Shown here: piece by piece, positions 1 to 64,000 of the stretch | Position numbering within the stretch: the stretch's first letter is position 1 | Layout: each line of letters opens with the position of its first letter | Source of the DNA: Verrucomicrobiota bacterium | Lineage (GTDB): Bacteria > Verrucomicrobiota > Verrucomicrobiia > Opitutales > Opitutaceae | Reading direction: 5' to 3' | Assembly: GCA_016235555.1 (NCBI GenBank) | Contig: JACRKC010000114.1 | Location: forward strand, 124,001-188,000 | Length of the DNA stretch: 64,000 nt | Program-made: the position numbers and the translations under genes | The notes under the pieces: model-generated | What the model was told of the DNA's origin: nothing | What the model saw: only the letters and a program-made list of their open reading frames with translations | Databases searched by the model: none

Positions 1-1860
1 CCTGCGCAGCTCCCGCAGCTGGCGCAGGAGATTCGTGACGAGCTCATCGCCGTCACCGCGAAAAATGGCGGCCACATCGGCCCGAATCTCGGCGTGGTCG
101 AGCTCACGATCGCGCTGCATCGCGTGTTCTCCACGCCGGACGACCAGTTCGTCTTCGACGTCGCCCACCAAGGCTACGTCCACAAGCTGCTCACCGGCCG
201 GCACGGGGAGTTTTTCCGCAAACTCCGCCAGACCGGCGGCGCGAGCGGCTTCCTCTATCGCAGCGAAAGCGAGCACGACGCCTTCGGCGCCGGCCACGCC
301 GGCACCGCGCTCAGTGCCGCGCTCGGCATGGCCACGGCCCGCGATCTGCGCGGCACCGGCGAACATGTGGTCGCGGTGTGCGGCGATGCGGCCTTCACCT
401 GCGGCGTCACGCTGGAGGCGCTCAACAACGTCGTCTCCTCCACGAAGCGCCTGATCGTCATCCTCAACGACAACGAGTGGTCGATCGCCAAGAACGTCGG
501 CGCGATTTCGAGTTACCTCAACCGTATCAGCACGAGCCCCGCCTACAACAAGCTGCACCACGACATCGAGGCGTTCTTCACCAGCTTCCCGACCGGCGTG
601 GAGATGAACCGCGTTTACATGAAGTGGAAGCGTGAGACGAAGGACTTCTTCGTCGGTTCGTCGCTCTTCGAGAAATTCGGCCTGCGCTACCTCGGTCCGG
701 TCGACGGCCACAACCTCGACGCCCTGCTGAAGAACCTCGAATTCGCCCGGCACTGCGATGTGCCCGTGCTCATCCACGTGCTCACGAAGAAAGGCAAGGG
801 GCTCGAGGCCGCGCAGGCCCACCCGGAGAAGTTCCACGGCCTCGGCGCCTTCGATCCGACGACCGGCGAGAGCAAGAAGCCCGCGCCCGGCTCGCCACCG
901 AACTACCAGGATGTCTTCGGCCAGGCGCTCACCCGGTTCGCCAAGGCCGACCGCAACATCGTCGGCATCACGGGCGCGATGCCGAGCGGCACGGGCCTCT
1001 CCCATCTCGCCAGCGAGGTGCCGGCCCAGTTTTTCGACGTGGGCATCGCCGAGGAGCACGCCGTCCTGTTCGCCGCCGGCCTCGCCACGAAAGGCATCCG
1101 GCCGGTGTGCGCGATCTACTCGACGTTCCTCCAGCGCGCCTACGATCAGGTGATCCACGACGTGGCGCTGCAAAATCTCCCCGTCACCTTCTGTCTCGAT
1201 CGCGCCGGCCTCTCGCCCAATGACGGACCGACCCATCATGGGCTTTTCGACCTCTCCTACCTGCGCTGTGTCCCCAACGCCGTCGTGATGCAACCGAAGG
1301 ACGAGGATGAACTCGTCGACATGTTGCACACCGGCCTCACGCATCGCGGTCCGACCTTCATCCGCTACCCCCGCGGCGCCGGCGTCGGCGTGCCGATCAA
1401 GCCGCAACCGGCGGCGCTCCCAATCGGCCACGCGGAGGTCTTGCGCGAGGGGTCAAACATCATGATCTGGGCGCTTGGCAGCATGGTGCAGGACGCCCAT
1501 CAACTCGCCCGCCGCCTCGCCACCGAGGAAAATCTATCGGTCGGCGTGGTGAATGCCCGGTTCGCCAAACCGCTCGATCGCGCGCTCCTGCTCAGCCACG
1601 CCGCATGCATTCCCCTGCTGGTCACGATGGAGGACAACGTCCTCGCGGGTGGCTTTGGCAGTGCGGTGTTGGAGGCGTTGCACGAGGCGGATTGTCCGGT
1701 CGCGGTCGAGCGCATCGGTTGGCCGGACCGCTTCGTGGAACATGGCTCCTCCGCCGAAGGACTGCGCGCGGCCTACGGCCTCTCCCCCGACGACCTCTAC
1801 CGCCGCGTGCTGGACCGGTGGCGCAACCTCAGCCACGAGCGCGTCGCCGCCGCCGTCTGA
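1..1860 (+). CDS. dxs: 1-deoxy-D-xylulose-5-phosphate synthase, N-terminus cut by the window edge
   Basis: Condenses pyruvate with glyceraldehyde 3-phosphate to 1-deoxy-D-xylulose 5-phosphate using thiamine diphosphate, the first step of the MEP isoprenoid pathway; cytosolic. The frame is open from base 1 (reads PAQLPQLAQEIRDEL), so the ATG at 94 is internal and the true start lies outside. 619 residues are visible against about 620 for the family, so little is missing. Motifs seen: NGGHIGPNLGVVELT (substrate histidine region), YVHKLLTGR, the thiamine-binding GDAAFTCG to NDNEWSI stretch, GIAEEHAVLFAAGLA and DRAGLSPNDGPTHHG. The last differs from the common DRAGLVGADGATHQG, so this is a somewhat divergent DXS. 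No T-run terminator is visible on the plus strand behind it. Confidence 0.95.
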   Translation, partial: PAQLPQLAQEIRDELIAVTAKNGGHIGPNLGVVELTIALHRVFSTPDDQFVFDVAHQGYVHKLLTGRHGEFFRKLRQTGGASGFLYRSESEHDAFGAGHAGTALSAALGMATARDLRGTGEHVVAVCGDAAFTCGVTLEALNNVVSSTKRLIVILNDNEWSIAKNVGAISSYLNRISTSPAYNKLHHDIEAFFTSFPTGVEMNRVYMKWKRETKDFFVGSSLFEKFGLRYLGPVDGHNLDALLKNLEFARHCDVPVLIHVLTKKGKGLEAAQAHPEKFHGLGAFDPTTGESKKPAPGSPPNYQDVFGQALTRFAKADRNIVGITGAMPSGTGLSHLASEVPAQFFDVGIAEEHAVLFAAGLATKGIRPVCAIYSTFLQRAYDQVIHDVALQNLPVTFCLDRAGLSPNDGPTHHGLFDLSYLRCVPNAVVMQPKDEDELVDMLHTGLTHRGPTFIRYPRGAGVGVPIKPQPAALPIGHAEVLREGSNIMIWALGSMVQDAHQLARRLATEENLSVGVVNARFAKPLDRALLLSHAACIPLLVTMEDNVLAGGFGSAVLEALHEADCPVAVERIGWPDRFVEHGSSAEGLRAAYGLSPDDLYRRVLDRWRNLSHERVAAAV

Positions 1861-1865
1861 GGTCC

Positions 1866-1899
1866 AAAGAAAAAGCCGCGCCTCTTGCGAAGCGCGGCT
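1866..1899 (-). terminator. Rho-independent terminator for the minus-strand unit
   Basis: A perfect 8-bp stem (agccgcgc at 1874-1881, gcgcggct at 1892-1899) with a 10-nt loop. Read on the minus strand it is followed by TTTTCTTT (1867-1874), the usual U-tract. It lies just past the stop of the minus-strand small gene at 1924. On the plus strand no T-run follows, so it suits the minus-strand unit better than dxs. Confidence 0.75.
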
Positions 1900-1923
1900 G
1901 AAGAATCGGTCGCGGAGCCGGCG

Positions 1924-2160
1924 TTATTTCTTCGCCTCGGCCTTCTTGGCAAGGGCACCCGAGCCGCCGCATTTTTCGCAGTTCTTGCCGGCCTTGGCCG
2001 CCGTGACGCAGCACTCGTGACCGCAAGCTTTGCCGTCCTTCGAGGCCTTGGCGCAGCAGCCCGCGACCTTGGCTTCCTTCTTGCCCTCGGCCGCGAACGC
2101 GAGTCCGGCCGCCAGGAATGAACCGATAATCAGTGCAACGATGGTCTTCTTCAGTTTCAT
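1924..2160 (-). CDS. small exported cysteine-rich protein, unknown function
   Basis: A 78-residue protein with a clear signal peptide: basic start MKLKKT, a hydrophobic core, and a likely cut after AFA near residue 23. The mature part is lysine-rich and has seven cysteines, in GCCAKA, ACGHECC and NCEKCGG, so it could bind metal or form disulfides in the periplasm. I do not recognise a named family. It is the last gene of the minus-strand run ybaB-recR-tRNA-Gly and has its own terminator directly downstream. The cysteine spacing and signal peptide make a chance ORF unlikely. Confidence 0.75.
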   Translation of the reverse strand: MKLKKTIVALIIGSFLAAGLAFAAEGKKEAKVAGCCAKASKDGKACGHECCVTAAKAGKNCEKCGGSGALAKKAEAKK

Positions 2161-2195
2161 GCGTGTGTAGTGTTTTTGTTTTGGGGGTTGAGGAT

Positions 2196-2270
2196 TGGTG
2201 CGGGCGGAGGGAGTCGAACCCTCCTCTCAAGCTTGGGAAGCTCACATAATAGCCGATATACTACGCCCGC
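2196..2270 (-). tRNA. tRNA-Gly (anticodon CCC), CCA encoded
   Basis: On the minus strand GCGGGCG (5' acceptor strand, 2264-2270) pairs with CGCCCGC (2200-2206). The T arm is GAGGG-TTCGACT-CCCTC and the anticodon loop is TTCCCAA, giving anticodon CCC. The discriminator base is A and a genomic CCA occupies 2196-2198. It sits 42 bases after the recR stop on the same strand, so it may be processed from the same transcript. Confidence 0.93.
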
Positions 2271-2312
2271 AAGGAACGCGGGAACGAAAGGGGGATTTCC
2301 TCCGCACCGCAA

Positions 2313-2909
2313 TCACGAATACACCCGCCGGCTGTCGAGGGCACTTTTGAGCGTCACGGAGTCGGCATAGAGCACACCACCCCCGCTCGGCAGGCCGAAG
2401 CCGATCCGCGTGACCTTCACCGGCCGCCCGCCGGGAAGATGCTCGGTCAGGTAGTGGCAGGTGGCCTCGCCCTCGACGTCGTTCGACAGCGCCAGGATCA
2501 GTTCCGCGATCTCGCCCGACTCCACCCGCGCCCGCAGAGCCGCCAGATTGAGATCGTCCGGGCCGACGCCATGGATGGGGGATAGTTTGCCGTGCAAGAC
2601 ATGGTAGGCGCCCCGGAAAGAGGCGCTTCGCTCGATCGCGACGAGGTCGGGCACCTGTTCCACCACGCAGACCACGGATCGGTCCCGACGTTCGTCCGCG
2701 CAGATGGCACAATGCTCGCCCTCGGCCAGATTGCCGCAGCACGCGCAGCGCCGGACCGATCGCGCCGCCTCTTCAAGCGCCACGACCAACGCCGGCAGAC
2801 GGGCCGGCTTTTCGACCAGCAGGTGCAACGCGATGCGCTCCGAGGATCGATAGCCGAGCCCGGGCAGCTGTTTCAGGTGCTGCTGGAGTTTGTCAAACGC
2901 CGGAGTCAT
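2313..2909 (-). CDS. recR: recombination mediator protein RecR
   Basis: RecR works with RecF/RecO to load RecA on gapped DNA during recombinational repair. The 198-residue length is typical. Visible features: the N-terminal helix-hairpin-helix LKQLPGLGYRSSERIALHL, a zinc finger CACCGNLAEGEHCAIC near residues 54-69, a Toprim domain starting VVCVVEQVPDLVAIE, and the conserved NDVEGEATCHYL segment (usually NPTVEGEAT). It lies 20 bases downstream of the ybaB-family gene, the usual ybaB-recR pair; dnaX, often found just upstream, is absent here. Confidence 0.97.
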   Translation of the reverse strand: MTPAFDKLQQHLKQLPGLGYRSSERIALHLLVEKPARLPALVVALEEAARSVRRCACCGNLAEGEHCAICADERRDRSVVCVVEQVPDLVAIERSASFRGAYHVLHGKLSPIHGVGPDDLNLAALRARVESGEIAELILALSNDVEGEATCHYLTEHLPGGRPVKVTRIGFGLPSGGGVLYADSVTLKSALDSRRVYS

Positions 2910-2929
2910 CGGGCGTCAGCCAGCCAGCT

Positions 2930-3238
2930 TCACATGAAACCCGGCATCTGGAACGCCGAGGTCACCTTCTTCATCTCTGCATCGTTGTAATCCTTGGCCT
3001 GCTTCACGGCATCCTGGATCGCACCCAGCACCGTGTCGCCGACGACCTTGGCGTCTTCTTTCAGAAACTCCGGGTCCAGCACCAGTCCGAGAAATCTCCC
3101 GTTTCCGTTGATCTTCACTTTCACGGCGCCGCCACCGCTGGTGACTTCGATTTCCTTGGCGTCGAACTGCGCTTGGAGCGACTCGATGCCACGCTGCATT
3201 TTCTGGGCTTGTTTGAGGAGTTTGCCGACGCCTGCCAT
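2930..3238 (-). CDS. ybaB: YbaB/EbfC family nucleoid-associated protein
   Basis: A 102-residue protein with the family layout: an N-terminal helix MAGVGKLLKQAQKMQRGIESLQAQ, a central strand EVTSGGGAVKVKINGNG, and a C-terminal GDTVLGAIQDAVKQAKDYNDAEMKK helix region. Family members dimerise, bind DNA and are usually encoded beside recR. It is followed after 20 bases by recR on the same strand. Length and motifs match the family closely. Confidence 0.93.
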   Translation of the reverse strand: MAGVGKLLKQAQKMQRGIESLQAQFDAKEIEVTSGGGAVKVKINGNGRFLGLVLDPEFLKEDAKVVGDTVLGAIQDAVKQAKDYNDAEMKKVTSAFQMPGFM

Positions 3239-3283
3239 GTGGTGTTTGGATTGGAAAAAGTCAGTTGAGCGCGGGCCGGCGCG

Positions 3284-4201
3284 CTAATGCGACAACAAAT
3301 TTTCGTAGCCTTCGCGAAAACTCGGATACCGTGGCCGCCAGCCGAGCACGCGCGCCGCCTTCGCATTCGAGATCACCCGGTCCGGCGTCACGCCCGCCCG
3401 CCCCGCCAGAGGCACGCCGCTGAAGCGCGGCAGCGGCCAGCCCGTGCGGTCCACGAGCCACCGCACCACCTCGCGCTTCGCCGTCGGATGGTCGTCACTG
3501 ATGTTCAGCACCTCGTTTGCCACCGTCGGCGGCGCCACGAATGATGCCCAGATCGCCGCCACAATATCATCCCGGTGGACCAGATTCATCCGATGTTCGC
3601 CGTTCCCCGTGACGTCGCCCGCGCGCACCTGTTCGATGAGATGGTGGCGACCCGGCCCGTAGATGCCCGCGAGCCGAAGCACAAACCACCGGCGCGCCGC
3701 GATCCCGCCATCCGCCTCCGCGGTCGCGCCTCGCACCACGGCCTCCGCCTCCAGCAGGATCCGTGCACGCCCACCCATGTTCTCAGTCGGTGCCGTCTCA
3801 TTCACGCAAGCCCCCTCCCCTTGCGGATATACCGAGGTGATGCCGGTGTAGACCAGCGTGCCGCCCGGTCCATTGGCGCGCAGCCAGGCCACCATCGAGG
3901 CATTGCCGCGCACATAGCTGCGCGTGTAGCCATCGATCCCTCCGCCACCCGAACTCACACAACTCAAAACAAAATCCGGCGCCCCCGTCATGGCACGGTG
4001 CCAGCGATCGTCCGCCAAATCGGCGACCACCGTCTCGATGCCGCACGTGCGCAGGGCCTGGGCCTTGGCTTCATTGCGCGTCAACGCCGTGACGCTCATT
4101 CCCCGCGCAACCGCCTGCCGCGCGACCTCGGAGCCAACATAGCCGCATCCGAAGATCACGAGTCGTTTCCCGGCAAGATTTCCATCGGCATCAGCGCACA
4201 T
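3284..4201 (-). CDS. NAD(P)-dependent epimerase/dehydratase-like protein (SDR superfamily)
   Basis: A 305-residue extended SDR-type protein. The N-terminus has a Rossmann dinucleotide-binding motif, RLVIFGCGYVGSEVARQ (residues about 13-29), and the C-terminal half has a sugar-epimerase-like NLVHRDDIVAAIWASF and VLNISDDHPTAKREVVRWL. No clear YxxxK catalytic pair is obvious; STSVYPQG-like TSVYPQGEGACVNE is the nearest match. It resembles the YeeZ group of uncharacterised epimerase-like proteins. The substrate is unknown. It is divergent from the DJ-1 gene, with only 18 bases between the two proposed starts, so one of the starts may be internal. Confidence 0.85.
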   Translation of the reverse strand: MCADADGNLAGKRLVIFGCGYVGSEVARQAVARGMSVTALTRNEAKAQALRTCGIETVVADLADDRWHRAMTGAPDFVLSCVSSGGGGIDGYTRSYVRGNASMVAWLRANGPGGTLVYTGITSVYPQGEGACVNETAPTENMGGRARILLEAEAVVRGATAEADGGIAARRWFVLRLAGIYGPGRHHLIEQVRAGDVTGNGEHRMNLVHRDDIVAAIWASFVAPPTVANEVLNISDDHPTAKREVVRWLVDRTGWPLPRFSGVPLAGRAGVTPDRVISNAKAARVLGWRPRYPSFREGYENLLSH

Positions 4202-4219
4202 GCCTGTTCAACTCATACC

Positions 4220-4771
4220 ATGCCGACCGTTCTCGCAATCCTGGCGGAGGGTTTTGAGGAGCTTGAGGCAACCGCCCCCATCGATCTGTTGCGCCGCGCC
4301 GGCGCGACCGTCACCATCGCCGCGCTCGGCGACGGCATTCACGTGACCGGCCGCAGCGGTCTGACCATGCACGCCGACACCACGCTCGCCGCGCTCACGG
4401 CCGCGGGCGGCGCGCTCGATTACGACTGCGTGTTTCTCCCCGGCGGACCGGGAGTTCGGCTGATGCGAGCGGACCCATGTGTAATCTCGGTCATAAAGCG
4501 CCACCATGAAGCCGGCCGCTGGATTGCCGCGATCTGCGCTGCACCGCTCGTGCTTCACGATGCCGGCATCCTCACCGGCCGTCGTTACACCGCGCATTTC
4601 TCGGTCGCCGACGAACTGCCAGCCATCCTCGCCAAGGAGCGAACGATCACGGATGATCGGATACTCACCTCGCGCGGCGCCGGCACCGCCGTCGATTTTG
4701 GCCTGTTGCTGGTTGAAAAACTTTTTGGCCCGGAAAAGTCCCTATCCGTCGCGCACGCGATCTGTGCCTGA
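4220..4771 (+). CDS. DJ-1/PfpI family protein
   Basis: A 183-residue class I glutamine-amidotransferase-like protein of the DJ-1/PfpI/ThiJ group; members act as stress-protective deglycase, glyoxalase or chaperone-like proteins. The start MPTVLAILAEGFEELEA at ATG 4220 gives the normal family length, whereas the open frame extends far upstream with no family similarity. The acidic residue of the active site (EGFEELE) and the nucleophile Cys106 in AAICAAPLVL are present, followed by VDFGLLLVEKLFG. Its start is almost back to back with the divergent epimerase-like gene. Confidence 0.92.
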   Translation: MPTVLAILAEGFEELEATAPIDLLRRAGATVTIAALGDGIHVTGRSGLTMHADTTLAALTAAGGALDYDCVFLPGGPGVRLMRADPCVISVIKRHHEAGRWIAAICAAPLVLHDAGILTGRRYTAHFSVADELPAILAKERTITDDRILTSRGAGTAVDFGLLLVEKLFGPEKSLSVAHAICA

Positions 4772-4817
4772 TACCTCTCATTATCAACGGTATTGCAAAA
4801 TGTGCCGATTTAGGTTG

Positions 4818-4875
4818 GCTCTCAGAGCATGGGGGTAATACCCCATTCCCGTTTCCTGCGGCAACTACCCCATTC
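4818..4875. promoter_or_regulatory. dyads and repeated taccccattc motif upstream of the polysaccharide locus
   Basis: In the 176-base gap before the first locus gene there are two adjacent dyads, GCTCT-c-AGAGC (4818-4828) and ATGGGG-gtaata-CCCCAT (4829-4846). The 10-mer taccccattc occurs twice in direct orientation, at 4839-4848 and 4866-4875, 27 bases apart. The position in front of a 40-kb unidirectional locus suggests regulator binding sites, but the first hairpin could also help terminate the upstream DJ-1 gene. No consensus -35/-10 pair was found. Confidence 0.4.
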
Positions 4876-4947
4876 TCACCCTATCGCGTCACCTCGGATT
4901 GGAAGTGACCGTGCGAAGCTGTCGGCCGACCCCTCAATGCCTGATCC

Positions 4948-7900
4948 ATGTGCGGTATAGCCGGATGGATTGATCCGGCCGCCGCGCCTGACACCCGCGA
5001 TGCAGCGGTGTCGCGCATGTGCGAGGCGATGGTGCATCGTGGTCCGGACGACGCCGGCATCGCCTCGCTTTCGGCGGCCACCCTCGGTATGCGCCGCCTC
5101 GCGATCTTCGATCCGGCCAACGGCCATCAACCGATGGTTTCGCCCGATGCGCGGCTCACCCTGGTCTTCAATGGCGCGATCTATAATTTCCGCGCGCTCC
5201 GCGACGAACTCGCCGGCGGCTGGCAGTTTCGCACCCAGTGCGACACCGAAGTTCTGCTCGCGGCCTTCGCCCGCTGGGGCGAGGCGTGCCTCGGACGACT
5301 CCGCGGGATGTTTGCTTTCGCGGTGTGGGATGAGCGCGAACGCACCCTCTTCCTCGCTCGCGACCCCTTTGGCATCAAGCCGCTCTACTACCGCCACGAC
5401 GGCCAGCGGTTGCTCTTCGCGTCGGAGCTCAACGCTCTGCTCGCGGCCGGCGCGTTTCCCGCGGAACTCGATCCGCTGTCAGTCGCGGACTTTCTCGCTT
5501 GGCTCGCCGTGCCCGTGCCGCGCTCGATCTACCGGGACGTGTTCAGCCTGCGCCCCGGCGAGTGTGCCACTTTTCGGGCGGGCCGCCTCGATATCCGCTC
5601 CGCGTGGAGTTTCCGCTCGCTGCCCGCGGACGTGCGGCCGTGCGCCTCGGCCGCGGAATTTTCGTGCGAGCTCCGCGCGCGACTCGACGACAGCATCCGC
5701 GCCCACGTCGTCGCGGATGTGCCGGTCGGGGCGTTCCTGTCCGGCGGACTCGACTCCGCGATCGTGACCGGGCTCATGGCGCGCGCGACGGGCGCGCAGC
5801 TCAAGACCTTCTCGATCGTTTTCGACGAAAGTGAATATTCCGAGGCGGGCCACGCCGCCGCGACCGCCCGGCACCTTGGAACTTCGCATCACGAGAGCCG
5901 GCTCACCGGCGCCGCCATCGCCGCCGATCTCGAGCGCATCGTCACCGCCCTCGATCAACCCACGGGTGACGGCATCAACACCTACTACGCCAGCCGGGCG
6001 GCCCGGGCCGGCGGGGTCACGGTAGCACTCTCCGGCCTCGGCGGCGATGAACTCTTCGGCGGCTACCCGAGCTTCCGCAATATTCCGCGGTTTTCGCGCG
6101 CCCTGCCGTGGTGGTGGAGCGTGCCCGAGGCCATCCGGCACCGCGTCGTGGAGCGTTTGCGCCATGGTGACACCCGCCAGCAAAAACTGGCCGATGTTCT
6201 TGCCTACGCGCGCACCCCGCACGAACTCGGCGCGCTCCAACGCCGGGTGTTCTCCGAGACCACGCGCCTCACTCTGCTGGCACCCGACGCCCGCGCCGCG
6301 GTGCAGGGCCGTTCGCCGTTTCACCCGGAGCTGCCCGTGCTGTCCGCCGATCTCGCCGCCGCCGGGCCGTTCGAGACCGCGAGCGCCTGGGAGCTGCGCA
6401 CCTACATGACCGACGTCCTGCTGCGCGACAGCGACGTGATGAGCATGCGCCATTCCTTGGAACTGCGCGTCCCGTTCGTCGATCGTCCGCTCATCGACTG
6501 GCTCTGGCGGCAGCCGGCGGAGTTCAAGGGCACGCCTCGACACCCCAAATCCGCGCTCTATCACGCCGCGCGTGATCTGCTTCCGGCCGATCTCGCGCGC
6601 CGGCCGAAATGGGGCTTCACCCTTCCGTTTCCCCGTTGGATGAAACACGAGCTGCGGCCATTTCTCGACGAGACCTTCGCCGACGCGAGTGTCGACCGCA
6701 GCGGCCTGTTCGACCGCGCGCAGGTGCAGGCGCTGTGGCGCGATTTCAACTCGCGTGATGACACCCGCCAGTGGTCGCGCGTATGGAGCCTCGCGGTCCT
6801 CGTCGCGTTTGCCAATCGCCGCAGCCCTGCGGCTGCTCCTGCCGGCCATCGCGCGCTCGAGCCCGTCGTGCAATCCGCCCGCCCTGCGTCGCCATCGCCG
6901 GAGCGCCGCGCCCCACCCTCCACGCCGCGACAACCGCCTCACCGCCCGCGCACCAAACCGCGCAGCCGCACCCTGCTGCTCGCCCCGGAGATCTTCGCCT
7001 CCGAGGGCGGCATCGCACGCATCCTCCAGGCTTACCTCAAGGCCCTGTGCGACCTCGCGCCACCGGACGGCGCCGTGCGGTTGCTCGCGCTGAACGACCC
7101 GGCCATCAGTTCGTCCGATCTCCGGCGCAGCGCGAATGACCGACTCGAAGACTGGTTCGCCTGCTCCCGCGACAAGACCCGCTTCGTGCGCGCTGCGTTG
7201 CGCCTGAGCCGCGGCTGTGACCGCCTGATTTGCGGCCACGTCGCGCAGCTCCCGATCGCGTGGCTGGTCAAGCGGCTCCGTCCCCGCCTGCGCTACTTCC
7301 TCGTCGCCCACGGTATCGAGGTATGGCGCCCCTTCAACTTCTCCGAACGTGTCGCGCTGCGCGGCGCGGAGCGGATCCTGTGCGTCAGCGATTTCACGCG
7401 CGGCGAACTCCTCCGCCATTGCCCGCTGCCCGCGGGTCGCGCGGTCGTCCTGCCCAACGCCTTGGATCCGTGCTGCACGATCGCCCCCGGCCGGTCGCTC
7501 GCCGAGTGCCCGCCCGTCATCCTCGTCGTCACCCGCCTCTCCGCCGCGGACCGTTACAAGGGCGTGGATTCCATGATCGAAGCGATGCCCGCGATTCGCG
7601 CCGCGATTCCCGCCGCCCAGCTTCGCATCGTCGGTCGCGGCGACGATCTGTCCCGCCTCCAGGCGCTGCGCGCCCGACTCGGCCTCGCCAACGCCGTCGA
7701 ATTCCTCGGCTACGTCGACGACAACCGCCTCGACCACGAGTTTCACCACTGCCGGCTGTTCGCCCTGCCGAGCGGGAAGGAAGGCTTCGGCCTGGTCTTC
7801 CTTGAAGCCATGGCCCGCGGCCGCCCCTGCCTCGGCGCCCGGGCCGGCGGCGTGCCGGAAGTCATCACGCCCGAGACCGGCGTGCTCGTGGACTACGGCG

Positions 7901-8031
7901 ACGTGCCCGGCATCGCCGCCGCCTGCACCAGCAGCCTTGCCCGCGCCTGGAGCGAACCGGCCATACTCGCGCGCGCCGGCGATTTTTCCTTTTCCAAGTT
8001 CACCGCCAGGCTCGCGGAGCTGATTCGATAA
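4948..8031 (+). CDS. asparagine synthase-like amidotransferase fused to a GT4 glycosyltransferase
   Basis: A 1027-residue single frame with two enzymes. Residues 1 to about 620 are an AsnB-type glutamine-hydrolysing amidotransferase: nucleophile Cys2 in MCGIAGW, the class II glutaminase domain (FNGAIYNFRALRDEL, ARDPFGIKPLYY), and the ATP-pyrophosphatase loop SGGLDS at residues 265-270. A basic, proline-rich linker of about 50-60 residues follows. From about residue 675 there is a GT-B glycosyltransferase with GGIARILQAYLKAL and the GT4 signature EGFGLVFLEAMARG. Polysaccharide-locus AsnB homologues (for example WbpS) amidate sugar carboxylates, so amidation of a uronic acid is plausible. It is the first gene of the locus. 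No frameshift or internal stop separates the halves. Confidence 0.88.
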   Translation: MCGIAGWIDPAAAPDTRDAAVSRMCEAMVHRGPDDAGIASLSAATLGMRRLAIFDPANGHQPMVSPDARLTLVFNGAIYNFRALRDELAGGWQFRTQCDTEVLLAAFARWGEACLGRLRGMFAFAVWDERERTLFLARDPFGIKPLYYRHDGQRLLFASELNALLAAGAFPAELDPLSVADFLAWLAVPVPRSIYRDVFSLRPGECATFRAGRLDIRSAWSFRSLPADVRPCASAAEFSCELRARLDDSIRAHVVADVPVGAFLSGGLDSAIVTGLMARATGAQLKTFSIVFDESEYSEAGHAAATARHLGTSHHESRLTGAAIAADLERIVTALDQPTGDGINTYYASRAARAGGVTVALSGLGGDELFGGYPSFRNIPRFSRALPWWWSVPEAIRHRVVERLRHGDTRQQKLADVLAYARTPHELGALQRRVFSETTRLTLLAPDARAAVQGRSPFHPELPVLSADLAAAGPFETASAWELRTYMTDVLLRDSDVMSMRHSLELRVPFVDRPLIDWLWRQPAEFKGTPRHPKSALYHAARDLLPADLARRPKWGFTLPFPRWMKHELRPFLDETFADASVDRSGLFDRAQVQALWRDFNSRDDTRQWSRVWSLAVLVAFANRRSPAAAPAGHRALEPVVQSARPASPSPERRAPPSTPRQPPHRPRTKPRSRTLLLAPEIFASEGGIARILQAYLKALCDLAPPDGAVRLLALNDPAISSSDLRRSANDRLEDWFACSRDKTRFVRAALRLSRGCDRLICGHVAQLPIAWLVKRLRPRLRYFLVAHGIEVWRPFNFSERVALRGAERILCVSDFTRGELLRHCPLPAGRAVVLPNALDPCCTIAPGRSLAECPPVILVVTRLSAADRYKGVDSMIEAMPAIRAAIPAAQLRIVGRGDDLSRLQALRARLGLANAVEFLGYVDDNRLDHEFHHCRLFALPSGKEGFGLVFLEAMARGRPCLGARAGGVPEVITPETGVLVDYGDVPGIAAACTSSLARAWSEPAILARAGDFSFSKFTARLAELIR

Positions 8032-8057
8032 GATCGGGCCTTCCGTCGCCTCCTGCC

Positions 8058-9023
8058 ATGCCACCGACGTCCAGCCCTCGCTCCAGTCCGCCGACACTTT
8101 CGATCGTCGTTCCGATTTTCAACGAGGTGGAGTGCTTCCCCAAGCTGCTTGAGCGCCTGCTGGTGCTCGCCGGGAGGCTCGAGGGCTGCGAACTGGAAAT
8201 TCTTTTCGTCAACGATGGTTCGACTGATGGCACCGGGGCTCTGCTGGACGCCGCCGCAGCGATGCATCCCGCGGTCAAGGTGTTGCACTTCAGCCGAAAC
8301 TTCGGCCACCAGGCTGCGCTCACCGCCGGCCTCGACCACGCCGAGGGAGACTTTGTCTGCATCATCGACGCCGACCTTCAGGATCCGCCCGAGATCATTC
8401 CCGACCTGCTGGGCCGTGCCCGCGAGGGGTTTGACATCGTCTACGCCCAGCGTCGCAGCCGCACCGGTGAGTCCTGGTTCAAGAAGGCGACCGCCGCACT
8501 GTTTTACCGCCTGCTCTCGGCTGTCTGCCGCGTGCCAATCCCCATGGACACCGGCGATTTCCGGCTCGTGAGCCGGCGGCTCGTGCTGGCGCTCCGCTCG
8601 ATGCGCGAGCCTCACCGCTTTATCCGCGGCATGGTGCCGTGGGTGGGCTTTCGCAGCGTCGCCTTTCCTTACGACCGGCAGGAACGCTTCGCCGGCACGA
8701 CGAAGTATCCCCTGATGAAGATGATTCGCTTCGCCGCCGACGCCGTCCTGTCGTTCTCCAACGTGCCGCTGCGCATCTCCACTTTCATCGGGCTTGGCAT
8801 GACGTGCCTCAGCGCGCTCGGGATTCTCGTCATGCTCTACCTCAGGCTGTTCACCGTTTACACCGTGCCCGGCATTTCGGCCGTCATCTGCCTGATACTC
8901 GGTGTCGGGGGCGTGCAGTTTATCATCCTTGGCATGCTGGGTGAATACGTCGGCCGCATCTTCGAGCAGGGCAAAAACCGGCCGCTCTACGTCGTCGCTG
9001 CGACCGCCAATTTGAAACTCTAG
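8058..9023 (+). CDS. GT2 polyprenyl-phosphate glycosyltransferase (DPM1/GtrB type) with two C-terminal membrane helices
   Basis: A 321-residue GT-A enzyme. The N-terminal catalytic domain opens LSIVVPIFNEVECFPKLLE and carries the metal-binding D104-A-D106 in CIIDADLQDP. The C-terminus has two hydrophobic segments, around residues 240-265 and 275-300, ending GEYVGRIFEQGKNRP, typical of GtrB/ArnC/DPM1-like enzymes that load a sugar onto undecaprenyl or dolichyl phosphate. In this locus it would supply a lipid-linked sugar for a GT-C enzyme such as the membrane proteins at 11642 or 25993. It follows the fusion gene by 26 bases. Confidence 0.9.
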   Translation: MPPTSSPRSSPPTLSIVVPIFNEVECFPKLLERLLVLAGRLEGCELEILFVNDGSTDGTGALLDAAAAMHPAVKVLHFSRNFGHQAALTAGLDHAEGDFVCIIDADLQDPPEIIPDLLGRAREGFDIVYAQRRSRTGESWFKKATAALFYRLLSAVCRVPIPMDTGDFRLVSRRLVLALRSMREPHRFIRGMVPWVGFRSVAFPYDRQERFAGTTKYPLMKMIRFAADAVLSFSNVPLRISTFIGLGMTCLSALGILVMLYLRLFTVYTVPGISAVICLILGVGGVQFIILGMLGEYVGRIFEQGKNRPLYVVAATANLKL

Positions 9024-9028
9024 GCGTC

Positions 9029-10255
9029 GTGTTTTCCTCCCTCGCCAAAACCACCCTCGCGCGCGCCGCCCTGCTGCACGATGCGCCGGTCTATGTGCAG
9101 TTCTACATCACGGCCCGGTGCAATCTTACCTGCCAGCAGTGTAATATCATCTACGCGAATTCGGATGTCCGGGAGTGCACGCTCGACGAGATCAAGCGCA
9201 TCGCGGACAACTTCGCCAGAATGCGCGTCGCGATGGTGCTGCTCACCGGTGGCGAGCCCTTCACCCGCCTCGACCTGCCTGACATCATCCGCGAGTTCAC
9301 CTCGCGCGGGGTGCATGTGCGGATGCAGACCAACGGGCTCGCCACGGACGAACGCATCCAGGCCGTCATCGCCGCCGGCGGCCGCGACATCTCCATCTCG
9401 CTGGATTCGCTCTGGCCCGGCAACCAGGACGACATCAACGGCGGCTTCGCGAAATCGTGGCACGACGCCCTGCGGGCGATGGCTTCATTCACGCGGTATC
9501 TGCCGAAGACCGGCAGCTTCGCCTCGCTCGGTTGCGTCATGCAGCGCGACAACCTGGGCGACATCGAAGATGTCATCCGCTTCGGCACCGCGATCGGCTG
9601 GGTCACTTCGCTCGTGCCGGTTCACGTGACGACGTTCGACCGGCCGTTGAGTTTTCGCACTTTCGACCAGACGAAACGCTGGCAGCCGGCCGAACTGCCC
9701 GCGGTCGATGCACTCGTGGAACGCGTGCGTGCGATGCGCCACGCCGGTTATCTCCTCTACGACAGCGACCAATACCTCGACGACATGAAGCGTTTCGCGG
9801 CCGGCCAGCCGACGACCTGGCGCCGGAAAAACGACGGCGTCTGCGACAGCCCGAACCTTTATTTCGCCGTCCTGCCCAACGGCGACTTCGCCCCCTGCTG
9901 CGATCATCGCCTCGGCTCGCAGATCCACTGCTACGATGCAGATTTCCCCGAAGTCTACCGCAGCCGGGTGTTTCGCGCCGAAGTCCGCACCGTCACCGGG
10001 GCGTGCCCCGGCTGCCTGTTCGGCAGCTACCCCGAAATGACGATCGCAATGCGTTATCTCGCCGCCAAGTGGGAGCGCGTGAAGCTTTTCCTCGCCGCCC
10101 CGCCGGAAAAAAAATGGCCGGTCACCTACGAGCAGATGCTCGCCATGGCCGGACGTATTCGCACCGAGCCGCGCGAACGCATCTCGCTGCCCGGGCATCG
10201 GCGCCGCCTCGCGCTCGACGAGCGCTCGGACCCGGCGATCGCGCCAACCGCATAG
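9029..10255 (+). CDS. radical SAM protein with SPASM-like C-terminal cysteines
   Basis: A 408-residue radical SAM enzyme started by GTG at 9029, five bases after the previous stop. The [4Fe-4S] motif is C31-NLT-C35-QQ-C38, and the SAM-binding region reads VLLTGGEPFTRLDL. A C-terminal cysteine set (VCDSP, PCCDHR, IHCYD, ACPGC) resembles a SPASM/twitch auxiliary cluster domain. Family members modify peptides or small metabolites; in polysaccharide loci some act on sugars or lipid-linked groups. The substrate cannot be read from sequence. The methyltransferase at 10262 starts six bases downstream, so the two probably act together. Confidence 0.87.
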   Translation: MFSSLAKTTLARAALLHDAPVYVQFYITARCNLTCQQCNIIYANSDVRECTLDEIKRIADNFARMRVAMVLLTGGEPFTRLDLPDIIREFTSRGVHVRMQTNGLATDERIQAVIAAGGRDISISLDSLWPGNQDDINGGFAKSWHDALRAMASFTRYLPKTGSFASLGCVMQRDNLGDIEDVIRFGTAIGWVTSLVPVHVTTFDRPLSFRTFDQTKRWQPAELPAVDALVERVRAMRHAGYLLYDSDQYLDDMKRFAAGQPTTWRRKNDGVCDSPNLYFAVLPNGDFAPCCDHRLGSQIHCYDADFPEVYRSRVFRAEVRTVTGACPGCLFGSYPEMTIAMRYLAAKWERVKLFLAAPPEKKWPVTYEQMLAMAGRIRTEPRERISLPGHRRRLALDERSDPAIAPTA

Positions 10256-10261
10256 CCTCCT

Positions 10262-11479
10262 GTGCCCAAAAAAATTCTCTACGAAAGTGCCGTGCACCAA
10301 TTCGTCCGGGCCGCCCAGGCGCGCCGCGAGCAATTGGCGGGGAGCGCCCCGCGCCAGGCCGAGACGCTGGGGCGTTGGGTCGCCACACTCTCCTTCGAGA
10401 ATCCCGGAGCGGGTGCGATGAAGGTCAGCTGGCCCGGCCCGGCGGCGGGCACGCGGACCCTCGCCTTGCAGGCGGCGAAGTTCTACACCCGCGGCGACGC
10501 CGCCGCCCATTCCGCCCGCCAGGTCGACGCCGGTCTCACGTTTGCCGACGACCGGGTGATGGCGGCGAACCACGCGTATTTTGCCGCCGAGCTGCGGGCG
10601 ATCCTGGTCGCGGCCGGGCTGCCCGAACTCGCGGCGCCGGCCACCCCCTCGCTAGACACCGCGCGCAAGCACGCGGAGGAAGCCTTCCACGACGCATGGG
10701 CCGCCAGCGAAGACACCTCCGCCATCAACGTCCGCGCGCGCAACGAAGCCTGCACCGCGCCGGAAATGCGCCACCTCCGCGCCGCCCTGGGCGACCTGCA
10801 CGGACGCCAGCTTCTCGACGTCGGCTGCGGCCTGGGCGAGGCGAGCGTCTATTTTGCCCTCGAGGGTGCGACCGTGACGGCGACGGACATTTCTCCCGGC
10901 ATGTGCGAAACGGCGCAGCGCCTCGCCGCCGCCAACGGCGTCACGCTCACCACCCATGTTTCCGCCATCGAGGATCTCGGCCTGCGCCCTGACCACCGGT
11001 TCGACGTGATCTACACCGGGAACACGCTGCATCACGCCGACATCCCGGCGATGCTCGACAACATCCTGCCGCACCTCAAACCCGACGGAGTCTTCGTCAG
11101 CTGGGATCCCGTGGCCTACAACCCGCTCATCAACGTCTATCGCGCGCTCGCCACCAAAGTCCGCACCGCCGACGAACACCCGCTGCGCCTGCGCGACGTG
11201 CGCGCGATCACGCAGCGTTTTGCCCACGCGGAAGTGCGCTGGTTCTGGTTCACCACCCTCGTGATCTTTGTGATCATGGCGGTGGTCCAGCGCCGCAGCC
11301 CGAACGAAGAGCGCTACTGGAAAAAAGTCGTCGACGAGGCCGACCGCTGGGCCTGGCTTTACCGCCCGCTCGAAATGCTCGACACGTTTCTGCTGCGCTT
11401 CCTCCCCTTCCTGCGTCCGCTTTGCTGGAACGTCGCGATCGTCGCGCGCGGGCCGTTGCCATCGCGCCGCGCCGGCTAG
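10262..11479 (+). CDS. class I SAM-dependent methyltransferase
   Basis: A 405-residue protein with GTG start at 10262. The central SAM-binding motif I, LLDVGCGLGEASVYFA (around residue 184), is followed by TVTATDISPGMCETAQ and YTGNTLHHADIPAMLDNILPHLKPDG, typical of Methyltransf_11/25. The N-terminal 170 residues are not recognised. A hydrophobic segment, FTTLVIFVIMAVVQ, and a hydrophobic tail near the C-terminus suggest membrane association. It directly follows the radical SAM gene, as often seen in modification modules. The methyl acceptor is unknown. Confidence 0.85.
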   Translation: MPKKILYESAVHQFVRAAQARREQLAGSAPRQAETLGRWVATLSFENPGAGAMKVSWPGPAAGTRTLALQAAKFYTRGDAAAHSARQVDAGLTFADDRVMAANHAYFAAELRAILVAAGLPELAAPATPSLDTARKHAEEAFHDAWAASEDTSAINVRARNEACTAPEMRHLRAALGDLHGRQLLDVGCGLGEASVYFALEGATVTATDISPGMCETAQRLAAANGVTLTTHVSAIEDLGLRPDHRFDVIYTGNTLHHADIPAMLDNILPHLKPDGVFVSWDPVAYNPLINVYRALATKVRTADEHPLRLRDVRAITQRFAHAEVRWFWFTTLVIFVIMAVVQRRSPNEERYWKKVVDEADRWAWLYRPLEMLDTFLLRFLPFLRPLCWNVAIVARGPLPSRRAG

Positions 11480-11641
11480 GCTCCCACCCTATCTGACCAC
11501 CTTCGTGACAAGTGTGACGAAGCTTTCCCCTTCGGGCGAATGTTGCCTGGCGCCTGCCGCTCACGGCCCGACCCGCGGTGAAGGACCGGGGGCTTTCGGT
11601 CGCCCGCTGAGCCTCGCCCCGATCTTCCGATCGTCCTTCCC

Positions 11642-13465
11642 GTGCTGACCTGCTGCGACTGGGCCGTGTTTTTCGCCGGGCAATGGCTCCGCTTGCTGGC
11701 GAGCATCGCGGTCATCGCGCTCATCGGCCTCACCGCCGGCTGGGCGGTGGTGCTGCTGGCAGCGCCGCGGAGAATGGCGCTTCGCTGGCCCGTGGTGGCC
11801 CCCGTTCTGGGACTGTCGGTTTTGTGCGCGATCGGGCTCGGGTTTTCGCGGATGGGTTTGCCGGTCAGCGCCTATGCCCGGTGGCTGCTCGGAGCGCTCG
11901 CGGCTGCCGGTGCGGGGCTGACGGTCGCCTGGTGGCAAAAGCATCCGCTGCTGCGCCCCCGCCGTCTTTTGATCTACCTGCTGGCCCGGGGCCGGCGGCT
12001 GGCCCTCCTAGCCGGCATCGTCTCGAGCGTGGCCGCGTATCTGATGACCGCCCACGTGCGTTCCGACGTTCGTGACGTGTGGGGCTCGGGGGACTTCACC
12101 GCCTATTGGAGCGTGGCGGACTATCTCATCCATCATGGCGCCGACCTCGACTCCTATCGTGCGCAATCGGTGTTTCGCTCCGGCGATGTTTTCGACCACC
12201 TGACTTACCACGCCCGGCTGGGCTGCATGGTTCTGGTGGGCGAACTCGCCTCGATCGTCGATCCCTCCCAGGTCCACCGGATGATCAACCCGCTGCTGGT
12301 GTTGTGCACGGGGCTGCTGCTCTGGCTGGGGGACGTATGGCTGGAACAAATTCGCTGCCGGCGATTCTGGCCCCTGCTGATCCTCTCGTGCCACTCGTTC
12401 CTGTATTTCTGCCTTTATTTCTCCTACCTGAGTCAGGTCATCGCCACGGTGTTCACCCTCCTGGGGCTGATCGCCCTGCGCCTGTCCACCCGTCCCGGCG
12501 GCGTGGCGCCAGCCTTGAGGCGCGAGGCGCTGACAGCGGCGCTGTTGTTCAGCGGAGCGCTGCTATGTCATCCGACGATGGCCCCGTTCATCGCCTGCTT
12601 CGCGGTTGCACTGCTGGTGCGCGACTTCACCCAGGCGGCGCCGATCCGCCGCTGGCTTCGCACCGCGATCGCGGGTGCGGTGCTCCTCCTCCTGGTCGGA
12701 CACTACCTGCCCGACGTCTGGCGCGAGATGATGGCCCTGAAAAACGAACCGTTGCCCGGCTGGGAGTGGCGGCGGTTGATCGCGTTCAACGAGGTCGCGG
12801 GCATCGGCAAAATCCTCGGCTATCATTTTCCCGAACCGCGCACGCCGCTCGATTGGATTTCGGATCTCGCGTTCGGCACCTTCCTTTGCGCCGGCCTGGG
12901 GCTGGCGTGGCGCAACCGCCACAACCGGTTCATGCTTGCCACCCTCGGCGGCGTCACCGTGGCGATCGCCGGCGCCACGCTGGCGAAAGTCGCCCAGCAG
13001 GTGCCCAACGCCACTCACAGCTACGTCAAAACCATCTCCCTGTTCGTCCTGTTCTTTCTGCTGGTCGGCCTGGCCGCTGCCGCCGAGGCCATCGCCGGTC
13101 TGCCCCAGCGTCGGGCGCTGCCGTGGCTGGCCCTCCTCCTGGTGTGCTGGATGCCGCTTGAGTGGCGCGCACTTCGCACCGCCCAATTCCAGGCACCGCG
13201 CTACCGGGAACCGCTGATTGCGCTCAGCCGCCGGCTGGTCGCGCACGGCGAACATCTTTATTTCTCGCGCCAGCTCGATCTTGATTTACAAAAGCGCACC
13301 CCGCTCGTCCGTGACGTCGCCTATCTTGATGCCACCTTGTTGCCGGGATCGGTCGTCGTCGCGACGGAGCTGCCACCCGGCCCGGCTTTCACCCTCGTCG
13401 ATCGCGACGGCCCCTATTTTGCTTTTCGACTCACGCCGGGCGCCACGTGGTCCGACCTTCCGTGA
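11642..13465 (+). CDS. polytopic membrane protein, GT-C-like, unknown substrate
   Basis: A 607-residue protein with GTG start at 11642 and many hydrophobic segments, for example VIALIGLTAGWAVVLLA and LFVLFFLLVGLAAAAEAIAG. An acidic residue pair lies in the first large loop (SDVRDVWGSGDFTAYW), similar in layout to GT-C transferases that use lipid-linked sugars, but no named family is certain. The C-terminus (about 80 residues) is soluble. A gap of 162 bases precedes it, in which I see no gene and no strong regulatory signal, so it may start its own transcript within the locus. Confidence 0.7.
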   Translation: MLTCCDWAVFFAGQWLRLLASIAVIALIGLTAGWAVVLLAAPRRMALRWPVVAPVLGLSVLCAIGLGFSRMGLPVSAYARWLLGALAAAGAGLTVAWWQKHPLLRPRRLLIYLLARGRRLALLAGIVSSVAAYLMTAHVRSDVRDVWGSGDFTAYWSVADYLIHHGADLDSYRAQSVFRSGDVFDHLTYHARLGCMVLVGELASIVDPSQVHRMINPLLVLCTGLLLWLGDVWLEQIRCRRFWPLLILSCHSFLYFCLYFSYLSQVIATVFTLLGLIALRLSTRPGGVAPALRREALTAALLFSGALLCHPTMAPFIACFAVALLVRDFTQAAPIRRWLRTAIAGAVLLLLVGHYLPDVWREMMALKNEPLPGWEWRRLIAFNEVAGIGKILGYHFPEPRTPLDWISDLAFGTFLCAGLGLAWRNRHNRFMLATLGGVTVAIAGATLAKVAQQVPNATHSYVKTISLFVLFFLLVGLAAAAEAIAGLPQRRALPWLALLLVCWMPLEWRALRTAQFQAPRYREPLIALSRRLVAHGEHLYFSRQLDLDLQKRTPLVRDVAYLDATLLPGSVVVATELPPGPAFTLVDRDGPYFAFRLTPGATWSDLP

Positions 13466-13568
13466 CCCGCAGTTCACCCGTCCAAGGCGATGACATCATT
13501 CGCGCTCACCGTGACCAAGATCACGCAGCACGGACCCGACCAGTGCTCGGCGTCCGCCTGAGAATCTC

Positions 13569-14417
13569 ATGACCGTCCCCCCCGGCAGCCGGGCCGAACC
13601 CGCCCCCACCGTTACCCTCGAACCGGGTCGAACCGAGGCCAATTACTGGCGCGACCTGTGGCACTACCGCGAGCTGCTTGGCTTCCTCGCCTGGCGCGAT
13701 GTGAAGGTGCGCTACAAGCAAGCCGTGCTCGGCGCGGCCTGGGCGGTCATTCAACCTGCCGTGCAGACGGTGCTGCTGTGGTTCGTGTTCGGCAAACTCG
13801 CCAAGATGCCGGACGGCGGGATGCCCTATCCGCTCATCGTGTTGAGCGGCCTGCTGCCGTGGCTGCTGTTCACCGGAGCATTCGGCGGCGCCGGCAACAG
13901 CCTCGTCGGCAATTCGCACCTCATCAGCAAGGTCTATTTTCCGCGTCTCGTCGTCCCGATTTCGGCCCTGGCCGTGGCGACCGTGGATTTCGGCGTGATG
14001 CTGGCCCTCGCGTTGCCCGTGATCATCGTGCTGGGCGGTGTCGTCGGCTGGCAGTTGTTGCTGCTCCCGCTCTTCGTGCTGCTCACCCTCGTCCTCGCGT
14101 TGGGCGCCGGTCTCTGGATCACGGCCTTGACCGTGAAATACCGGGACTTTCGCTTCATCACGCCTTTTCTCCTGCAAGTCGGCATGTTCGTCACGCCGGT
14201 GGGCTACAGCACCGACTTCCTGCCGAACTGGCGCGACCTGCTCGCGCTGAATCCCCTGATGGGCATCATCAACGGCATGCGCTGGTGCCTGTTCGCCGGA
14301 CGGACGGATCTCCACCTGCCGAGCGTCGGCCTCGCGGTGCTGCTCTCCGCCTTGATGCTGGCGAGCGGGCTCTGGTATTTTCGCCAGACGGAGCGCCAGT
14401 TCGCCGACGTCATCTAG
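13569..14417 (+). CDS. wzm: polysaccharide ABC transporter permease (Wzm-like)
   Basis: A 282-residue ABC-2 type permease. The N-terminal ELLGFLAWRDVKVRYKQAVLGAAWAVIQP is the cytoplasmic gate-helix signature of O-antigen and teichoic-acid exporters, followed by about six membrane helices. The partner ATPase starts 14 bases downstream. Together they would move a finished undecaprenyl-linked glycan across the inner membrane. The ATG at 13569 fits the family length. Confidence 0.92.
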   Translation: MTVPPGSRAEPAPTVTLEPGRTEANYWRDLWHYRELLGFLAWRDVKVRYKQAVLGAAWAVIQPAVQTVLLWFVFGKLAKMPDGGMPYPLIVLSGLLPWLLFTGAFGGAGNSLVGNSHLISKVYFPRLVVPISALAVATVDFGVMLALALPVIIVLGGVVGWQLLLLPLFVLLTLVLALGAGLWITALTVKYRDFRFITPFLLQVGMFVTPVGYSTDFLPNWRDLLALNPLMGIINGMRWCLFAGRTDLHLPSVGLAVLLSALMLASGLWYFRQTERQFADVI

Positions 14418-14431
14418 CGCCCCTCCCCCGG

Positions 14432-15661
14432 ATGTCTCAAGAATACGCCATTGCGGTCGAAGAGCTCTCCAAACGCTACGTGATCGGTCACGCAGTGGCC
14501 CACGACACGTTTCGCGACCGACTGGGGCACGGCCTGCGCGGGCTGTTTCGCCGCACGGCGCCCCGGAACGAGGAGGAATTCTGGGCGCTCCGCGACGTGT
14601 CTTTTCACGTTCGGCCCGGCGAGGTCGTGGGGGTGATCGGGCGCAACGGCGCGGGCAAGTCGACCCTGTTGAAAGTTCTCTCCCGGATCACCGAACCCAC
14701 TGCGGGACGCGCCCGGCTCCACGGCCGCGTCGCTTCGCTGCTCGAGGTGGGCACGGGCTTCCACCCGGAATTGACCGGCCGGGAGAACATCTTTCTCAAC
14801 GGCGCCATTCTCGGGATGCGCCGCACCGAGATCCGGCGCAAGTTCGACGAGATCGTGGCCTTCGCGGAAGTCGACCGGTTCATCGACACGCCCGTGAAGC
14901 GCTACTCCAGCGGCATGTATGTGCGCCTGGCGTTCGCCGTCGCCGCCCACCTTGAGCCCGAAATCCTCATCGTCGACGAGGTCCTCGCCGTCGGCGACGC
15001 GGCGTTTCAAGACAAGTGCCTCGGCAAGATGGAGTCGATTGTGCGAGGCCAGGCGCGCACGATCCTGTTCGTCAGCCACAATGTGAGCGCGATCACCCGG
15101 CTGTGCAGTCGATGTGTGCTGCTCGACCAGGGCCGTCTCGTCGCCGATGCCACACCCGAGGCGGCGGTCAGCGCCTATCTCGCCGCGGGGCAGGCCCACT
15201 CGACCAGCGGCATCGACCTTTCCCGGACGACCCCCTCGGCGGAGTCCCCGATCCGCCTGCTTTCCGTGGTCTTCAATGGGGGCGCGCCGCTGCTGAACCG
15301 CCGTCCGCTGCGGATCGTGCTGCGCCTGCACGCCGCGCTGCCGGTTGAAAAATTCGGTCTCGGCATCGGCTTCTGCCACCTCGACGGCCGGCGCGTGCTG
15401 ACCCTGGAGAGCGACTACCACAACGGCTTTCTCCGCGCGCCGCACGCGGGCGAACACACCGTCGCGGTGGAAATTCCCTGTCTGGATCTCGTTCCCGGAC
15501 GCTATCGCATCGATGTCGGCGCCTTCGGTGGCAGCCGCCAAAACTACCACTATGCCGGCGACTGTGCCGTGGCGGAAGTCCAGCCCAGTCCGGACACACC
15601 GGCGCACGTCCACGGCATCAGCGGCGACTGGCGGCCGGGACTTCAGTGGCAATTGCTGTAG
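14432..15661 (+). CDS. wzt: polysaccharide ABC transporter ATPase with C-terminal carbohydrate-binding domain (Wzt-like)
   Basis: A 409-residue ATPase starting at ATG 14432 (MSQEYAIAVEELSKRY); the longer upstream frame is a shadow of the permease. Walker A is GRNGAGKST at residues 70-78, the ABC signature YSSGMYVRLAFAVA, and Walker B ILIVDEVLAVGD. From about residue 265 there is a beta-rich domain like Wzt_C (FGLGIGFCHLDGRRVLTLES to PGRYRIDVGAFGG), which in known systems recognises a terminal modification of the glycan before export. This implies that one of the methylated or otherwise capped ends made in this locus is the export signal. Confidence 0.93.
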   Translation: MSQEYAIAVEELSKRYVIGHAVAHDTFRDRLGHGLRGLFRRTAPRNEEEFWALRDVSFHVRPGEVVGVIGRNGAGKSTLLKVLSRITEPTAGRARLHGRVASLLEVGTGFHPELTGRENIFLNGAILGMRRTEIRRKFDEIVAFAEVDRFIDTPVKRYSSGMYVRLAFAVAAHLEPEILIVDEVLAVGDAAFQDKCLGKMESIVRGQARTILFVSHNVSAITRLCSRCVLLDQGRLVADATPEAAVSAYLAAGQAHSTSGIDLSRTTPSAESPIRLLSVVFNGGAPLLNRRPLRIVLRLHAALPVEKFGLGIGFCHLDGRRVLTLESDYHNGFLRAPHAGEHTVAVEIPCLDLVPGRYRIDVGAFGGSRQNYHYAGDCAVAEVQPSPDTPAHVHGISGDWRPGLQWQLL

Positions 15662-15698
15662 CGCTGTCTCCGCCGCACCATCCCTCCCCGCCCGGTCG

Positions 15699-16379
15699 AT
15701 GAATCGCCTCCTCCAACATCTGCTCTGGAAGAACCGCCAGCTGCGCCATCAGTTCCGGATGTTCTGGCTCCGCTACGGCCTCGTCACCCGGGGCTTCAGC
15801 ACCGGCATGGGCCAGTCCGCCTGGCTGTTGCACGGACTCGTGCGCTCGCTGAAACCGGACGTGTGTGTCGAAATCGGTTCCGCCCAAGGCTGGTCGACCT
15901 GTCACATCGGCCTCGCGCTCCGCGAAAATTTCTCCGGCCATCTGCACGCCATCGACCCGCACCTGCCCACGGCGTGGAATGATGAGCAGGCGATCGAGTC
16001 CCTCCCCATTCTTCAGGCGAATCTGCGCCGCTTCGGGCTCGAATCCCACGTCACCGTCGTGCGGAAGACCTCGTCCGACGCCGCGCGCGACTGGACGCAA
16101 CCGATCGATTTTTTACTCATCGACGGCGATCACTCCTACGACGGCGTCAAAGCGGATTGGGCGCTGTTCGCGCCGTTTCTGAGGCCATTTGGCGTCGCCG
16201 TGTTTCACGACACGACGTGGGGCCTCCACGGCGTCAACCGCCCCGACATGGGCGTGCCCCGTTTCGTCGAGGAACTGCGCCGCGCCGGCCATCCCGTGAT
16301 CACCATCGATCGCGATTGCGGTTTGAGCATGGTCCAGAAGATCCCGGGCGGCACGCCGCTCTTCGCCTCCCCGGGCTGA
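15699..16379 (+). CDS. class I SAM-dependent methyltransferase (Methyltransf_24 type)
   Basis: A 226-residue protein. The start is taken at ATG 15699 (MNRLLQHLLWKNRQLRHQ), because the upstream extension overlaps the Wzt gene out of frame and has no family similarity. Motif I is VCVEIGSAQGWSTCHIGLAL, followed by the acidic loop HLHAIDPHLP and the aspartate-rich DFLLIDGDHSYDGVKADW, which is characteristic of the Methyltransf_24 / cephalosporin-hydroxylase-like group found in polysaccharide clusters. The C-terminus FHDTTWGLHGVNRPDMGVPRF fits too. Probable O-methylation of a sugar. Confidence 0.85.
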   Translation: MNRLLQHLLWKNRQLRHQFRMFWLRYGLVTRGFSTGMGQSAWLLHGLVRSLKPDVCVEIGSAQGWSTCHIGLALRENFSGHLHAIDPHLPTAWNDEQAIESLPILQANLRRFGLESHVTVVRKTSSDAARDWTQPIDFLLIDGDHSYDGVKADWALFAPFLRPFGVAVFHDTTWGLHGVNRPDMGVPRFVEELRRAGHPVITIDRDCGLSMVQKIPGGTPLFASPG

Positions 16380-16384
16380 CACCG

Positions 16385-17038
16385 ATGGAACAGCCCCAAA
16401 ATCCCCACCCGCTCGTCCGCGGGCTGCGCAATGTGCTCAAGGTCCTCGGCCTCGACTCCGCCGGCCGCCGGCTTTTCCACCGCCTGCAGCCGTCGCGGCG
16501 GAACCGGCCGCCCCCCCCGCCGAGCGAAACCTCGAAGTGCCGCGCCCGCCTCGCGCCATTCTGTGCCGGCTACGGCCTCGATCTCGGTTTCGGCGGCGAC
16601 CCCATCGTGCCCCACGCGATCGGCATGGACATGCCGCAGCCTTACTCGGATGTCGGCAAACTGCCGGTGCAACTCGGCGGCGATGCGACGCGCCTCGTGT
16701 GGTTCGCTGATGGCACGCTCGATTTTGTGTTCAGCTCGCACCTCCTCGAGGATTTCGTCGCGGTGGGCGCCGTCCTGCGGGAATGGCTCCGCGTGCTGAA
16801 ACCGGGCGGCCGGCTCATCATCTTCTGCCCCGATGAGCAGGTTTACCGGCGCCACTGCGCCGCGACCGGGCAGCCCTACAACACGCATCATGTGCATGCG
16901 GATTTCTCCCTCGCCTACGTGAAACGCGAACTCGCCCGCCTCGGCGTGCCCCACCGCGTGTTGCACGAGGCGGCGCTGATCGACGTCTACTCGTGGGAAA
17001 TCGTGGTGGAAAAGCTGGCCCCCACCCCGCATGGGTGA
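16385..17038 (+). CDS. SAM-dependent methyltransferase-like protein (Methyltransf_11 fold)
   Basis: A 217-residue protein starting at ATG 16385, five bases after the previous stop. It has a degenerate motif I (GYGLDLGFGGDPIVPHAIGMD) and a clear post-motif LDFVFSSHLLEDFVAVGAVLREWLRVLKPGGRLIIFCPDE, which matches the predicted methyltransferases common in glycan loci. The N-terminal 45 residues are basic and proline-rich. Its stop overlaps the following GT9 gene by eight bases. Target unknown. Confidence 0.8.
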   Translation: MEQPQNPHPLVRGLRNVLKVLGLDSAGRRLFHRLQPSRRNRPPPPPSETSKCRARLAPFCAGYGLDLGFGGDPIVPHAIGMDMPQPYSDVGKLPVQLGGDATRLVWFADGTLDFVFSSHLLEDFVAVGAVLREWLRVLKPGGRLIIFCPDEQVYRRHCAATGQPYNTHHVHADFSLAYVKRELARLGVPHRVLHEAALIDVYSWEIVVEKLAPTPHG

Positions 17039-17999
17039 ACCCGCCAGCTGGCCGCGTCGTCTCTGGCGCACCCTCTACTGGTGGCGCGAAGACCGGCGCG
17101 TCCGCGCGCGCTATCCCGGAATCAATCACGTCGTCTATTTCGGCGGCGACGGCATCGGCGATGAATTGCTGCTCTCGACTCCGCTGCGCGAGTTGCGCCG
17201 CCGCGGCGCGACCGGACTCTGCGCGATGACCAGCCGCCCGGAACTTTTTCACGGCACGCCGGACGCCGATCGGATCTGCCCGGTGGCGCACGCCGACCTG
17301 CCTTACCTCGCGCGCGTGGGCGCGCGCACTTCGTCGACGGTCTACATCCACGAACGCCGGCCGCCGGACATCGACGTCGCCCCGCCGCGCCACCTCCTCG
17401 CCGAGATGTGCCGGCTGTGCGGCATCACCGGTGATGTGGCGTTGCGCCCCTGGCTGCATCTGACTGCCGCCGAAAAGGCTGCCGCCGCTCCTTTTGCCGG
17501 CTGCATCGCCATCCAGTCTTCGCGCCAGTCCGCTTCGCTCGCCCTCGGCAACAAGGAATGGCTGCCCGGGCGTTTCCAAGCGGTGGTCGATGCACTCGCG
17601 CCGCGGCACCGGATCGTCCAGCTCGGCCTGCCGACCGATCCACTCCTGCGCGGCGCCGAGGATCTGCGGGGAAAAAAGTCGCTGCGCGAAAGCGGCGCGA
17701 TTCTCGCGGGCGCCGCGGCGTTCGTCGGACTCGTCGGTTTTCTCATGCACCTCGCGCGCGCCGTGGATTGTCCCGCGGTGATCGTTTACGGCGGACGCGA
17801 GCACCCGGACCAGAGCGGCTATGTGTGCAACGAGAACCTCTTCACCCCCCTGCCCTGTTCACCGTGCTGGCGTTGGAACAGCTGCGATTTTGAGCACCGC
17901 TGCATGAGCGCCATCCAGCCGGACCACGTGACCGCCGCACTCGCGCGGTTGCTCACGCGTCCCCGCGCACCGCTCGCCGTCGCGCACGCACACCTCTGA
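17031..17999 (+). CDS. GT9 (heptosyltransferase-like) glycosyltransferase
   Basis: A 322-residue GT-B enzyme of the ADP-heptose:LPS heptosyltransferase family. The N-terminus reads VVYFGGDGIGDELLLSTPLRELRRRG, the family's donor-independent first strand. The C-terminal half has NKEWLPGRFQAVVDAL, LRGKKSLRESGAILAGA and FLMHLARAVDCPAVIVYGG. It ends with the cysteine cluster CSPCWRWNSCDFEHRC. It is a close paralogue of the product at 21645. The donor sugar need not be heptose. Starts eight bases inside the previous gene, suggesting translational coupling. Confidence 0.87.
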   Translation: MGEPASWPRRLWRTLYWWREDRRVRARYPGINHVVYFGGDGIGDELLLSTPLRELRRRGATGLCAMTSRPELFHGTPDADRICPVAHADLPYLARVGARTSSTVYIHERRPPDIDVAPPRHLLAEMCRLCGITGDVALRPWLHLTAAEKAAAAPFAGCIAIQSSRQSASLALGNKEWLPGRFQAVVDALAPRHRIVQLGLPTDPLLRGAEDLRGKKSLRESGAILAGAAAFVGLVGFLMHLARAVDCPAVIVYGGREHPDQSGYVCNENLFTPLPCSPCWRWNSCDFEHRCMSAIQPDHVTAALARLLTRPRAPLAVAHAHL

Positions 18000-18022
18000 A
18001 GCCCGCCGCACCCGCCCGTCCC

Positions 18023-18745
18023 GTGAAGCAATTCGTCGCCGCCCTCTTTCGCGTTCCCCTGTTTGGACCCGCGGTCCAGGCGCTCTGGCAGTTTGCCCGC
18101 CGGCTCGTGCTTCATCACGGCACGGCCTGGGCCGCGCGCCGCCACCTGCGCACGCCCGGCGTGCGCAAGCTTCACCTCGGCGCCGGTGGCGCGGGCCTGC
18201 CCGGCTGGTTCAATACCGATCTGTTTCCCGAACGCTGGCCGGTCATGCGCCTCGATGCCACGCGGTCCTTTCCGCTCCCCGATGCGGCGTTTCAGTTCGT
18301 GTTTTCGGAGCACATGATCGAACACCTGCCGCTCGCCGGCGCGCGCCACATGGTCGCGGAGTGTTTCCGCGTGCTCGCGCCCGGCGGCTGCGTGCGCCTC
18401 GCCACGCCGGACCTCGCGCGCGTCGTGCGTCTGCACCCCGCCGCCAGCACGCCCGAGCACCAGCGCTACCTCGCCTGGAGCCAGCGCCACAACCGTCTCG
18501 CCGCCGACCTCCCGCCCGCCGCGGTCGTGATCAACAGTCTCTTTCACGACCACGGCCATCAGTTTCTCTTCGACGAGGAGACGCTCGCCACGCTGCTGCG
18601 CCTCGCCGGCTTCACCGACATCCGGCGCTGCGTCCCGGGCGAAAGCGAGCACGCCGAACTCCGCGGCGTCGAAATCCATCACCTCGTGATCGGCGTCGAG
18701 GCGAACAACTTCGAAACCCTGGTGCTTGAGGGGCGCAAACCGTGA
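18023..18745 (+). CDS. SAM-dependent methyltransferase
   Basis: A 240-residue protein with GTG start at 18023. Motif I is KLHLGAGGAGLPGWFNTDL, followed by FQFVFSEHMIEHLPLAGARHMVAECFRVLAPGGCVRLATPD, a common pattern of the predicted SAM-dependent methyltransferases of glycan loci. The C-terminal part includes FHDHGHQFLFDEETLATLLRLAGF. It overlaps the next gene by four bases (GTGA). Target unknown; a sugar in the locus product is likely. Confidence 0.83.
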   Translation: MKQFVAALFRVPLFGPAVQALWQFARRLVLHHGTAWAARRHLRTPGVRKLHLGAGGAGLPGWFNTDLFPERWPVMRLDATRSFPLPDAAFQFVFSEHMIEHLPLAGARHMVAECFRVLAPGGCVRLATPDLARVVRLHPAASTPEHQRYLAWSQRHNRLAADLPPAAVVINSLFHDHGHQFLFDEETLATLLRLAGFTDIRRCVPGESEHAELRGVEIHHLVIGVEANNFETLVLEGRKP

Positions 18746-19674
18746 GCGTCGCGCTCTCCGTCGTCATTTGCTCGTTCAACCGCCTGGACTGCCTGCGCGA
18801 CTCGGTGGCCGCCGTCGTCGCGCAACTCGCCGAACACCCGTCCGCCGAGTTGATCGTGATCGACGACGGTTCGACCGACGGCACGGCGGCGTGGCTCGCC
18901 GCGCAGACCGCGCGCCCCGGCGTGACCCTCCTGAGCCAGCCGAACCGCGGGCTCTCCGCGGCGCGCAACCACGGCTTCACCGCCGCCCGCGGCGAGTGGA
19001 TCGCCTATCTCGACGACGATGCGCTCCCCTCACCCGGCTGGCTCGCCGACCTGGCCCGCGCCTGTGCCGCCGCGCCGCCGGACGTCGCCACGATCGGCGG
19101 CCCCGTCCGTCTTCAATGGCCGCACGCGGCGCCGCCGTGGCTCCCGCCCTCGCTGCACGAATGGCTGACCTGCTTCGAACCGGGCGGCGAGGCGCGCACC
19201 TCGACGACCGAGGCGTTTTTCCGCGGCGCCAACATGGCCTGCCGGCGCACAGCCCTGGTCGCGGCCGGAGGATTTTCCGAACGCCTCGGACGCAAGGGCG
19301 GCAGCCTCATTTCGCGCGAGGAATGCGACCTCGCCGACCGGCTGCGCACGGCGGGCTGGGCCTCGCGCTACGAACCGGAGCCGTGGGTCTGGCACCGCGT
19401 GCCCGCGGCGCGCCTGCGACGCGGCTGGTTTTTCCGGCGGCTCCATGCGGAGGGCCTCAGCCAGCACCTCACCGAAGCCGCGACCACCGCACCGCCGCCC
19501 CTGCGCGCGCGCGCGCGGGCGCTGCTCTACGCCGGAAAGAAAATCCTCGTGCCGTCGCTCCTCGGCCGGGCGCTGCGTTTCGACCGGCCGATGCGGCAGA
19601 CCGAGGCACTCGCCGAAATCTGCTTTCACGCCGGCAGCGCCCGCGGCATCTGGCGCAGCGCCGTTCCGCGCTGA
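18742..19674 (+). CDS. GT2 family glycosyltransferase
   Basis: A 310-residue GT-A enzyme starting at GTG 18742 within the previous stop. The N-terminus reads ALSVVICSFNRLDCLRDSV; then LIVIDDGSTDGTAAWL, QPNRGLSAARNHGF and the metal-binding IAYLDDDALPSPGW. The central FFRGANMACRRTALVAAGGF and the acidic EECDLADRLR complete the family pattern. The C-terminal 90 residues are basic and helical. Probably adds one residue of the repeat or cap from a nucleotide sugar on the cytoplasmic side. Confidence 0.9.
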   Translation: MSVALSVVICSFNRLDCLRDSVAAVVAQLAEHPSAELIVIDDGSTDGTAAWLAAQTARPGVTLLSQPNRGLSAARNHGFTAARGEWIAYLDDDALPSPGWLADLARACAAAPPDVATIGGPVRLQWPHAAPPWLPPSLHEWLTCFEPGGEARTSTTEAFFRGANMACRRTALVAAGGFSERLGRKGGSLISREECDLADRLRTAGWASRYEPEPWVWHRVPAARLRRGWFFRRLHAEGLSQHLTEAATTAPPPLRARARALLYAGKKILVPSLLGRALRFDRPMRQTEALAEICFHAGSARGIWRSAVPR

Positions 19675-19678
19675 TCGC

Positions 19679-20797
19679 ATGAGCAGCCCGCCCCAACCTC
19701 TGCTGCGCTGGACGCGCTTCGCGTCCGACCCGCATGGCACCGGCCCGGAGAAACGCACCGCGCAAATCACCGGGCTGATCACGGCCGCCGGCCTCGCCGC
19801 GAAGACGATGCGGCCGCCGGCGTCGTTCCCGCGCTGGCGCGCCTGGCTCGCCGGCGTGCAGGCGCGCGCGCGCTTCGGTGCCTGCGCGGGCGTGGACCGC
19901 GCCGGGATCGGGCTGCTCGGCTATCGCACGCTGTTTTATCGTGACGCGATCGCGCGCCACCGCGGCGCACGCGTGCTGCTATGGGAGACGACCTACGACA
20001 CGCTGCTGCCCGCGATGGCGCGGGCCGCCGGTTTTCGCCTCGTGGCCGTGCCACACAACCTCGAAGCCCTCGTCAGCGAGCAAGTATTCGCTGATCCCGC
20101 CTACGATCCCACGGAGGATCTCGGCGCGGAAGTGCGGCGCCTGGCGCTGGCCGATGCCGTGTTCACGATCGCGAAAGAGGAGCGCTGGTTTCTCGAGGCG
20201 CGCGGGCTCGCGCCGGATTACCTGCCCTATTTTCCCGATCCGGTGCTGGCCCGCGAGTGCGCGGCCGTTCGGGCGCGCCGCGTCGCACGCGTCGATGCGC
20301 GCGGCGAGATTTCCGGACCGCTCCTGGTGCTTGGCGCGGCGTTCAACCCCGCGACCGCCCGCGGCATGCAGGTTCAACTCAGTTGGCTCGCCGAACTCGG
20401 GCCGACCGCGCCGTCCGTCATCGTAGCCGGTCCGCAAACCGACACATTGCTCGCATCCTTTCGCTCGCCGCGCGTCGAGTTGCTCGGCCGGGTCTCGCGC
20501 GAACGGCTTGTCGAGTTGCTCGTCGCGTGCTCGGCGATGCTCATCGACACGAGCGGCGGCGCCGGCGCGGTCACCCGCATTCCCGAGGCGCTGCTGTCCG
20601 GCGTGCCGCTCATCGCCAACCCCAATGCCGCGCGCGACCAGCACGGCACGGCCGGCGTAGCTGAATACACGACGCCCGCGGAGTTTCACGCTCTGTGCCG
20701 GGGGCCGCACGCCCTCCCACCGGCGCCGCCCGCGCCGGCCGCCGCCGCCGCCCGGTTCCAAGCCCGGCTCCAGGCGCTCGTCGGCTGCGCCACCTGA
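19679..20797 (+). CDS. GT-B fold glycosyltransferase (GT4-like)
   Basis: A 372-residue protein starting at ATG 19679, four bases after the previous stop; the longer frame upstream is a shadow of the GT2 gene. It has the two-lobed GT-B outline: VLLWETTYDTLLPAMARAAGFRLVAVPHNLEALVS, ADAVFTIAKEERWFLEARGL, then PLLVLGAAFNPATARG, VELLGRVSRERLVELLVACSAMLIDT and RIPEALLSGVPLIAN. The GT4 EX7E motif is not clear, so the family assignment is only by layout. The C-terminus is alanine/proline-rich. Confidence 0.78.
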   Translation: MSSPPQPLLRWTRFASDPHGTGPEKRTAQITGLITAAGLAAKTMRPPASFPRWRAWLAGVQARARFGACAGVDRAGIGLLGYRTLFYRDAIARHRGARVLLWETTYDTLLPAMARAAGFRLVAVPHNLEALVSEQVFADPAYDPTEDLGAEVRRLALADAVFTIAKEERWFLEARGLAPDYLPYFPDPVLARECAAVRARRVARVDARGEISGPLLVLGAAFNPATARGMQVQLSWLAELGPTAPSVIVAGPQTDTLLASFRSPRVELLGRVSRERLVELLVACSAMLIDTSGGAGAVTRIPEALLSGVPLIANPNAARDQHGTAGVAEYTTPAEFHALCRGPHALPPAPPAPAAAAARFQARLQALVGCAT

Positions 20798-20805
20798 ATC
20801 GAATC

Positions 20806-21648
20806 ATGCGCGATCCGCTCATCCCTCCCGCCGGCCACGCCCCATCGTGGCGCGACCGGCTCGTCGCTCACTTCCGCCGCCGCGGCTGGCGCGGCTTCGC
20901 CCGCCTCTACGATCTGCTCAAGCCGATCGGCGGGCGCCGCCAGCTGCGGGCGGTCTCCCGCTACGGGACGCAGTTTTTTCTCACCCCGTGGGACAGCGTG
21001 GACACCCACGTGCTGTGCGAAGGTTTCTACGAGTCCGAGGTGCTCGAATCGGTCAGGCCCGCACTCGCGCAACCGGGGGCCGTGTTGTGGGTCGTCGGCG
21101 CGAATTTCGGCCTCCACGCGATCACCGCGAAATATCTCCACCCCGCCGCCACGGTGGTCGCCTTCGAGCCTTCGCCCGCCATGGGCGCCCGGGTGATCGA
21201 GAACTGCGAGCTGAACGGCGTGAAGCTCGACCTCCATGCCTACGCTCTTGCCGACGCGACGGGTGCGCTGCCGTTTTTCGCCAACGCGTCCGGCAACCCG
21301 GGCATGTCGACGCTCCACCCCGTCGAGCACCTGCCCTACGATCATCGCTTCTATGTCGCCACCCTCACCGCCGCGCAGGTCATCGAGCGCGGACTCGCCC
21401 CGGCGCCCACGGCGATGATCGTCGATGCCGAGGGAGCGGAAATCGAAGTGTTGCGCGGCATGGGGGCGCACCTACAGGCGCCGGCCTTGCAGATCGTGGT
21501 GTTCGAGGCCGAGAACCACTTCCTCGAGCGCCGCGCCCCGGCGGACCTCCACGCCGTCGTCACCGGTGCGGGCTTCGCGCTCCGGAAACTCGAACGCCGG
21601 GAGCGCACGGCGCACAACCTTTCCAATTTCGCGGCCACGCGCCCATGA
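20806..21648 (+). CDS. FkbM family methyltransferase
   Basis: A 280-residue protein starting at ATG 20806. The FkbM domain begins with WVVGANFGLHAITAKYL, a variant of the usual DVGANxG motif, then VVAFEPSPAMGARVIENCELNG and MIVDAEGAEIEVLRGMGAHL. FkbM enzymes O-methylate hydroxyls of sugars or natural products. It overlaps the GT9 gene by four bases (ATGA). It is one of three FkbM proteins in the locus and the most divergent at motif I. Confidence 0.87.
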   Translation: MRDPLIPPAGHAPSWRDRLVAHFRRRGWRGFARLYDLLKPIGGRRQLRAVSRYGTQFFLTPWDSVDTHVLCEGFYESEVLESVRPALAQPGAVLWVVGANFGLHAITAKYLHPAATVVAFEPSPAMGARVIENCELNGVKLDLHAYALADATGALPFFANASGNPGMSTLHPVEHLPYDHRFYVATLTAAQVIERGLAPAPTAMIVDAEGAEIEVLRGMGAHLQAPALQIVVFEAENHFLERRAPADLHAVVTGAGFALRKLERRERTAHNLSNFAATRP

Positions 21649-22622
21649 CTGTTGCGCGGCCTGCCTGGCTCCGTCGTTCGTCCCTGCTGCCGCGCCTGGC
21701 CGGCCAGTTCCTCCGCTGGGGCGCCCCGCGGCGGGCGTTGCTGTTCGGACCGCTCAGCCTCGGCGACGATTTGCTCTGCACCGCGGTGCTGCGCGAGGCG
21801 CGCCGCCGCGGGACTCCGTTCGCCATGCTCACCGCCCGCCCGGAGCTTTTCGCCGGCAACCCCGATCCGTCACGCGTGCTGCCGATCGACGACTACTACG
21901 TCGCGGCGCTGCGGCGCACCGGCGCACGGGTCGTGCAACCTTACTACACGACCCGCGACCCGGCGAACCCTGACCGCCATCTGCTGCCGCCCCGCCACAT
22001 CGTCGCCGAGATGTGCCGCCTCGCGGGCCTCACGGGGCGCGTTGCGCTGCGCCCCTACCTCCAGCTTTCGGCGGAGGAAGTCGCGCGCGGCCGTCTGCAT
22101 CCGCGGCAGATCGCGATCCACAGCACCGGCGCCGGTGCCGCCATTCCCTACGCCAACAAGGAATGGGGTGCGGCCAACTTCACGGCCGTGGCGCGCATGC
22201 TCGCACCCGACTTCCACCTCGTGCAACTCGGCCGGGCCGGCGATCCCGCGTTGCCGGTGGCCACCGACCTCCGCGGCCGGACCTCGCTGCGTGAAACCGC
22301 CGCGGTGCTCGCCAGCTCGGATGCTTTCGTCGGCCTCGAGGGATTCCTCGTGCATCTGGCACGCGCCGTCGAATGCCGTGCGGTCGTCGTGTTCGGCGGG
22401 CGGGCCCGGCCGGACACGTTCGGCTACACCTGCAATCGCAACCTCGTCACCGCGGTCTCCTGCTCGCCGTGCGGCCTCGTCAACACCTGCGACCGCGCCC
22501 GCGAGTGCCTGTCCCGCATTGAGCCGCCCGAGGTCGCGGCCGCCGCCCGCGAACTCGCCCGCCTCCCGCGCGCACCGCTGCCGGTGGACACCGCCGACCT
22601 GCCCTCCGGGCCCGCCTCGTGA
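21645..22622 (+). CDS. GT9 (heptosyltransferase-like) glycosyltransferase
   Basis: A 325-residue GT9 enzyme from ATG 21645. It shares many blocks with the product at 17031: RALLFGPLSLGDDLLCTAVLREARRRG, RHIVAEMCRLAGLTGRVALRP, ANKEWGAANFTAVARMLAP, LRGRTSLRETAAVLASSDAFVGLEGF, and a C-terminal cysteine cluster CSPCGLVNTCDRAREC. The two are therefore paralogues, probably from duplication inside the locus. It overlaps both neighbours by four bases (ATGA and GTGA). Confidence 0.87.
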   Translation: MTVARPAWLRRSSLLPRLAGQFLRWGAPRRALLFGPLSLGDDLLCTAVLREARRRGTPFAMLTARPELFAGNPDPSRVLPIDDYYVAALRRTGARVVQPYYTTRDPANPDRHLLPPRHIVAEMCRLAGLTGRVALRPYLQLSAEEVARGRLHPRQIAIHSTGAGAAIPYANKEWGAANFTAVARMLAPDFHLVQLGRAGDPALPVATDLRGRTSLRETAAVLASSDAFVGLEGFLVHLARAVECRAVVVFGGRARPDTFGYTCNRNLVTAVSCSPCGLVNTCDRARECLSRIEPPEVAAAARELARLPRAPLPVDTADLPSGPAS

Positions 22623-23740
22623 ATCCGCCCGAACCCAGAACCGAACCGGCGGCTGGCGCCGAACGCTGGCCGGAGCTGGATGGCATCCGCTGTCTGGCTG
22701 TGCTCGGCGTTCTGGCCGTGCACTTCGCTCCCGGCAGCTTGCACGGTCCCTGGGGAGATTGGGGCGTTCGCACATTTTTTGTCCTCAGTGGTTTTCTCAT
22801 CACTTTTATCCTGCTCGGCAGTCGCGAGCGCATCGACGCGGCCAGGCTGGCGACCGGCGCGGCGATCGGGCAGTTTTTCAGCCGCCGGATTGTCCGCCTG
22901 TGGCCGCTCTACTTTGCGGTCGTCGCCGTGACCTGGGCGTTTGATGTCGGCGCATCGCGCGAGATGTTACCGTGGAACGTTTCCTTCACGACCAACTACT
23001 ACATCACGTCGCACGGAGTCTGGCCGGGCCTCAACTCGCATTTGTGGACCCTGGCCGTCGAGCAGCAGTTCTACCTTTTCTGGCCCTTCGTGGTGCTCTG
23101 TGCGTCGCGCCGGGCCGGCCTCCTGTCGCTGGCGATCGTCGTGGTGCTCGCACCGGTGACGCGCGGTGCGGAGCTGACCGGACTCGCCGCCCTCGCCCCG
23201 GAGCCCAATTATCCGGCGGCGCCCCTGCTGCCGATGAACTCCGATTCGCTGGCGTGGGGCGCCCTCCTTGCCTTCGCGTATCGTTATCGGCCCGACGCAC
23301 TGGCCCGCTGCAGCCAGGCCGCCGGGCTTGCAGCCGTTGCGCTGTTTTTCGCGCACTACCTGCTATTCCGTCTGGGACCGCCGCGATTTGAGGCCCCGCT
23401 GCTGCACGCCTGGTCCGCCAGCGTTCTGGCCGTGGCGGGCGTGTTGCTGGTGGGCCACTGCATCGGCCCCGGTGGCTCGCCGCTGCGACGTTTCCTCCGC
23501 CTGCGTCCTATGGTCTATCTGGGCACGATCAGCTATGGAATTTACCTCCTGCACAATTACGCGCATTGGGTCGGCCCCGCGTTGTTGCGCCGGCTCCACG
23601 GCCGGAACTATTTTTCGACCGAAACCGCCCATGTCGTCTACTACACGCTGCTGAGCATCGCGCTGGCCGCCGCCAGCTGGCATTTCATGGAGCGGCCCCT
23701 GCAACAGCTGCGGCGGCGGATCGCCAGCCCCGGCCGATGA
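22619..23740 (+). CDS. acyltransferase family 3 (OafA/YrhL type) membrane protein
   Basis: A 373-residue polytopic protein with GTG start at 22619. The N-terminus has the family signature ELDGIRCLAVLGVLAVHF, with the conserved histidine, and GVRTFFVLSGFLITFIL, then about ten hydrophobic segments ending FMERPLQQLRRR. Family members O-acetylate or otherwise acylate sugars of O-antigen, capsule or Nod factors at the inner membrane. A second family member is encoded at 31117, so two different positions may be acylated. Confidence 0.9.
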   Translation: MNPPEPRTEPAAGAERWPELDGIRCLAVLGVLAVHFAPGSLHGPWGDWGVRTFFVLSGFLITFILLGSRERIDAARLATGAAIGQFFSRRIVRLWPLYFAVVAVTWAFDVGASREMLPWNVSFTTNYYITSHGVWPGLNSHLWTLAVEQQFYLFWPFVVLCASRRAGLLSLAIVVVLAPVTRGAELTGLAALAPEPNYPAAPLLPMNSDSLAWGALLAFAYRYRPDALARCSQAAGLAAVALFFAHYLLFRLGPPRFEAPLLHAWSASVLAVAGVLLVGHCIGPGGSPLRRFLRLRPMVYLGTISYGIYLLHNYAHWVGPALLRRLHGRNYFSTETAHVVYYTLLSIALAAASWHFMERPLQQLRRRIASPGR

Positions 23741-23996
23741 TCGAGCCGCCCACCCGTTTGAGGCCGCAGCCTCGGGCGCTCAACGCGAGCGCCGCATCAG
23801 GCCAAAAGTCCAGGCCGGATGGGCGCCGGCGTGCACCATCCTCGCGATCGTCAGGCCGGGGCCGACCAGGACAACGAGTTGATCGCGCCGGCCGGCCGTC
23901 GCCACCGACTGGACCGGCGGCGGATGGACGATCTGCCCGGTGCGATCCGGGACGGGTTTTCCAACCCGGTCGTGCCGCGCTGCCGCGGACCGCGCC
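23741..23996. other. 256-base gap inside the locus, no supported gene
   Basis: This is the largest gap between tightly overlapping genes of the locus. Frames on both strands are open (for example a minus-strand reading frame 23780-24043 with VVLVGPGLTIARMVHAG) but none has a family signature or the local codon pattern. I see no hairpin with a T-run. It may be a decayed remnant of a deleted gene or a place where a cassette was exchanged. Confidence 0.4.
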
Positions 23997-25028
23997 ATGA
24001 GCAGCCACCCGCCCGATCTCTCGGTCATCGTGCCGGTTTTCAATCGTGGCGATCTGATCCGCTACACGCTCGAAAGCGTGCGGCAGGCGTCGGCGGGGCT
24101 CAACGTGGAGACGATCATCGTCGACGACGGCTCCGCCACCCCCGTGGCCGACGACCTCCGCCGCCTCGGACTTTCGTTCACGCAGATCGTGCGGCAGGAG
24201 AACCGCGGACTGCTCTTCGCGCGGCTCGCCGGCTTTGCGCACGCGACCGGCCGTTACACGGTCTTTCTCGATTCCGACGACCTGGTCTCGCCCGAAAAAT
24301 TCCACCGGCAAATCACCGCGCTGGACACAGCCGGCGCCGAGGTCAGCTACACCGACACCGCGCGCGTCGTGCTCGAGGGTGCGTTCGCCGCCCTGCAACC
24401 CACCGCCAACGCCCCCGAATTGGCGACCTCCGACGCCGCGCAATTTTTCATCACGGTGCAACCGGCGCCGCACAGCCCGGTCTTCCGCACGGACTATCTG
24501 CGCGCGATCGTCGCCCGCGCGATCTTCCCGCCTTCGCCGCTCTACAACAGCGTGGCCGAGATCTGGTTTTATCACATCGCGGCGCCCTTCCCGGCGCGGA
24601 TCGTGCACGTCGCCGGCCCGCACACCATCGTCGGTCTGCATCCGGGCGCGCGGCTCACCAGCCACTGGGAAAAACTCGGCGTCGCCTCGCTGGCGGTGAT
24701 GGAAGCCTTCGCGCGTCACTGCCCGGCCGGCCCCGATTTCACCCACGCCCGCCGCCTCGTCGGTGAAAAAGCCTTTGGCGGGTGGCGGCGCCTTCCGCCG
24801 GATTTTTCCCCGGAGTTCGGCGAACGCATGCTGGCGATCTGGCGGCAGATGCCGCGCGGGCAAGTCAGCGCGCTCGGCGGTGGCGGCTTTGGGTTGGCGG
24901 CCCGGCTGCTCGGCCCGGTCGCCGCCGGCCGGCTCTTCCGGCGCTGGCAAAATGTTCCCTACGACTCGTGCCGCTCGCTGCCCGACGCCGAATTCCAGCG
25001 CCTGCTCGGCGCGCTTCCCCCGCCATGA
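23997..25028 (+). CDS. GT2 family glycosyltransferase
   Basis: A 343-residue GT-A enzyme. The start is ATG 23997 (MSSHPPDLSVIVPVFNRGDL). Motifs: TIIVDDGSATPVADDL, QENRGLLFARLAGF and the metal-binding VFLDSDDLVSPEKFHRQ. The middle FITVQPAPHSPVFRTDYL corresponds to the acceptor region. The C-terminal 120 residues are helical and not recognised. It overlaps the next gene by four bases (ATGA). Donor and acceptor unknown. Confidence 0.88.
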   Translation: MSSHPPDLSVIVPVFNRGDLIRYTLESVRQASAGLNVETIIVDDGSATPVADDLRRLGLSFTQIVRQENRGLLFARLAGFAHATGRYTVFLDSDDLVSPEKFHRQITALDTAGAEVSYTDTARVVLEGAFAALQPTANAPELATSDAAQFFITVQPAPHSPVFRTDYLRAIVARAIFPPSPLYNSVAEIWFYHIAAPFPARIVHVAGPHTIVGLHPGARLTSHWEKLGVASLAVMEAFARHCPAGPDFTHARRLVGEKAFGGWRRLPPDFSPEFGERMLAIWRQMPRGQVSALGGGGFGLAARLLGPVAAGRLFRRWQNVPYDSCRSLPDAEFQRLLGALPPP

Positions 25029-25993
25029 GCGCCCCCGGCCATCCCGCGCGCGCTCTTGGCTCCCGACTCGGACTCGGCCGGGCGCTCTATCTGCTCTGGC
25101 ACGCGCCGCGCGCCGCCCTCGCCCGCTCGCGGCGCGAAGGCGGTCCCTTCAACCAATGGATCGACGCGCAGGGCCGGAACGCGATGCGGGCCGCGGCCGC
25201 GCAACTTGCCCCCCGTCCCGCGCCACCGGCGGGCGCGGCGGAAGTATCTTTTCTCACCGGCAAAAAATACTGGTATCAAACCGCCTTTTGCGCGTGGTCG
25301 CTCAGTCGCTGCGCCAACCGTGAGTTTGTGCCGGTGCTGCTCGACGACGGATCGTTCGACGCGGGGCTTCACGCCGAGTGCCGGCGCGTTTTTCCCGGCG
25401 CCATCCCGCCCGACCGGCGCGAGCTGGAGGCGCGACTCGAGGCCCACCTGCCGGCGGCCCGCTTTCCCACGTTGCGGGCGCAGCGCCTGACCTATTTGCA
25501 CCTGCGCAAACTCACCGACGCCCACGTGGGCCGCCGCGGCTGGCGGCTCGTGCTCGACTCGGACATGTTGTTTTTCCGGCGACCCGACGCCTTGCTCGCC
25601 TGGCTCGACGCTCCATCCCGTCCGCTCCACATGCTCGATGTGCAGGATGCCTATGGTTACCCCGAGGCCACGCTGCGTGAACTCGCCGGCCGTCCGCTGC
25701 CGGAGCATGTCAACGTCGGTGTCTGCGGCCTCCGCAGTGACGCGATCGACTGGGAGAAGCTCGAATGGTGGGCCGCGCGCCTGCTCACCCGCCACGGCAC
25801 CAGCTACTATCTGGAGCAGGCGCTCGTCGCGCTGTTGTTCGCGGGCGCCGAGGCCGCGCGTCTGCCCGCGCCGGACTACCGCTTGCTGCCGACCGAGGCC
25901 GAATGCCAGTCGCCCACCGCGGCGCTGCATCACTACGTCGCCGAATCGAAGCGCGGCTATTTCCGCCACGCCTGGCGGCACGTTGCGAAGTGA
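25025..25993 (+). CDS. putative glycosyltransferase (GT-A fold, DxD motif)
   Basis: A 322-residue protein from ATG 25025. It lacks a standard family signature, but has a nucleotide-sugar-transferase outline: SFLTGKKYWYQTAFCAWSLSRC, FVPVLLDDGSFDAG, and WRLVLDSDMLFFRRPDALLAWL, in which DSD is a likely metal-binding DxD. Then VNVGVCGLRSDAIDWEKLEWW and YLEQALVALLFAGAEAARLP resemble GT8/GT-A proteins of unknown role. It overlaps the flanking genes by four bases and one base. The function is inferred from fold-like motifs and context only. Confidence 0.65.
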   Translation: MSAPGHPARALGSRLGLGRALYLLWHAPRAALARSRREGGPFNQWIDAQGRNAMRAAAAQLAPRPAPPAGAAEVSFLTGKKYWYQTAFCAWSLSRCANREFVPVLLDDGSFDAGLHAECRRVFPGAIPPDRRELEARLEAHLPAARFPTLRAQRLTYLHLRKLTDAHVGRRGWRLVLDSDMLFFRRPDALLAWLDAPSRPLHMLDVQDAYGYPEATLRELAGRPLPEHVNVGVCGLRSDAIDWEKLEWWAARLLTRHGTSYYLEQALVALLFAGAEAARLPAPDYRLLPTEAECQSPTAALHHYVAESKRGYFRHAWRHVAK

Positions 25994-27414
25994 TGCGGCT
26001 CGAAAAAAAATTCACTGACATCACACTCGCAACCTCCGTGGCGGTGCTGCTGACCTGGCTGACGTTTCGCGCCGGACCATTGCTGACATTCGACGGCTAC
26101 CACTACGTTACTTTTGCCAAGGATTTTTCCCATCAATGGCCGGATCGCTTCGGCAACCACTGGCCTTTCGGCTGGCCGTTCGCCGGCGGCCTGCTCGCCC
26201 GGACAGGCATCCCCGCTTACCCGGCCCTGCTTTTTCTCGCAGCCGCGTCAGTGGTCGCACTGCTCGCCGGATCGGCCACGGCGCTCGGCGAGCGTCCGGC
26301 GCGCTGGCTGGTGCTTCTCGCCATCGCCGCGGCGCCGATCGGTGCTCCCCAATTTGGCGGGGTGCTCACCGAGTTGCCGTTTGCCGCGGCGCTGCTTGCG
26401 CTCGCAGTGACTCTGGTTCAGTGGCCGCGGCGCGGTGCCCTGTGGGGCGCGGCAGGTTGCGCGGTCCTCGCCCTCGCCCTGCGCTACGCCGGACTGGTCG
26501 CGCTCGCCATGATCGCGCTGCACCTGCTCGTGCAATGGCGTGCGCTGCGCGCAGCGCGACGGCTCGGCGAGGCCATCGCGGCCTGGGTTGCCGCCGCCTT
26601 CGCCAGCGTGGCTTTGCTCGCTTGGAACGTCGTCCAGTCCGGCCACGCCAGCGGCGCCGGACGCGGCAACCCGCCCGGCCTGGTCGCCCTGCCGCAGGAA
26701 CTTGCCAGTTTCGGCTGGTCCGCGCCTTCGGCCCTGCTCGCCGGCGGCCTGCGCGATCGGATCGGGCCGACGTCGCTGACCGGGTGGAGCATCGGCGCGA
26801 TTTGCTTCGCGGCGATTGGCGGGTTGTGCCTGTGGGCGTGGCTCCAGCCGCGCTCGAACTACTCGCGGCCGCTGGCGATCGTCGCGTTCGGCTATGCGAG
26901 CGGCATGGCGGTGCTGCATTGCGTCGGCGACTTCGACGCCCTCTACAACGCCCGCACGTTCATGCCGGTGCTGGCTCCGCTCGCCATCCTCGCGGCCGAG
27001 CGGCTTTCCGGCCAGCGCGTCCTGCTGTTTGCCGGGTGCGGGGTGATCATTGCCGCGGGAGTGCTCGCAGCGGCGCGCGGCATCAGCCGCGAGATCGGCG
27101 GCGACATCCGGCCGGCCGTCGCCGCCATCCGGCCATTGCTCGGCACGAAGGACACCATCGCGATCAACGACTACGCGATGTCGGTATCCGCGTATTTTCC
27201 CCAGGCCACCGAACGCATCGCGGCCGCAAACTGGTCGGAGCCGCCGGCCCGTCGATTCCTCGTCGCCGCGGGCAAGCCCACGTCGCGCGACGGCCAGGGC
27301 GCGGTCGTGGCGCCCGAGTGGCGGGAACTCGCCGCCCGGCTCGTCGGCACGGCACGATTCCACTACCTGATTCGCGAAACCAGCCTGATCGTATTGGAAC
27401 GCGCCACGCCGTGA
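25993..27414 (+). CDS. polytopic membrane protein, GT-C glycosyltransferase-like
   Basis: A 473-residue protein starting at ATG 25993 in a TGATG junction. It has around ten hydrophobic segments (for example TDITLATSVAVLLTWLTF, LLFLAAASVVALLAG, WIGAICFAAIGG-like). The first loop FDGYHYVTFAKDFSHQWPDRFG follows the first helix, as in PMT/ArnT-like GT-C enzymes that use polyprenyl-phosphate sugars, and a soluble C-terminus of about 90 residues ends the chain. No catalytic residue can be named with certainty. Confidence 0.65.
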   Translation: MRLEKKFTDITLATSVAVLLTWLTFRAGPLLTFDGYHYVTFAKDFSHQWPDRFGNHWPFGWPFAGGLLARTGIPAYPALLFLAAASVVALLAGSATALGERPARWLVLLAIAAAPIGAPQFGGVLTELPFAAALLALAVTLVQWPRRGALWGAAGCAVLALALRYAGLVALAMIALHLLVQWRALRAARRLGEAIAAWVAAAFASVALLAWNVVQSGHASGAGRGNPPGLVALPQELASFGWSAPSALLAGGLRDRIGPTSLTGWSIGAICFAAIGGLCLWAWLQPRSNYSRPLAIVAFGYASGMAVLHCVGDFDALYNARTFMPVLAPLAILAAERLSGQRVLLFAGCGVIIAAGVLAAARGISREIGGDIRPAVAAIRPLLGTKDTIAINDYAMSVSAYFPQATERIAAANWSEPPARRFLVAAGKPTSRDGQGAVVAPEWRELAARLVGTARFHYLIRETSLIVLERATP

Positions 27415-28361
27415 CCGCTCTCGTTTCGATCCTCATCCCCTGCTACAACGCCGCCGCCTGGGTCGCGGCGACGCTCGAATCCGCGCTCGCGCAGACCTGG
27501 CCGCACACCGAGATCATCCTCGTTGATGACGGGTCGCGCGACGACAGCCTGGCGGTGGCCCGCCGGTTCGCCGCCCGGGGCGTGCGAATTTTCCCGCAAG
27601 CCAACGCCGGAGCCAGCGCCGCGCGCAACCGCGCGCTCCGCGAGGCCCGCGGCGACTTCATCCAGTTCCTCGACGCCGACGATGTGCTGGCCCCCGACAA
27701 GATCGCCCGGCAACTTGCCGCGCTCGCACCGCGCTCCGGTTGCCTCGCCTGCGGTCCGTGGGGTCGGTTTGAGGCCGATCCGGCCCTCGCCCGATTCCAG
27801 CCCGAGGAAAACTGGCGCGACGCCCAGCCGCTCGAGTGGCTGGCCCTGAACTTCGCGGGCCGCGGCATGATGCCGCCCGCCGCGTGGCTCGTGCCCCGGA
27901 CACTGGCCGACGCCGCGGGGCCTTGGGATGAACGCCTCACCCTCAACGACGACGGCGAATACTTCTGCCGCGTGCTGCTGCGTTCGCGCGGGATCGCTTT
28001 CGTCGCCGACGCCCGCACCTACTACCGCTCCAACCTCGCCGGCAGCCTGAGCCGCCGGCGTTCGGACGCCGCGTGGCAATCCGCCTTTCTGTCGCACGAA
28101 CTCTGTGAAAAACATGTTCGCGCGGCCGAGGACAGTTCACGCACGCGTCGGGCCTGCGCCGACCTTTACGTCCGCCTGGCGCACGCGATGTATCCCGCAT
28201 GTCCGCTGCTGGTGGCTGAGTGCGAGCAACGCATCGGACGCCTCGGCGGCTCGCCGCTTCGCCCGGGTGGGGGCCGGGCCTTTCGCATCGCATCCCGTTG
28301 CCTCGGCTGGAAACTGGCCCGCCGTCTGCAACTGGCATTTACGTCCGGCGCCTCCGCATGA
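27411..28361 (+). CDS. GT2 family glycosyltransferase
   Basis: A 316-residue GT-A enzyme with GTG start at 27411 overlapping the previous stop. N-terminal LVSILIPCYNAAAWVAATLESAL, then IILVDDGSRDDSLAVA, QANAGASAARNRALREARGDFIQFLDADDVLAPDKI with the DAD metal site, and DDGEYFCRVLL as the catalytic-base region. The C-terminal basic segment may contact the membrane. Overlaps the following FkbM gene by four bases (ATGA). Confidence 0.9.
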   Translation: MTALVSILIPCYNAAAWVAATLESALAQTWPHTEIILVDDGSRDDSLAVARRFAARGVRIFPQANAGASAARNRALREARGDFIQFLDADDVLAPDKIARQLAALAPRSGCLACGPWGRFEADPALARFQPEENWRDAQPLEWLALNFAGRGMMPPAAWLVPRTLADAAGPWDERLTLNDDGEYFCRVLLRSRGIAFVADARTYYRSNLAGSLSRRRSDAAWQSAFLSHELCEKHVRAAEDSSRTRRACADLYVRLAHAMYPACPLLVAECEQRIGRLGGSPLRPGGGRAFRIASRCLGWKLARRLQLAFTSGASA

Positions 28362-29125
28362 GACTCAGCCTGCTCTACAATCCCATCGACTTGATCGAAC
28401 GGCTGGCCATCGCCGCCCAACGCCGCCGCCGCTTCCGGCGGTTGCGAGGGACGCCCGCCGCGGGGTTGTCCCTCGGGCACATCGGCTCGCTCGAACTCCT
28501 GGAACTGCTCCGGCCCGCCCCGCCGGCCGTCATCTACGACATCGGCGCCAACGTCGGCACGTGGACCTGCCTCGCGAAGTCCCTTTTTCCCGCCGCACAG
28601 GTCGAGGCTTTCGAACCGCTTGAACAACACCACGCAGAATTCGCGCGCCGGACCGCCGCGTGGCCCGGCACCGTCCGCCTGCACTCACCCGCGCTGGGCG
28701 CGATGGAGCATACCGCCCAAATGCACGTGATGGATTTCTCCGATGCCTCCAGCCTGCTGGCGCTCGGTTCCGAGGGCGCCCGCGAATTCAACATTCACGA
28801 GGCGGGCGAGAAGACCGTCCCGGTGGTGCCGCTCGACGTCCTGGTGGCGCGGGCCAACCTGCCGCCCCCCGATCTCCTGAAACTCGACGTGCAAGGTTAC
28901 GAACTCGAGGTCCTGCGGGGTGCCACCGCCACGCTGCGGCACGCCCGCGCCGTGCTGTGCGAAGTGAGCTTCCGGGAATTCTACACCGGCCAGGCCCAGT
29001 TCCCCGACATCCTCGCGTTTCTGACGGCCGAGGGATTCGCCCTGCACGCCTTCGGTCACGGCCTCGACCTTGGGCAACCCCTGGTGCAAGCCGACGCGTT
29101 GTTCTTGAGACCTCCCCTCCGGTGA
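28358..29125 (+). CDS. FkbM family methyltransferase
   Basis: A 255-residue protein from ATG 28358. The FkbM domain has a standard motif I, VIYDIGANVGTWTCLAKSLF, then VEAFEPLEQHHAEFARRT, VPLDVLVARANLPPPDLLKLDVQGYELEVLRGA and LCEVSFREFYTGQAQFPDI. Probable sugar O-methyltransferase. It overlaps the following glycosyltransferase gene by four bases (GTGA). Confidence 0.9.
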   Translation: MRLSLLYNPIDLIERLAIAAQRRRRFRRLRGTPAAGLSLGHIGSLELLELLRPAPPAVIYDIGANVGTWTCLAKSLFPAAQVEAFEPLEQHHAEFARRTAAWPGTVRLHSPALGAMEHTAQMHVMDFSDASSLLALGSEGAREFNIHEAGEKTVPVVPLDVLVARANLPPPDLLKLDVQGYELEVLRGATATLRHARAVLCEVSFREFYTGQAQFPDILAFLTAEGFALHAFGHGLDLGQPLVQADALFLRPPLR

Positions 29126-30306
29126 GCCGGCCGCTCCGCATCTTTCTCTGTTGCCAGCAATCCGACCGCCGGCACGCGGTGCCGGCGTATGCGTTCTGGG
29201 CCGGCTATTTTCGCGACGCGCTGGCCGAGGCCGGGCATGTCTGCCTGGAGGCGCCGGACTGCGACTGGGCGGCGGGGCTGCGCCCGGAGGAGCAGCTGAC
29301 CGCCGAAAACTGGGCCGATCGCACGTGGGCCGCCGCGCTGGATTTCCTGCGCCGCGAACAGGCGCGACAGCCGGTCGATTTTTTCCTCGGGTATCTTTTC
29401 CCGCGGCAGGTGTCGCGCCCCGCCCTCTCGGCGATTCGCGCGCTCGGCATCCCGTGCGTGAATTTCTTTTGCGACAACGTGCGGGAATTCCGCCGCATCC
29501 CCGCCGCCTACCACGGCTTCGATCTCCACTGGGTTCCCGAGCACAAGGCCCTGCCGGTCTACGCCCGCGATCGTCTGCCCGTCTTGCACGCGCCGATGGC
29601 CTGCTGGATCCCCCCCGCGCAACGCACGCCCGTTCCGCACGAGACCCGCCCCGTGACCTTCGTCGGCACGCGCGACGAGCAACGCGAACGCCTCTTCGCC
29701 GACGCCCTCCGTCTCGGCTGGTCAGGCGATCTTTGTGGCCCCGGGTGGGAATCCGCCGCCACCGCGCCCGCCGCTCCTCCTCCGCGCGCACGCGATCCGC
29801 TCGTCCTGCTGCGCCGTCAGATCGATTTCGCCCGCCAGCACGGCGTTCCCGCCCTCGCTCGCAAATACGCCCGCGCCCTCCGCCCGCCCGCCGCAATCTC
29901 CGACGCCGTCTTCGCCCCCCACGCGCGCCCCGCGCAATTCGGCGAAGCTTACTGGCCCGCCCTCCGCGAGGCCACCGTCTGCATCGGCGTCAACCGCTAC
30001 CCGTCGCTCCGCTTCCCCTTCGACCGCCCCGACACCTATTCCCGCCTCCGCGACCTCGAGGCCCCGATGTGCGGCGCGTGCTACCTCACCGAATGGACCG
30101 AGGGCCTCGACGAACTCTACGACCTTGGCACCGAAATCGAGACCTACCGGACCGCGGCGGAACTCGTGGAAAAATCACGCGCGCTCTCCGCCGATGCACC
30201 CCGCCGGCAGCGGATGCGCGTCGCGGCGCAACGCCGCGCCCTGGCCGACCACTCGATCACCCGCACGCTGGCAGCCATCGCCAGCCGCCTCGGTTGCGAC
30301 CGCTAG
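29122..30306 (+). CDS. glycosyltransferase, GT-B (Glyco_trans_1_2/CgeB-like)
   Basis: A 394-residue protein with GTG start at 29122. N-terminal PLRIFLCCQQSDRRHAVPAYAFWAGYF and HWVPEHKALPVYARDRLPVLHAP resemble the N-lobe of CgeB-like transferases. The C-lobe has TFVGTRDEQRERLFADAL, CIGVNRYPSLRFPFDRPDTYSRLRDLEAPMCGACYLTEWTEGLDELYDLGTEIETY, the usual pattern of the glycosyl-transferase 1_2 domain. Donor unknown. A 22-base gap separates it from the next FkbM gene. Confidence 0.82.
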   Translation: MSRPLRIFLCCQQSDRRHAVPAYAFWAGYFRDALAEAGHVCLEAPDCDWAAGLRPEEQLTAENWADRTWAAALDFLRREQARQPVDFFLGYLFPRQVSRPALSAIRALGIPCVNFFCDNVREFRRIPAAYHGFDLHWVPEHKALPVYARDRLPVLHAPMACWIPPAQRTPVPHETRPVTFVGTRDEQRERLFADALRLGWSGDLCGPGWESAATAPAAPPPRARDPLVLLRRQIDFARQHGVPALARKYARALRPPAAISDAVFAPHARPAQFGEAYWPALREATVCIGVNRYPSLRFPFDRPDTYSRLRDLEAPMCGACYLTEWTEGLDELYDLGTEIETYRTAAELVEKSRALSADAPRRQRMRVAAQRRALADHSITRTLAAIASRLGCDR

Positions 30307-30328
30307 CCAACGGTTCGTTCTTTCGTCC

Positions 30329-31120
30329 ATGCGCCTCCCCGCCCCCTTCGAATTCCTCCGCCGCACCCGCGTCTGGCAGGCCCTGCGCGACGCCCGCTAC
30401 CTGCGGCGGCATCGTTCGCGTTGCGACTTCTACCGGGCATTGCTGCCGCCCGGCGCCCTCGTCTTCGACATCGGGGCCAACGTGGGCCACTACGCCGTGA
30501 TCTTCCATCATCTCGGCGCCCGCGTGGTCGCCGTCGAGCCGCAAGCCGAACTCGCCGCCGGCTTGCGCCGGCGCTTCCGGACCCGGCCCGGGATTGAAAT
30601 CGTGCAAAGCGCGCTGGGCGCGGCGCCGGCTCGCGCGCTGCTCCACAAAACCGCCGACCTCTCCGAGATCGCCTCGCTTCGCCCCGATGTCGCCGACCGC
30701 AGCCGCTTCGCCGCCGAGCATCCCTACTCCCTCGCGGAGAGCGTTCCTGTCGTCACTCTCGATTCGCTGATCGCGCGCACCGGCGTGCCCGATTTCTGCA
30801 AGGTGGATGTCGAGGGCTACGAGCACGAGGTTTTCGCCGGCCTCACGCAGCCGCTGCCGCTGTGCAGCTTCGAGTTCAATCGCGAATACTGGGAGGTCGC
30901 CGTGAATTGTGTCGCCCGGCTCGCGAGCCTCGGCACCTACCGTTTCAACTACGCGCTCGGCGAGTCGGCCGCCTTCGCCCTGGCCGACTGGGCCGAGGGC
31001 GCCCTCGTCCTCGCCGAGCTGGCCCAAAATCCCGACCCGCTGCTTTGGGGCGATATCTATGCGCGGCGGATTCCGCCCGGCCCGGCCGCCGGCACGGCAC
31101 CGGTTGCGAGCCGGCCATGA
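30329..31120 (+). CDS. FkbM family methyltransferase
   Basis: A 263-residue protein from ATG 30329; the long upstream frame is a shadow of the preceding gene. Motif I is LVFDIGANVGHYAVIFHHLG, then VVAVEPQAELAAGLRRRF, VPVVTLDSLIARTGVPDFCKVDVEGYEHEVFAGL and CSFEFNREYWEVAV. It is the third FkbM protein of the locus. It overlaps the acyltransferase gene by four bases (ATGA). Confidence 0.9.
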   Translation: MRLPAPFEFLRRTRVWQALRDARYLRRHRSRCDFYRALLPPGALVFDIGANVGHYAVIFHHLGARVVAVEPQAELAAGLRRRFRTRPGIEIVQSALGAAPARALLHKTADLSEIASLRPDVADRSRFAAEHPYSLAESVPVVTLDSLIARTGVPDFCKVDVEGYEHEVFAGLTQPLPLCSFEFNREYWEVAVNCVARLASLGTYRFNYALGESAAFALADWAEGALVLAELAQNPDPLLWGDIYARRIPPGPAAGTAPVASRP

Positions 31121-32163
31121 TCTCCGCCGCATCAGGTGGCCGCTACCAACTCGTCGAGGCCGGCCGCGGGATGGGCAGTCTCGCGGTGCTGTTGTATCAC
31201 AGCCTCGCGGCGCAGCCGCCGGCGGACCACGCCCGGCTGCACCAGTTGACCGGCTGGGGCTGGCTCGGCGTGCACATGTTTTTCGCGATCAGCGGCTGGT
31301 GCATCGCGGAACGCTTCGCGCGCGCGCGCGCCCGGCGCGAGACCGCCGCGGCTTTTTTGCGCGAGCGCATCCTGCGCATCTATCCCACGTATTGGGCCGC
31401 CCTCGCCGTCAGCCTCGGCCTGCGCCTGCTGGCCGTGCCGTTCAATCACACCACCACCGCCGAAAATCTCCCCGCGGGATTCGCGGGCTGGGCCGGCACG
31501 CTCCTGCTCATCGAGCCTTATCTCGGCCTGGGGCCTTATCTCACCGTCAGCTGGTCGCTCGTTTACGAAGTCGGCTTCTACCTGCTCGCCGCGGCGGCCT
31601 TGCTCGGGTCGCGGTGGATTCCGCTCGGCGGCCGGCGACTGTTCGGTCTCGGGGTCGGTTTGTGCGTGGTGCCGTGGGTGAGCGGCGGCCACCCCGGATG
31701 GTTTGTGATCGGACTATGGCCCGATTTTTTTGCCGGTGTCGCCGCGTGGTATGCCGCCGGCCGTGGCGAACGGGCGCTCGGCCTGGGCGTGCTCGCCACC
31801 CTGGCGGTCGTCACTGTGTCGGGGTCGCACGGAAGCGAAGCAGCCGGCCGGCTCGCCGCGATCGCCACTGCGGTTGCTCTCTACGCCCTCCGGCCGTGGG
31901 ATGCGGTGCTTTCGGCCTCGCGCCCGGTCAGGTTTCTGCTCTGGGCCGGCGCCCTGTCGTATTCCCTCTATCTCATCCATGTGCCGCTGATCTCGCCGTG
32001 GATGAACCTGCTCGGCCGCTTCACCCCGTCGTCGTCGCCGCTGTTTCCGCTCGTGTGGCTGTCGGCCCTGCTGCTCGCCCTCGGCGGCGGCTGGCTGCTC
32101 CATCGCCACGTCGAGGCGCCGCTGCAATCCTGGCGCAAACACCGCCCGTGTCCCGCCTCCTGA
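31117..32163 (+). CDS. acyltransferase family 3 (OafA/YrhL type) membrane protein
   Basis: A 348-residue polytopic protein from ATG 31117. Signature pieces: GRGMGSLAVLLYHSLAA with the conserved histidine, GWGWLGVHMFFAISGWCIAERF, RILRIYPTYWAALAVSLGL, and the C-terminal FLLWAGALSYSLYLIHVPL. About ten membrane helices. Likely to acetylate or acylate a sugar in the growing glycan. Distinct from the paralogue at 22619. It overlaps the next GT gene by 16 bases. Confidence 0.9.
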   Translation: MISAASGGRYQLVEAGRGMGSLAVLLYHSLAAQPPADHARLHQLTGWGWLGVHMFFAISGWCIAERFARARARRETAAAFLRERILRIYPTYWAALAVSLGLRLLAVPFNHTTTAENLPAGFAGWAGTLLLIEPYLGLGPYLTVSWSLVYEVGFYLLAAAALLGSRWIPLGGRRLFGLGVGLCVVPWVSGGHPGWFVIGLWPDFFAGVAAWYAAGRGERALGLGVLATLAVVTVSGSHGSEAAGRLAAIATAVALYALRPWDAVLSASRPVRFLLWAGALSYSLYLIHVPLISPWMNLLGRFTPSSSPLFPLVWLSALLLALGGGWLLHRHVEAPLQSWRKHRPCPAS

Positions 32164-33380
32164 TCATCACCAACGGCCCGTTGTGCCGCAATCCGCGCGT
32201 GGTCAAGGAGGCCGATACGCTCGGCCGGGCCGGTCACGACGTCACCGTGCTCGCGGTGCGCAATCACGCCCCGTCCGAGGTGTTCGACACCGAGTTGCTG
32301 CGCAACGCCCCGTATCGCCGGGTGACGGTCGACACCCTTCCGCCGGCTGGCGGTTTTTCCCCGACCGCGTTTCGCCGGCGCTTGGGGCAATGGCTGGCCC
32401 GCCGGGCCACGCGGGTCTTCGGCTGGCAGTCGCCGCACACGCTCGGGCCCGCCCGGCCGTTGCTGCGCCAGGCTCGCGCCCTCCCCGCGGATCTCACGAT
32501 CGTGCACAACGAGGTTTCGCACTGCGTCGGCCTGCGATTGCTGGACGAAGGCCGCCGCGTCGCCGCCGATATCGAGGACTGGCACTCGGAAGACCTGCTG
32601 CCGCAAGACCGAGTCGCACGGCCGCTGAAGTTGATTCGCGAAACCGAGCGCGGCCTGCTGCACCGCGCCGTCCACACGACCACGACGTCGCACGCACTCG
32701 CCGCCGCGCTGCACGACCGCTACGGCGGACGGCACCCCGATGTGATCGCGAATGCCTTTCCGCTTCAGCCGCTGCCGGTGCGCGAGCCGGCCGCGCCGCC
32801 CGTGTTTTTCTGGTTTTCGCAGACGCTCGGCCCCGCACGCGGGCTCGAGCATTTTCTCGCCGCGTGGACGCACACGCGCGCGCCCAGCCGGTTGGTGCTG
32901 CTGGGCGAAGCCCGCGGCGATTACGCGCGTGAGCTGCTCGCCGGACTGCCCGGCGATTTCCGCGCGCGGGTGTCGTTGCTCCCGCTGGTGCCGCCCGCCG
33001 AACTGCCGGCCGTGATCGCGCGCCACGACATCGGCCTCGCGCTCGAACAGCCGTTCATCGTCAACCGCAACCTGACCATCACCAACAAAATCATCCAGTA
33101 TCTGAACGCCGGCCTCGCCGTCGTCGCCAGCGACACCGCCGGCCAGCGCGAGGTGCTGGCCCACGATCCGCAAGCGGGCGTGCTGGTCGGGACGCACGAG
33201 ACGGCCGCCTTTGCCGCCGCGCTCGATACCCTGCTCACCGATCGGACGGCCCTGGCGGCCCGCCAGCACGCCGCGCGCCGGCTCGCCGAGCGCGTCTACT
33301 CGTGGGAGCGGGAGGCCCCGCGTCTGCTCGAGCTGGTCGAAACGGCGCTCCGCGCCGGCGCGGCCGCTCCGCCCCGATGA
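32148..33380 (+). CDS. GT4-like glycosyltransferase
   Basis: A 410-residue GT-B enzyme. The start is taken as GTG 32148 (MSRLLIITNGPLCRNPRVVKEADTL), inside the preceding gene, because the upstream frame is a shadow. N-lobe: ALGRAGHDVTVLAVRN-like segment, AADIEDWHSEDLLPQ. C-lobe: VFFWFSQTLGPARGLEHFL, RLVLLGEARGDYARELL and IIQYLNAGLAVVASDTAGQREVL. The EX7E motif is replaced by the region around LEQPFIVNRNLTITNK. Overlaps the next gene by four bases (ATGA). Confidence 0.85.
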   Translation: MSRLLIITNGPLCRNPRVVKEADTLGRAGHDVTVLAVRNHAPSEVFDTELLRNAPYRRVTVDTLPPAGGFSPTAFRRRLGQWLARRATRVFGWQSPHTLGPARPLLRQARALPADLTIVHNEVSHCVGLRLLDEGRRVAADIEDWHSEDLLPQDRVARPLKLIRETERGLLHRAVHTTTTSHALAAALHDRYGGRHPDVIANAFPLQPLPVREPAAPPVFFWFSQTLGPARGLEHFLAAWTHTRAPSRLVLLGEARGDYARELLAGLPGDFRARVSLLPLVPPAELPAVIARHDIGLALEQPFIVNRNLTITNKIIQYLNAGLAVVASDTAGQREVLAHDPQAGVLVGTHETAAFAAALDTLLTDRTALAARQHAARRLAERVYSWEREAPRLLELVETALRAGAAAPPR

Positions 33381-34747
33381 TCCCGCCATCGAATTCCCCG
33401 ACGGCGGATCCGCCCGCCTCCCCGTCCGCCCGCCGCAAGCTGCTGATCATCAGCCCGCATTTTCCGCCGGTCAACGCCCCCGACATGCACCGCGCGCGCC
33501 TGAGCCTGCCCTGCTACCGGGCGCACGGCTGGGAGCCGATCGTGTTGTGCGTCGGCGACGCCTGGCAGAACGCCACGCGCGAGCCCGAACTCGATGCGAC
33601 CGTGCCGCCCGACGTGCGCGTCGTCCGCGTGCCCGCGCTGCCGGTCGCATGGACGCGGCTCGTCGGCGTGCGCAACCTCGGCCTGCGCTGCTGGCTGCAT
33701 TTTCTCCGGCATGGCTCGCGTCTCATCACCCGCGAGCGCATCGACCTCGTGTTCTTCACGAACACCCAATTCTTCACCTTCACGCTCGGCCGCATCTGGC
33801 GCCGCCTCCACGGCACGCCGTATGTCTTCGACATGCAGGATCCGTGGCGCACGGACTACTACGAGCGGCCGGGCACGCGCAAACCGCCGGGCGGCTGGAA
33901 ATATCAGTTCGCCCGCCTGATCGCGTGGCTGGCCGAAGGCTGGTCGTTTCGCCGCGTCAGCGGGATCATGAGCGTCTCGCCCGGCTACCTTGCCGATCTC
34001 CGGGCGCGCTACGGCGTGCTCGCCACGACGCCCGCGGCCGTGATCGGGTTTGGCGCCAGTCGCGGCGACCTCGAACAGTCAAAAAAACTCCCGGCGCCCG
34101 CCCACCGCTACCCGCGCGCCGCCGGCGAGCTGCACTTCGTCTACACCGGCGCCGCCGGCCCCGTGACACCGCACGCGATCACCGTGCTCTTCGACGGCCT
34201 CCGGCGCTACCGCGAGCGTTCGCCGGAGCGCGCGCGGCGGCTGCGTTTTCACTTCCTCGGCACGAGCTACGTCGCTCCCGGCTGCGGCCAAAACTCCGTG
34301 CTTCCCTTCGCCGAAGCCTGCGGGGTCGCCGATCAGGTCGCGGAGATCCCGCACCGGCTCGGGCACCTCGAATGCCTCCGCCTCCAGGCCGAGGCCGACG
34401 CGTTGCTGCTCCCCGGCTCGAGCGACCCCGCCTACTCGCCCTCCAAAATCTATCCGTATTACCTCAGCGGCCGGCCGATCCTCGGGCTCGTGTTCAAGGC
34501 CAGCGTGATGGAGCAACTGCTCGACGAACTCGGCTGCGCCTATATGGTGCGTTTCCACGCCGATGAACCGAAGGACGCGGCTCACGAGGCGCTGGCGCGT
34601 TTCTTCGACGCCGCCTGCGCCGGATTCCCCAGCGGCATCCTGCCCCGGCGCAACGATGCCCGCTTCGACTCCACCTACCTCGCCGAATCGCTCACAGCCC
34701 GCCAGAGCGACCTCTTCGCGCGGGCCCTGAACCATCGCACGCAATGA
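33377..34747 (+). CDS. GT4-like glycosyltransferase
   Basis: A 456-residue GT-B enzyme from ATG 33377. N-lobe LLIISPHFPPVNAPDMHRARLSLPCYRAHGW, a membrane-facing LVFFTNTQFFTFTLGRIW and YVFDMQDPWRTDYYERPG. C-lobe LHFVYTGAAGPVTPHAITVLFDGL, FHFLGTSYVAPGCGQ and LLLPGSSDPAYSPSKIYPYYLSGRPILGL. The ordering fits WecG/WbuB-like GT4 proteins. Donor unknown. It is followed by a 142-base gap before the Wzy-like gene. Confidence 0.84.
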   Translation: MIPPSNSPTADPPASPSARRKLLIISPHFPPVNAPDMHRARLSLPCYRAHGWEPIVLCVGDAWQNATREPELDATVPPDVRVVRVPALPVAWTRLVGVRNLGLRCWLHFLRHGSRLITRERIDLVFFTNTQFFTFTLGRIWRRLHGTPYVFDMQDPWRTDYYERPGTRKPPGGWKYQFARLIAWLAEGWSFRRVSGIMSVSPGYLADLRARYGVLATTPAAVIGFGASRGDLEQSKKLPAPAHRYPRAAGELHFVYTGAAGPVTPHAITVLFDGLRRYRERSPERARRLRFHFLGTSYVAPGCGQNSVLPFAEACGVADQVAEIPHRLGHLECLRLQAEADALLLPGSSDPAYSPSKIYPYYLSGRPILGLVFKASVMEQLLDELGCAYMVRFHADEPKDAAHEALARFFDAACAGFPSGILPRRNDARFDSTYLAESLTARQSDLFARALNHRTQ

Positions 34748-34889
34748 CCGCGACCCGCCTCTCGCTTCGCGCCACCGCCGGCAATGCCGGAGGCCGCCTC
34801 GGTTGTCGCATGACCGGGCAGCCCGCGCAGGGCCGCGGGGATCGATTCACGCGCGCCGGCCGGTCTAAATCGTCGGATTGAGCAAAGGT

Positions 34890-36452
34890 ATGTCCGCCCC
34901 CAAACTCACGCTCGACCGCTTCGCCCAGATCGGCGATCTGGCGGCCGCGGTGCGCCAGATCCTCTCCCGGTGGCTGCCCCTGGCGGCCGCGGTCCTCGGC
35001 ATTGAGCTCGGCATCCTGTTCCTCAGCGGCCACCACGGCACCAAGGCTTTTGCGCTGATTGCAGCCGGCGGTCTGCTGGTCCTCAACGTCTGGCGGACAC
35101 GCGGTGAGGGGCTGCCCATCGTGCCCATGCTGGCGCTCCAGTCGGTTATCGCCTTCGGGTTGCCCATCGTGCGCACCAACGAAACCATCATGGGTTTCAG
35201 CGAGGACGAGATGACCGCGGCGGGCCGGGAGGTTTTTTTCTACTCGCTGTGCCTCCTGGCCGGATGGACCCTCGGCAACCGGTTTTTCGTCAAATCTTCG
35301 GCCACGTGCTACGCGCTCCAGGGATTTGACGAGGCGCGGTTCGGCCGGTTGGCCCGCCTCGGGTTTCGCCTGCTGTATGGTTCGACCGCCTTCATCATCC
35401 TCCGCAGCTTGGAACTGCTCGATCCGCTGCTGTCGCAGTTGCCGAGCGGATCCCTCTCGATCGTCAATGTGCTGGTGGCCACGGTGGGGTCGTGCGGCTA
35501 CTTTCTCGCCGCGATGCTGGTGGGGAAGGCCGGTTGTCCGCCCGCCCAACGCGCGGTCTTTTGGGTGTTGTTCACCCTGCAATGCCTGATCAGCGCGTCG
35601 GCCTTCCTGTTGTCGTCGACCATCATGCTCGTGTTCTCGGTCATGATCGGGCTGTTCTGGGGCGGCGGCCGGATTCCGTGGCGCTACATTCTGGTGGTCC
35701 TGTCGGTCGTCTCGTTTTTCAATCTCGGCAAATTCACCATGCGGGAGCGCTACTGGCGCACCGATACCGGCGAGCAAATCGTGCCCAGCTTCCCTCTCGC
35801 CGACATGCCTGCCATCTATGTCGAATGGTTCGAAGCGTCCGTCGCCGGATTTGGCGGCAGCCCGGAACCGGCTGATCGGTTCCTGGCCGCCAGCGAGCGG
35901 AAGAGCAAGGGCCAGAGCCTGGGCGACCGCATCAACAACCTGCAGAATCTCCTCTACGTGATCGACGTGATGGAGAACAAACATGTCCCGCCGCTCCACG
36001 GCGCCACCTACCTAGTGATCCCGCCGCTCCTCCTGCCGCGCGTCATCTGGCCGGACAAACCCCGCTCCCACGAAGGCCAGATCATGCTCAATGTGCATTT
36101 CGGCCGCCAGGATCTGGTTTCGACCCACAAGACCTACGTCGCGTGGGGCTTGTTGCCCGAGGCCTACGGCAATTTCGGTCCGCTCGCGGGGGCCATCGTC
36201 CTCGGGCTGTGCCTCGGCCTGTTTTGCTCCTGGGTCGAACGGCTCACCGCGCGCAAACTGCTCCTTTCGATGGAGGGTTTTCTTGGGTTCACGCTGTTTC
36301 TCGGCATGGCCAACTCGTTCGAGATGGTCGCCAGCGTGCTCGTCACCTCCATCTTCCAGGCGCTCGTGCCGGTGGTGCTGGCGAGCAAACCCTTCACCGA
36401 ACGCATCACGCCGCGCCGGCCGACGCCTCCGGCTGCCGCCGCCCCCGTGTGA
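34890..36452 (+). CDS. Wzy-like oligosaccharide repeat-unit polymerase
   Basis: A 520-residue polytopic protein with about twelve hydrophobic segments. The periplasmic loop LVIPPLLLPRVIWPDKPRSHEGQIML followed by AWGLLPEAYGNFGPLAGAIVLGL is a pattern repeatedly seen in O-antigen polymerase-like proteins. ATG 34890 is preferred; the frame extends to a TTG at 34878. Wzy enzymes polymerise lipid-linked repeats at the periplasmic face, but here no Wzx flippase is present and export is by an ABC transporter, so the role is open (see findings). The stop overlaps the next ATG (TGATG). Confidence 0.78.
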   Translation: MSAPKLTLDRFAQIGDLAAAVRQILSRWLPLAAAVLGIELGILFLSGHHGTKAFALIAAGGLLVLNVWRTRGEGLPIVPMLALQSVIAFGLPIVRTNETIMGFSEDEMTAAGREVFFYSLCLLAGWTLGNRFFVKSSATCYALQGFDEARFGRLARLGFRLLYGSTAFIILRSLELLDPLLSQLPSGSLSIVNVLVATVGSCGYFLAAMLVGKAGCPPAQRAVFWVLFTLQCLISASAFLLSSTIMLVFSVMIGLFWGGGRIPWRYILVVLSVVSFFNLGKFTMRERYWRTDTGEQIVPSFPLADMPAIYVEWFEASVAGFGGSPEPADRFLAASERKSKGQSLGDRINNLQNLLYVIDVMENKHVPPLHGATYLVIPPLLLPRVIWPDKPRSHEGQIMLNVHFGRQDLVSTHKTYVAWGLLPEAYGNFGPLAGAIVLGLCLGLFCSWVERLTARKLLLSMEGFLGFTLFLGMANSFEMVASVLVTSIFQALVPVVLASKPFTERITPRRPTPPAAAAPV

Positions 36453-37633
36453 TGCCGCCCCCGCCCCGCTCCCGCCTCGCGGTCGTCGTGTCGCACCCGA
36501 CCCAATACTACTCGCCCTGGTTCGCCTGGCTCGCCGCGCACGCGCCCCTCGATCTGCGGGTGTTTTACCTGTGGGACTTCGGCGTGAAAGCGCAGCGCGA
36601 TCCACAGTTCGGCAGGACCTTCGCGTGGGACCGCGACCTGCTGGCCGGTTATGCGCACGAGTTCGTGCCCAACCGCGCGCACCCGCCCGGCACGGAACGC
36701 TTCGGCGGGCTCGACAACCCCGGGCTGCTCCCCCGTCTCCGCGCCTGGGCGCCGGGGGCCGTGCTGATGTTCGGCTACAACTACCGCAGTCACCTCCGCG
36801 TCGTCCTCCGTGCGCGCTGGCCGCTCATCTTTCGCGGTGACTCCCACCTGATCGATCAGCCGCGACCGGGGCTGCTCAAGCGCGTGCTGCTGCGGGCGCT
36901 CTACGCGCGGTTCGCCGCGATCACCTATGTCGGACAGGCCAATCGGGATTATTTTCGCGCCTTCGGGGTCGCCGACGCGCGGCTGCATTTCGCGCCGCAC
37001 TGCGTCGACGCCGCGCACTTCACCCCGACCGATGCCTTGCGCGCGCGTGCGGCGGAATTGCGCCGTCAACTCGATCTCGGCACGCGCCGGGTCGTCCTTT
37101 TTGCCGGGAAACTCGTCCCCGCCAAGCAGCCGCTCGAACTCCTGCGCGCCTTCCAAGCGATCGCGCCGGCCGATGCGGCGCTCGTGTTCGTGGGCGAAGG
37201 CGGCGAGTTGTCCGCGTTGCAGGCGGCGGCGGCCGAGCGACCGGAGCTGCCCGTGCGCTTCCTGCCGTTCGCCAACCAGAGCGAAATGCCCGTGCGCTAT
37301 CTGCTGGCCGACGTCTTTGCGCTGCCCTCCGCCGGCCTCTACGAAACGTGGGGACTCGCCGTAAACGAAGCCATGCATCTCGGTTTGCCGTGCCTCGTCA
37401 GCCATCGCGTCGGCTGCCAGCGCGACCTCGTCACCGACGGCGAAACCGGGTGGGTTTTTCCCGCGACCGATCAGCGCGCCCTGGCCGACACGCTCGCCCG
37501 CGCGCTGGGTGATGTCTCCACGCGCGCCGCGCAGTTTCGCCACGCGGTCACGCAGCGGGTCGCCGGCTATACCTTCGCCCAGGCCACCAATGGGCTCCTC
37601 TCCGCGGTCACCGCCGTCGCCACTTCCCGATGA
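36452..37633 (+). CDS. GT4 glycosyltransferase
   Basis: A 393-residue GT-B enzyme from ATG 36452. N-lobe LAVVVSHPTQYYSPWFAWLAAHAPLDLRVFYLWDFGVKAQRD; C-lobe VVLFAGKLVPAKQPLELLRAFQAI, ALVFVGEGGELSALQAA and DVFALPSAGLYETWGLAVNEAMHLGLP, in which ETWGLAVNE is the EX7E motif. Strong GT4 match. Overlaps the next gene by four bases (ATGA). Confidence 0.92.
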   Translation: MPPPPRSRLAVVVSHPTQYYSPWFAWLAAHAPLDLRVFYLWDFGVKAQRDPQFGRTFAWDRDLLAGYAHEFVPNRAHPPGTERFGGLDNPGLLPRLRAWAPGAVLMFGYNYRSHLRVVLRARWPLIFRGDSHLIDQPRPGLLKRVLLRALYARFAAITYVGQANRDYFRAFGVADARLHFAPHCVDAAHFTPTDALRARAAELRRQLDLGTRRVVLFAGKLVPAKQPLELLRAFQAIAPADAALVFVGEGGELSALQAAAAERPELPVRFLPFANQSEMPVRYLLADVFALPSAGLYETWGLAVNEAMHLGLPCLVSHRVGCQRDLVTDGETGWVFPATDQRALADTLARALGDVSTRAAQFRHAVTQRVAGYTFAQATNGLLSAVTAVATSR

Positions 37634-38781
37634 GAATCTCGATCGTCATGGGTTTTTTCCTGCCAGTGCCGGCGCTGGCGGGCGGCGCGACGGAGAAAAT
37701 CTGGCATCGCCTCGGCGAACTGATGGCCGAGGAAGGCCACGATATCGTGATTCTCTCCCGGCGCTGGCCCGGCCTCGCCGACCACGAGCAACTCGGACGG
37801 CTCCGCCACCTGCGCCTGCCCGGCATCGATCACACCCGGTTTCTGCCGCTCAATCTCCTGCTCGACGGGCTGTGGGGCCTGCGCGTCGCGCGGGCGCTTC
37901 CACCCGGCGACGTCGTGGTGTGCAACACCGTCTCGCTACCCGTTTACCTCCGCCGCCTGAAACCCTCCGCCGGCCGCGTGGCCGTCGTGCTCGGTCGCAT
38001 GCCCAAGGGCCAGAATCGCGCCTACGGCGGCACCGACCTTCTGCTCGCAACGAGCGGTGCGGTGGCCAGCAAGGCTCGCGGCGAAAATCCCTCGCTCGCT
38101 CCGCGGATTTTTCAATTCCCCAACCCGATCGATTGGACGTTGCACGCTGACGCCGCCGATCGGCCGGCGGACGGCCGGGCACTCACGATCGGCTACGTGG
38201 GGCGCATTCATCCCGAGAAGGGCCTCGAGCAAGTCCTGGAAGCCGCGAGCCGGCTGCTCGCGCGCACCGGGCTGCCACCGTGGCGGTTGACGCTCGTCGG
38301 CCCTGTGTCGGTGCAGCAGGGCGGCGGCGGCGAAGCCTACCGCGATCGCTTGCTCGCGACCTACGGCCCGCGGCTCGGCGACCGCTTGACGATCGTGCCG
38401 CCGATCTTCGACAAAGCCGCGCTCGCGCAGCTCTACGGGCAGCTCGACGTCTTCTGCTATCCGAGTCTGGCGGCCCAAGGCGAAGGCCTGAGCATCGCCC
38501 CCATCGAAGCCATGGCTGCCGGCGCCGTCCCTGTCGTCTCGAAACTGGATTGTTACACCGACCTCATCGTCGGCGGACAAAACGGTTTTCAATTCGATCA
38601 AACCCAACCCGGCGCCGTCGACGAGCTCACCGCCATTCTCCAGACCCTCCTCGTCGATCATGATCGCCGCGCCGCGGTGGCGCGCGCCGCGCAGGACACG
38701 GCCCGGCGTTTCGACTATCATGAGACCGCACGCTTGCTGCTGCATCGATTCCAAGCGTTGATCGCCCGACCCGTCGCGTGA
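37630..38781 (+). CDS. GT4 glycosyltransferase
   Basis: A 383-residue GT-B enzyme from ATG 37630 (MRISIVMGFFLPVPALAGGATEKIWHRL). C-lobe: TIGYVGRIHPEKGLEQVLEAASRLL, LVGPVSVQQGGGGEAY, DVFCYPSLAAQGEGLSIAPIEAMAAGAVPVV, where EGLSIAPIE is the EX7E motif. It is followed after 13 bases by the WcaF-like acetyltransferase. Donor unknown. Confidence 0.92.
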   Translation: MRISIVMGFFLPVPALAGGATEKIWHRLGELMAEEGHDIVILSRRWPGLADHEQLGRLRHLRLPGIDHTRFLPLNLLLDGLWGLRVARALPPGDVVVCNTVSLPVYLRRLKPSAGRVAVVLGRMPKGQNRAYGGTDLLLATSGAVASKARGENPSLAPRIFQFPNPIDWTLHADAADRPADGRALTIGYVGRIHPEKGLEQVLEAASRLLARTGLPPWRLTLVGPVSVQQGGGGEAYRDRLLATYGPRLGDRLTIVPPIFDKAALAQLYGQLDVFCYPSLAAQGEGLSIAPIEAMAAGAVPVVSKLDCYTDLIVGGQNGFQFDQTQPGAVDELTAILQTLLVDHDRRAAVARAAQDTARRFDYHETARLLLHRFQALIARPVA

Positions 38782-38794
38782 AATCCTTGCCGCC

Positions 38795-39367
38795 ATGAGC
38801 CACCCTGAACCGCCCTACCTCGGGCAGAATTGCGTGACGCCTTACCCGCAGGGGGAAGTGTTGCTGCGCTGGCTGTGGCAATTCGTGCAGGCCACGGTGT
38901 TTCGCTGGAGTCCGCGGCCGCTGCACGGATTTCGCGCCCGGCTCCTGAAACTGTTCGGCGCCGACATCCCGGCGCCGGGGCAGGTGGTGGTTTTTCCCAC
39001 CGCGCGCATCACGTTTCCGTGGCAGCTCACACTCGCGCCCCGGGCGATGGTCGGGCCGCGTGTCACTCTCTACAACCTCGCCCGGATCACACTGCGCCGG
39101 GGCGCCAACCTGTCCCAGAACTGCCATCTTTGCGCCGGCACCCACGATTTCCGGCGCTGGGACATGCCACTCGTCACGCAACCGATCACCATCGGTGAAA
39201 ACGCCTGGCTCGGGGCCGACGTCTTTGTCGGCCCGGGCGTGACCATCGGCGACCTGGCGGTGGTGGGCGCCCGCTCGGTCGTCGTCCGCGATCTTCCCCC
39301 GCGGAAAATCTGCGTCGGCCATCCCTGCCGCCCGATCAAGGACCGGCCGGAGCCGCGCCCGGCATGA
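38795..39367 (+). CDS. WcaF-like hexapeptide-repeat O-acetyltransferase
   Basis: A 190-residue left-handed beta-helix acetyltransferase. The N-terminus PYLGQNCVTPYPQGEVLLRWLWQFVQATVFRWSPRPLHGFR matches the colanic-acid WcaF family. Hexapeptide repeats follow (PGQVVVFPTARITFPWQL, ITIGENAWLGADVFVGPGVTIGDLAVVGARSVVV), and the catalytic histidine is likely in CAGTHDFRRWDMP. It transfers acetyl from acetyl-CoA to a sugar in the cytoplasm. It overlaps the next GT gene by four bases. Confidence 0.9.
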   Translation: MSHPEPPYLGQNCVTPYPQGEVLLRWLWQFVQATVFRWSPRPLHGFRARLLKLFGADIPAPGQVVVFPTARITFPWQLTLAPRAMVGPRVTLYNLARITLRRGANLSQNCHLCAGTHDFRRWDMPLVTQPITIGENAWLGADVFVGPGVTIGDLAVVGARSVVVRDLPPRKICVGHPCRPIKDRPEPRPA

Positions 39368-40488
39368 AGCTCTGCCAGGTCGTCCCCAGCCTCGAGGAAC
39401 GGCACGGCGGGCCGAGCCGCTCGGTGCACGCGCTCAGCTCGGCGCTCGCCCAGGCGGGGCACGACGTGGAGTTGCTGGCGACGCAGCCCGAGACGCCCGA
39501 AGCGCGCATGGCCGGGAGGCTGCGCATCCGGATCTTCCGCCGCGACTGGCCGGACCGGATCTGCCCGTCGGCCGGGCTGGACCTCGCCCTGCAGGCCAGC
39601 GACGCCCAGGTGTTTCATCACCATTCGCTGTGGTTGCGCACGCTGCATTACACCCACCGCGCGGCCCGGCAGAAGCGGGCGACGTTTGTGCTCTCGCCTC
39701 GCGGCATGATGAGCGCCTGGGCCTGGCACCACCGGAGCTGGCGGAAAAAATTTGCCCGTGCGCTCATCCATCCCGGCGCCCTCGACGCCGTCGATGGCTG
39801 GCACGCCACGAGCGCGGAGGAGGCGGCCGAGATCCGCGACCGCGGCTTCACGCAGCCGGTCTGTGTCGCGCCCAACGGCGTCGACGCGCCCCTCGACGCG
39901 GAAATCGCGGCCGCGGCCGAGCACTGGCAGGCCGCCTGCCCCGCGGTCACGAAGCGGCCGGTGGCGTTGTTCTATTCGCGGTTTCATCTGAAGAAGCGCG
40001 TGCTGGAGCTCATCGATCTATGGTTGCAACACGCGCCCGGTGACTGGCTGCTGCTGCTCGTCGGCATCCCGCAGGACTACACACCCGAGATGATCGAACG
40101 CTACGTGCTGCGCGCCTCGGGCGGCGGACGCGTGCAAGCCTTCGCCGGGGCGGGCCGGCCGCCCCCTTATGCGGTCGCCTCGCTGTTTCTGCTCCCGTCC
40201 CACAACGAGAATTTCGGCATGGCCGTGGCCGAGGCGATGGCCCACGGCCTGCCCGTGTTGGTCACCGACACCACACCGTGGAGCGCCGTCAACGCCGACG
40301 GCCGCGGCTGGTGCGTGCCGTGGTCGCAATTCCCCGACGCGGTGCGCGCCGCCGCGGGCGAGGACCCGGCGCAACTCCGCGCGCGCGGGGCGCGTGCGAG
40401 AGAGTGGGTGTTGCGGGAGTTCGCGTGGGAAAAATCCGCGCGCCTCCTCACGGATTTCTATGCGCAACTGCAGGCACGACGCCCGTGA
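39364..40488 (+). CDS. GT4 glycosyltransferase
   Basis: A 374-residue GT-B enzyme from ATG 39364 (MKLCQVVPSLEERHGGPSRSVHALSSAL). C-lobe: VALFYSRFHLKKRVLELIDLWL, VQAFAGAGRPPPYAVASLFLLPSHNENFGMAVAEAMAHGLPVLVTDTTPW, with ENFGMAVAE as the EX7E motif. The pattern resembles WcaL/WbaZ-like GT4 transferases. Overlaps the following membrane-protein gene by four bases (GTGA). Confidence 0.92.
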   Translation: MKLCQVVPSLEERHGGPSRSVHALSSALAQAGHDVELLATQPETPEARMAGRLRIRIFRRDWPDRICPSAGLDLALQASDAQVFHHHSLWLRTLHYTHRAARQKRATFVLSPRGMMSAWAWHHRSWRKKFARALIHPGALDAVDGWHATSAEEAAEIRDRGFTQPVCVAPNGVDAPLDAEIAAAAEHWQAACPAVTKRPVALFYSRFHLKKRVLELIDLWLQHAPGDWLLLLVGIPQDYTPEMIERYVLRASGGGRVQAFAGAGRPPPYAVASLFLLPSHNENFGMAVAEAMAHGLPVLVTDTTPWSAVNADGRGWCVPWSQFPDAVRAAAGEDPAQLRARGARAREWVLREFAWEKSARLLTDFYAQLQARRP

Positions 40489-42008
40489 ACCGTGATTCGC
40501 ACAGTTTCGGCCCCGAAGACTACAAATATACCCCGGGGGTCGGCGCCCGCGTGCCGCCCGGCGACCGGCCGTTGCGGCCGCTCGAGTGGATCGTGCTCGG
40601 GCATGTCGGTATTCTGTTGATCGGGACGACCTGGGCGTTTGGCGGCATGGCCGACTGGGTGCGCCCGCTGATCGCTGGGTGGGCGAGCCTCGGCGGGTTG
40701 CTCCTGCTCGCAGCCGTCCAAAATCGCGAGGCCTGGCGCGAAGGGGCGATGCGGCCGCTGTGGTGGCTCGTGCCGCTGGTCGTGTTCAACGGCCTCGTGC
40801 TCGCCGCCTGCCTCAACCCCAACCTGCGCGAACTCCGCTTTGGCGACGAGATCCGGTATGGTCTCGCCGGCGGCAAAGCCGGCTGGCCCAGCACGGCGGT
40901 GCCGGGCGCCGCGCTCCGCGCGCTGTGGCTCTTCGACGCGTTGTGGATCTCGTGCTTCAATCTCGTCCTGGTGCTGCGCCAGCGGCGCGCGCTGCGGCTC
41001 ATCCTGTTCCTCGTCACCGCCAACGCGCTGGCCCTGGCCGTCTTCGGCACCGTGCAAAAACTCTCCGGCGCCAAGGGTCTGTTTTTCGATGCCGTGCCCT
41101 CCCCGCAGGAGTATTTTTTCGCGAGCTTCGTCTACCACAATCACTGGGGCTCGTTCATCGCGCTCGCGACGGCGGCGTGCCTGGGCCTCACCTGGCACTA
41201 CGCCCGGCGGAAGGAGGCCCGGGATTTCTTCCACACCCCGGCCTTCGGCGGTCTCGTGGTCGTGCTGATCCTGGCGGTCACGGTGCCGCTCAGCACCTCA
41301 CGCTCCTGCACGGCCTTGCTGCTGGTGCTGCTCTGCGGCGCGTTTGGCCATTGGACGGTGCGGCTCGTGCGCCAGCGGCGTCATCAACGCGAGTCGGCGG
41401 TGCTGCCGCTCGCCGGCGCCGGGATCGCCATCGTGCTCGCGCTCGGCTGCGTGTGGTATGTCGCCCGGGACAGCATCGAACAGCGCACCCGCCGGACCGT
41501 GCAGCAGGTCGGCGAGATGCGCGCGCGCGGCTCCATCGGTTCGCGCGTCGCGCTCTACGGCGACACGCTCCGCATGGCGAAGGACCAGCCGTGGTTCGGC
41601 TGGGGCATGGCGTCTTACCCGCACGTCTTCCAGCACTACAACACGCAGGTCTCCCGGCAGGACCGGTTGCTGCTCTTCTACCACGACGCGCACAGCGACT
41701 GGCTCCAGGGCCTCGCCGAGCACGGCGTCGTCGGCCTGGTGGTCCTCGGCGCGCTGGGCCTGCTGCCGCTGTGGCGTTTGCGGCCGCGGCATTTTGGCAG
41801 CCCGGTGCCCGCCTACCTGCTGGTCGGCTGCGGCCTGCTCCTGCTCTACGCGTGGATCGAGTTTCCGTTCGGCAATGTCGCGGTCGTGCTCACGTGGTGG
41901 CTCTGCTACTTCTGCGCCATTCACTACGCGCAGCTCTATGATCGCGAGGCCCGCTCGCCGACGAGCCGCGAGACCTCCCGGTCGACTCCCTCCGGCGAGG
42001 CAGCGTAA
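40485..42008 (+). CDS. O-antigen ligase family protein (Wzy_C)
   Basis: A 507-residue polytopic protein with GTG start at 40485. It has about twelve membrane segments and one large periplasmic loop with the family residues QPWFGWGMASYPHVFQHYN and FYHDAHSDWLQGLAEHGVVGLVVLG, containing the conserved histidine pattern of Wzy_C (WaaL and some polymerases). Either it ligates the finished glycan onto lipid A core or a protein, or it polymerises it. Family members with this motif are found in both roles. The stop is 12 bases before the next TTG start. Confidence 0.86.
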   Translation: MNRDSHSFGPEDYKYTPGVGARVPPGDRPLRPLEWIVLGHVGILLIGTTWAFGGMADWVRPLIAGWASLGGLLLLAAVQNREAWREGAMRPLWWLVPLVVFNGLVLAACLNPNLRELRFGDEIRYGLAGGKAGWPSTAVPGAALRALWLFDALWISCFNLVLVLRQRRALRLILFLVTANALALAVFGTVQKLSGAKGLFFDAVPSPQEYFFASFVYHNHWGSFIALATAACLGLTWHYARRKEARDFFHTPAFGGLVVVLILAVTVPLSTSRSCTALLLVLLCGAFGHWTVRLVRQRRHQRESAVLPLAGAGIAIVLALGCVWYVARDSIEQRTRRTVQQVGEMRARGSIGSRVALYGDTLRMAKDQPWFGWGMASYPHVFQHYNTQVSRQDRLLLFYHDAHSDWLQGLAEHGVVGLVVLGALGLLPLWRLRPRHFGSPVPAYLLVGCGLLLLYAWIEFPFGNVAVVLTWWLCYFCAIHYAQLYDREARSPTSRETSRSTPSGEAA

Positions 42009-42020
42009 CATCGCGCCAAC

Positions 42021-42827
42021 TTGTATTCCGTCGTCATTCTCACGCTCAACGAGGAGCGCGATCTGCCAAAGTGCCTGGCGTCGGTCACGTCGTGCGATGA
42101 CATCGTCGTCCTCGACTCCGGCTCCACCGATCGCACCGCTGAAATTGCCCGCGCGGCCGGCGCCCGCGTCTTCGAGCGCCCATTCGATCACTTCGCCGGC
42201 CAGCGCAACCACGCCCAACGTCAGATCGCTTTCCGGCATCCGTGGGTCTTTCACCTCGATGCCGATGAACAATTCACGCCCGGGCTCGACGCCGAGTGCC
42301 GCGCCGCCTCCGGACGCACCGATCTCGACGGCTTCTGGGTCGCGCCGCGCATGATGTTCGAGGGCCGGTGGATTCCGCGCTGCACCGACTACCCGGCGTG
42401 GCAGGCCCGCTTCGTCCGGGCGCCGCAGTTCGAGTTCATCGAGGTCGGCCACGGCCAGCGCGAGGCCCCCGCCATGCGGCTCGAGCGGCTTCATGCCAGC
42501 TATCTCCACGATCTCTCCTCCGGCGGCGTGGCGGAGTGGCTCGAGAAACACCGCCGCTACGCGCGCGCCGAGGCGCGCGCCCACCTGGCCGCCGGCGGCG
42601 GCCCGTCGCTGCGGCAACTGCTGGCCTCCGAGCCGCTGGTGCGACGCCGCGCCCTCAAGCGGCTGAGTTATTCGCTGCCGTTCCGCCCCGCGCTGCGTTT
42701 CCTCTATCAATACGGGCTGCGCTGCGGCTTTCTCGATGGCCGCCCCGGCTACCGCTACTGCCGGCTGCTGGCCCGCTACGAGGCGTTCACGACCGAGGAG
42801 ATCCGCCGGCTCCGCGGCGGCGGCTGA
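42021..42827 (+). CDS. GT2 glycosyltransferase (WaaE/KdtX-like)
   Basis: A 268-residue GT-A enzyme. The only sensible start is TTG at 42021, directly giving YSVVILTLNEERDLPKCLASV. The metal site is VFHLDADEQFTPGL, preceded by DIVVLDSGSTDRTAEIARAAGARVFERPFDHFAGQRN, which is the LPS-core beta-1,4-glucosyltransferase (WaaE) pattern. The C-terminus has a hydrophobic helix around SLPFRPALRFLYQYGLRCGFL. TTG use suggests low initiation or coupling to the upstream gene. The donor is probably UDP-glucose or a related sugar. Confidence 0.87.
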   Translation: MYSVVILTLNEERDLPKCLASVTSCDDIVVLDSGSTDRTAEIARAAGARVFERPFDHFAGQRNHAQRQIAFRHPWVFHLDADEQFTPGLDAECRAASGRTDLDGFWVAPRMMFEGRWIPRCTDYPAWQARFVRAPQFEFIEVGHGQREAPAMRLERLHASYLHDLSSGGVAEWLEKHRRYARAEARAHLAAGGGPSLRQLLASEPLVRRRALKRLSYSLPFRPALRFLYQYGLRCGFLDGRPGYRYCRLLARYEAFTTEEIRRLRGGG

Positions 42828-42830
42828 ATC

Positions 42831-44042
42831 ATGCGCGTCGTTTTTCTGAATCGTTTCTACTGGCCGGAAGAACCCGCCACCGCGCAGCTCCTGACCGATC
42901 TCGCCGAGCACCTCGCGGCCCGCGGTCACCATGTGACCGTGGTGACCAGCCACCCCGGCGATCCCCTCGTTCCGCGCGAAGCGGTGCACCGCGGGGTCGC
43001 CATCGTGCGCGTGGGCGGCGGCCGGTCCGCCGCCGGCGGCCTCTCCGGCAAGGCCGTCGATTGGGGTTCGTTTCTGGCCGCCGCGACGTGGTGGCTGCTG
43101 CGCCGGCTCCGCGGCACCGATACGGCCGTGGCCATGACCGACCCGCCCATGCTTGCCGTCGGCGTCTGGCTGGCGTGTGTCGTGCGCGGCGCGCGACTGT
43201 TCCATTGGGTGCAGGACGTTTATCCCGAACTCGCGATCGAGCTCACGCGCCACCGCTGGCTCGCGGCGATGCGCCCGGCGCGCAACCTCGCCTGGCGCCG
43301 CGCGACCGCCTGCGTGACGCTCGGCTCGGACATGGCCGCCGTGCTCGCCGCCCACGGCGTGCTGCGCGACCGCACAGCCATCGTGCCGAACTGGGCGCCT
43401 GCCGGCCTCGCGCCCGCTTCCCCGCCAGCGATCGAAGCGCTGCGCCGGGCCTGGGGGCTGGCGGACAAGTTCGTCGTGGCCTATTCCGGCAACCTCGGGC
43501 GCGTGCACGATCTCGCTCCGGTGCTCGATCTGGCGCGGGAACTCGCCGCGGATGCGAACATCGCGTTTCTGTTCATTGGTGGCGGGGCCCAGCGCGTCCG
43601 CCTCCAGGCCGATGCCGCCCGGCACCGGCTTCGCAACCTCCACTTTCATCCGGCGCAGCCACGGGAGCAGCTCGGGGTGTCACTGGGCGTCGGCGACGCC
43701 CACCTCGTCACACTCCTCCCGGGCTGCGAGCGCTACGTTTTTCCGAGCAAGCTCTACGGTGTCACTGCCGTCGGCCGGCCGGTGATTTTCATCGGTCCTC
43801 CCGCCTGTGAACTCGCCGGCCTCGTGCGGACCCACGACCTTGGGATTGCCCATGATCGCGATGCGATCGGCCCCCTAGCCCAAGCCATCCGCGCGCTCGC
43901 CCGCGACCCGGCCCGCTGCGCCCGCCACGGCGCCGCCGCCCTCCGGTTTGCCGGCGAGTCGGGCGGCGTGGAAGCCGCCGCCGCCCGCTGGCACGCCCTG
44001 CTCGCGCCTGAGGACTTGTCGCCCCCGCCGTCCGCTCGTTAA
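42831..44042 (+). CDS. GT4 glycosyltransferase (WcaI/WbuB-like)
   Basis: A 403-residue GT-B enzyme from ATG 42831. N-lobe MRVVFLNRFYWPEEPATAQLLTDLAEHLAARGHHVTVVTSHPG is the WcaI/WbuB pattern; also LFHWVQDVYPELAIELTRHRWL. C-lobe: KFVVAYSGNLGRVHDLAPVLDLARELAADANIAFLFIGGGAQRVRL and LVTLLPGCERYVFPSKLYGVTAVGRPVIFIGPP. It is followed after 11 bases by the initiating sugar transferase. Likely adds the second or third sugar. Confidence 0.91.
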   Translation: MRVVFLNRFYWPEEPATAQLLTDLAEHLAARGHHVTVVTSHPGDPLVPREAVHRGVAIVRVGGGRSAAGGLSGKAVDWGSFLAAATWWLLRRLRGTDTAVAMTDPPMLAVGVWLACVVRGARLFHWVQDVYPELAIELTRHRWLAAMRPARNLAWRRATACVTLGSDMAAVLAAHGVLRDRTAIVPNWAPAGLAPASPPAIEALRRAWGLADKFVVAYSGNLGRVHDLAPVLDLARELAADANIAFLFIGGGAQRVRLQADAARHRLRNLHFHPAQPREQLGVSLGVGDAHLVTLLPGCERYVFPSKLYGVTAVGRPVIFIGPPACELAGLVRTHDLGIAHDRDAIGPLAQAIRALARDPARCARHGAAALRFAGESGGVEAAAARWHALLAPEDLSPPPSAR

Positions 44043-44053
44043 TTTTCACGCCG

Positions 44054-45433
44054 ATGGCAAAGTCCAATCACCTGACGGCGATTTCGCTGCTGGCCCTCGA
44101 CACCCTCGCCACGTTCGTGGTCTTCAACGCGACGGCCTGGTTTCGCGGCGTCGCCTCGGCCGGACACTGGATCGTCGAACCGCTGGTGGTGCCGGTCGCC
44201 CTGATCATCTTTTCCATCTACCTGATCGAGGGCTACCGCACCGGCACCAATTTCCTCGGAGTCGACTACACCAGCCAGCATGCCATCGCCCTCGCCGGCG
44301 CGACGCTCGGCACGCTGCTGCTCACCCACGCGTTCATCCCGAGTGGCTTCGAACTGCAGTCGAGCCGCATCGTCGTCATCTTCAGTTTTGTCACCCTCAT
44401 CCCCCTCAGCCTCAGCTACCGGCGGCTGTTTCATCATCGCGCCCTGCGCACCCGCGGGCGGCGCAGCATCGTCTTCCTTGGCGATCGCACGAGCTGTCTC
44501 GAATTCGCCGACGAGTGCCACCGGCTCGGCATGGACCAGGGTATTGTTTTTTCCGTGGTCACGGGCACGTCGACCCCGCCCTTCGGACCCGGCGACCGCC
44601 ACCCGCTCCGGCTCTTCGGCGAGGTGCTCGAAGAGATCGAGACGGGGGCGACGGCCGTGGAGGCCATCGTGCTGCGCGAGTCCGCCCGCGAGTTTTCACC
44701 GGAGATTTCCCGGCGCCTTGTCAGCCTCTATTTCGACGGCGTGCCCACCTACACCCTCGAGCTTTTTCACCAGGTCTACTGGCGCAAAATCCCCCTCTAC
44801 CGCCTCAACCAGACCTGGCTCTTTCAGGAGGGCTTCCAGATCGCGCGCGATCCCGCCTTCGAACGCCTCAAGCGCGCCAGCGATATCGCGCTCGCCGCCG
44901 TGGGGCTCGTGCTCGCCGCGCCCCTCATCGCCGCCGGGGCGCTCGCCGTGTGGCTCAACGACCGCGGCCCCGTGTTCTTCTTCCAGCAGCGGGTCGGCAA
45001 GAATCACGCGAAATTCCCGCTGGTGAAACTCCGCACGATGCGCGTGACGCCCGAGGACGGCGATCTCTACACCCGCCGGGACGATCCGCGCATCACCCGC
45101 GTCGGCAACTTTCTCCGCAGCACCCGCCTCGACGAACTCCCGCAACTCTGGAACGTGCTCCGCGGCGACATGAGCCTCATCGGCCCGCGCGCCGAATGGG
45201 ACCGGCTCGTGGAGCGCTACGAACGCGAGATCCCCTGCTACTACTTCCGCCACCTCGTAAAACCCGGCATCACCGGCTGGGCGCAAGTCAGCTACCCGTA
45301 TGGCGCGAGCACCGAGGACACGATTCGCAAGCTCGAATACGACCTCTACTACATCCGCCACTTCTCCTTCCGCCTCGACGCCACGATCGTCTTGAAGACG
45401 ATCCACATCATGCTTTTCGGCAAGGGCCGGTGA
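44054..45433 (+). CDS. polyprenyl-phosphate sugar phosphotransferase (bacterial sugar transferase family)
   Basis: A 459-residue membrane enzyme of the WbaP/WcaJ family, which transfers a sugar-1-phosphate to undecaprenyl phosphate to start glycan assembly. The N-terminal 130 residues form about four hydrophobic segments with a short CoA-binding-like domain ([22 protein letters not shown]). The C-terminal catalytic domain reads [76 protein letters not shown] and YRHFSFR-like end. It is the last gene of the locus, immediately before a strong terminator. Confidence 0.92.
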
Positions 45434-45457
45434 GCCAGACTCCTCCGACGCCCGCCC

Positions 45458-45488
45458 AAGCCAGGAATAATTCCTGGCTTTTTTGTTT
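45458..45488 (+). terminator. Rho-independent terminator of the polysaccharide locus
   Basis: A perfect 10-bp stem: aagccaggaa (45458-45467) pairs with ttcctggctt (45471-45480), with a 3-base loop, followed by TTTTGTTT. It lies 24 bases after the sugar-transferase stop and closes the 40-kb unit. Confidence 0.92.
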
Positions 45489-45513
45489 CTGAATTTCCCG
45501 CCACGTTCTCCGC

Positions 45514-46902
45514 GTGACCAAGTCCTGCGATTTTCTCGTCCTCGGCGGCGGCAGCGCCGGCTTCAACGCCGCGCGCGTCGCCGTCTCCCTCGGCCTGCGC
45601 ACCGCCATCGTCGATGGCGCACGCGACCTCGGCGGCCTCTGCATCCTCCGCGGCTGCATGCCGTCGAAGACGCTGCTCTACATGGCCGACGTGCTTCACC
45701 TCGCGAAAAAGGGAAAAACCTTCGGCCTGAGAATCCCGTCCGCCCGCGCCGACATGAAGGCCATTCACGCGCGAAAGAAAAAGATCATCGGCGAATTCGC
45801 CGACTACCGCCTGCAAGCCCTGCAGTCCGGCAAGTTCGATCTGATCCGCGCCCACGCCCGTTTCGTTGACGCCCACACCGTCGAGCTCTCCAACGGCAAA
45901 AAAATTTCCGCCCGCCACATCCTGATCGGCACCGGCTCGCGCGTGAGCGTGCCCCCCGTGCCCGGCCTCGCCGGCGTCCGGTGCTGGACCAGCGACGATG
46001 TGCTCGATCTCGATTTCATTCCGAAGCGCGTGATCGTGCTCGGCGGTGGCATCGTCGCGTGCGAGCTCGCGCAGTTTCTCAACCGGATCGGCGCGCGCGT
46101 GACGCTCGTCCAGCGCAGCCCCAACATCCTGCGCGACCACTCCGCGGATGCGTCCACTGTCGTGCAGCGCGCCTTCGTCGACGAGGGCATCGAGCTGTTC
46201 GCCGGCACGCAACTCCAGCGCGTCGCGCACGACCGACGCGGCTTCACCGTCGAGTTTCTCCACGACGGCAGAAAAATCACCCGCCGTGCCGCCCACCTTT
46301 TCAACGCCCTCGGCCGCGAGCCCCACACCGCCGCCCTCAACCTCCCCGCCGCCGGCGTCCGCACCCGTCCGTCCGGCCAGATCGTCACCAACCGCTGGCA
46401 GCAGACGAGCGCGCCGCACATCTACGCCGCCGGTGATTGCTCCGGCCCGGCCGAAATCGTCCACATCGCCATCCAGCAGGGCGAACTCGCCGCCCGTCAC
46501 GCCGCCGGCGTAAAAAAACTGAAGCCCGTCGACTACTCGCTCCTGCTCAACGTCGTCTTCACCGACCCGCAGCTCGCCACCATCGGCCTGCTCGAGCGCG
46601 ACCTCGACGAGCGCGGCGTTCGCTACCTTGTCGCGAGCTATCCGTTCAACGACCACGGCAAGTCCATCCTCATGGACGCAAACTACGGCTACGTGAAGGT
46701 GATCGCCGAGCCGAAGCGCGGCCGCATCCTCGGCGCGGAGATCGTCGGCCAGGACGCCGGCGAACTGATCCACGCCTTCAGCGCCCCCCTCGCGATGCGC
46801 GCCACGGTGTTCGATCTCCTCCGCGCGCCGTGGTATCACCCCACGCTCGCCGAGATCATCACTTATCCGCTCGAAGAAATCGCGGAACAGATCAAGCGCT
46901 GA
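45514..46902 (+). CDS. FAD-dependent pyridine-nucleotide disulfide oxidoreductase (dihydrolipoamide dehydrogenase-like)
   Basis: A 462-residue flavoprotein, GTG start at 45514. FAD site FLVLGGGSAGFNAARVAVSLG; redox-active disulfide C43-ILRG-C48 in GLCILRGCMPSKTLL; NAD(P) site RVIVLGGGIVACELAQFLNRIG; second FAD motif PHIYAAGDCSGPAEIVHIAIQQGE; and the C-terminal dimerisation domain with the active-site dyad H442 and E447 in HPTLAE. It belongs to the lipoamide dehydrogenase/mercuric reductase/soluble transhydrogenase group. No partner lipoyl-enzyme genes are nearby, so the substrate is not known. It stands alone, convergent with hisA. Confidence 0.9.
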   Translation: MTKSCDFLVLGGGSAGFNAARVAVSLGLRTAIVDGARDLGGLCILRGCMPSKTLLYMADVLHLAKKGKTFGLRIPSARADMKAIHARKKKIIGEFADYRLQALQSGKFDLIRAHARFVDAHTVELSNGKKISARHILIGTGSRVSVPPVPGLAGVRCWTSDDVLDLDFIPKRVIVLGGGIVACELAQFLNRIGARVTLVQRSPNILRDHSADASTVVQRAFVDEGIELFAGTQLQRVAHDRRGFTVEFLHDGRKITRRAAHLFNALGREPHTAALNLPAAGVRTRPSGQIVTNRWQQTSAPHIYAAGDCSGPAEIVHIAIQQGELAARHAAGVKKLKPVDYSLLLNVVFTDPQLATIGLLERDLDERGVRYLVASYPFNDHGKSILMDANYGYVKVIAEPKRGRILGAEIVGQDAGELIHAFSAPLAMRATVFDLLRAPWYHPTLAEIITYPLEEIAEQIKR

Positions 46903-46908
46903 CCGCGC

Positions 46909-47637
46909 TCACCCGCGCGCGAGCGCGAGCAGATCAGGCAGATCCACGCGCTTCTCGTAAAGCGCTTTGCCCACGATCACCCCGTCCAGATTGGCGTAAC
47001 GTCGCGCGAGCTCCGCCAGTTTCACGACGTCCTCCCGCCGGCTCACGCCGCCGCTCGCGATCACCCGGAACTTGCCGACGCGCAACATCGCCTCCTGCGC
47101 CTGAAAGTTCGGCCCGGTCAGCATGCCGTCGGTGCCGATGTCCGTGTGGATCAACGTGCGCACGCCGAGCACATCCATGCGCCGCGCGGCCTCCAGCGCG
47201 CTCATGCCGGAACTCGCCACCCAGCCCTTCACGGCGACGATCCCGTTGCGCGCATCAATGCCGACGGCGACCTTCTCGCCGAACGTCTGCGCGACGTCGC
47301 CTACGAAATTGTCCGCGTCCACCGCGCGCGTGCCGATCACCACCCGACTCACCCCCGATCCGATTGCCCGCTCGATCGCGGCATGCGTGCGCAGGCCGCC
47401 GCCGAGCTGCACTTTCAGGCCCACGGCCACGATGGCCTGCACCGCGGGCAGGTTCTGCGGTTCGCCCGTGAAAGCGCCGTCGAGATCCACCACATGGATC
47501 CACTCGCTGCCGGCCGCGCGAAACTCCTTCGCCACGTCCGCCGGATTCTCGGCATAGACCGTCTCGGCGTCGGCGCGCCCTTGCGTGAGCCGCACACAGC
47601 GGCCGCCCTTGATGTCGATGGCAGGATAGATGGTCAT
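46909..47637 (-). CDS. hisA: phosphoribosylformimino-5-aminoimidazole carboxamide ribotide isomerase
   Basis: HisA isomerises ProFAR to PRFAR in histidine biosynthesis, a beta/alpha-barrel enzyme. Start taken at MTIYPAIDIKGG (47637), which gives 242 residues, the usual length; a longer frame begins at 47679 but adds only 14 low-complexity residues. Motifs: catalytic D8 in AIDIKGGRCVRL, VQLGGGLRT, the second catalytic aspartate in HTDIGTDGMLTGPN, and VIASGGVS. It is alone here, not beside hisH or hisF, and is divergent from the M42 gene with a mirror-symmetric leader between them. Confidence 0.95.
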   Translation of the reverse strand: MTIYPAIDIKGGRCVRLTQGRADAETVYAENPADVAKEFRAAGSEWIHVVDLDGAFTGEPQNLPAVQAIVAVGLKVQLGGGLRTHAAIERAIGSGVSRVVIGTRAVDADNFVGDVAQTFGEKVAVGIDARNGIVAVKGWVASSGMSALEAARRMDVLGVRTLIHTDIGTDGMLTGPNFQAQEAMLRVGKFRVIASGGVSRREDVVKLAELARRYANLDGVIVGKALYEKRVDLPDLLALARG

Positions 47638-47751
47638 GGAGAAGGGAGTGAGGGATGAGGGAGGGAGGGATGAGGGCACAAGCGGTTTTTTTCCCGCCCG
47701 CTTGCACCAAACATCCCTCAGTCCCTTACTCCCTGACTCCCTTTCTCCATG
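47635..47751. promoter_or_regulatory. mirror-symmetric GA/CT-rich leader between hisA and M42 gene
   Basis: The 111 bases between the two divergent ATGs form an imperfect palindrome around TTTTTTT (47686-47692). Reading outward from each side, the arms share AAGCGG and then runs of GAGGGA/TCCCTC spaced repeats, ending with GGAGA before CAT on the left and TCTCC before ATG on the right. CAAGCGG (47679-47685) pairs exactly with CCGCTTG (47698-47704). Both genes therefore have nearly the same CCCT-rich untranslated leader and no purine-rich Shine-Dalgarno sequence. Confidence 0.5.
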
Positions 47752-48816
47752 TCATCCTATCAAGTCCCTGCCTTTCTCGCCGAACTGCTCCACGCGCGCT
47801 CGCCCTCCGGTTACGAGGCCGAAGCGCAGGCGGTCTTCGACCGCCACGTGAAACCCGCCGCCGACGCCTACACCGGCGATGCTCTCGGCAACCGCCTCGC
47901 CACGCTCAATCCCGCCGGTGACCCCGTCCTCATGCTCGCCGGTCACATGGACGAACTCGGCCTCATCATCACCTTCGTCAACAAGGACGGCTTCCTTTAC
48001 TTCGACACCATCGGCGGCCACGATCTCAGCGTCATCTCCGGCCGCCGCGTGATCATCCAGGCGGCCAACGGCCCCGTGAAAGGCGTCACCGGCAAGCGTG
48101 CCATCCACCTCATGGACGACGAGGATCGGAAGAAGGTCCCGAAGAAGCACGAGATCTGGATCGACATCGGCGTGTCCTCCAAAAAAGCGGCACTCGCCCG
48201 CGTCTCCATCGGCGACGTCGCCACCTACGATCACGAACTTGAGTTGTTCAACGGCTCCATCGGCACCGCGCGCGCGTTCGACAACAAGGTCGGCGCCTAC
48301 GTCGTCGGCGAGACCCTCATCCGCCTCGCGCGCGAGAAAAAGAAACTCGCCGCCAAGGTCGTGAGCGTCGCCACCTCGCAGGAGGAAATCGGCGTGCGCG
48401 GCGCGACCACGTCGGCCTACGCCGTCAATCCACACCTCGCGCTCGCGGTCGACGTCGGCCACGCCACCGATCATCCCGATTGCGACAACCGCAAATTCGG
48501 CGAGACCAAGCTCGGCGGCGGCCCCATCCTCTGTCGCGGCGCCAACATCAACCCGATCGTCTACGACCGCTTGGTGAAGGCCGCGAAGAAGCTCAAGATT
48601 CCCTACCAAATCGAAGCCGACCCGCGCCCCACCGGCACCGATGCTCGCGCGATCCAGATGGGCCGCGGCGGCGTGGCGACCGGGCTCGTGTCGATCCCCC
48701 TCCGCTACATGCACACGCCGAGCGAGGTCGTCGATCTGCATGATGTGGAGCGTTGCGTGCAGCTCTTCGTCGAGTTCGCGAAGGGCCTGCAAAAGGGCGA
48801 TTACGCCCACTGGTGA
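47749..48816 (+). CDS. M42 family metallo-aminopeptidase
   Basis: A 355-residue di-metal aminopeptidase of the FrvX/TET type. Metal ligands and catalytic residues are visible: H in LMLAGHMDELGLI, D in ARAFDNKVGAYVVGE, the catalytic and bridging glutamates in ATSQEEIGVRGATTSAY, D in LAVDVGHATDHPD, and H in YMHTPSEVVDLHDVERC. It would process peptides in the cytosol. The ATG at 47749 is preceded by the CT-rich leader instead of a ribosome-binding purine tract. Confidence 0.93.
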   Translation: MSSYQVPAFLAELLHARSPSGYEAEAQAVFDRHVKPAADAYTGDALGNRLATLNPAGDPVLMLAGHMDELGLIITFVNKDGFLYFDTIGGHDLSVISGRRVIIQAANGPVKGVTGKRAIHLMDDEDRKKVPKKHEIWIDIGVSSKKAALARVSIGDVATYDHELELFNGSIGTARAFDNKVGAYVVGETLIRLAREKKKLAAKVVSVATSQEEIGVRGATTSAYAVNPHLALAVDVGHATDHPDCDNRKFGETKLGGGPILCRGANINPIVYDRLVKAAKKLKIPYQIEADPRPTGTDARAIQMGRGGVATGLVSIPLRYMHTPSEVVDLHDVERCVQLFVEFAKGLQKGDYAHW

Positions 48817-48832
48817 CGGCGCGGCGCCGTCA
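48814..48832. terminator. hairpin containing both stop codons of convergent genes
   Basis: A perfect 8-bp stem (TGACGGCG at 48814-48821, CGCCGTCA at 48825-48832) with a 3-base loop. It contains the TGA of the M42 gene and, on the minus strand, the TGA of the GH2 gene. No T-run follows on either strand, so it is not a classical terminator, but it could stabilise both transcript ends or reduce read-through. Confidence 0.45.
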
Positions 48833-51800
48833 CTCGCCGAAACGAAACACCACTGTGCCGTCGTAGCGGCCGGTGGCCTTGGCGAATTGTGCGCTTGGGC
48901 CGGACTCGGCCGGGGTCTTGAACTTCGAGCCCATCGGCGGGATCGCGTGCACGAACGACAGGTCGCCGGCGGGAAAATCCGCCATCGTGTTCGGATGGCT
49001 GATCCGCGGCGTGCCCACGCGCACAAACGCGTCGTGCCCGAGCCCCGAGAGCAGGATCGGGCCGGCGGCCGTGGCCAGACGTGACCAGCGGACGCCGGCG
49101 AAGTAACCCTCGAACTCGGGATAGACGAAGCTCTCGCCCGGCTGCAGTTCGCGCCGCGGCGTCTCATGCACCGCGAGTGCCGGGCCGCGCAGGCGGTTTT
49201 GCCAGACGCGCGCCGGCCCCTCGCCGAGCCAGCGGTGCGACTCGATCTGGGCGACGGGAAGGTCGAACGTCACGCCGTGGAACGCGAAAACTCCGTCGAG
49301 CGTGTAGCGGTATTCGAGGGCCAGCGCGCCGTCGCCATGGAGCGTCCAGCGCGCGTGATCGAGGCCGCTCGCGCCGCCGCGCACGTCGAGCCAGACCATC
49401 GAGCGCTTCGACACCGGATCGTCCGCCTCGCTGAACGTGATCGTCGGCGGTGTGGTCACCGGCGCCGGAAACCGCGTCGGCACGTAGCCGATGCGCACGC
49501 TGCGCAGCGCGGCCGGCTGGCCGTCGGAGCGCGCAAGATTGGTCAGCCGCACCGCCGCCACCATCTGCGGCGGAAATTCATAGCGCGTGCCGTCGCCCGG
49601 GCGGCGCGACGCGTCGAAGACCGTCGTCCACGCATTGCCGTCGGGGCTTAGCTCCAGCTTGAAGCCACCGTGGACCGTGCCGCCGCGGAGGTTTTCCAGC
49701 TCCACCTCGACGACACTCGCGGTGGCCGGCGACGCGAGACGCCGCACCTCGCCCGTCGCGTCGGCGAGGGGGAGCCATTCCGTGGGGCTGTTCGCGGGCG
49801 GGCGGGCAAACGCGAGCCGCGGGCCGCGGGTCAGCGCGAAGATCTTCGCGCCGCGGCGGATTTCTCGCAGCATCCCCGTCGCCTGCTCGAACGTCGCGGT
49901 GAGGTCGCCGCAGCGCAGGCGGATCACGCCGGCGGCGGTCTCGATGGCCGGCACACCGCGCACTTCGCCGGTGCCGGGCGGCAGTGCGGTGCGTTTTTCC
50001 AAAGCCTCCGTCGGCCACGTCCAGGTCCAGAGCGTGGTGCCGTCCGGTCCGGCGACGGTGACGGACAGCGCGTCGGCCTCCCGCCAATCGGCCGGCAGGT
50101 CGAGCGCGAGGTGGCCGCTGGCGTGCGGCGCGACCGCGGGCGACGCAATGGCGCCGGTGGCCACGACCTGCGGTGTGCGGTCTTTCGCCGCCGGTGCCAC
50201 GAAGCGCTGGAGCATCCACGAAAACCGGCACTGCGCGAGCGAGGTGAAGTCGAAGGCGTTGTGCACGGTCAGGCTGCGGTCGAATTTCCCGTCGAGCACC
50301 GGCGCCACGATCTGCACCGGCGACCACACGTCGCGCAGCGTGTGATAGCTGCCTTCCTTTTCGAAGTGCGGGCCGACCACGCCGTCCGCACCGAACGTGC
50401 TGAACACGTCGACGCGTCGCTGGCGATCGGTGCGGACGACGCCTTCGTCGGCGAAATCCCAGGTGAACATCCCCGCGCCCACCGGCGACGCCACGATCGC
50501 GCGCCAGTAATCCTCCAGCCCCGCGCCGGCACCACCGTCGTAGAGCGCGTGGAGGATTTCCGTCGGCATCACGAGGTTCGGGCCGCGCAACAGACGCTGG
50601 AATTCGCCGAAGGACACGTAGTGCTTCGTGTCGACGCCGCCGTGGAGATTCCACGGGTGCAGCACGCGCCGCTGTTGCGGATCGTAGAGCGCAAAGTCGC
50701 CGTCGAGCTCGCGGTTCCAGCCGCCTTCGTTGCCGTTGTCCCAAAAAAGGATGCTCGGGTGGTTCACGTCGCGCTCCACGAGTTCGCGCACGAGCAGCCG
50801 CCCGATCGCCGTGCCGTGCGCGTGCTGCCAGCCGCTCAGCTCGTCGAGCACGTAGAGCCCGAGTTCGTCGCACGCCTCGAGAAACGCCTCGTCAGGCGGG
50901 TAGTGCGACATGCGCACGGCGTTCATATTCATGGCGCGCATCACGCGCACATCCTCGTAGCAGTCCTCCCGCGTGAGCGCGCGTCCCGTCTCGGGGCGGA
51001 AGCTGTGGCGGTTGACGCCTTTCAGGAGAATGCGCTGGCCGTTGAGGAACAGGCCCTCGCCGTCGCGCACTTCAAAGGTGCGAAATCCGAAGCGCGTGTC
51101 CACCACGTGCAGCGTCTCGTCGCCGCGCCGATACGTCAGTCGCAGCGTGTAGCGCGCGGGCGTCTCGGCGGTCCAGAGTAGCGGCGCGTCCACGCGGCCG
51201 GCGATTCGCGCGCGGCCTGCACCGCCCGCCGGAACGCCCTGCGAAAACACCGCGCCGACCGGCCGGCCGGCCGCGTCGAGCACCTGCGCCTCAAGCCGCA
51301 GCGGCTTCATCGTCAGCCCGTCCGTGCGCCCACCGTGCACCGAACCCAGCGTCACCTCCGCCGTGATCGCTCCGTCGGCCCGCGCGTCGATCGCGACGTG
51401 ATCGATGGCCTGCGCCGGGAGCGCTTCGAGCCACACCGGGCGGTAGATGCCGCCGAACACCCAGTAGTCGCCGCCGCGCTCGGCGAGTTCGGTCTTCGCG
51501 TCGGAACACACTTTCGCGACGTCGACGTCGAGCACGTTTTCGTTGGCCGCGCCGTCGCCGAACTTGATCAGCGCCGTGATGTCGTGGCGGAAACGCGTGA
51601 AGCCGCCCTGATGCACCGGACCCGCCGGCTTGCCGTTCACCTTGACCTCGGCCTCGGTCATCACGCCGTCGAACACGAGCCGGATGCGCCGGCCCTTCCA
51701 GTCGGCCGGCACCGTGAACCGCGTGTGGTAACGGCCGCGCTCGTCGGCCTTGTTCGCCTCCTGCCCGTAGTTGTAGGTGCCGAATCCCTGTAGCTCCCAA

Positions 51801-51979
51801 TTCGACGGCACCGGGATCGTGGTCTTCTCCCCGGCGCGACGACCGCCCGACACCGTGAACTCCCACGGCACCGCGTCCTTGGGCCCGCGGCCCGAGAGAT
51901 AGCGAATTTCGGTGGTCGGCTCGGCGGCGGCGAGCGCGGTCGCGGCGGCGAGCAACACGAGAGCGGCGGGGATTTTCAT
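48830..51979 (-). CDS. exported glycoside hydrolase family 2 protein (beta-galactosidase-like)
   Basis: A 1049-residue protein starting MKIPAALVLLAAATALAAAEP at 51979: a clear signal peptide, so it is periplasmic or secreted. The longer frame to 52012 adds an unlikely leader. Domains: sugar-binding jelly roll (NWELQGFGTYNYGQEANKADERG), Ig-like domain, TIM barrel with probable acid/base E418 in WDNGNEGGW and probable nucleophile E474 in MPTEILHALYDGG, followed by domain 4 and a C-terminal domain similar to LacZ domain 5 (FHGVTFDLPVAQIESHRWLGEGPARVWQNRL). It also contains an inserted discoidin-like segment. Likely hydrolyses beta-galactosides or beta-glucuronides. It is convergent with the M42 gene. 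Confidence 0.88.
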   Translation of the reverse strand: MKIPAALVLLAAATALAAAEPTTEIRYLSGRGPKDAVPWEFTVSGGRRAGEKTTIPVPSNWELQGFGTYNYGQEANKADERGRYHTRFTVPADWKGRRIRLVFDGVMTEAEVKVNGKPAGPVHQGGFTRFRHDITALIKFGDGAANENVLDVDVAKVCSDAKTELAERGGDYWVFGGIYRPVWLEALPAQAIDHVAIDARADGAITAEVTLGSVHGGRTDGLTMKPLRLEAQVLDAAGRPVGAVFSQGVPAGGAGRARIAGRVDAPLLWTAETPARYTLRLTYRRGDETLHVVDTRFGFRTFEVRDGEGLFLNGQRILLKGVNRHSFRPETGRALTREDCYEDVRVMRAMNMNAVRMSHYPPDEAFLEACDELGLYVLDELSGWQHAHGTAIGRLLVRELVERDVNHPSILFWDNGNEGGWNRELDGDFALYDPQQRRVLHPWNLHGGVDTKHYVSFGEFQRLLRGPNLVMPTEILHALYDGGAGAGLEDYWRAIVASPVGAGMFTWDFADEGVVRTDRQRRVDVFSTFGADGVVGPHFEKEGSYHTLRDVWSPVQIVAPVLDGKFDRSLTVHNAFDFTSLAQCRFSWMLQRFVAPAAKDRTPQVVATGAIASPAVAPHASGHLALDLPADWREADALSVTVAGPDGTTLWTWTWPTEALEKRTALPPGTGEVRGVPAIETAAGVIRLRCGDLTATFEQATGMLREIRRGAKIFALTRGPRLAFARPPANSPTEWLPLADATGEVRRLASPATASVVEVELENLRGGTVHGGFKLELSPDGNAWTTVFDASRRPGDGTRYEFPPQMVAAVRLTNLARSDGQPAALRSVRIGYVPTRFPAPVTTPPTITFSEADDPVSKRSMVWLDVRGGASGLDHARWTLHGDGALALEYRYTLDGVFAFHGVTFDLPVAQIESHRWLGEGPARVWQNRLRGPALAVHETPRRELQPGESFVYPEFEGYFAGVRWSRLATAAGPILLSGLGHDAFVRVGTPRISHPNTMADFPAGDLSFVHAIPPMGSKFKTPAESGPSAQFAKATGRYDGTVVFRFGE

Positions 51980-52016
51980 GATCAACCGGCGACCAGCGCA
52001 GCCCTGCGTCACGCCC

Positions 52017-52049
52017 GTGGAAAGCGGAATAGTCCGCGAAAGTTTCCAC
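52017..52049. promoter_or_regulatory. nested dyad between GH2 and DUF1592 genes
   Basis: In the 142-base intergenic region of two divergent genes, GTGGAAA (52017-52023) pairs with TTTCCAC (52043-52049), and inside it GCGGA (52024-52028) pairs with TCCGC (52033-52037). The symmetry and position suit an operator for one regulator of both transcripts. No regulator gene is adjacent, and no clear -35/-10 was found. Confidence 0.4.
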
Positions 52050-52121
52050 CCCGCCTGAAATCACCGCTCGACCGCCGGCGTCTTTCACGGCTAATCTCCC
52101 ACTGTTTTGTTCCCCGCCCTG

Positions 52122-54710
52122 ATGCGTTCTGCCCCGACCTTTCGCGCAGCCGTCCTGCTCGCTGCGCTGTTTTCTCTGCCGCTGGCCGCCGCGCCGCTCA
52201 CCCAGGAGCTCCGCCGCTTCCTCGAGATCGAGTGCGCCGACTGCCACGACGCCACCGAGAAAAAAGGCGGCCTCGATCTCACCGCGCTGACCCTCGAGCC
52301 GGCCAACCCGAAGAACTTCGCGCTCTGGGTCAAAGTCCACGATCGCGCCGCCACCGGTGAGATGCCGCCAAAGAAACGCGAGCGCCCGCCCGCGGAGGCC
52401 CTCGCCGCCTTCACGAAATCCATCGCCGGAGCCCTCACACAGTTCGAAGGCGAACGCTTTGCGCGCGAGGGCCGCGCCACCCAACGCCGCCTCAACCGCT
52501 ACGAATACGAAAACGCCCTCCGCGATCTCCTCGCGGCGCCGTGGCTCCAGGTGCGCGACACGCTGCCCGAGGACGGCGAGGCGTTTCGGTTCAACAAGGT
52601 CGGCGACGCCCTCGACGTCTCCCACGTGCAGATGGCGCGCTACCTCGCCGCCGCCGACTACGCGCTGCGCCAGGTCCTCGCCACGAGCGCGGAACGCCCG
52701 CCCACCACCACCAAACGCTATTACGCCCGCGACCAGCGCAGCTTCACGGGACCGATGACGTTCACCGTCTTCAACACCGCGCCCGAACGCGCAACCTTCC
52801 CCGTGCTCGGCACCGCCGGCCAGCCCGACGTCCGCTCGAAAAAACAGCCTATCACCGCCGGCGCCAAGGACCCCGCCACGCGCGATCTCGAAGCCGTCGG
52901 CATGCCCGCCGGCAGCTACGAACCGCTCGAGCCCAAGTTCAACCAGTTCCGCGCCCCCCTCGCCGGCCACTACAAAATCCGGATCAACGCCTACTCCGTC
53001 TGGATCGGTCCCAACGGCAACCCGAAGCGACCCGACCAGTGGTTCATCCCCGACCTCGACAACATCGCCGCCGGCCGCCGGCCCGAGCCGGTCACCGTCT
53101 ACTCGGAAACGCCGCCACGTCAGTTGCGCTGGCTCGGAAAATTCGACGCCGCGCCCACGGCCGCCCCACACGAGATCGATACGTGGCTGCTCGCCGGCGA
53201 GATGATCCGACCGGATCCCGCGCGGCTGTTCCGTTCGCGCCCCGGCGCCGGCCGCTGGCAAAACCCGCTCGCCGAGAAAGACGGCCAGCCCGGCGTCGCC
53301 TTCCGCTGGCTCGAGGTCGAAGGCCCGCTCTACGACTCGTGGCCCACCGCCGGTCACCAACTCCTCTTCGGTGATCTTCCGCTCAAGCCGGCCGCGAGCG
53401 GCACCGGCGTCGAGATCGTATCCGTGCAGCCGGCGAAGGACGCCGAGCCCCTCCTGCGCAATTTCGTGGCCCGCGCTTATCGTCGTCCCGTGAGCGACCA
53501 TGAAGCAAAGCGGTTTCTCCCGGTCATCGACGCCGCGCTGAAGGCCGGCAGCAATTTCACCGACGCGATGCTCACCGGCTACACTGCCGTGCTCTGCTCG
53601 CCGGAGTTTGTCTGCATCGAGGAGCATCCCGGCAAACTCGACGACCACGCCGTCGCGTCGCGTCTCAGCTTCTTTCTCTGGAATTCGCCGCCCGACGCCG
53701 AGCTCCGGACGCTCGCCGCCGACCGCCGCCTCCGCCGCCCCGAAGTCCTCCGCGCCCAGACCGACCGGCTGCTCAACGACCCGCGCGCGCGCCGCTTCGT
53801 CGATGCGTTTCTCGATTACTGGCTCGATCTCCGGAAAGTCGTCGCCACCGCGCCCGACTCGAACCTCTACCCCGACTACTACCTCGACGATCTGCTCACC
53901 GAGTCCGCGCTCGAGGAAACCCAGCTTTTCTTCGCCGAACTCCTCCGCGCCGACCTGCCGGCGCGCCACCTCGTCAGTTCCGATTTCGCGATGCTCAACG
54001 AGCGGCTCGCGGTCCACTACGGCCTGCCACCAGTCGACGGCGTCGCGGTGCGCCGCGTGTCGCTTCCACCCGACAGCCCGCGCGGCGGCCTGCTCACGCA
54101 GGCGGCCGTGCTCAAAGTCACCGCCAACGGGACCACGACCTCCCCCGTCATTCGCGGCGCGTGGATCATGGAACGCATCCTCGGCCGCCCGCCGCCCCCG
54201 CCGCCGCCGAGCGTGCCCGCCATCGAGCCCGACATCCGCGGCGCCAGCACCGTGCGCCAGCAACTCGACAAGCACCGCACCCTCGAAACCTGCCACGCCT
54301 GCCACGTCTACATCGACCCGCCCGGCTTTGCGCTCGAGAGCTTCGATGTCATGGGCGGCTGGCGCGACCGCTACCGTGCGACCGGCGAGGGCAAGCCCGA
54401 CGCCGGCATAGGCAAGGGCGGACAGAAATTCGCCTTCCACTCCGCGCTGCCCGTGGACTGCTCCGGCGAGATGCCCGACGGCCGGCCGTTCGGCGACATC
54501 CGCGAGTTCAAACGCCGTCTCCGCGACGACGAGCCGCAGATCGCCCGCAGTCTTGCGAAGCAACTGATCGTCTACGCGACCGGCGCGCCCGTCCGCTTCA
54601 GCGACCGGGCCGCACTCGAACGAATTCTCCAGCGCACCGCGCCAGGCCACCACGGCGTGCGCGCCCTCGTGCACGAGATTGTGCAAAGCGAACTTTTCCT
54701 GAACAAGTAA
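52122..54710 (+). CDS. exported DUF1587/DUF1592/DUF1588/DUF1585 protein with c-type haem motifs
   Basis: An 862-residue protein starting at ATG 52122 ([25 protein letters not shown]), a signal peptide, so it is outside the cytoplasm. It has the multi-domain layout of a large Planctomycete/Verrucomicrobia family of unknown function. Two CxxCH haem sites are present: CADCH at residues 38-42 and CHACH at residues 724-728. Blocks include [37 protein letters not shown] and [27 protein letters not shown]. It forms a pair with the DUF1552 gene 21 bases downstream. Probably involved in extracytoplasmic electron transfer or redox chemistry, but the reaction is unknown. Confidence 0.88.
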
Positions 54711-54731
54711 CCGCCGCGCCCCCCCTGCCCC

Positions 54732-56084
54732 ATGAAACCTCCCCACCCCGCCCGCTCCCGCCTCGGTTCCCACGTCGCCACGCCGCACGCGCTTTCGCGC
54801 CGGCAGTTCCTCCACGGCGCCGGCATTCTCCTCTCGCTGCCGTTGCTCGACGCGATGCTGCCCGCGTTCGCCAAGGCCGCGCCCGCGTCGCCCACCGGCC
54901 CCGGCGCCAAGCCCCGCCGCATGCTCGCGATCTGCAACAATCTCGGGCTCGTCCCGGATCAATTTTTTCCGAAGGACGCGGGTCGCGGCTACAAACTCTC
55001 CCCCTACCTCGAGACGCTCCGCGCGCACCGGGACGACTTCACCGTGTTCAGCGGCGTGTCGCATCCCGACGTCGACGGCGGTCACCCGGCCGACATCTGC
55101 TTCCTCACCGCGGCGCCGCACCCGGGCAGCGGCGGTTTCCGCAACACGATCTCGCTCGACCAATACATGGCCGAACGCATCGGCCACCTCACGCGCTTCC
55201 CCTCGCTCACGCTCGGCGTCAACGTCCAGCAAGGCACCCGCAGCCTCTCGTGGACCGGCCAGGGCGTGTTGATCCCGTGCGAGGAAAAAGCCTCGGAGGT
55301 GTTCAAGCGCCTCTTCGTGCAAGGCACGCCCGCCGAGGTCGAAGCGCAGATGCGCAAACTCGACCGCGGCCAGAGCATCCTCGACGCCGTGGCCGGCCAG
55401 GCGAAGGACCTCTCCCGCAGCGTGACGGCGCGCGACCGTGAGCGGCTCGACCAGTATTTCACCAGCGTGCGCGACCTCGAGCAGCGCATGCAGATGTCGA
55501 AGGAATGGGAGCGCAAACCGAAGCCCAAGGTCGAAGCCTCCTGCCCCCTCGATCCCGCCAGCCCCGCGGCCTATATGGAAAAGGTGAAGCTCATGTATGA
55601 CATGGCGCGCCTCGCCTTCGAGACCGACTCCACGCGCAGCATCTCGCTCCTCCTCGACAGCGTGAACTCCCCCGCGATCGAGTTCGGCGACGACAAACTC
55701 TCCGACGGCTACCACAACATCTCCCATCACGGCCGCAACGAAGCCAAGCTCGCGCAACTCCGCGCTGTCGACCAGTGGCACATGAAGCTGCTCGCCGAAC
55801 TGTTCCAGGACCTGAAGTCCGTGCGCGAAGACGGCGAGACGCTCTTCGACCGCACGATGGTCCTCTACGGCACCAACCTCGGCAACGCCAACACCCACGT
55901 GACGACGAATCTCCCGACGCTCTTTGCCGGCGGCGGCTTCCGCCACGGCCAGCACCTCGCGTTCAACACCGAGCAAAACTACCCGCTGCCGAATCTCTTC
56001 GTCTCGATGCTCCAGCGCATGGGCTTGGAAGCGGACAAGTTTGCCTCGTCCACCAGCACGGTGCGCGGTCTGGAGCTGGTTTGA
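54732..56084 (+). CDS. DUF1552 family protein with Tat signal
   Basis: A 450-residue protein. The N-terminus has a twin-arginine signal, [23 protein letters not shown], so it is exported folded. The DUF1552 body has [54 protein letters not shown]-like and [25 protein letters not shown]-like blocks. Family members are encoded beside DUF1592-type cytochromes across Planctomycetes and Verrucomicrobia and may belong to the alkaline-phosphatase/sulfatase-like fold. The function is unknown. It ends at a REP-like hairpin in front of convergent clpX. Confidence 0.86.
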
Positions 56085-56086
56085 GG

Positions 56087-56162
56087 TAGGGCCGGTCTCT
56101 GACCGGCCACTCGGTGCGAGCACCGCGTGTGCAATAAAGGCCGGCCACAGACCGGCCCTACT
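56087..56162. repeat. GTAG-headed palindromic repeat between DUF1552 and clpX
   Basis: Two 23-base arms (56087-56109 and 56140-56162) match in 21 positions after reverse-complementing. Each arm contains its own short dyad (GGCCGGTCTCTGACCGGCC-like). The outer ends read GTAG and CTAC, as in REP sequences linked to REP-associated tyrosine transposases. It lies between convergent genes, so it may also act as a bidirectional transcription stop. Confidence 0.75.
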
Positions 56163-56164
56163 CT

Positions 56165-57460
<1,296 letters not shown>

Positions 57461-57522
57461 GACGGGAGCGTGCGAAGCTGGCGCGGCGAGTCGAGCGTGG
57501 AGAACGCGTAAGACGCTGCGCG

Positions 57523-58146
57523 TCAGGCGGCGCTCGGCACGGCGAGTTTCTGGGCTTCGCGGGTGGACTCGACCACGTGGTCGACGATGCCGTAGTCCTT
57601 GGCCTCGTGCGCGCTCATGTAGTAGTCGCGGTCGGAGTCCTTTTCGACCTGGGCGGCGGTTTTGCCGGTGTGCTTGGCGATGACCTCGTTGAGGGTCCTG
57701 CGCCAGCGGAGGATTTCCTTGGCCGCGATGGCGATGTCGGCCGCCTGGCCACCGGCGCCGCCGCTCGGCTGGTGAATCATGATACGGCTGTTCGGCAGCG
57801 CGAAACGCTTGCCCTTCGTGCCCGCCGCCACGAGCACCGTGCTCATGCTGGCGGCCATGCCCACGCAGTAGGTGACGATGTCGCACTGGAGGAAGTTCAT
57901 CGTGTCATAGATGGCCATGCCACCGGTCACGACGCCGCCGGGCGAGTTGATGTAGAGATGGATGTCCTTCTTCGCGTCCTCCATCTGGAGAAAGAGCAGC
58001 TGCGCGATCACGGCGTTGGCCACGCCATCGTCGATCGGAGTGCCGATGAAAACGATCCGGTCCTTCAGCAGGCGGCTGAACACGTCCCACTGGCGCTCGC
58101 CGCGGCCGGTGTTCTCCCAAATGGTCGGAATGTAGTAGGTGCTCAC
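57523..58146 (-). CDS. clpP: ATP-dependent Clp protease proteolytic subunit ClpP
   Basis: A 207-residue serine peptidase that assembles as a double heptamer and degrades proteins unfolded by ClpX. The triad can be placed at S100 (GMAASM), H125 (IMIHQPSGG) and D174 (SDRDYYMS), with the same spacing as the E. coli S/H/D. The serine neighbourhood GMAASMST differs slightly from the usual GQAASMGA. It lies between tig and clpX, 20 bases after tig. Confidence 0.97.
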
Positions 58147-58166
58147 AATATCTTGGTTTTATCGGC

Positions 58167-59492
58167 TCAGGCCGTCGCCGGCTGAACCGTTTTCACCGTA
58201 GCTTTGGCGACCAGGAAATCAACCGCCTTGTCGAAAATGATCCCCTGCTGCACGTGGCGGAGGTAATCGCGATCGCCCGCGAGCTGCTTGACGATCTTGT
58301 CCGCCTTCTGCTGCGAGCGCATCGTCTCGCGGTAGACCCACGCATCGATGTCCTGCTCGGTGACCTCGATTTTTTCCTTTTCCGCGATCTTCGCGAGGAC
58401 GAGCTGGACCTTCACGCGATTGGCGGCGGCTTTCTGCGCGCCGGCGATGAGCTCCTTTTTGTCCTTCTCGAACTGCTCCTGCGGGACGCCGCGGCGCATG
58501 TTCTCCTCGATGAATTGGCGGAGCACGCCCTGCGTCTCGGAGGCGACGAGTGAATCCGGCACGGGGAAGTCGACTCGCGCTGAGAGCAACTCGGTAACCT
58601 GCCGGCGCTGCGCGGTGCGGTTCTGATACTCCTTCTGCAGTTTGAGATTGTTGCGGATGTTCTGCTTCAGACCGTCGAGGCTGTCGGCTTGGTTCGCCTT
58701 GAAGAACTCCTCATTCAGCTCCGGCAGCACACGCTCGCGCACCTCCTGCACCTCGACCGCGTAGACCGCCTGCTTGCCGGCGAGCGCCGGCACGGGCGCG
58801 AAGTCCGCGGGGAAAGTGATCGTGACGTTCTTCTTTTCGCCCGCCTTCAAGCCGGCGAGCTGCTGGCCGAGGCCGGGAATGACGCCCTCGTTGGCGCCCT
58901 CAACTTCTTCCCACGTCTGCGGGACTTTGCCGTAGAGTTGCTTGTCAGGGGCGATTTCAGTGATGGCCTTGCCGTCGATCGTGCCGTCGTAGCCGAGCTT
59001 CACGTAATCGCTTTTGGCGGCGGCGCGATCGGCGGCCTTGAAATCGGCGCGCTCGGAGCGGAGGCCATGGATCACGTTGTCGACTTCGGCATCCGTGGCT
59101 TCGGTCGAGACGACCTCGGTCGGCAAACCAACATAGTCCGGCACCGCAAAGTCGGGACGCACATCGACGGTGATCGTGATGGAGGCAGCGGTATTGTTCT
59201 CGATCTTGCCGTCCTCGATATTGACGACGTTGAGCACGTCCAGCTTCTCCTGATCCATCGCGGCCTTGTAGGCCTTGGCGACGACCTTCTGCTTGAACTC
59301 GCCGTCGACCTCTTTGCGGAAGTGACGGGCGACCAGCGTGGCGGGGGCCTTGCCCGGGCGGAAGCCGGGGAGGCGCGCGATCTTGGCGATTTCGGCCACG
59401 ACGGCGGTGTATTCCGCGGCGACTTCGCTCGGTTCGAGCGCGACGACGAGGCTCTTGCGGGTGGCGGAGACGGTGTTCAGTTGGACGTTCAC
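58167..59492 (-). CDS. tig: trigger factor chaperone / peptidyl-prolyl isomerase
   Basis: A 441-residue ribosome-associated chaperone. The start is taken as GTG at 59492 (VNVQLNTVSATRKSLVVALEPSE); the ATG-headed longer frame adds 66 residues without family similarity. The ribosome-docking segment is present in variant form, GFRPGKAPATLVARHF; the FKBP-type domain begins DYVKLGYDGTIDGKAI and includes VIPGLGQQLAGLKAGEKKNVTITFP; the C-terminal helical domain follows. First gene of the tig-clpP-clpX operon. No strong Shine-Dalgarno is visible before the GTG. Confidence 0.96.
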   Translation of the reverse strand: MNVQLNTVSATRKSLVVALEPSEVAAEYTAVVAEIAKIARLPGFRPGKAPATLVARHFRKEVDGEFKQKVVAKAYKAAMDQEKLDVLNVVNIEDGKIENNTAASITITVDVRPDFAVPDYVGLPTEVVSTEATDAEVDNVIHGLRSERADFKAADRAAAKSDYVKLGYDGTIDGKAITEIAPDKQLYGKVPQTWEEVEGANEGVIPGLGQQLAGLKAGEKKNVTITFPADFAPVPALAGKQAVYAVEVQEVRERVLPELNEEFFKANQADSLDGLKQNIRNNLKLQKEYQNRTAQRRQVTELLSARVDFPVPDSLVASETQGVLRQFIEENMRRGVPQEQFEKDKKELIAGAQKAAANRVKVQLVLAKIAEKEKIEVTEQDIDAWVYRETMRSQQKADKIVKQLAGDRDYLRHVQQGIIFDKAVDFLVAKATVKTVQPATA

Positions 59493-59589
59493 AGGAAAGG
59501 TGCGGAGACGTGTATTATCGAGGGAATCGGGCACGCTACGGCGGGCGCGGCGCCGGTCAATGATGGATTGCGAGCGGGGGAGCGCAGGG

Positions 59590-59708
59590 CACGGCTTTCC
59601 GGTTTGGTTTCGCAACTGTAGGTCAGCTCGCATGCGAGCGCGGTTTGGCGCGCGCCAGCGCGCTGGCCTACGTGGGAACGATTTGTGCATTCAAACCGGA
59701 AAGCCGTG
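59590..59708. repeat. nested inverted repeat with perfect 17-base outer arms
   Basis: CACGGCTTTCCGGTTTG (59590-59606) is exactly complementary to CAAACCGGAAAGCCGTG (59692-59708). Inside lies a GTAG-headed REP-like palindrome: GTAGGTCAGC (59618-59627) against GCTGGCCTAC (59662-59671), 9 of 10 pairs, with the perfect 14-base palindrome GCTCGCATGCGAGC (59626-59639). The outer arm recurs at 60058-60075 in the same orientation as the right arm, with 16 of 18 bases equal. Confidence 0.75.
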
Positions 59709-59753
59709 GAGCGCAGATCCACGGTGATCCGCTGAAGCCCGCTAAGGTGCTAG

Positions 59754-59870
59754 GAGTCTGTCGGACTTAGGCGAGCGAAGGCGTCTGTAGGTGAATATTT
59801 GATCTCACGGAATTTTTTCTCGCGAATATTCGATGCCAGATGGCCTTCATTTTCTAAGTCCGACAGGCTG
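59754..59870. mobile_element. MITE-like element with CTAG flanks
   Basis: Terminal inverted repeats: left end contains CTGTCGGACTTAG (59758-59770) and right end CTAAGTCCGACAG (59854-59866), a perfect 13-bp match; extended to 17 bases the ends agree in 14. The element is directly flanked by CTAG on both sides (59750-59753 and 59871-59874), as expected for a 4-base target duplication. The 117-base interior is AT-rich and has no ORF, so it would depend on a transposase in trans. The specific family (possibly IS5-like, which favours CTAG-type targets) is inference. Confidence 0.6.
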
Positions 59871-60057
59871 CTAGCGCGAAGACCCCGAACTCGGCCGCCA
59901 TGCCCGCCGCGCCTGCAACCTCGCCCTCCTGCGCCCGCCCTCCTCGGCGCCCTCCTGCGCGACGGCCCCCTCAACCTCTCCGCCCTCACGCAGCACTACG
60001 CCTCCCACCCCGCCGCCGCCCTGTGCTTCCTGCGCTCCCCCACCCAACCCCATGAGG

Positions 60058-60197
60058 TCAAACCGGAATCCCGTGCCGCGAGCGGGAGGTGTAACTCAAA
60101 CTGAGGTCAGTTCCGAAGGCTTTGGCTGTAGCGGCGGTGCTTCGACGGCGGTCATAGACCGCCGCTACAAATCGCTGGCCTCAGTTTGGGTCACACC
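60058..60197. repeat. third copy of the arm plus a GTAG-type palindrome
   Basis: A copy of the outer arm (TCAAACCGGAATCCCGTG, 60058-60075) is followed by a long inverted repeat: arms 60088-60110 and 60175-60197 match at 20 of 23 positions. Inside it TGTAGCGGCGGT (60127-60138) is exactly complementary to ACCGCCGCTACA (60158-60169), again with GTAG and CTAC ends. REP/REPIN-like. Confidence 0.7.
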
Positions 60198-60225
60198 CGC
60201 GAGCAGGCCGGTGCGGGAATCGCAC

Positions 60226-60254
60226 TTGACGCCGCCGCCGCAATCGTGGCTTTC
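60226..60254 (+). promoter_or_regulatory. possible promoter of tRNA-Glu
   Basis: TTGACG at 60226-60231 is a good -35 hexamer. At 17 bases distance the sequence is GCTTTC (60249-60254), a poor -10. tRNA-Glu starts 16 bases later, a usual distance. Only the -35 is convincing. Confidence 0.35.
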
Positions 60255-60270
60255 TCCACCTCCGATTCAC

Positions 60271-60345
60271 GCCCTCATCGTCTATCGGTTAGGACAGGAG
60301 ATTCTCAATCTTCAAAGCGGGGTTCGATTCCCCGTGGGGGCGCCA
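60271..60345 (+). tRNA. tRNA-Glu (anticodon CTC), CCA encoded
   Basis: Acceptor strands GCCCTCA (60271-60277) and TGGGGGC (60335-60341) pair; the D arm is GTCTATCGGTTAGGAC, the anticodon loop TTCTCAA gives anticodon CTC, the T arm is CGGGG-TTCGATT-CCCCG. Discriminator G, then genomic CCA at 60343-60345. The tyrosine-recombinase gene begins 72 bases downstream on the same strand, so the 3' half of this tRNA is the probable attachment site. Confidence 0.95.
60320..60345 (+). other. probable attachment site (attL) at the tRNA-Glu 3' end
   Basis: Integrases next to a tRNA usually recombine in its T-arm and acceptor 3' half, leaving a short direct repeat at the far end of the island. Here the candidate core is the GGGGTTCGATTCCCCG segment to CCA. 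I do not find a second copy between 60346 and the end of the window, so the other end of the island should lie outside. Confidence 0.5.
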
Positions 60346-60388
60346 ACTAAATCGTTGGTATTCAGGAACCGCAGTCGGCCCGACCACA

Positions 60389-60413
60389 GATTTGCCAGTT
60401 GACGTGGCAAATC
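60389..60413 (+). promoter_or_regulatory. hairpin and repeat motif directly upstream of the integrase
   Basis: GATTTGCC (60389-60396) pairs with GGCAAATC (60406-60413) across a 9-base loop, ending four bases before the integrase ATG at 60418. It contains one copy of the 15-mer GCCAGTTGACGTGGC (60394-60408), which recurs before the next gene. A hairpin here could mask the integrase start from ribosomes or be a protein-binding site. Confidence 0.5.
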
Positions 60414-60417
60414 GGGC

Positions 60418-61629
60418 ATGAACCAAAACACTGCGTTCGTTATTTCAGAATTCACGAATCCCTCTGGGGAGATCGTTTTTCGCGTTGCTGGTTGGTTGGA
60501 CGGGAAACGCGTTCGCAAAAACTTCCCGACCCGCGCTGAGGCGAATGCCGAGCGTCAGACCCTCGATGTTCAGCGACTCCAAAGCGAGACGGGCATCCGC
60601 ACCGCCGCGACACGGCTAACGGACGAGCAATTGAAGGACGCTGAGGCCGCGTTTCGCCGGCTCGCAGACGCCGGCCATTCGTTGCTTTTCTGCGTGGATT
60701 TCACGGCTGCGAACTATCGTCCGCCCGAGAAGCAAAGAGCCCTTGCCGATGCAGTCGCGGACTATGTCACCGCGAAGGAACACGAATTCGAGCAAGGGCA
60801 ACTTTCGGTGCCTCAGATCAAGCGGATTCGGTCGGACCTAAAACGACTGAAAACACACTACGCGGGCAAGAGCGTGGCGGAGATCACGCCGGCCAGCTTG
60901 GTCGCCTTTTTTGAAATGGGCCGACCTGGGTTGAAGACTTACAACAACCGCCGGGGCATCGTTTCGACTTTCTACAAGTTCTCGTTCCACCGCGGCTGGA
61001 TTGCGGAGAACCCGGTGCTAAAGGTGCCGCATCACCGCATCCGGCGGCGGCGCGGCGCGGCCAAAACCATGACGGCCGACGAAGCCCGCAAGATCATGGC
61101 GCATTTGGAAACCTTTGAAGGTGGACGTTGGGTGCCGTATTTCGCGCTCTGCCTCTTCGCTGGCATCCGTCCCGGTGTGCCTGACGGCGAAATGAGCAAG
61201 CTCCCGAGTGAGGCGGTGAACCTCAACGGCGGATTTATCGCGATTTCCGCCGAGGTTTCGAAAATCCGCGAACCACGCAAGATCACGATCCAACCAAATC
61301 TCGCAGCCTGGCTCCGCGCCTATCCGCTCGAAAAATTTCCACTCGTCGTCGGCAATTTTCAACAGCGGTGCTCCGCGCTGCGAAAGAAATTCAACCTTTC
61401 GCACGACGTGATGAGGCACACTTTCATTTCGATGTTCGTCGCGAAATTCCGCTCCATCGGCGAGGCGGCTATTCAGGCGGGCAATTCCGAGAGCATCATC
61501 CGCCGGCACTACCTCGACATGAAAACGGCAGAAGAAGCCGAGGAGTATTTCGGCATCCTACCGAAACGCAGCGCTGCATTTGAGCCGATTTCGACCGCAG
61601 CGAGCCGGCCAGTTGACGTGGCGGCGTAG
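60418..61629 (+). CDS. int: tyrosine recombinase/phage-type integrase
   Basis: A 403-residue site-specific recombinase. An N-terminal arm-binding-like domain (residues 1-60), a core-binding SAM-like domain (about 105-205) and the catalytic domain. Catalytic residues can be placed: R251 in LCLFAGIRPG, H329 and R333 in LSHDVMRHTF, and nucleophile Y365 in IIRRHYLD. The position usually occupied by a second histidine (LGHSS) is N356 in AGNSES. It probably integrates and excises the island at tRNA-Glu. The ATG has no purine-rich Shine-Dalgarno; the 15-mer repeat lies nine bases upstream. Confidence 0.93.
   Translation: MNQNTAFVISEFTNPSGEIVFRVAGWLDGKRVRKNFPTRAEANAERQTLDVQRLQSETGIRTAATRLTDEQLKDAEAAFRRLADAGHSLLFCVDFTAANYRPPEKQRALADAVADYVTAKEHEFEQGQLSVPQIKRIRSDLKRLKTHYAGKSVAEITPASLVAFFEMGRPGLKTYNNRRGIVSTFYKFSFHRGWIAENPVLKVPHHRIRRRRGAAKTMTADEARKIMAHLETFEGGRWVPYFALCLFAGIRPGVPDGEMSKLPSEAVNLNGGFIAISAEVSKIREPRKITIQPNLAAWLRAYPLEKFPLVVGNFQQRCSALRKKFNLSHDVMRHTFISMFVAKFRSIGEAAIQAGNSESIIRRHYLDMKTAEEAEEYFGILPKRSAAFEPISTAASRPVDVAA
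61608..61622 (+). repeat. second copy of the 15-mer GCCAGTTGACGTGGC
   Basis: Exact copy of 60394-60408. It overlaps the last codons and stop region of the integrase gene and ends nine bases before the ATG of the HTH gene (61632), the same distance as the first copy from the integrase ATG. The 15-mer is an imperfect dyad (GCCA and TGGC ends). Confidence 0.75.
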
Positions 61630-61631
61630 GC

Positions 61632-61862
61632 ATGGAATCAAACTCACCTTCCTCGACCATCACAAACCAACTCACCGATGTCATCGGCCTGCGCACGAGT
61701 GGCATTTTCCCGTCCGGCAAAGAGCCGTCGATTCGCACGCTTCGTTCGTGGACGAAGCTGCGGCGGATTCCGCATCACAAGGTCGGGCATTTCGTCTACT
61801 ACGACACCACCGAGGTCGCATTGCACATCCGCACCAAGTTGAAGGTTCCGGCGCGGGGCTGA
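61632..61862 (+). CDS. excisionase-like helix-turn-helix DNA-binding protein
   Basis: A 76-residue protein. The central part SIRTLRSWTKLRRIPHHKVGHFVYYDTTEVALHIR follows the MerR/AlpA/excisionase-type winged HTH pattern: recognition helix, then I-P-x-x-K-x-G wing and a final helix. The start ATG 61632 lies two bases after the integrase stop. Likely a recombination directionality factor or repressor of the island. It could bind the 15-mer repeated upstream of both genes, which is inference. Confidence 0.75.
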   Translation: MESNSPSSTITNQLTDVIGLRTSGIFPSGKEPSIRTLRSWTKLRRIPHHKVGHFVYYDTTEVALHIRTKLKVPARG

Positions 61863-61883
61863 TTGCGCCGCCGTGGGCGGCGC

Positions 61884-62588
61884 TCAATTCGCTTCGAGAT
61901 CCCGTGAAGGCTTCGTCGAACGCCGCAATGCGCGATTGCGCACCGCGTCGATGAAATCCGTGAGCGGCCGAAGCTCTTGGAGCGCGAGCTGCGCCGCCGT
62001 GGGCGACCATTGCTGCCACTGGTGACGCTCCCGGACCAACGACCGACCCACCGCGCGCAGCTCGCGCATCAAACGAAACGCCGCGATCGACGCACCATCC
62101 GCTTCGGTTCGCGGATTACCGCGCAAGGTCGCGACGTGCGCCCGCACCCGGACGCGCAGAGCCGACGTCGAGAGCCGCTCTTTTTCTGCGATTGCCAGCC
62201 AGCGTTCGATCTCGCTGGGGTCGGCGAACGCGAGGCCGACCTCGCAATGGTGCGTCCAACTCAGGGCGTCATGGCGACATGACACCGGGATGCGAGCGCA
62301 CACCATCTTGGCGTTGCGCAGCGTGCCGGCGTCGAAGCCCGCTGCCTCGGCACACTCGGTGATCAGACCGCGGCCGCGTGCGCCACTATAGGCGAGCGCA
62401 TCACCCAGCCACGCCGTTAAAGTTTGGCGCGCGCCGGTGGCCGTGCGTGCGAGGCTGGCCACGCGGCTGACAAGATGCCGCCAGGCTTCCGTTTCCATTT
62501 TTGGGGACAGGGCCAATCCCAACCGCGTGGCCCGGTCGATTCCCGTGGGTGGCAAGACGGCCAGGAGTTGCTGCACTTCAGTTCGCAT
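61884..62588 (-). CDS. island protein with HTH-like region, unknown function
   Basis: A 234-residue protein from ATG 62588. The centre has WLGDALAYSGARGRGLITECAEAAGFDAGTLRNAKMVCARIPVSCRHDALSWTHHCEVGLAFADPSEIERWLAIAEKERLSTSALRVRVR. I recognise this arrangement (GDAL-type segment, HTH-like AAGFDAGTLRNAKMV, R-x-D-x-LSW-x-HH-x-E-V) from proteins of phages, plasmids and mobile elements thought to bind DNA, but no named family is certain. The first 30 and last 70 residues are helical and basic. It overlaps the upstream gene by 11 bases, so both are on one minus-strand transcript. Confidence 0.7.
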   Translation of the reverse strand: MRTEVQQLLAVLPPTGIDRATRLGLALSPKMETEAWRHLVSRVASLARTATGARQTLTAWLGDALAYSGARGRGLITECAEAAGFDAGTLRNAKMVCARIPVSCRHDALSWTHHCEVGLAFADPSEIERWLAIAEKERLSTSALRVRVRAHVATLRGNPRTEADGASIAAFRLMRELRAVGRSLVRERHQWQQWSPTAAQLALQELRPLTDFIDAVRNRALRRSTKPSRDLEAN

Positions 62589-62946
62589 CGGCGTGCTGCA
62601 TCGGCCGCGGTGGCAGCCCGAGGCGTCGTTGCATCTTCAAAACGTGCTGCCGAAACCCTTCGGGCGTGAGTGCATGCTTGCGGGCGTAGTCACGCAGGCT
62701 GGTCAAATCGAATTCCGCGACGCCCGTGGCGTAGATCAGGACATCGACCGCCAAATCGCGATCGCGCGAGCCGGCGAGTTCATACACGATGTCGCGCACG
62801 GCGTGGAGCGCGGCATCGCGCGCACATTGCTGCTCGGGATGCAGTGCCATGCGCAGCTCGTCGAGCAACCCGGCGTCGGCACACTCCGCCACGGCATCGG
62901 CTACGATGCTGTTTCCGGCCATTTGAAAGCGTTGAAACCCGTGCAT
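62578..62946 (-). CDS. small island protein with C-terminal HTH-like segment, unknown function
   Basis: A 122-residue protein; starts considered are ATG 62946 (MHGFQRFQ) and ATG 62922 (MAGNSIVADAV). The longer frame to 63258 overlaps the divergent promoter region and is unlikely. The body is helical (AECADAGLLDELRMALHPEQQCARDAALHAVRDIVYELAG), and the C-terminus LTSLRDYARKHALTPEGFRQHVLKMQRRLGLP resembles an HTH or sigma-region-4-like helix pair. It is transcribed with the 61884 gene and divergent from the 63113 gene. Possibly a regulator of the island. Confidence 0.6.
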   Translation of the reverse strand: MHGFQRFQMAGNSIVADAVAECADAGLLDELRMALHPEQQCARDAALHAVRDIVYELAGSRDRDLAVDVLIYATGVAEFDLTSLRDYARKHALTPEGFRQHVLKMQRRLGLPPRPMQHADAN

Positions 62947-63000
62947 GCTATTCTGGGCGCAAGGATGCCACGCCAGGTGTGTCGAGGGGAAGCAAGGGCA

Positions 63001-63028
63001 GCGAACACTCGGCGACGCCAGTGTTCGC
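63001..63028. promoter_or_regulatory. 9-bp inverted repeat between divergent island genes
   Basis: GCGAACACT (63001-63009) is the exact inverse of AGTGTTCGC (63020-63028), separated by ten bases. It lies between the minus-strand gene starting at 62946 and the plus-strand gene at 63113 (or 63047). The spacing of one helical turn suits an operator bound by a dimeric repressor; candidate binders are the neighbouring HTH-like proteins. Confidence 0.5.
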
Positions 63029-63112
63029 CGGATCGACTTGACGCGCATGGACCGTCCGCGGCCGGATTGGAAAATCCTCGGCGACTGGCGCGCTTGCGAG
63101 AGCTGGTATAAT

Positions 63113-64000
63113 ATGGCCGCACCAAAACGATCCACGTCCCGCACCTTGAAGCCACGTCCTCCGCAACCCGATTGGCCCGTTGTCCTCACGGAGTGGAATG
63201 TCATCAGCGCGTTGCGGACGGCGGGTTTGCCACCGTCGCTCGCAGGCACTGTCGACATACCCGCCGCACTCGTTTCCGAGGTCAGCGCCTACCTCCGCTT
63301 TCGGACGTTGGAGTTTCGGGAATTGGAGGCGGAGGCACATGGCGTTGCGGCGGCCGAGGCGGTTTTTGCAGCGACATGCGGCTCGGCCTACGACCGATCC
63401 CACAAGGCCCGCGAATCTGCGCAACGATCCTATCTGATCGCCTTTGGCCAGCGTGATCGCGCAGCCGGCGAACTCGCCGTCGATGGCCAATGCGTGACCA
63501 CCCTTCGCGGACGGATGCTCCACGCGGAAGACCGGCTGGCGATCGTTCGTCGCCAGGCGGAACCTGCCGCCCGTGCCGCCCAACTGCAGGCGATTCGGAG
63601 CTACTGGATCGCGCTGGCGCGTCAGCGCATTCCCGAAGATATTTTCAAGGATGCTCCGCGAGGCAGTGCCATCGCGGCCATGCCGCGGCTGTTTCCCACG
63701 TGGTGGGGATGGTTCGTGCAAAAACTCGTCGAGTCTTATGACCGAAGCGACCCGGCGTATGCCCGATTGCTCCAGGAATTGCCGCGTCTCCGCGCCGAGG
63801 CCGGCCGCCCGAAACAAGTCCTCGTGTTTTCGGCGCTCGTCCGGCAATGGCGCGAGGCCCATGCCGAGCGCTACGGTCTATTGCGTGATGTTCACTATCC
63901 GGTGATCGAACAACGTGCTTGGGTGAAGGTCGGCATTGTCGAAAAGTGGTTCGAGGCGCATGCTCGCGGATACAAGCGCGACTCGGATGTGCGCGAAGCC
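63113..64000 (+). CDS. unrecognised island protein, C-terminus cut by the window edge
   Basis: The frame is open from at least 62945 to the last base, with 296 codons from ATG 63113; no stop is reached. Start choice is uncertain: ATG 63113 has a GAGAG purine tract ten bases upstream and TATAAT (63107-63112) right before it, while ATG 63047 gives MDRPRPDWKILGDWRAC, a tryptophan-rich start similar in style to the following PRPPQPDWPVVLTEWNVI. The rest is helical and tryptophan-rich (SYWIALARQRIPEDIFKD, LFPTWWGWFVQKLVESYDRSDPAYARLLQEL, WFEAHARGYKRDSD). No domain is recognised. Its length, and position within an island, make it a candidate for a new family. Confidence 0.7.
   Translation, partial: MAAPKRSTSRTLKPRPPQPDWPVVLTEWNVISALRTAGLPPSLAGTVDIPAALVSEVSAYLRFRTLEFRELEAEAHGVAAAEAVFAATCGSAYDRSHKARESAQRSYLIAFGQRDRAAGELAVDGQCVTTLRGRMLHAEDRLAIVRRQAEPAARAAQLQAIRSYWIALARQRIPEDIFKDAPRGSAIAAMPRLFPTWWGWFVQKLVESYDRSDPAYARLLQELPRLRAEAGRPKQVLVFSALVRQWREAHAERYGLLRDVHYPVIEQRAWVKVGIVEKWFEAHARGYKRDSDVREA

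Follow-up and report, generated by a model that had tools for sequence, protein, structure and literature searches.

An in-frame fusion of an AsnB-type amidotransferase and a GT4 glycosyltransferase is a recurrent variant of a conserved gene pair in Opitutaceae polysaccharide loci

The window, the whole 64,000-nucleotide stretch of Opitutaceae DNA analysed here, carries a locus bounded by dxs-recR-epimerase (94-4201) on one side and a pyridine-nucleotide oxidoreductase gene (45514-46902) on the other. Between these boundaries lie genes for glycosyltransferases, methyltransferases, acyltransferases, an ABC exporter and a Bac_transf sugar transferase. The gene order at the locus head is recR-epimerase-asnB-GT4-wzm-wzt, with asnB and GT4 joined in one reading frame (Table 1) and with GT4 separated from wzm by four extra genes (8058-13465). 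These encode a GT2 glycosyltransferase, a radical SAM protein, a methyltransferase and a probable membrane protein, a relative of which follows GT4 in locus L007; no homologue of the GT2 was found at E<=1e-15 among the 23 relatives' loci listed. We take the permease to be Wzm from family knowledge and, on the same ground, the Bac_transf protein to be a candidate initiating phosphoglycosyltransferase. The ATPase matches PF00005 at 78.5 bits and PF14524 (Wzt_C) at 29.4 bits, just below the cut-off of 30.4. Together with the glycosyltransferases, the Bac_transf gene and a permease recognised through its homologues in relatives, it identifies an ABC-transporter-dependent polysaccharide locus, which bears out the setting assigned to the fusion by the original prediction, made from the DNA letters. 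Pfam named no domain for the window ORFs at 11642, 23819, 29151, 32183, 34878 and 40586, and a scan of 4100-8200, on which we do not draw, gave three terminator-like sites against 2.3 expected and a single promoter-like site, which is on the minus strand.

Table 1 Features of the fusion gene and of the polysaccharide locus around it, in window coordinates
Feature	Position	Strand	Basis
AsnB-type amidotransferase part (residues 1-629)	4948..6834	+	Pfam, NCBIfam, motifs, folds
Disordered linker (residues 630-669), basic, rich in Pro/Ala/Ser/Arg/Thr	6835..6954	+	pLDDT, composition
GT4 GT-B glycosyltransferase part (residues 670-1027) and stop codon	6955..8031	+	Pfam, folds
GT2 glycosyltransferase, next gene	8058..9023	+	best NCBIfam matches PgfS and ArnC-type, both below cut-off
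ABC transporter permease, called Wzm	13569..14417	+	homologues downstream of GT4 in relatives
ABC transporter ATPase, weak Wzt_C match, assigned start	14420..15661	+	PF00005, PF14524
Bac_transf sugar transferase, far end of locus	44054..45433	+	PF02397, 208.4 bits

The same surroundings recur in relatives. Of the 18 loci that hold both domains, 15 have a wzm homologue 3' of GT4; none was seen in L007 (which has a short flank), L036 and L037. Relatives have wzt homologues as well. A recR or epimerase gene lies upstream in 12 of the 18 (L007, L008, L011, L026-L030, L033, L034, L038 and L040), the flank being short or ending early in some of the remaining loci. Gene content was surveyed with 17 queries, and the DJ-1-like gene is left out of these results.

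The fusion gene (4948-8031, plus strand) has an ATG start, is open throughout and encodes 1027 residues in three parts: an AsnB-type amidotransferase, a disordered linker and a GT4 glycosyltransferase. The predicted single uninterrupted frame is thus present, with both domains complete. Pfam returned the same AsnB and GT4 families from the whole protein and from the two halves scanned apart, a check that had been proposed with the prediction, and all matches exceed their cut-offs. The AlphaFold2 model, computed from a 42-row alignment of the window and locus proteins, has a mean pLDDT of 91.1 and a pTM of 0.68, and in structure comparisons both domains resemble solved folds across most of their length. 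In the model both domains are well defined and the segment that joins them is unstructured, and at this pTM it lends no support to any docking of one domain on the other.

The amidotransferase part combines an Ntn glutaminase with Cys2 and an ATP-pyrophosphatase part with SGGLDS (265-270), SGLGGDE (362-368) and K554, so that the anticipated Cys2 nucleophile and SGGLDS loop are both there. Pfam places GATase_6/7 at residues 33-166 and Asn_synthase at 241-616 (296.6 bits). The Cys directly after Met1, the GATase domain and the Asn_synthase domain with its SGGxDS loop assign the protein to the AsnB superfamily. Among NCBIfam profiles, TIGR01536 scores 438.5 bits, above its cut-off of 267.1, and TIGR03108 (the XrtA/PEP-CTERM, WbpS-type amidotransferase) scores 432.4 and 434.1 bits over nearly the whole profile, below its cut-off of 816.9; hence, we do not assign the protein to TIGR03108. 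For residues 2-629, the solved structures with the highest Z include the hydroxyamidotransferase TsnB9 (7ylz; Z 45.6, rmsd 2.9, 552 aligned), and E. coli AsnB (1ct9) follows with Z 43.7, rmsd 3.1 and 476 aligned. Both are 27-29% identical to this part and are without a glycosyltransferase domain.

Two motifs depart from E. coli AsnB. The glutaminase-pocket Glu of that enzyme (NGEIYN), which has a role in glutamine binding, corresponds to Ala77 in the fusion (window 5176-5178). Within the Opitutaceae-type clade the pocket residue is Ala or Cys in 28/28 AsnB hits, of which 27 were matched by pattern and 1 was read by eye, and among the remaining hits it is Glu in 82/83 (77 by pattern, 5 by eye); the pattern went unmatched in 22/106 AsnB rows, and 6/111 hits were read by eye. 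Because the Glu is also absent from the pocket of other Ntn amidotransferases, Ala77 bears on glutamine use and not on fold membership, and the Ala or Cys shared by the clade makes glutamine use by the AsnB domain less than certain. The second motif is SGLGGDE, found where E. coli AsnB has SGEGSDE, whose Glu is important for aspartate; the motif of a true asparagine synthetase is therefore lacking.

The C-terminal part matches Glyco_transf_4 at 745-841 (35 bits) and Glyco_trans_1_4 and Glycos_transf_1 at 854-996 (107-109 bits), and its EX7E pair is E945/E953. Its highest-Z folds include the GT4 enzymes BshA (6d9t; Z 36.9, rmsd 2.8, 338 aligned), HepE (4xsp; Z 34.5, rmsd 2.4, 327 aligned) and PimB' (3oka; Z 34.1, rmsd 2.9, 336 aligned), all compared with residues 670-1027 and 20-25% identical, so donor and acceptor do not carry over from them to the fusion. 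A GT-B fold, Pfam GT4 domains above cut-off and the EX7E pair make this a GT4 glycosyltransferase. A failure to match GT-B profiles, which would have told against the prediction, did not occur. The GT4 part alone had no plasmid match at 1e-30. In one relative, G003 (L119, C1:3542000-3556000), the GT4 gene keeps its usual position behind the epimerase gene, accompanied by wzm and wzt, and the genome is without an AsnB-family match at E<=1e-20; the GT4 can therefore serve without amidation in G003.

Between the domains, the expected basic, proline-rich linker is found as a segment with pLDDT below 50. It contains no in-frame ATG and a single GTG (residue 641), at which no ribosome-binding site was seen. 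Across the six fused loci described below the linkers are 47-65 residues long and differ in sequence, and the only in-frame ATG among them, in L008, is at linker position 2, inside the last AsnB helix in the model of the window protein. Identity of the window protein to its five fused homologues is 67-74% in AsnB and 67-75% in GT4 but 17-38% in the linker. By codon position, G+C is 0.80/0.75/0.75 in the linker, against 0.71/0.53/0.82 and 0.72/0.51/0.88 in the two domains, and the linker, lacking the domains' pattern, is thus only loosely constrained. Tethering, with a raised local concentration, fits a long disordered linker better than a rigid channel does.

We then ask how common the fusion is. 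Relatives were the best 80 of 585, plus 38 genomes looked at, so that all counts describe samples. For the junction, 23 Opitutaceae-type loci were chosen from 105, leaving out L014, L015, L016, L019, L032, L041 and L042 (one part missing or cut off), and gene starts were taken as the nearest start codons. The two parts are fused in frame at 6/23 junctions (L001, which is the window, L007, L008, L026, L027 and L029), and at two more (L011 and L028) they share a single frame with a stop within the junction. At 10/23 the parts are separate genes, with a 4-base overlap between the stop of asnB and the nearest start (L010, L013, L020, L030, L031, L033, L037, L038, L039 and L040), L020 being counted here with an AsnB that is read in three frames; at L034 and L036 the start comes after the stop. 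At the last three, L009 (G021), L012 and L035, no GT4 was seen within the fetched locus, and that of L035 stops right after an ATGA overlap and a GT4-like start.

The proposed search for other fused homologues thus gave five further loci, all from other genomes. Since these carry the same in-frame fusion, with different linkers, an assembly join is very unlikely and we reject an artefact. The prediction had also been staked on close relatives not having two separate genes: two genes are in fact found at 14/23 junctions, and the window fusion nevertheless stands, shared by five loci. Hence, the fusion is real and recurrent, a lineage-level variant of a conserved amidotransferase-glycosyltransferase gene pair that is probably translationally coupled, as the 4-base overlap of stop and start suggests.

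Trees of the AsnB and GT4 parts (20 rows each; L012, L016, L019, L020, L032, L035 and distant rows left out) indicate that the change of state has recurred. Fused L029 is sister to split L031 with support of 100/99 in the AsnB tree and 100/97 in the GT4 tree, and a further tree that also held distant rows paired them too. Holding the six fused rows together gives p-AU values of 0.00171 (AsnB) and 0.000119 (GT4), so that a single clade of fused rows is rejected under the model used, in trees with many weak inner branches. One group of all eight long-linker rows is likewise rejected (p-AU 0.00138 and 0.0133). The minimum is four changes between fused and split on each tree, with gain and loss not distinguishable, and fusion or splitting has therefore occurred more than once. 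The overlapped pair is widespread and also found on a Bradyrhizobium plasmid, which makes it the likelier ancestor. The split locus L030 (8001-10987) is 68% identical to the window in AsnB and 47% in GT4, and its two parts are placed differently by the two trees, with weak support; judged from these sequences, the GT4 partner may have been exchanged at the junction.

The plasmid (NZ_CP094524) has an asnB-GT4-ABC permease-ABC ATPase module with the same domains in the same order and the 4-base overlap, the ABC permease and ATPase genes lying about 0.9 kb after the pair. This two-gene module, also found in L010, L030, L033, L038 and others, differs from the window in making two proteins instead of one, and we found no tested function for it. 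A second kind of fusion occurs in an Omnitrophota MAG (L086:8001-10970, 989 aa), where AsnB is likewise fused N-terminally to a glycosyltransferase. However, its partner is GT9 heptosyltransferase-like (94.7 bits), its linker is not proline-rich and its AsnB is 34% identical to that of the window. AsnB-glycosyltransferase fusions thus recur, and no plasmid record covered 80% of the length of the L086 protein. Among the 79 hits of L043-L105, three (L086, L056 and L045) extend more than 80 residues beyond the AsnB domain, with no further Pfam domain in L056, and three have a GT4-like motif in the ORF after AsnB by a crude scan with a strict pattern, to which we attach no weight. The original prediction knew of no characterised example of this fusion, and none was seen in the literature searched, mostly papers outside subscription, which also yielded no biochemical result for the fusion protein or its close relatives. 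What is new is the fused form of an already known amidotransferase-glycosyltransferase gene pair, whose function we infer.

The reading we favour, and to which we give about even weight, is that in-frame fusion of an older asnB-GT4 pair made a bifunctional enzyme of polysaccharide biosynthesis that both amidates and transfers a carboxylated sugar, probably a uronate. The AsnB domain would take ammonia from glutamine, adenylate the sugar carboxylate (most likely that of a nucleotide-linked uronic acid, after the example of the WbpS/WbqG pathway) and yield a uronamide, which the tethered GT4 domain would transfer to the growing lipid-linked glycan. The predicted coupling of uronic-acid amidation to transfer is a plausible proposal. 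Several findings weigh against this reading: neither PF03721 gene of the genome is in the window, TIGR03108 scores below its cut-off, the usual pocket Glu is replaced throughout the clade, G003 keeps GT4 without AsnB, the pTM gives no sign of docking, and the linker is without a codon-position pattern. The genome encodes two PF03721 proteins above cut-off, both on other contigs and neither in the window, so uronates are probably available. WbpS/WbqG, here compared through the family profile TIGR03108 (eps_aminotran_1), resemble the fusion in AsnB architecture and in belonging to a surface-polysaccharide gene cluster; the fusion differs in scoring below the profile cut-off, in being joined to GT4 and in having Ala for the usual pocket Glu. 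In the available part of PMC7468200, deletion of WbpS (PGN_1234) in P. gingivalis leads to loss of a uronamide. A wbpS mutant of H. pullorum has a truncated glycan according to the accessible text of PMC6025236, which gives its last sugar as HexNAcAN in the results and HexNAcA in the discussion, and a figure legend of PMC2943079 names WsfA, an asparagine synthase homologue, as part of an S-layer glycan cluster. The further suggestion that the fusion is perhaps the locus's first dedicated step is not supported, given that the locus has an initiating-type Bac_transf gene and G003 has the GT4 without an AsnB-family match.

It is possible, if on the unlikely side, that the fusion is a fortuitous read-through that adds nothing, the domains working as they do when apart, a reading compatible with the other views of the substrate. 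The poorly conserved linker without a coding pattern, the sister placement of fused L029 and split L031 (100/99), the at least four changes of state on each tree and the in-frame stops in L028 and L011 all point this way. However, the frame is kept in six loci with linkers of 47-65 residues, an argument that is partly circular given that an open frame defined 'fused', and the split pairs, with their 4-base overlap, already look translationally coupled.

We consider it doubtful that AsnB instead amidates another carboxylate (lactyl, amino-acid or glyceric-type) on a glycan or lipid-linked precursor while GT4, in one and the same step of assembly, transfers a sugar unrelated to it. The AsnB fold does serve many acids, with hydroxyamidotransferase, beta-lactam and carbapenam synthetases among the fold matches, the window has no PF03721 gene, and G003 indicates that GT4 does not have to receive its donor from AsnB. 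Against this, the tested precedents that we found for AsnB homologues in glycan loci, as far as the available parts of PMC7468200 and PMC6025236 go, are uronamides. The tight pairing of AsnB with GT4 also suggests a shared substrate.

That the fusion is the cell's asparagine synthetase, located in and fused into a glycan locus by chance, is improbable: it is the sole AsnB-family protein at E<=1e-20 in a 98.6%-complete genome (one further glutaminase-like match is weak, at 23 bits) that has AsnRS and in which AsnA was not found, and it exceeds the TIGR01536 cut-off, but GatB is present and Asn-tRNA is obtainable by another route, 16/32 good relative genomes (own genome excluded) are without an AsnB-family match at E<=1e-20, so that the lineage does not need one, SGLGGDE replaces SGEGSDE, and the gene stands at the head of a glycan locus.

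On the favoured reading of amidation and transfer of a carboxylated sugar, the fusion points to two enzymes sharing one intermediate, with sugar amidation linked to a glycosyltransferase near an ABC exporter. In this lineage a single locus exists naturally in fused, split and AsnB-less forms, which makes it testable whether amidation precedes transfer and whether it affects glycan export. As a long shot, the AsnB-GT4(-Wzm-Wzt) set might make one conserved amidated sugar, an adaptor or cap, that marks the otherwise variable surface glycans of Opitutaceae for ABC export; the altered pocket (Glu to Ala or Cys) would then mean that the nitrogen comes from an unusual donor or that AsnB depends on its tethered partner, and the fusion would be a self-contained amidating glycosyltransferase.

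Some relatives may have lost or broken the locus. In L042 (8001-10397), asnB breaks off near residue 319, and next comes the oxidoreductase gene with which the window's locus ends; in L120 (G017:C42, 3312-6747) it breaks off near residue 299, followed by about 1.1 kb of other DNA and then the oxidoreductase gene; and in L012 (G001) the 3' end of asnB continues into the Bac_transf gene. In all three, the glycan locus looks as if it had been deleted. G021 carries its AsnB and GT4 parts apart, at two contig ends (L118, C39 and L117, C43), and each part retains linker-like sequence. Both adjoin foreign DNA, the ends of which are, by eye, seemingly inverted relative to one another; a repeated mobile element may have been inserted in the linker.
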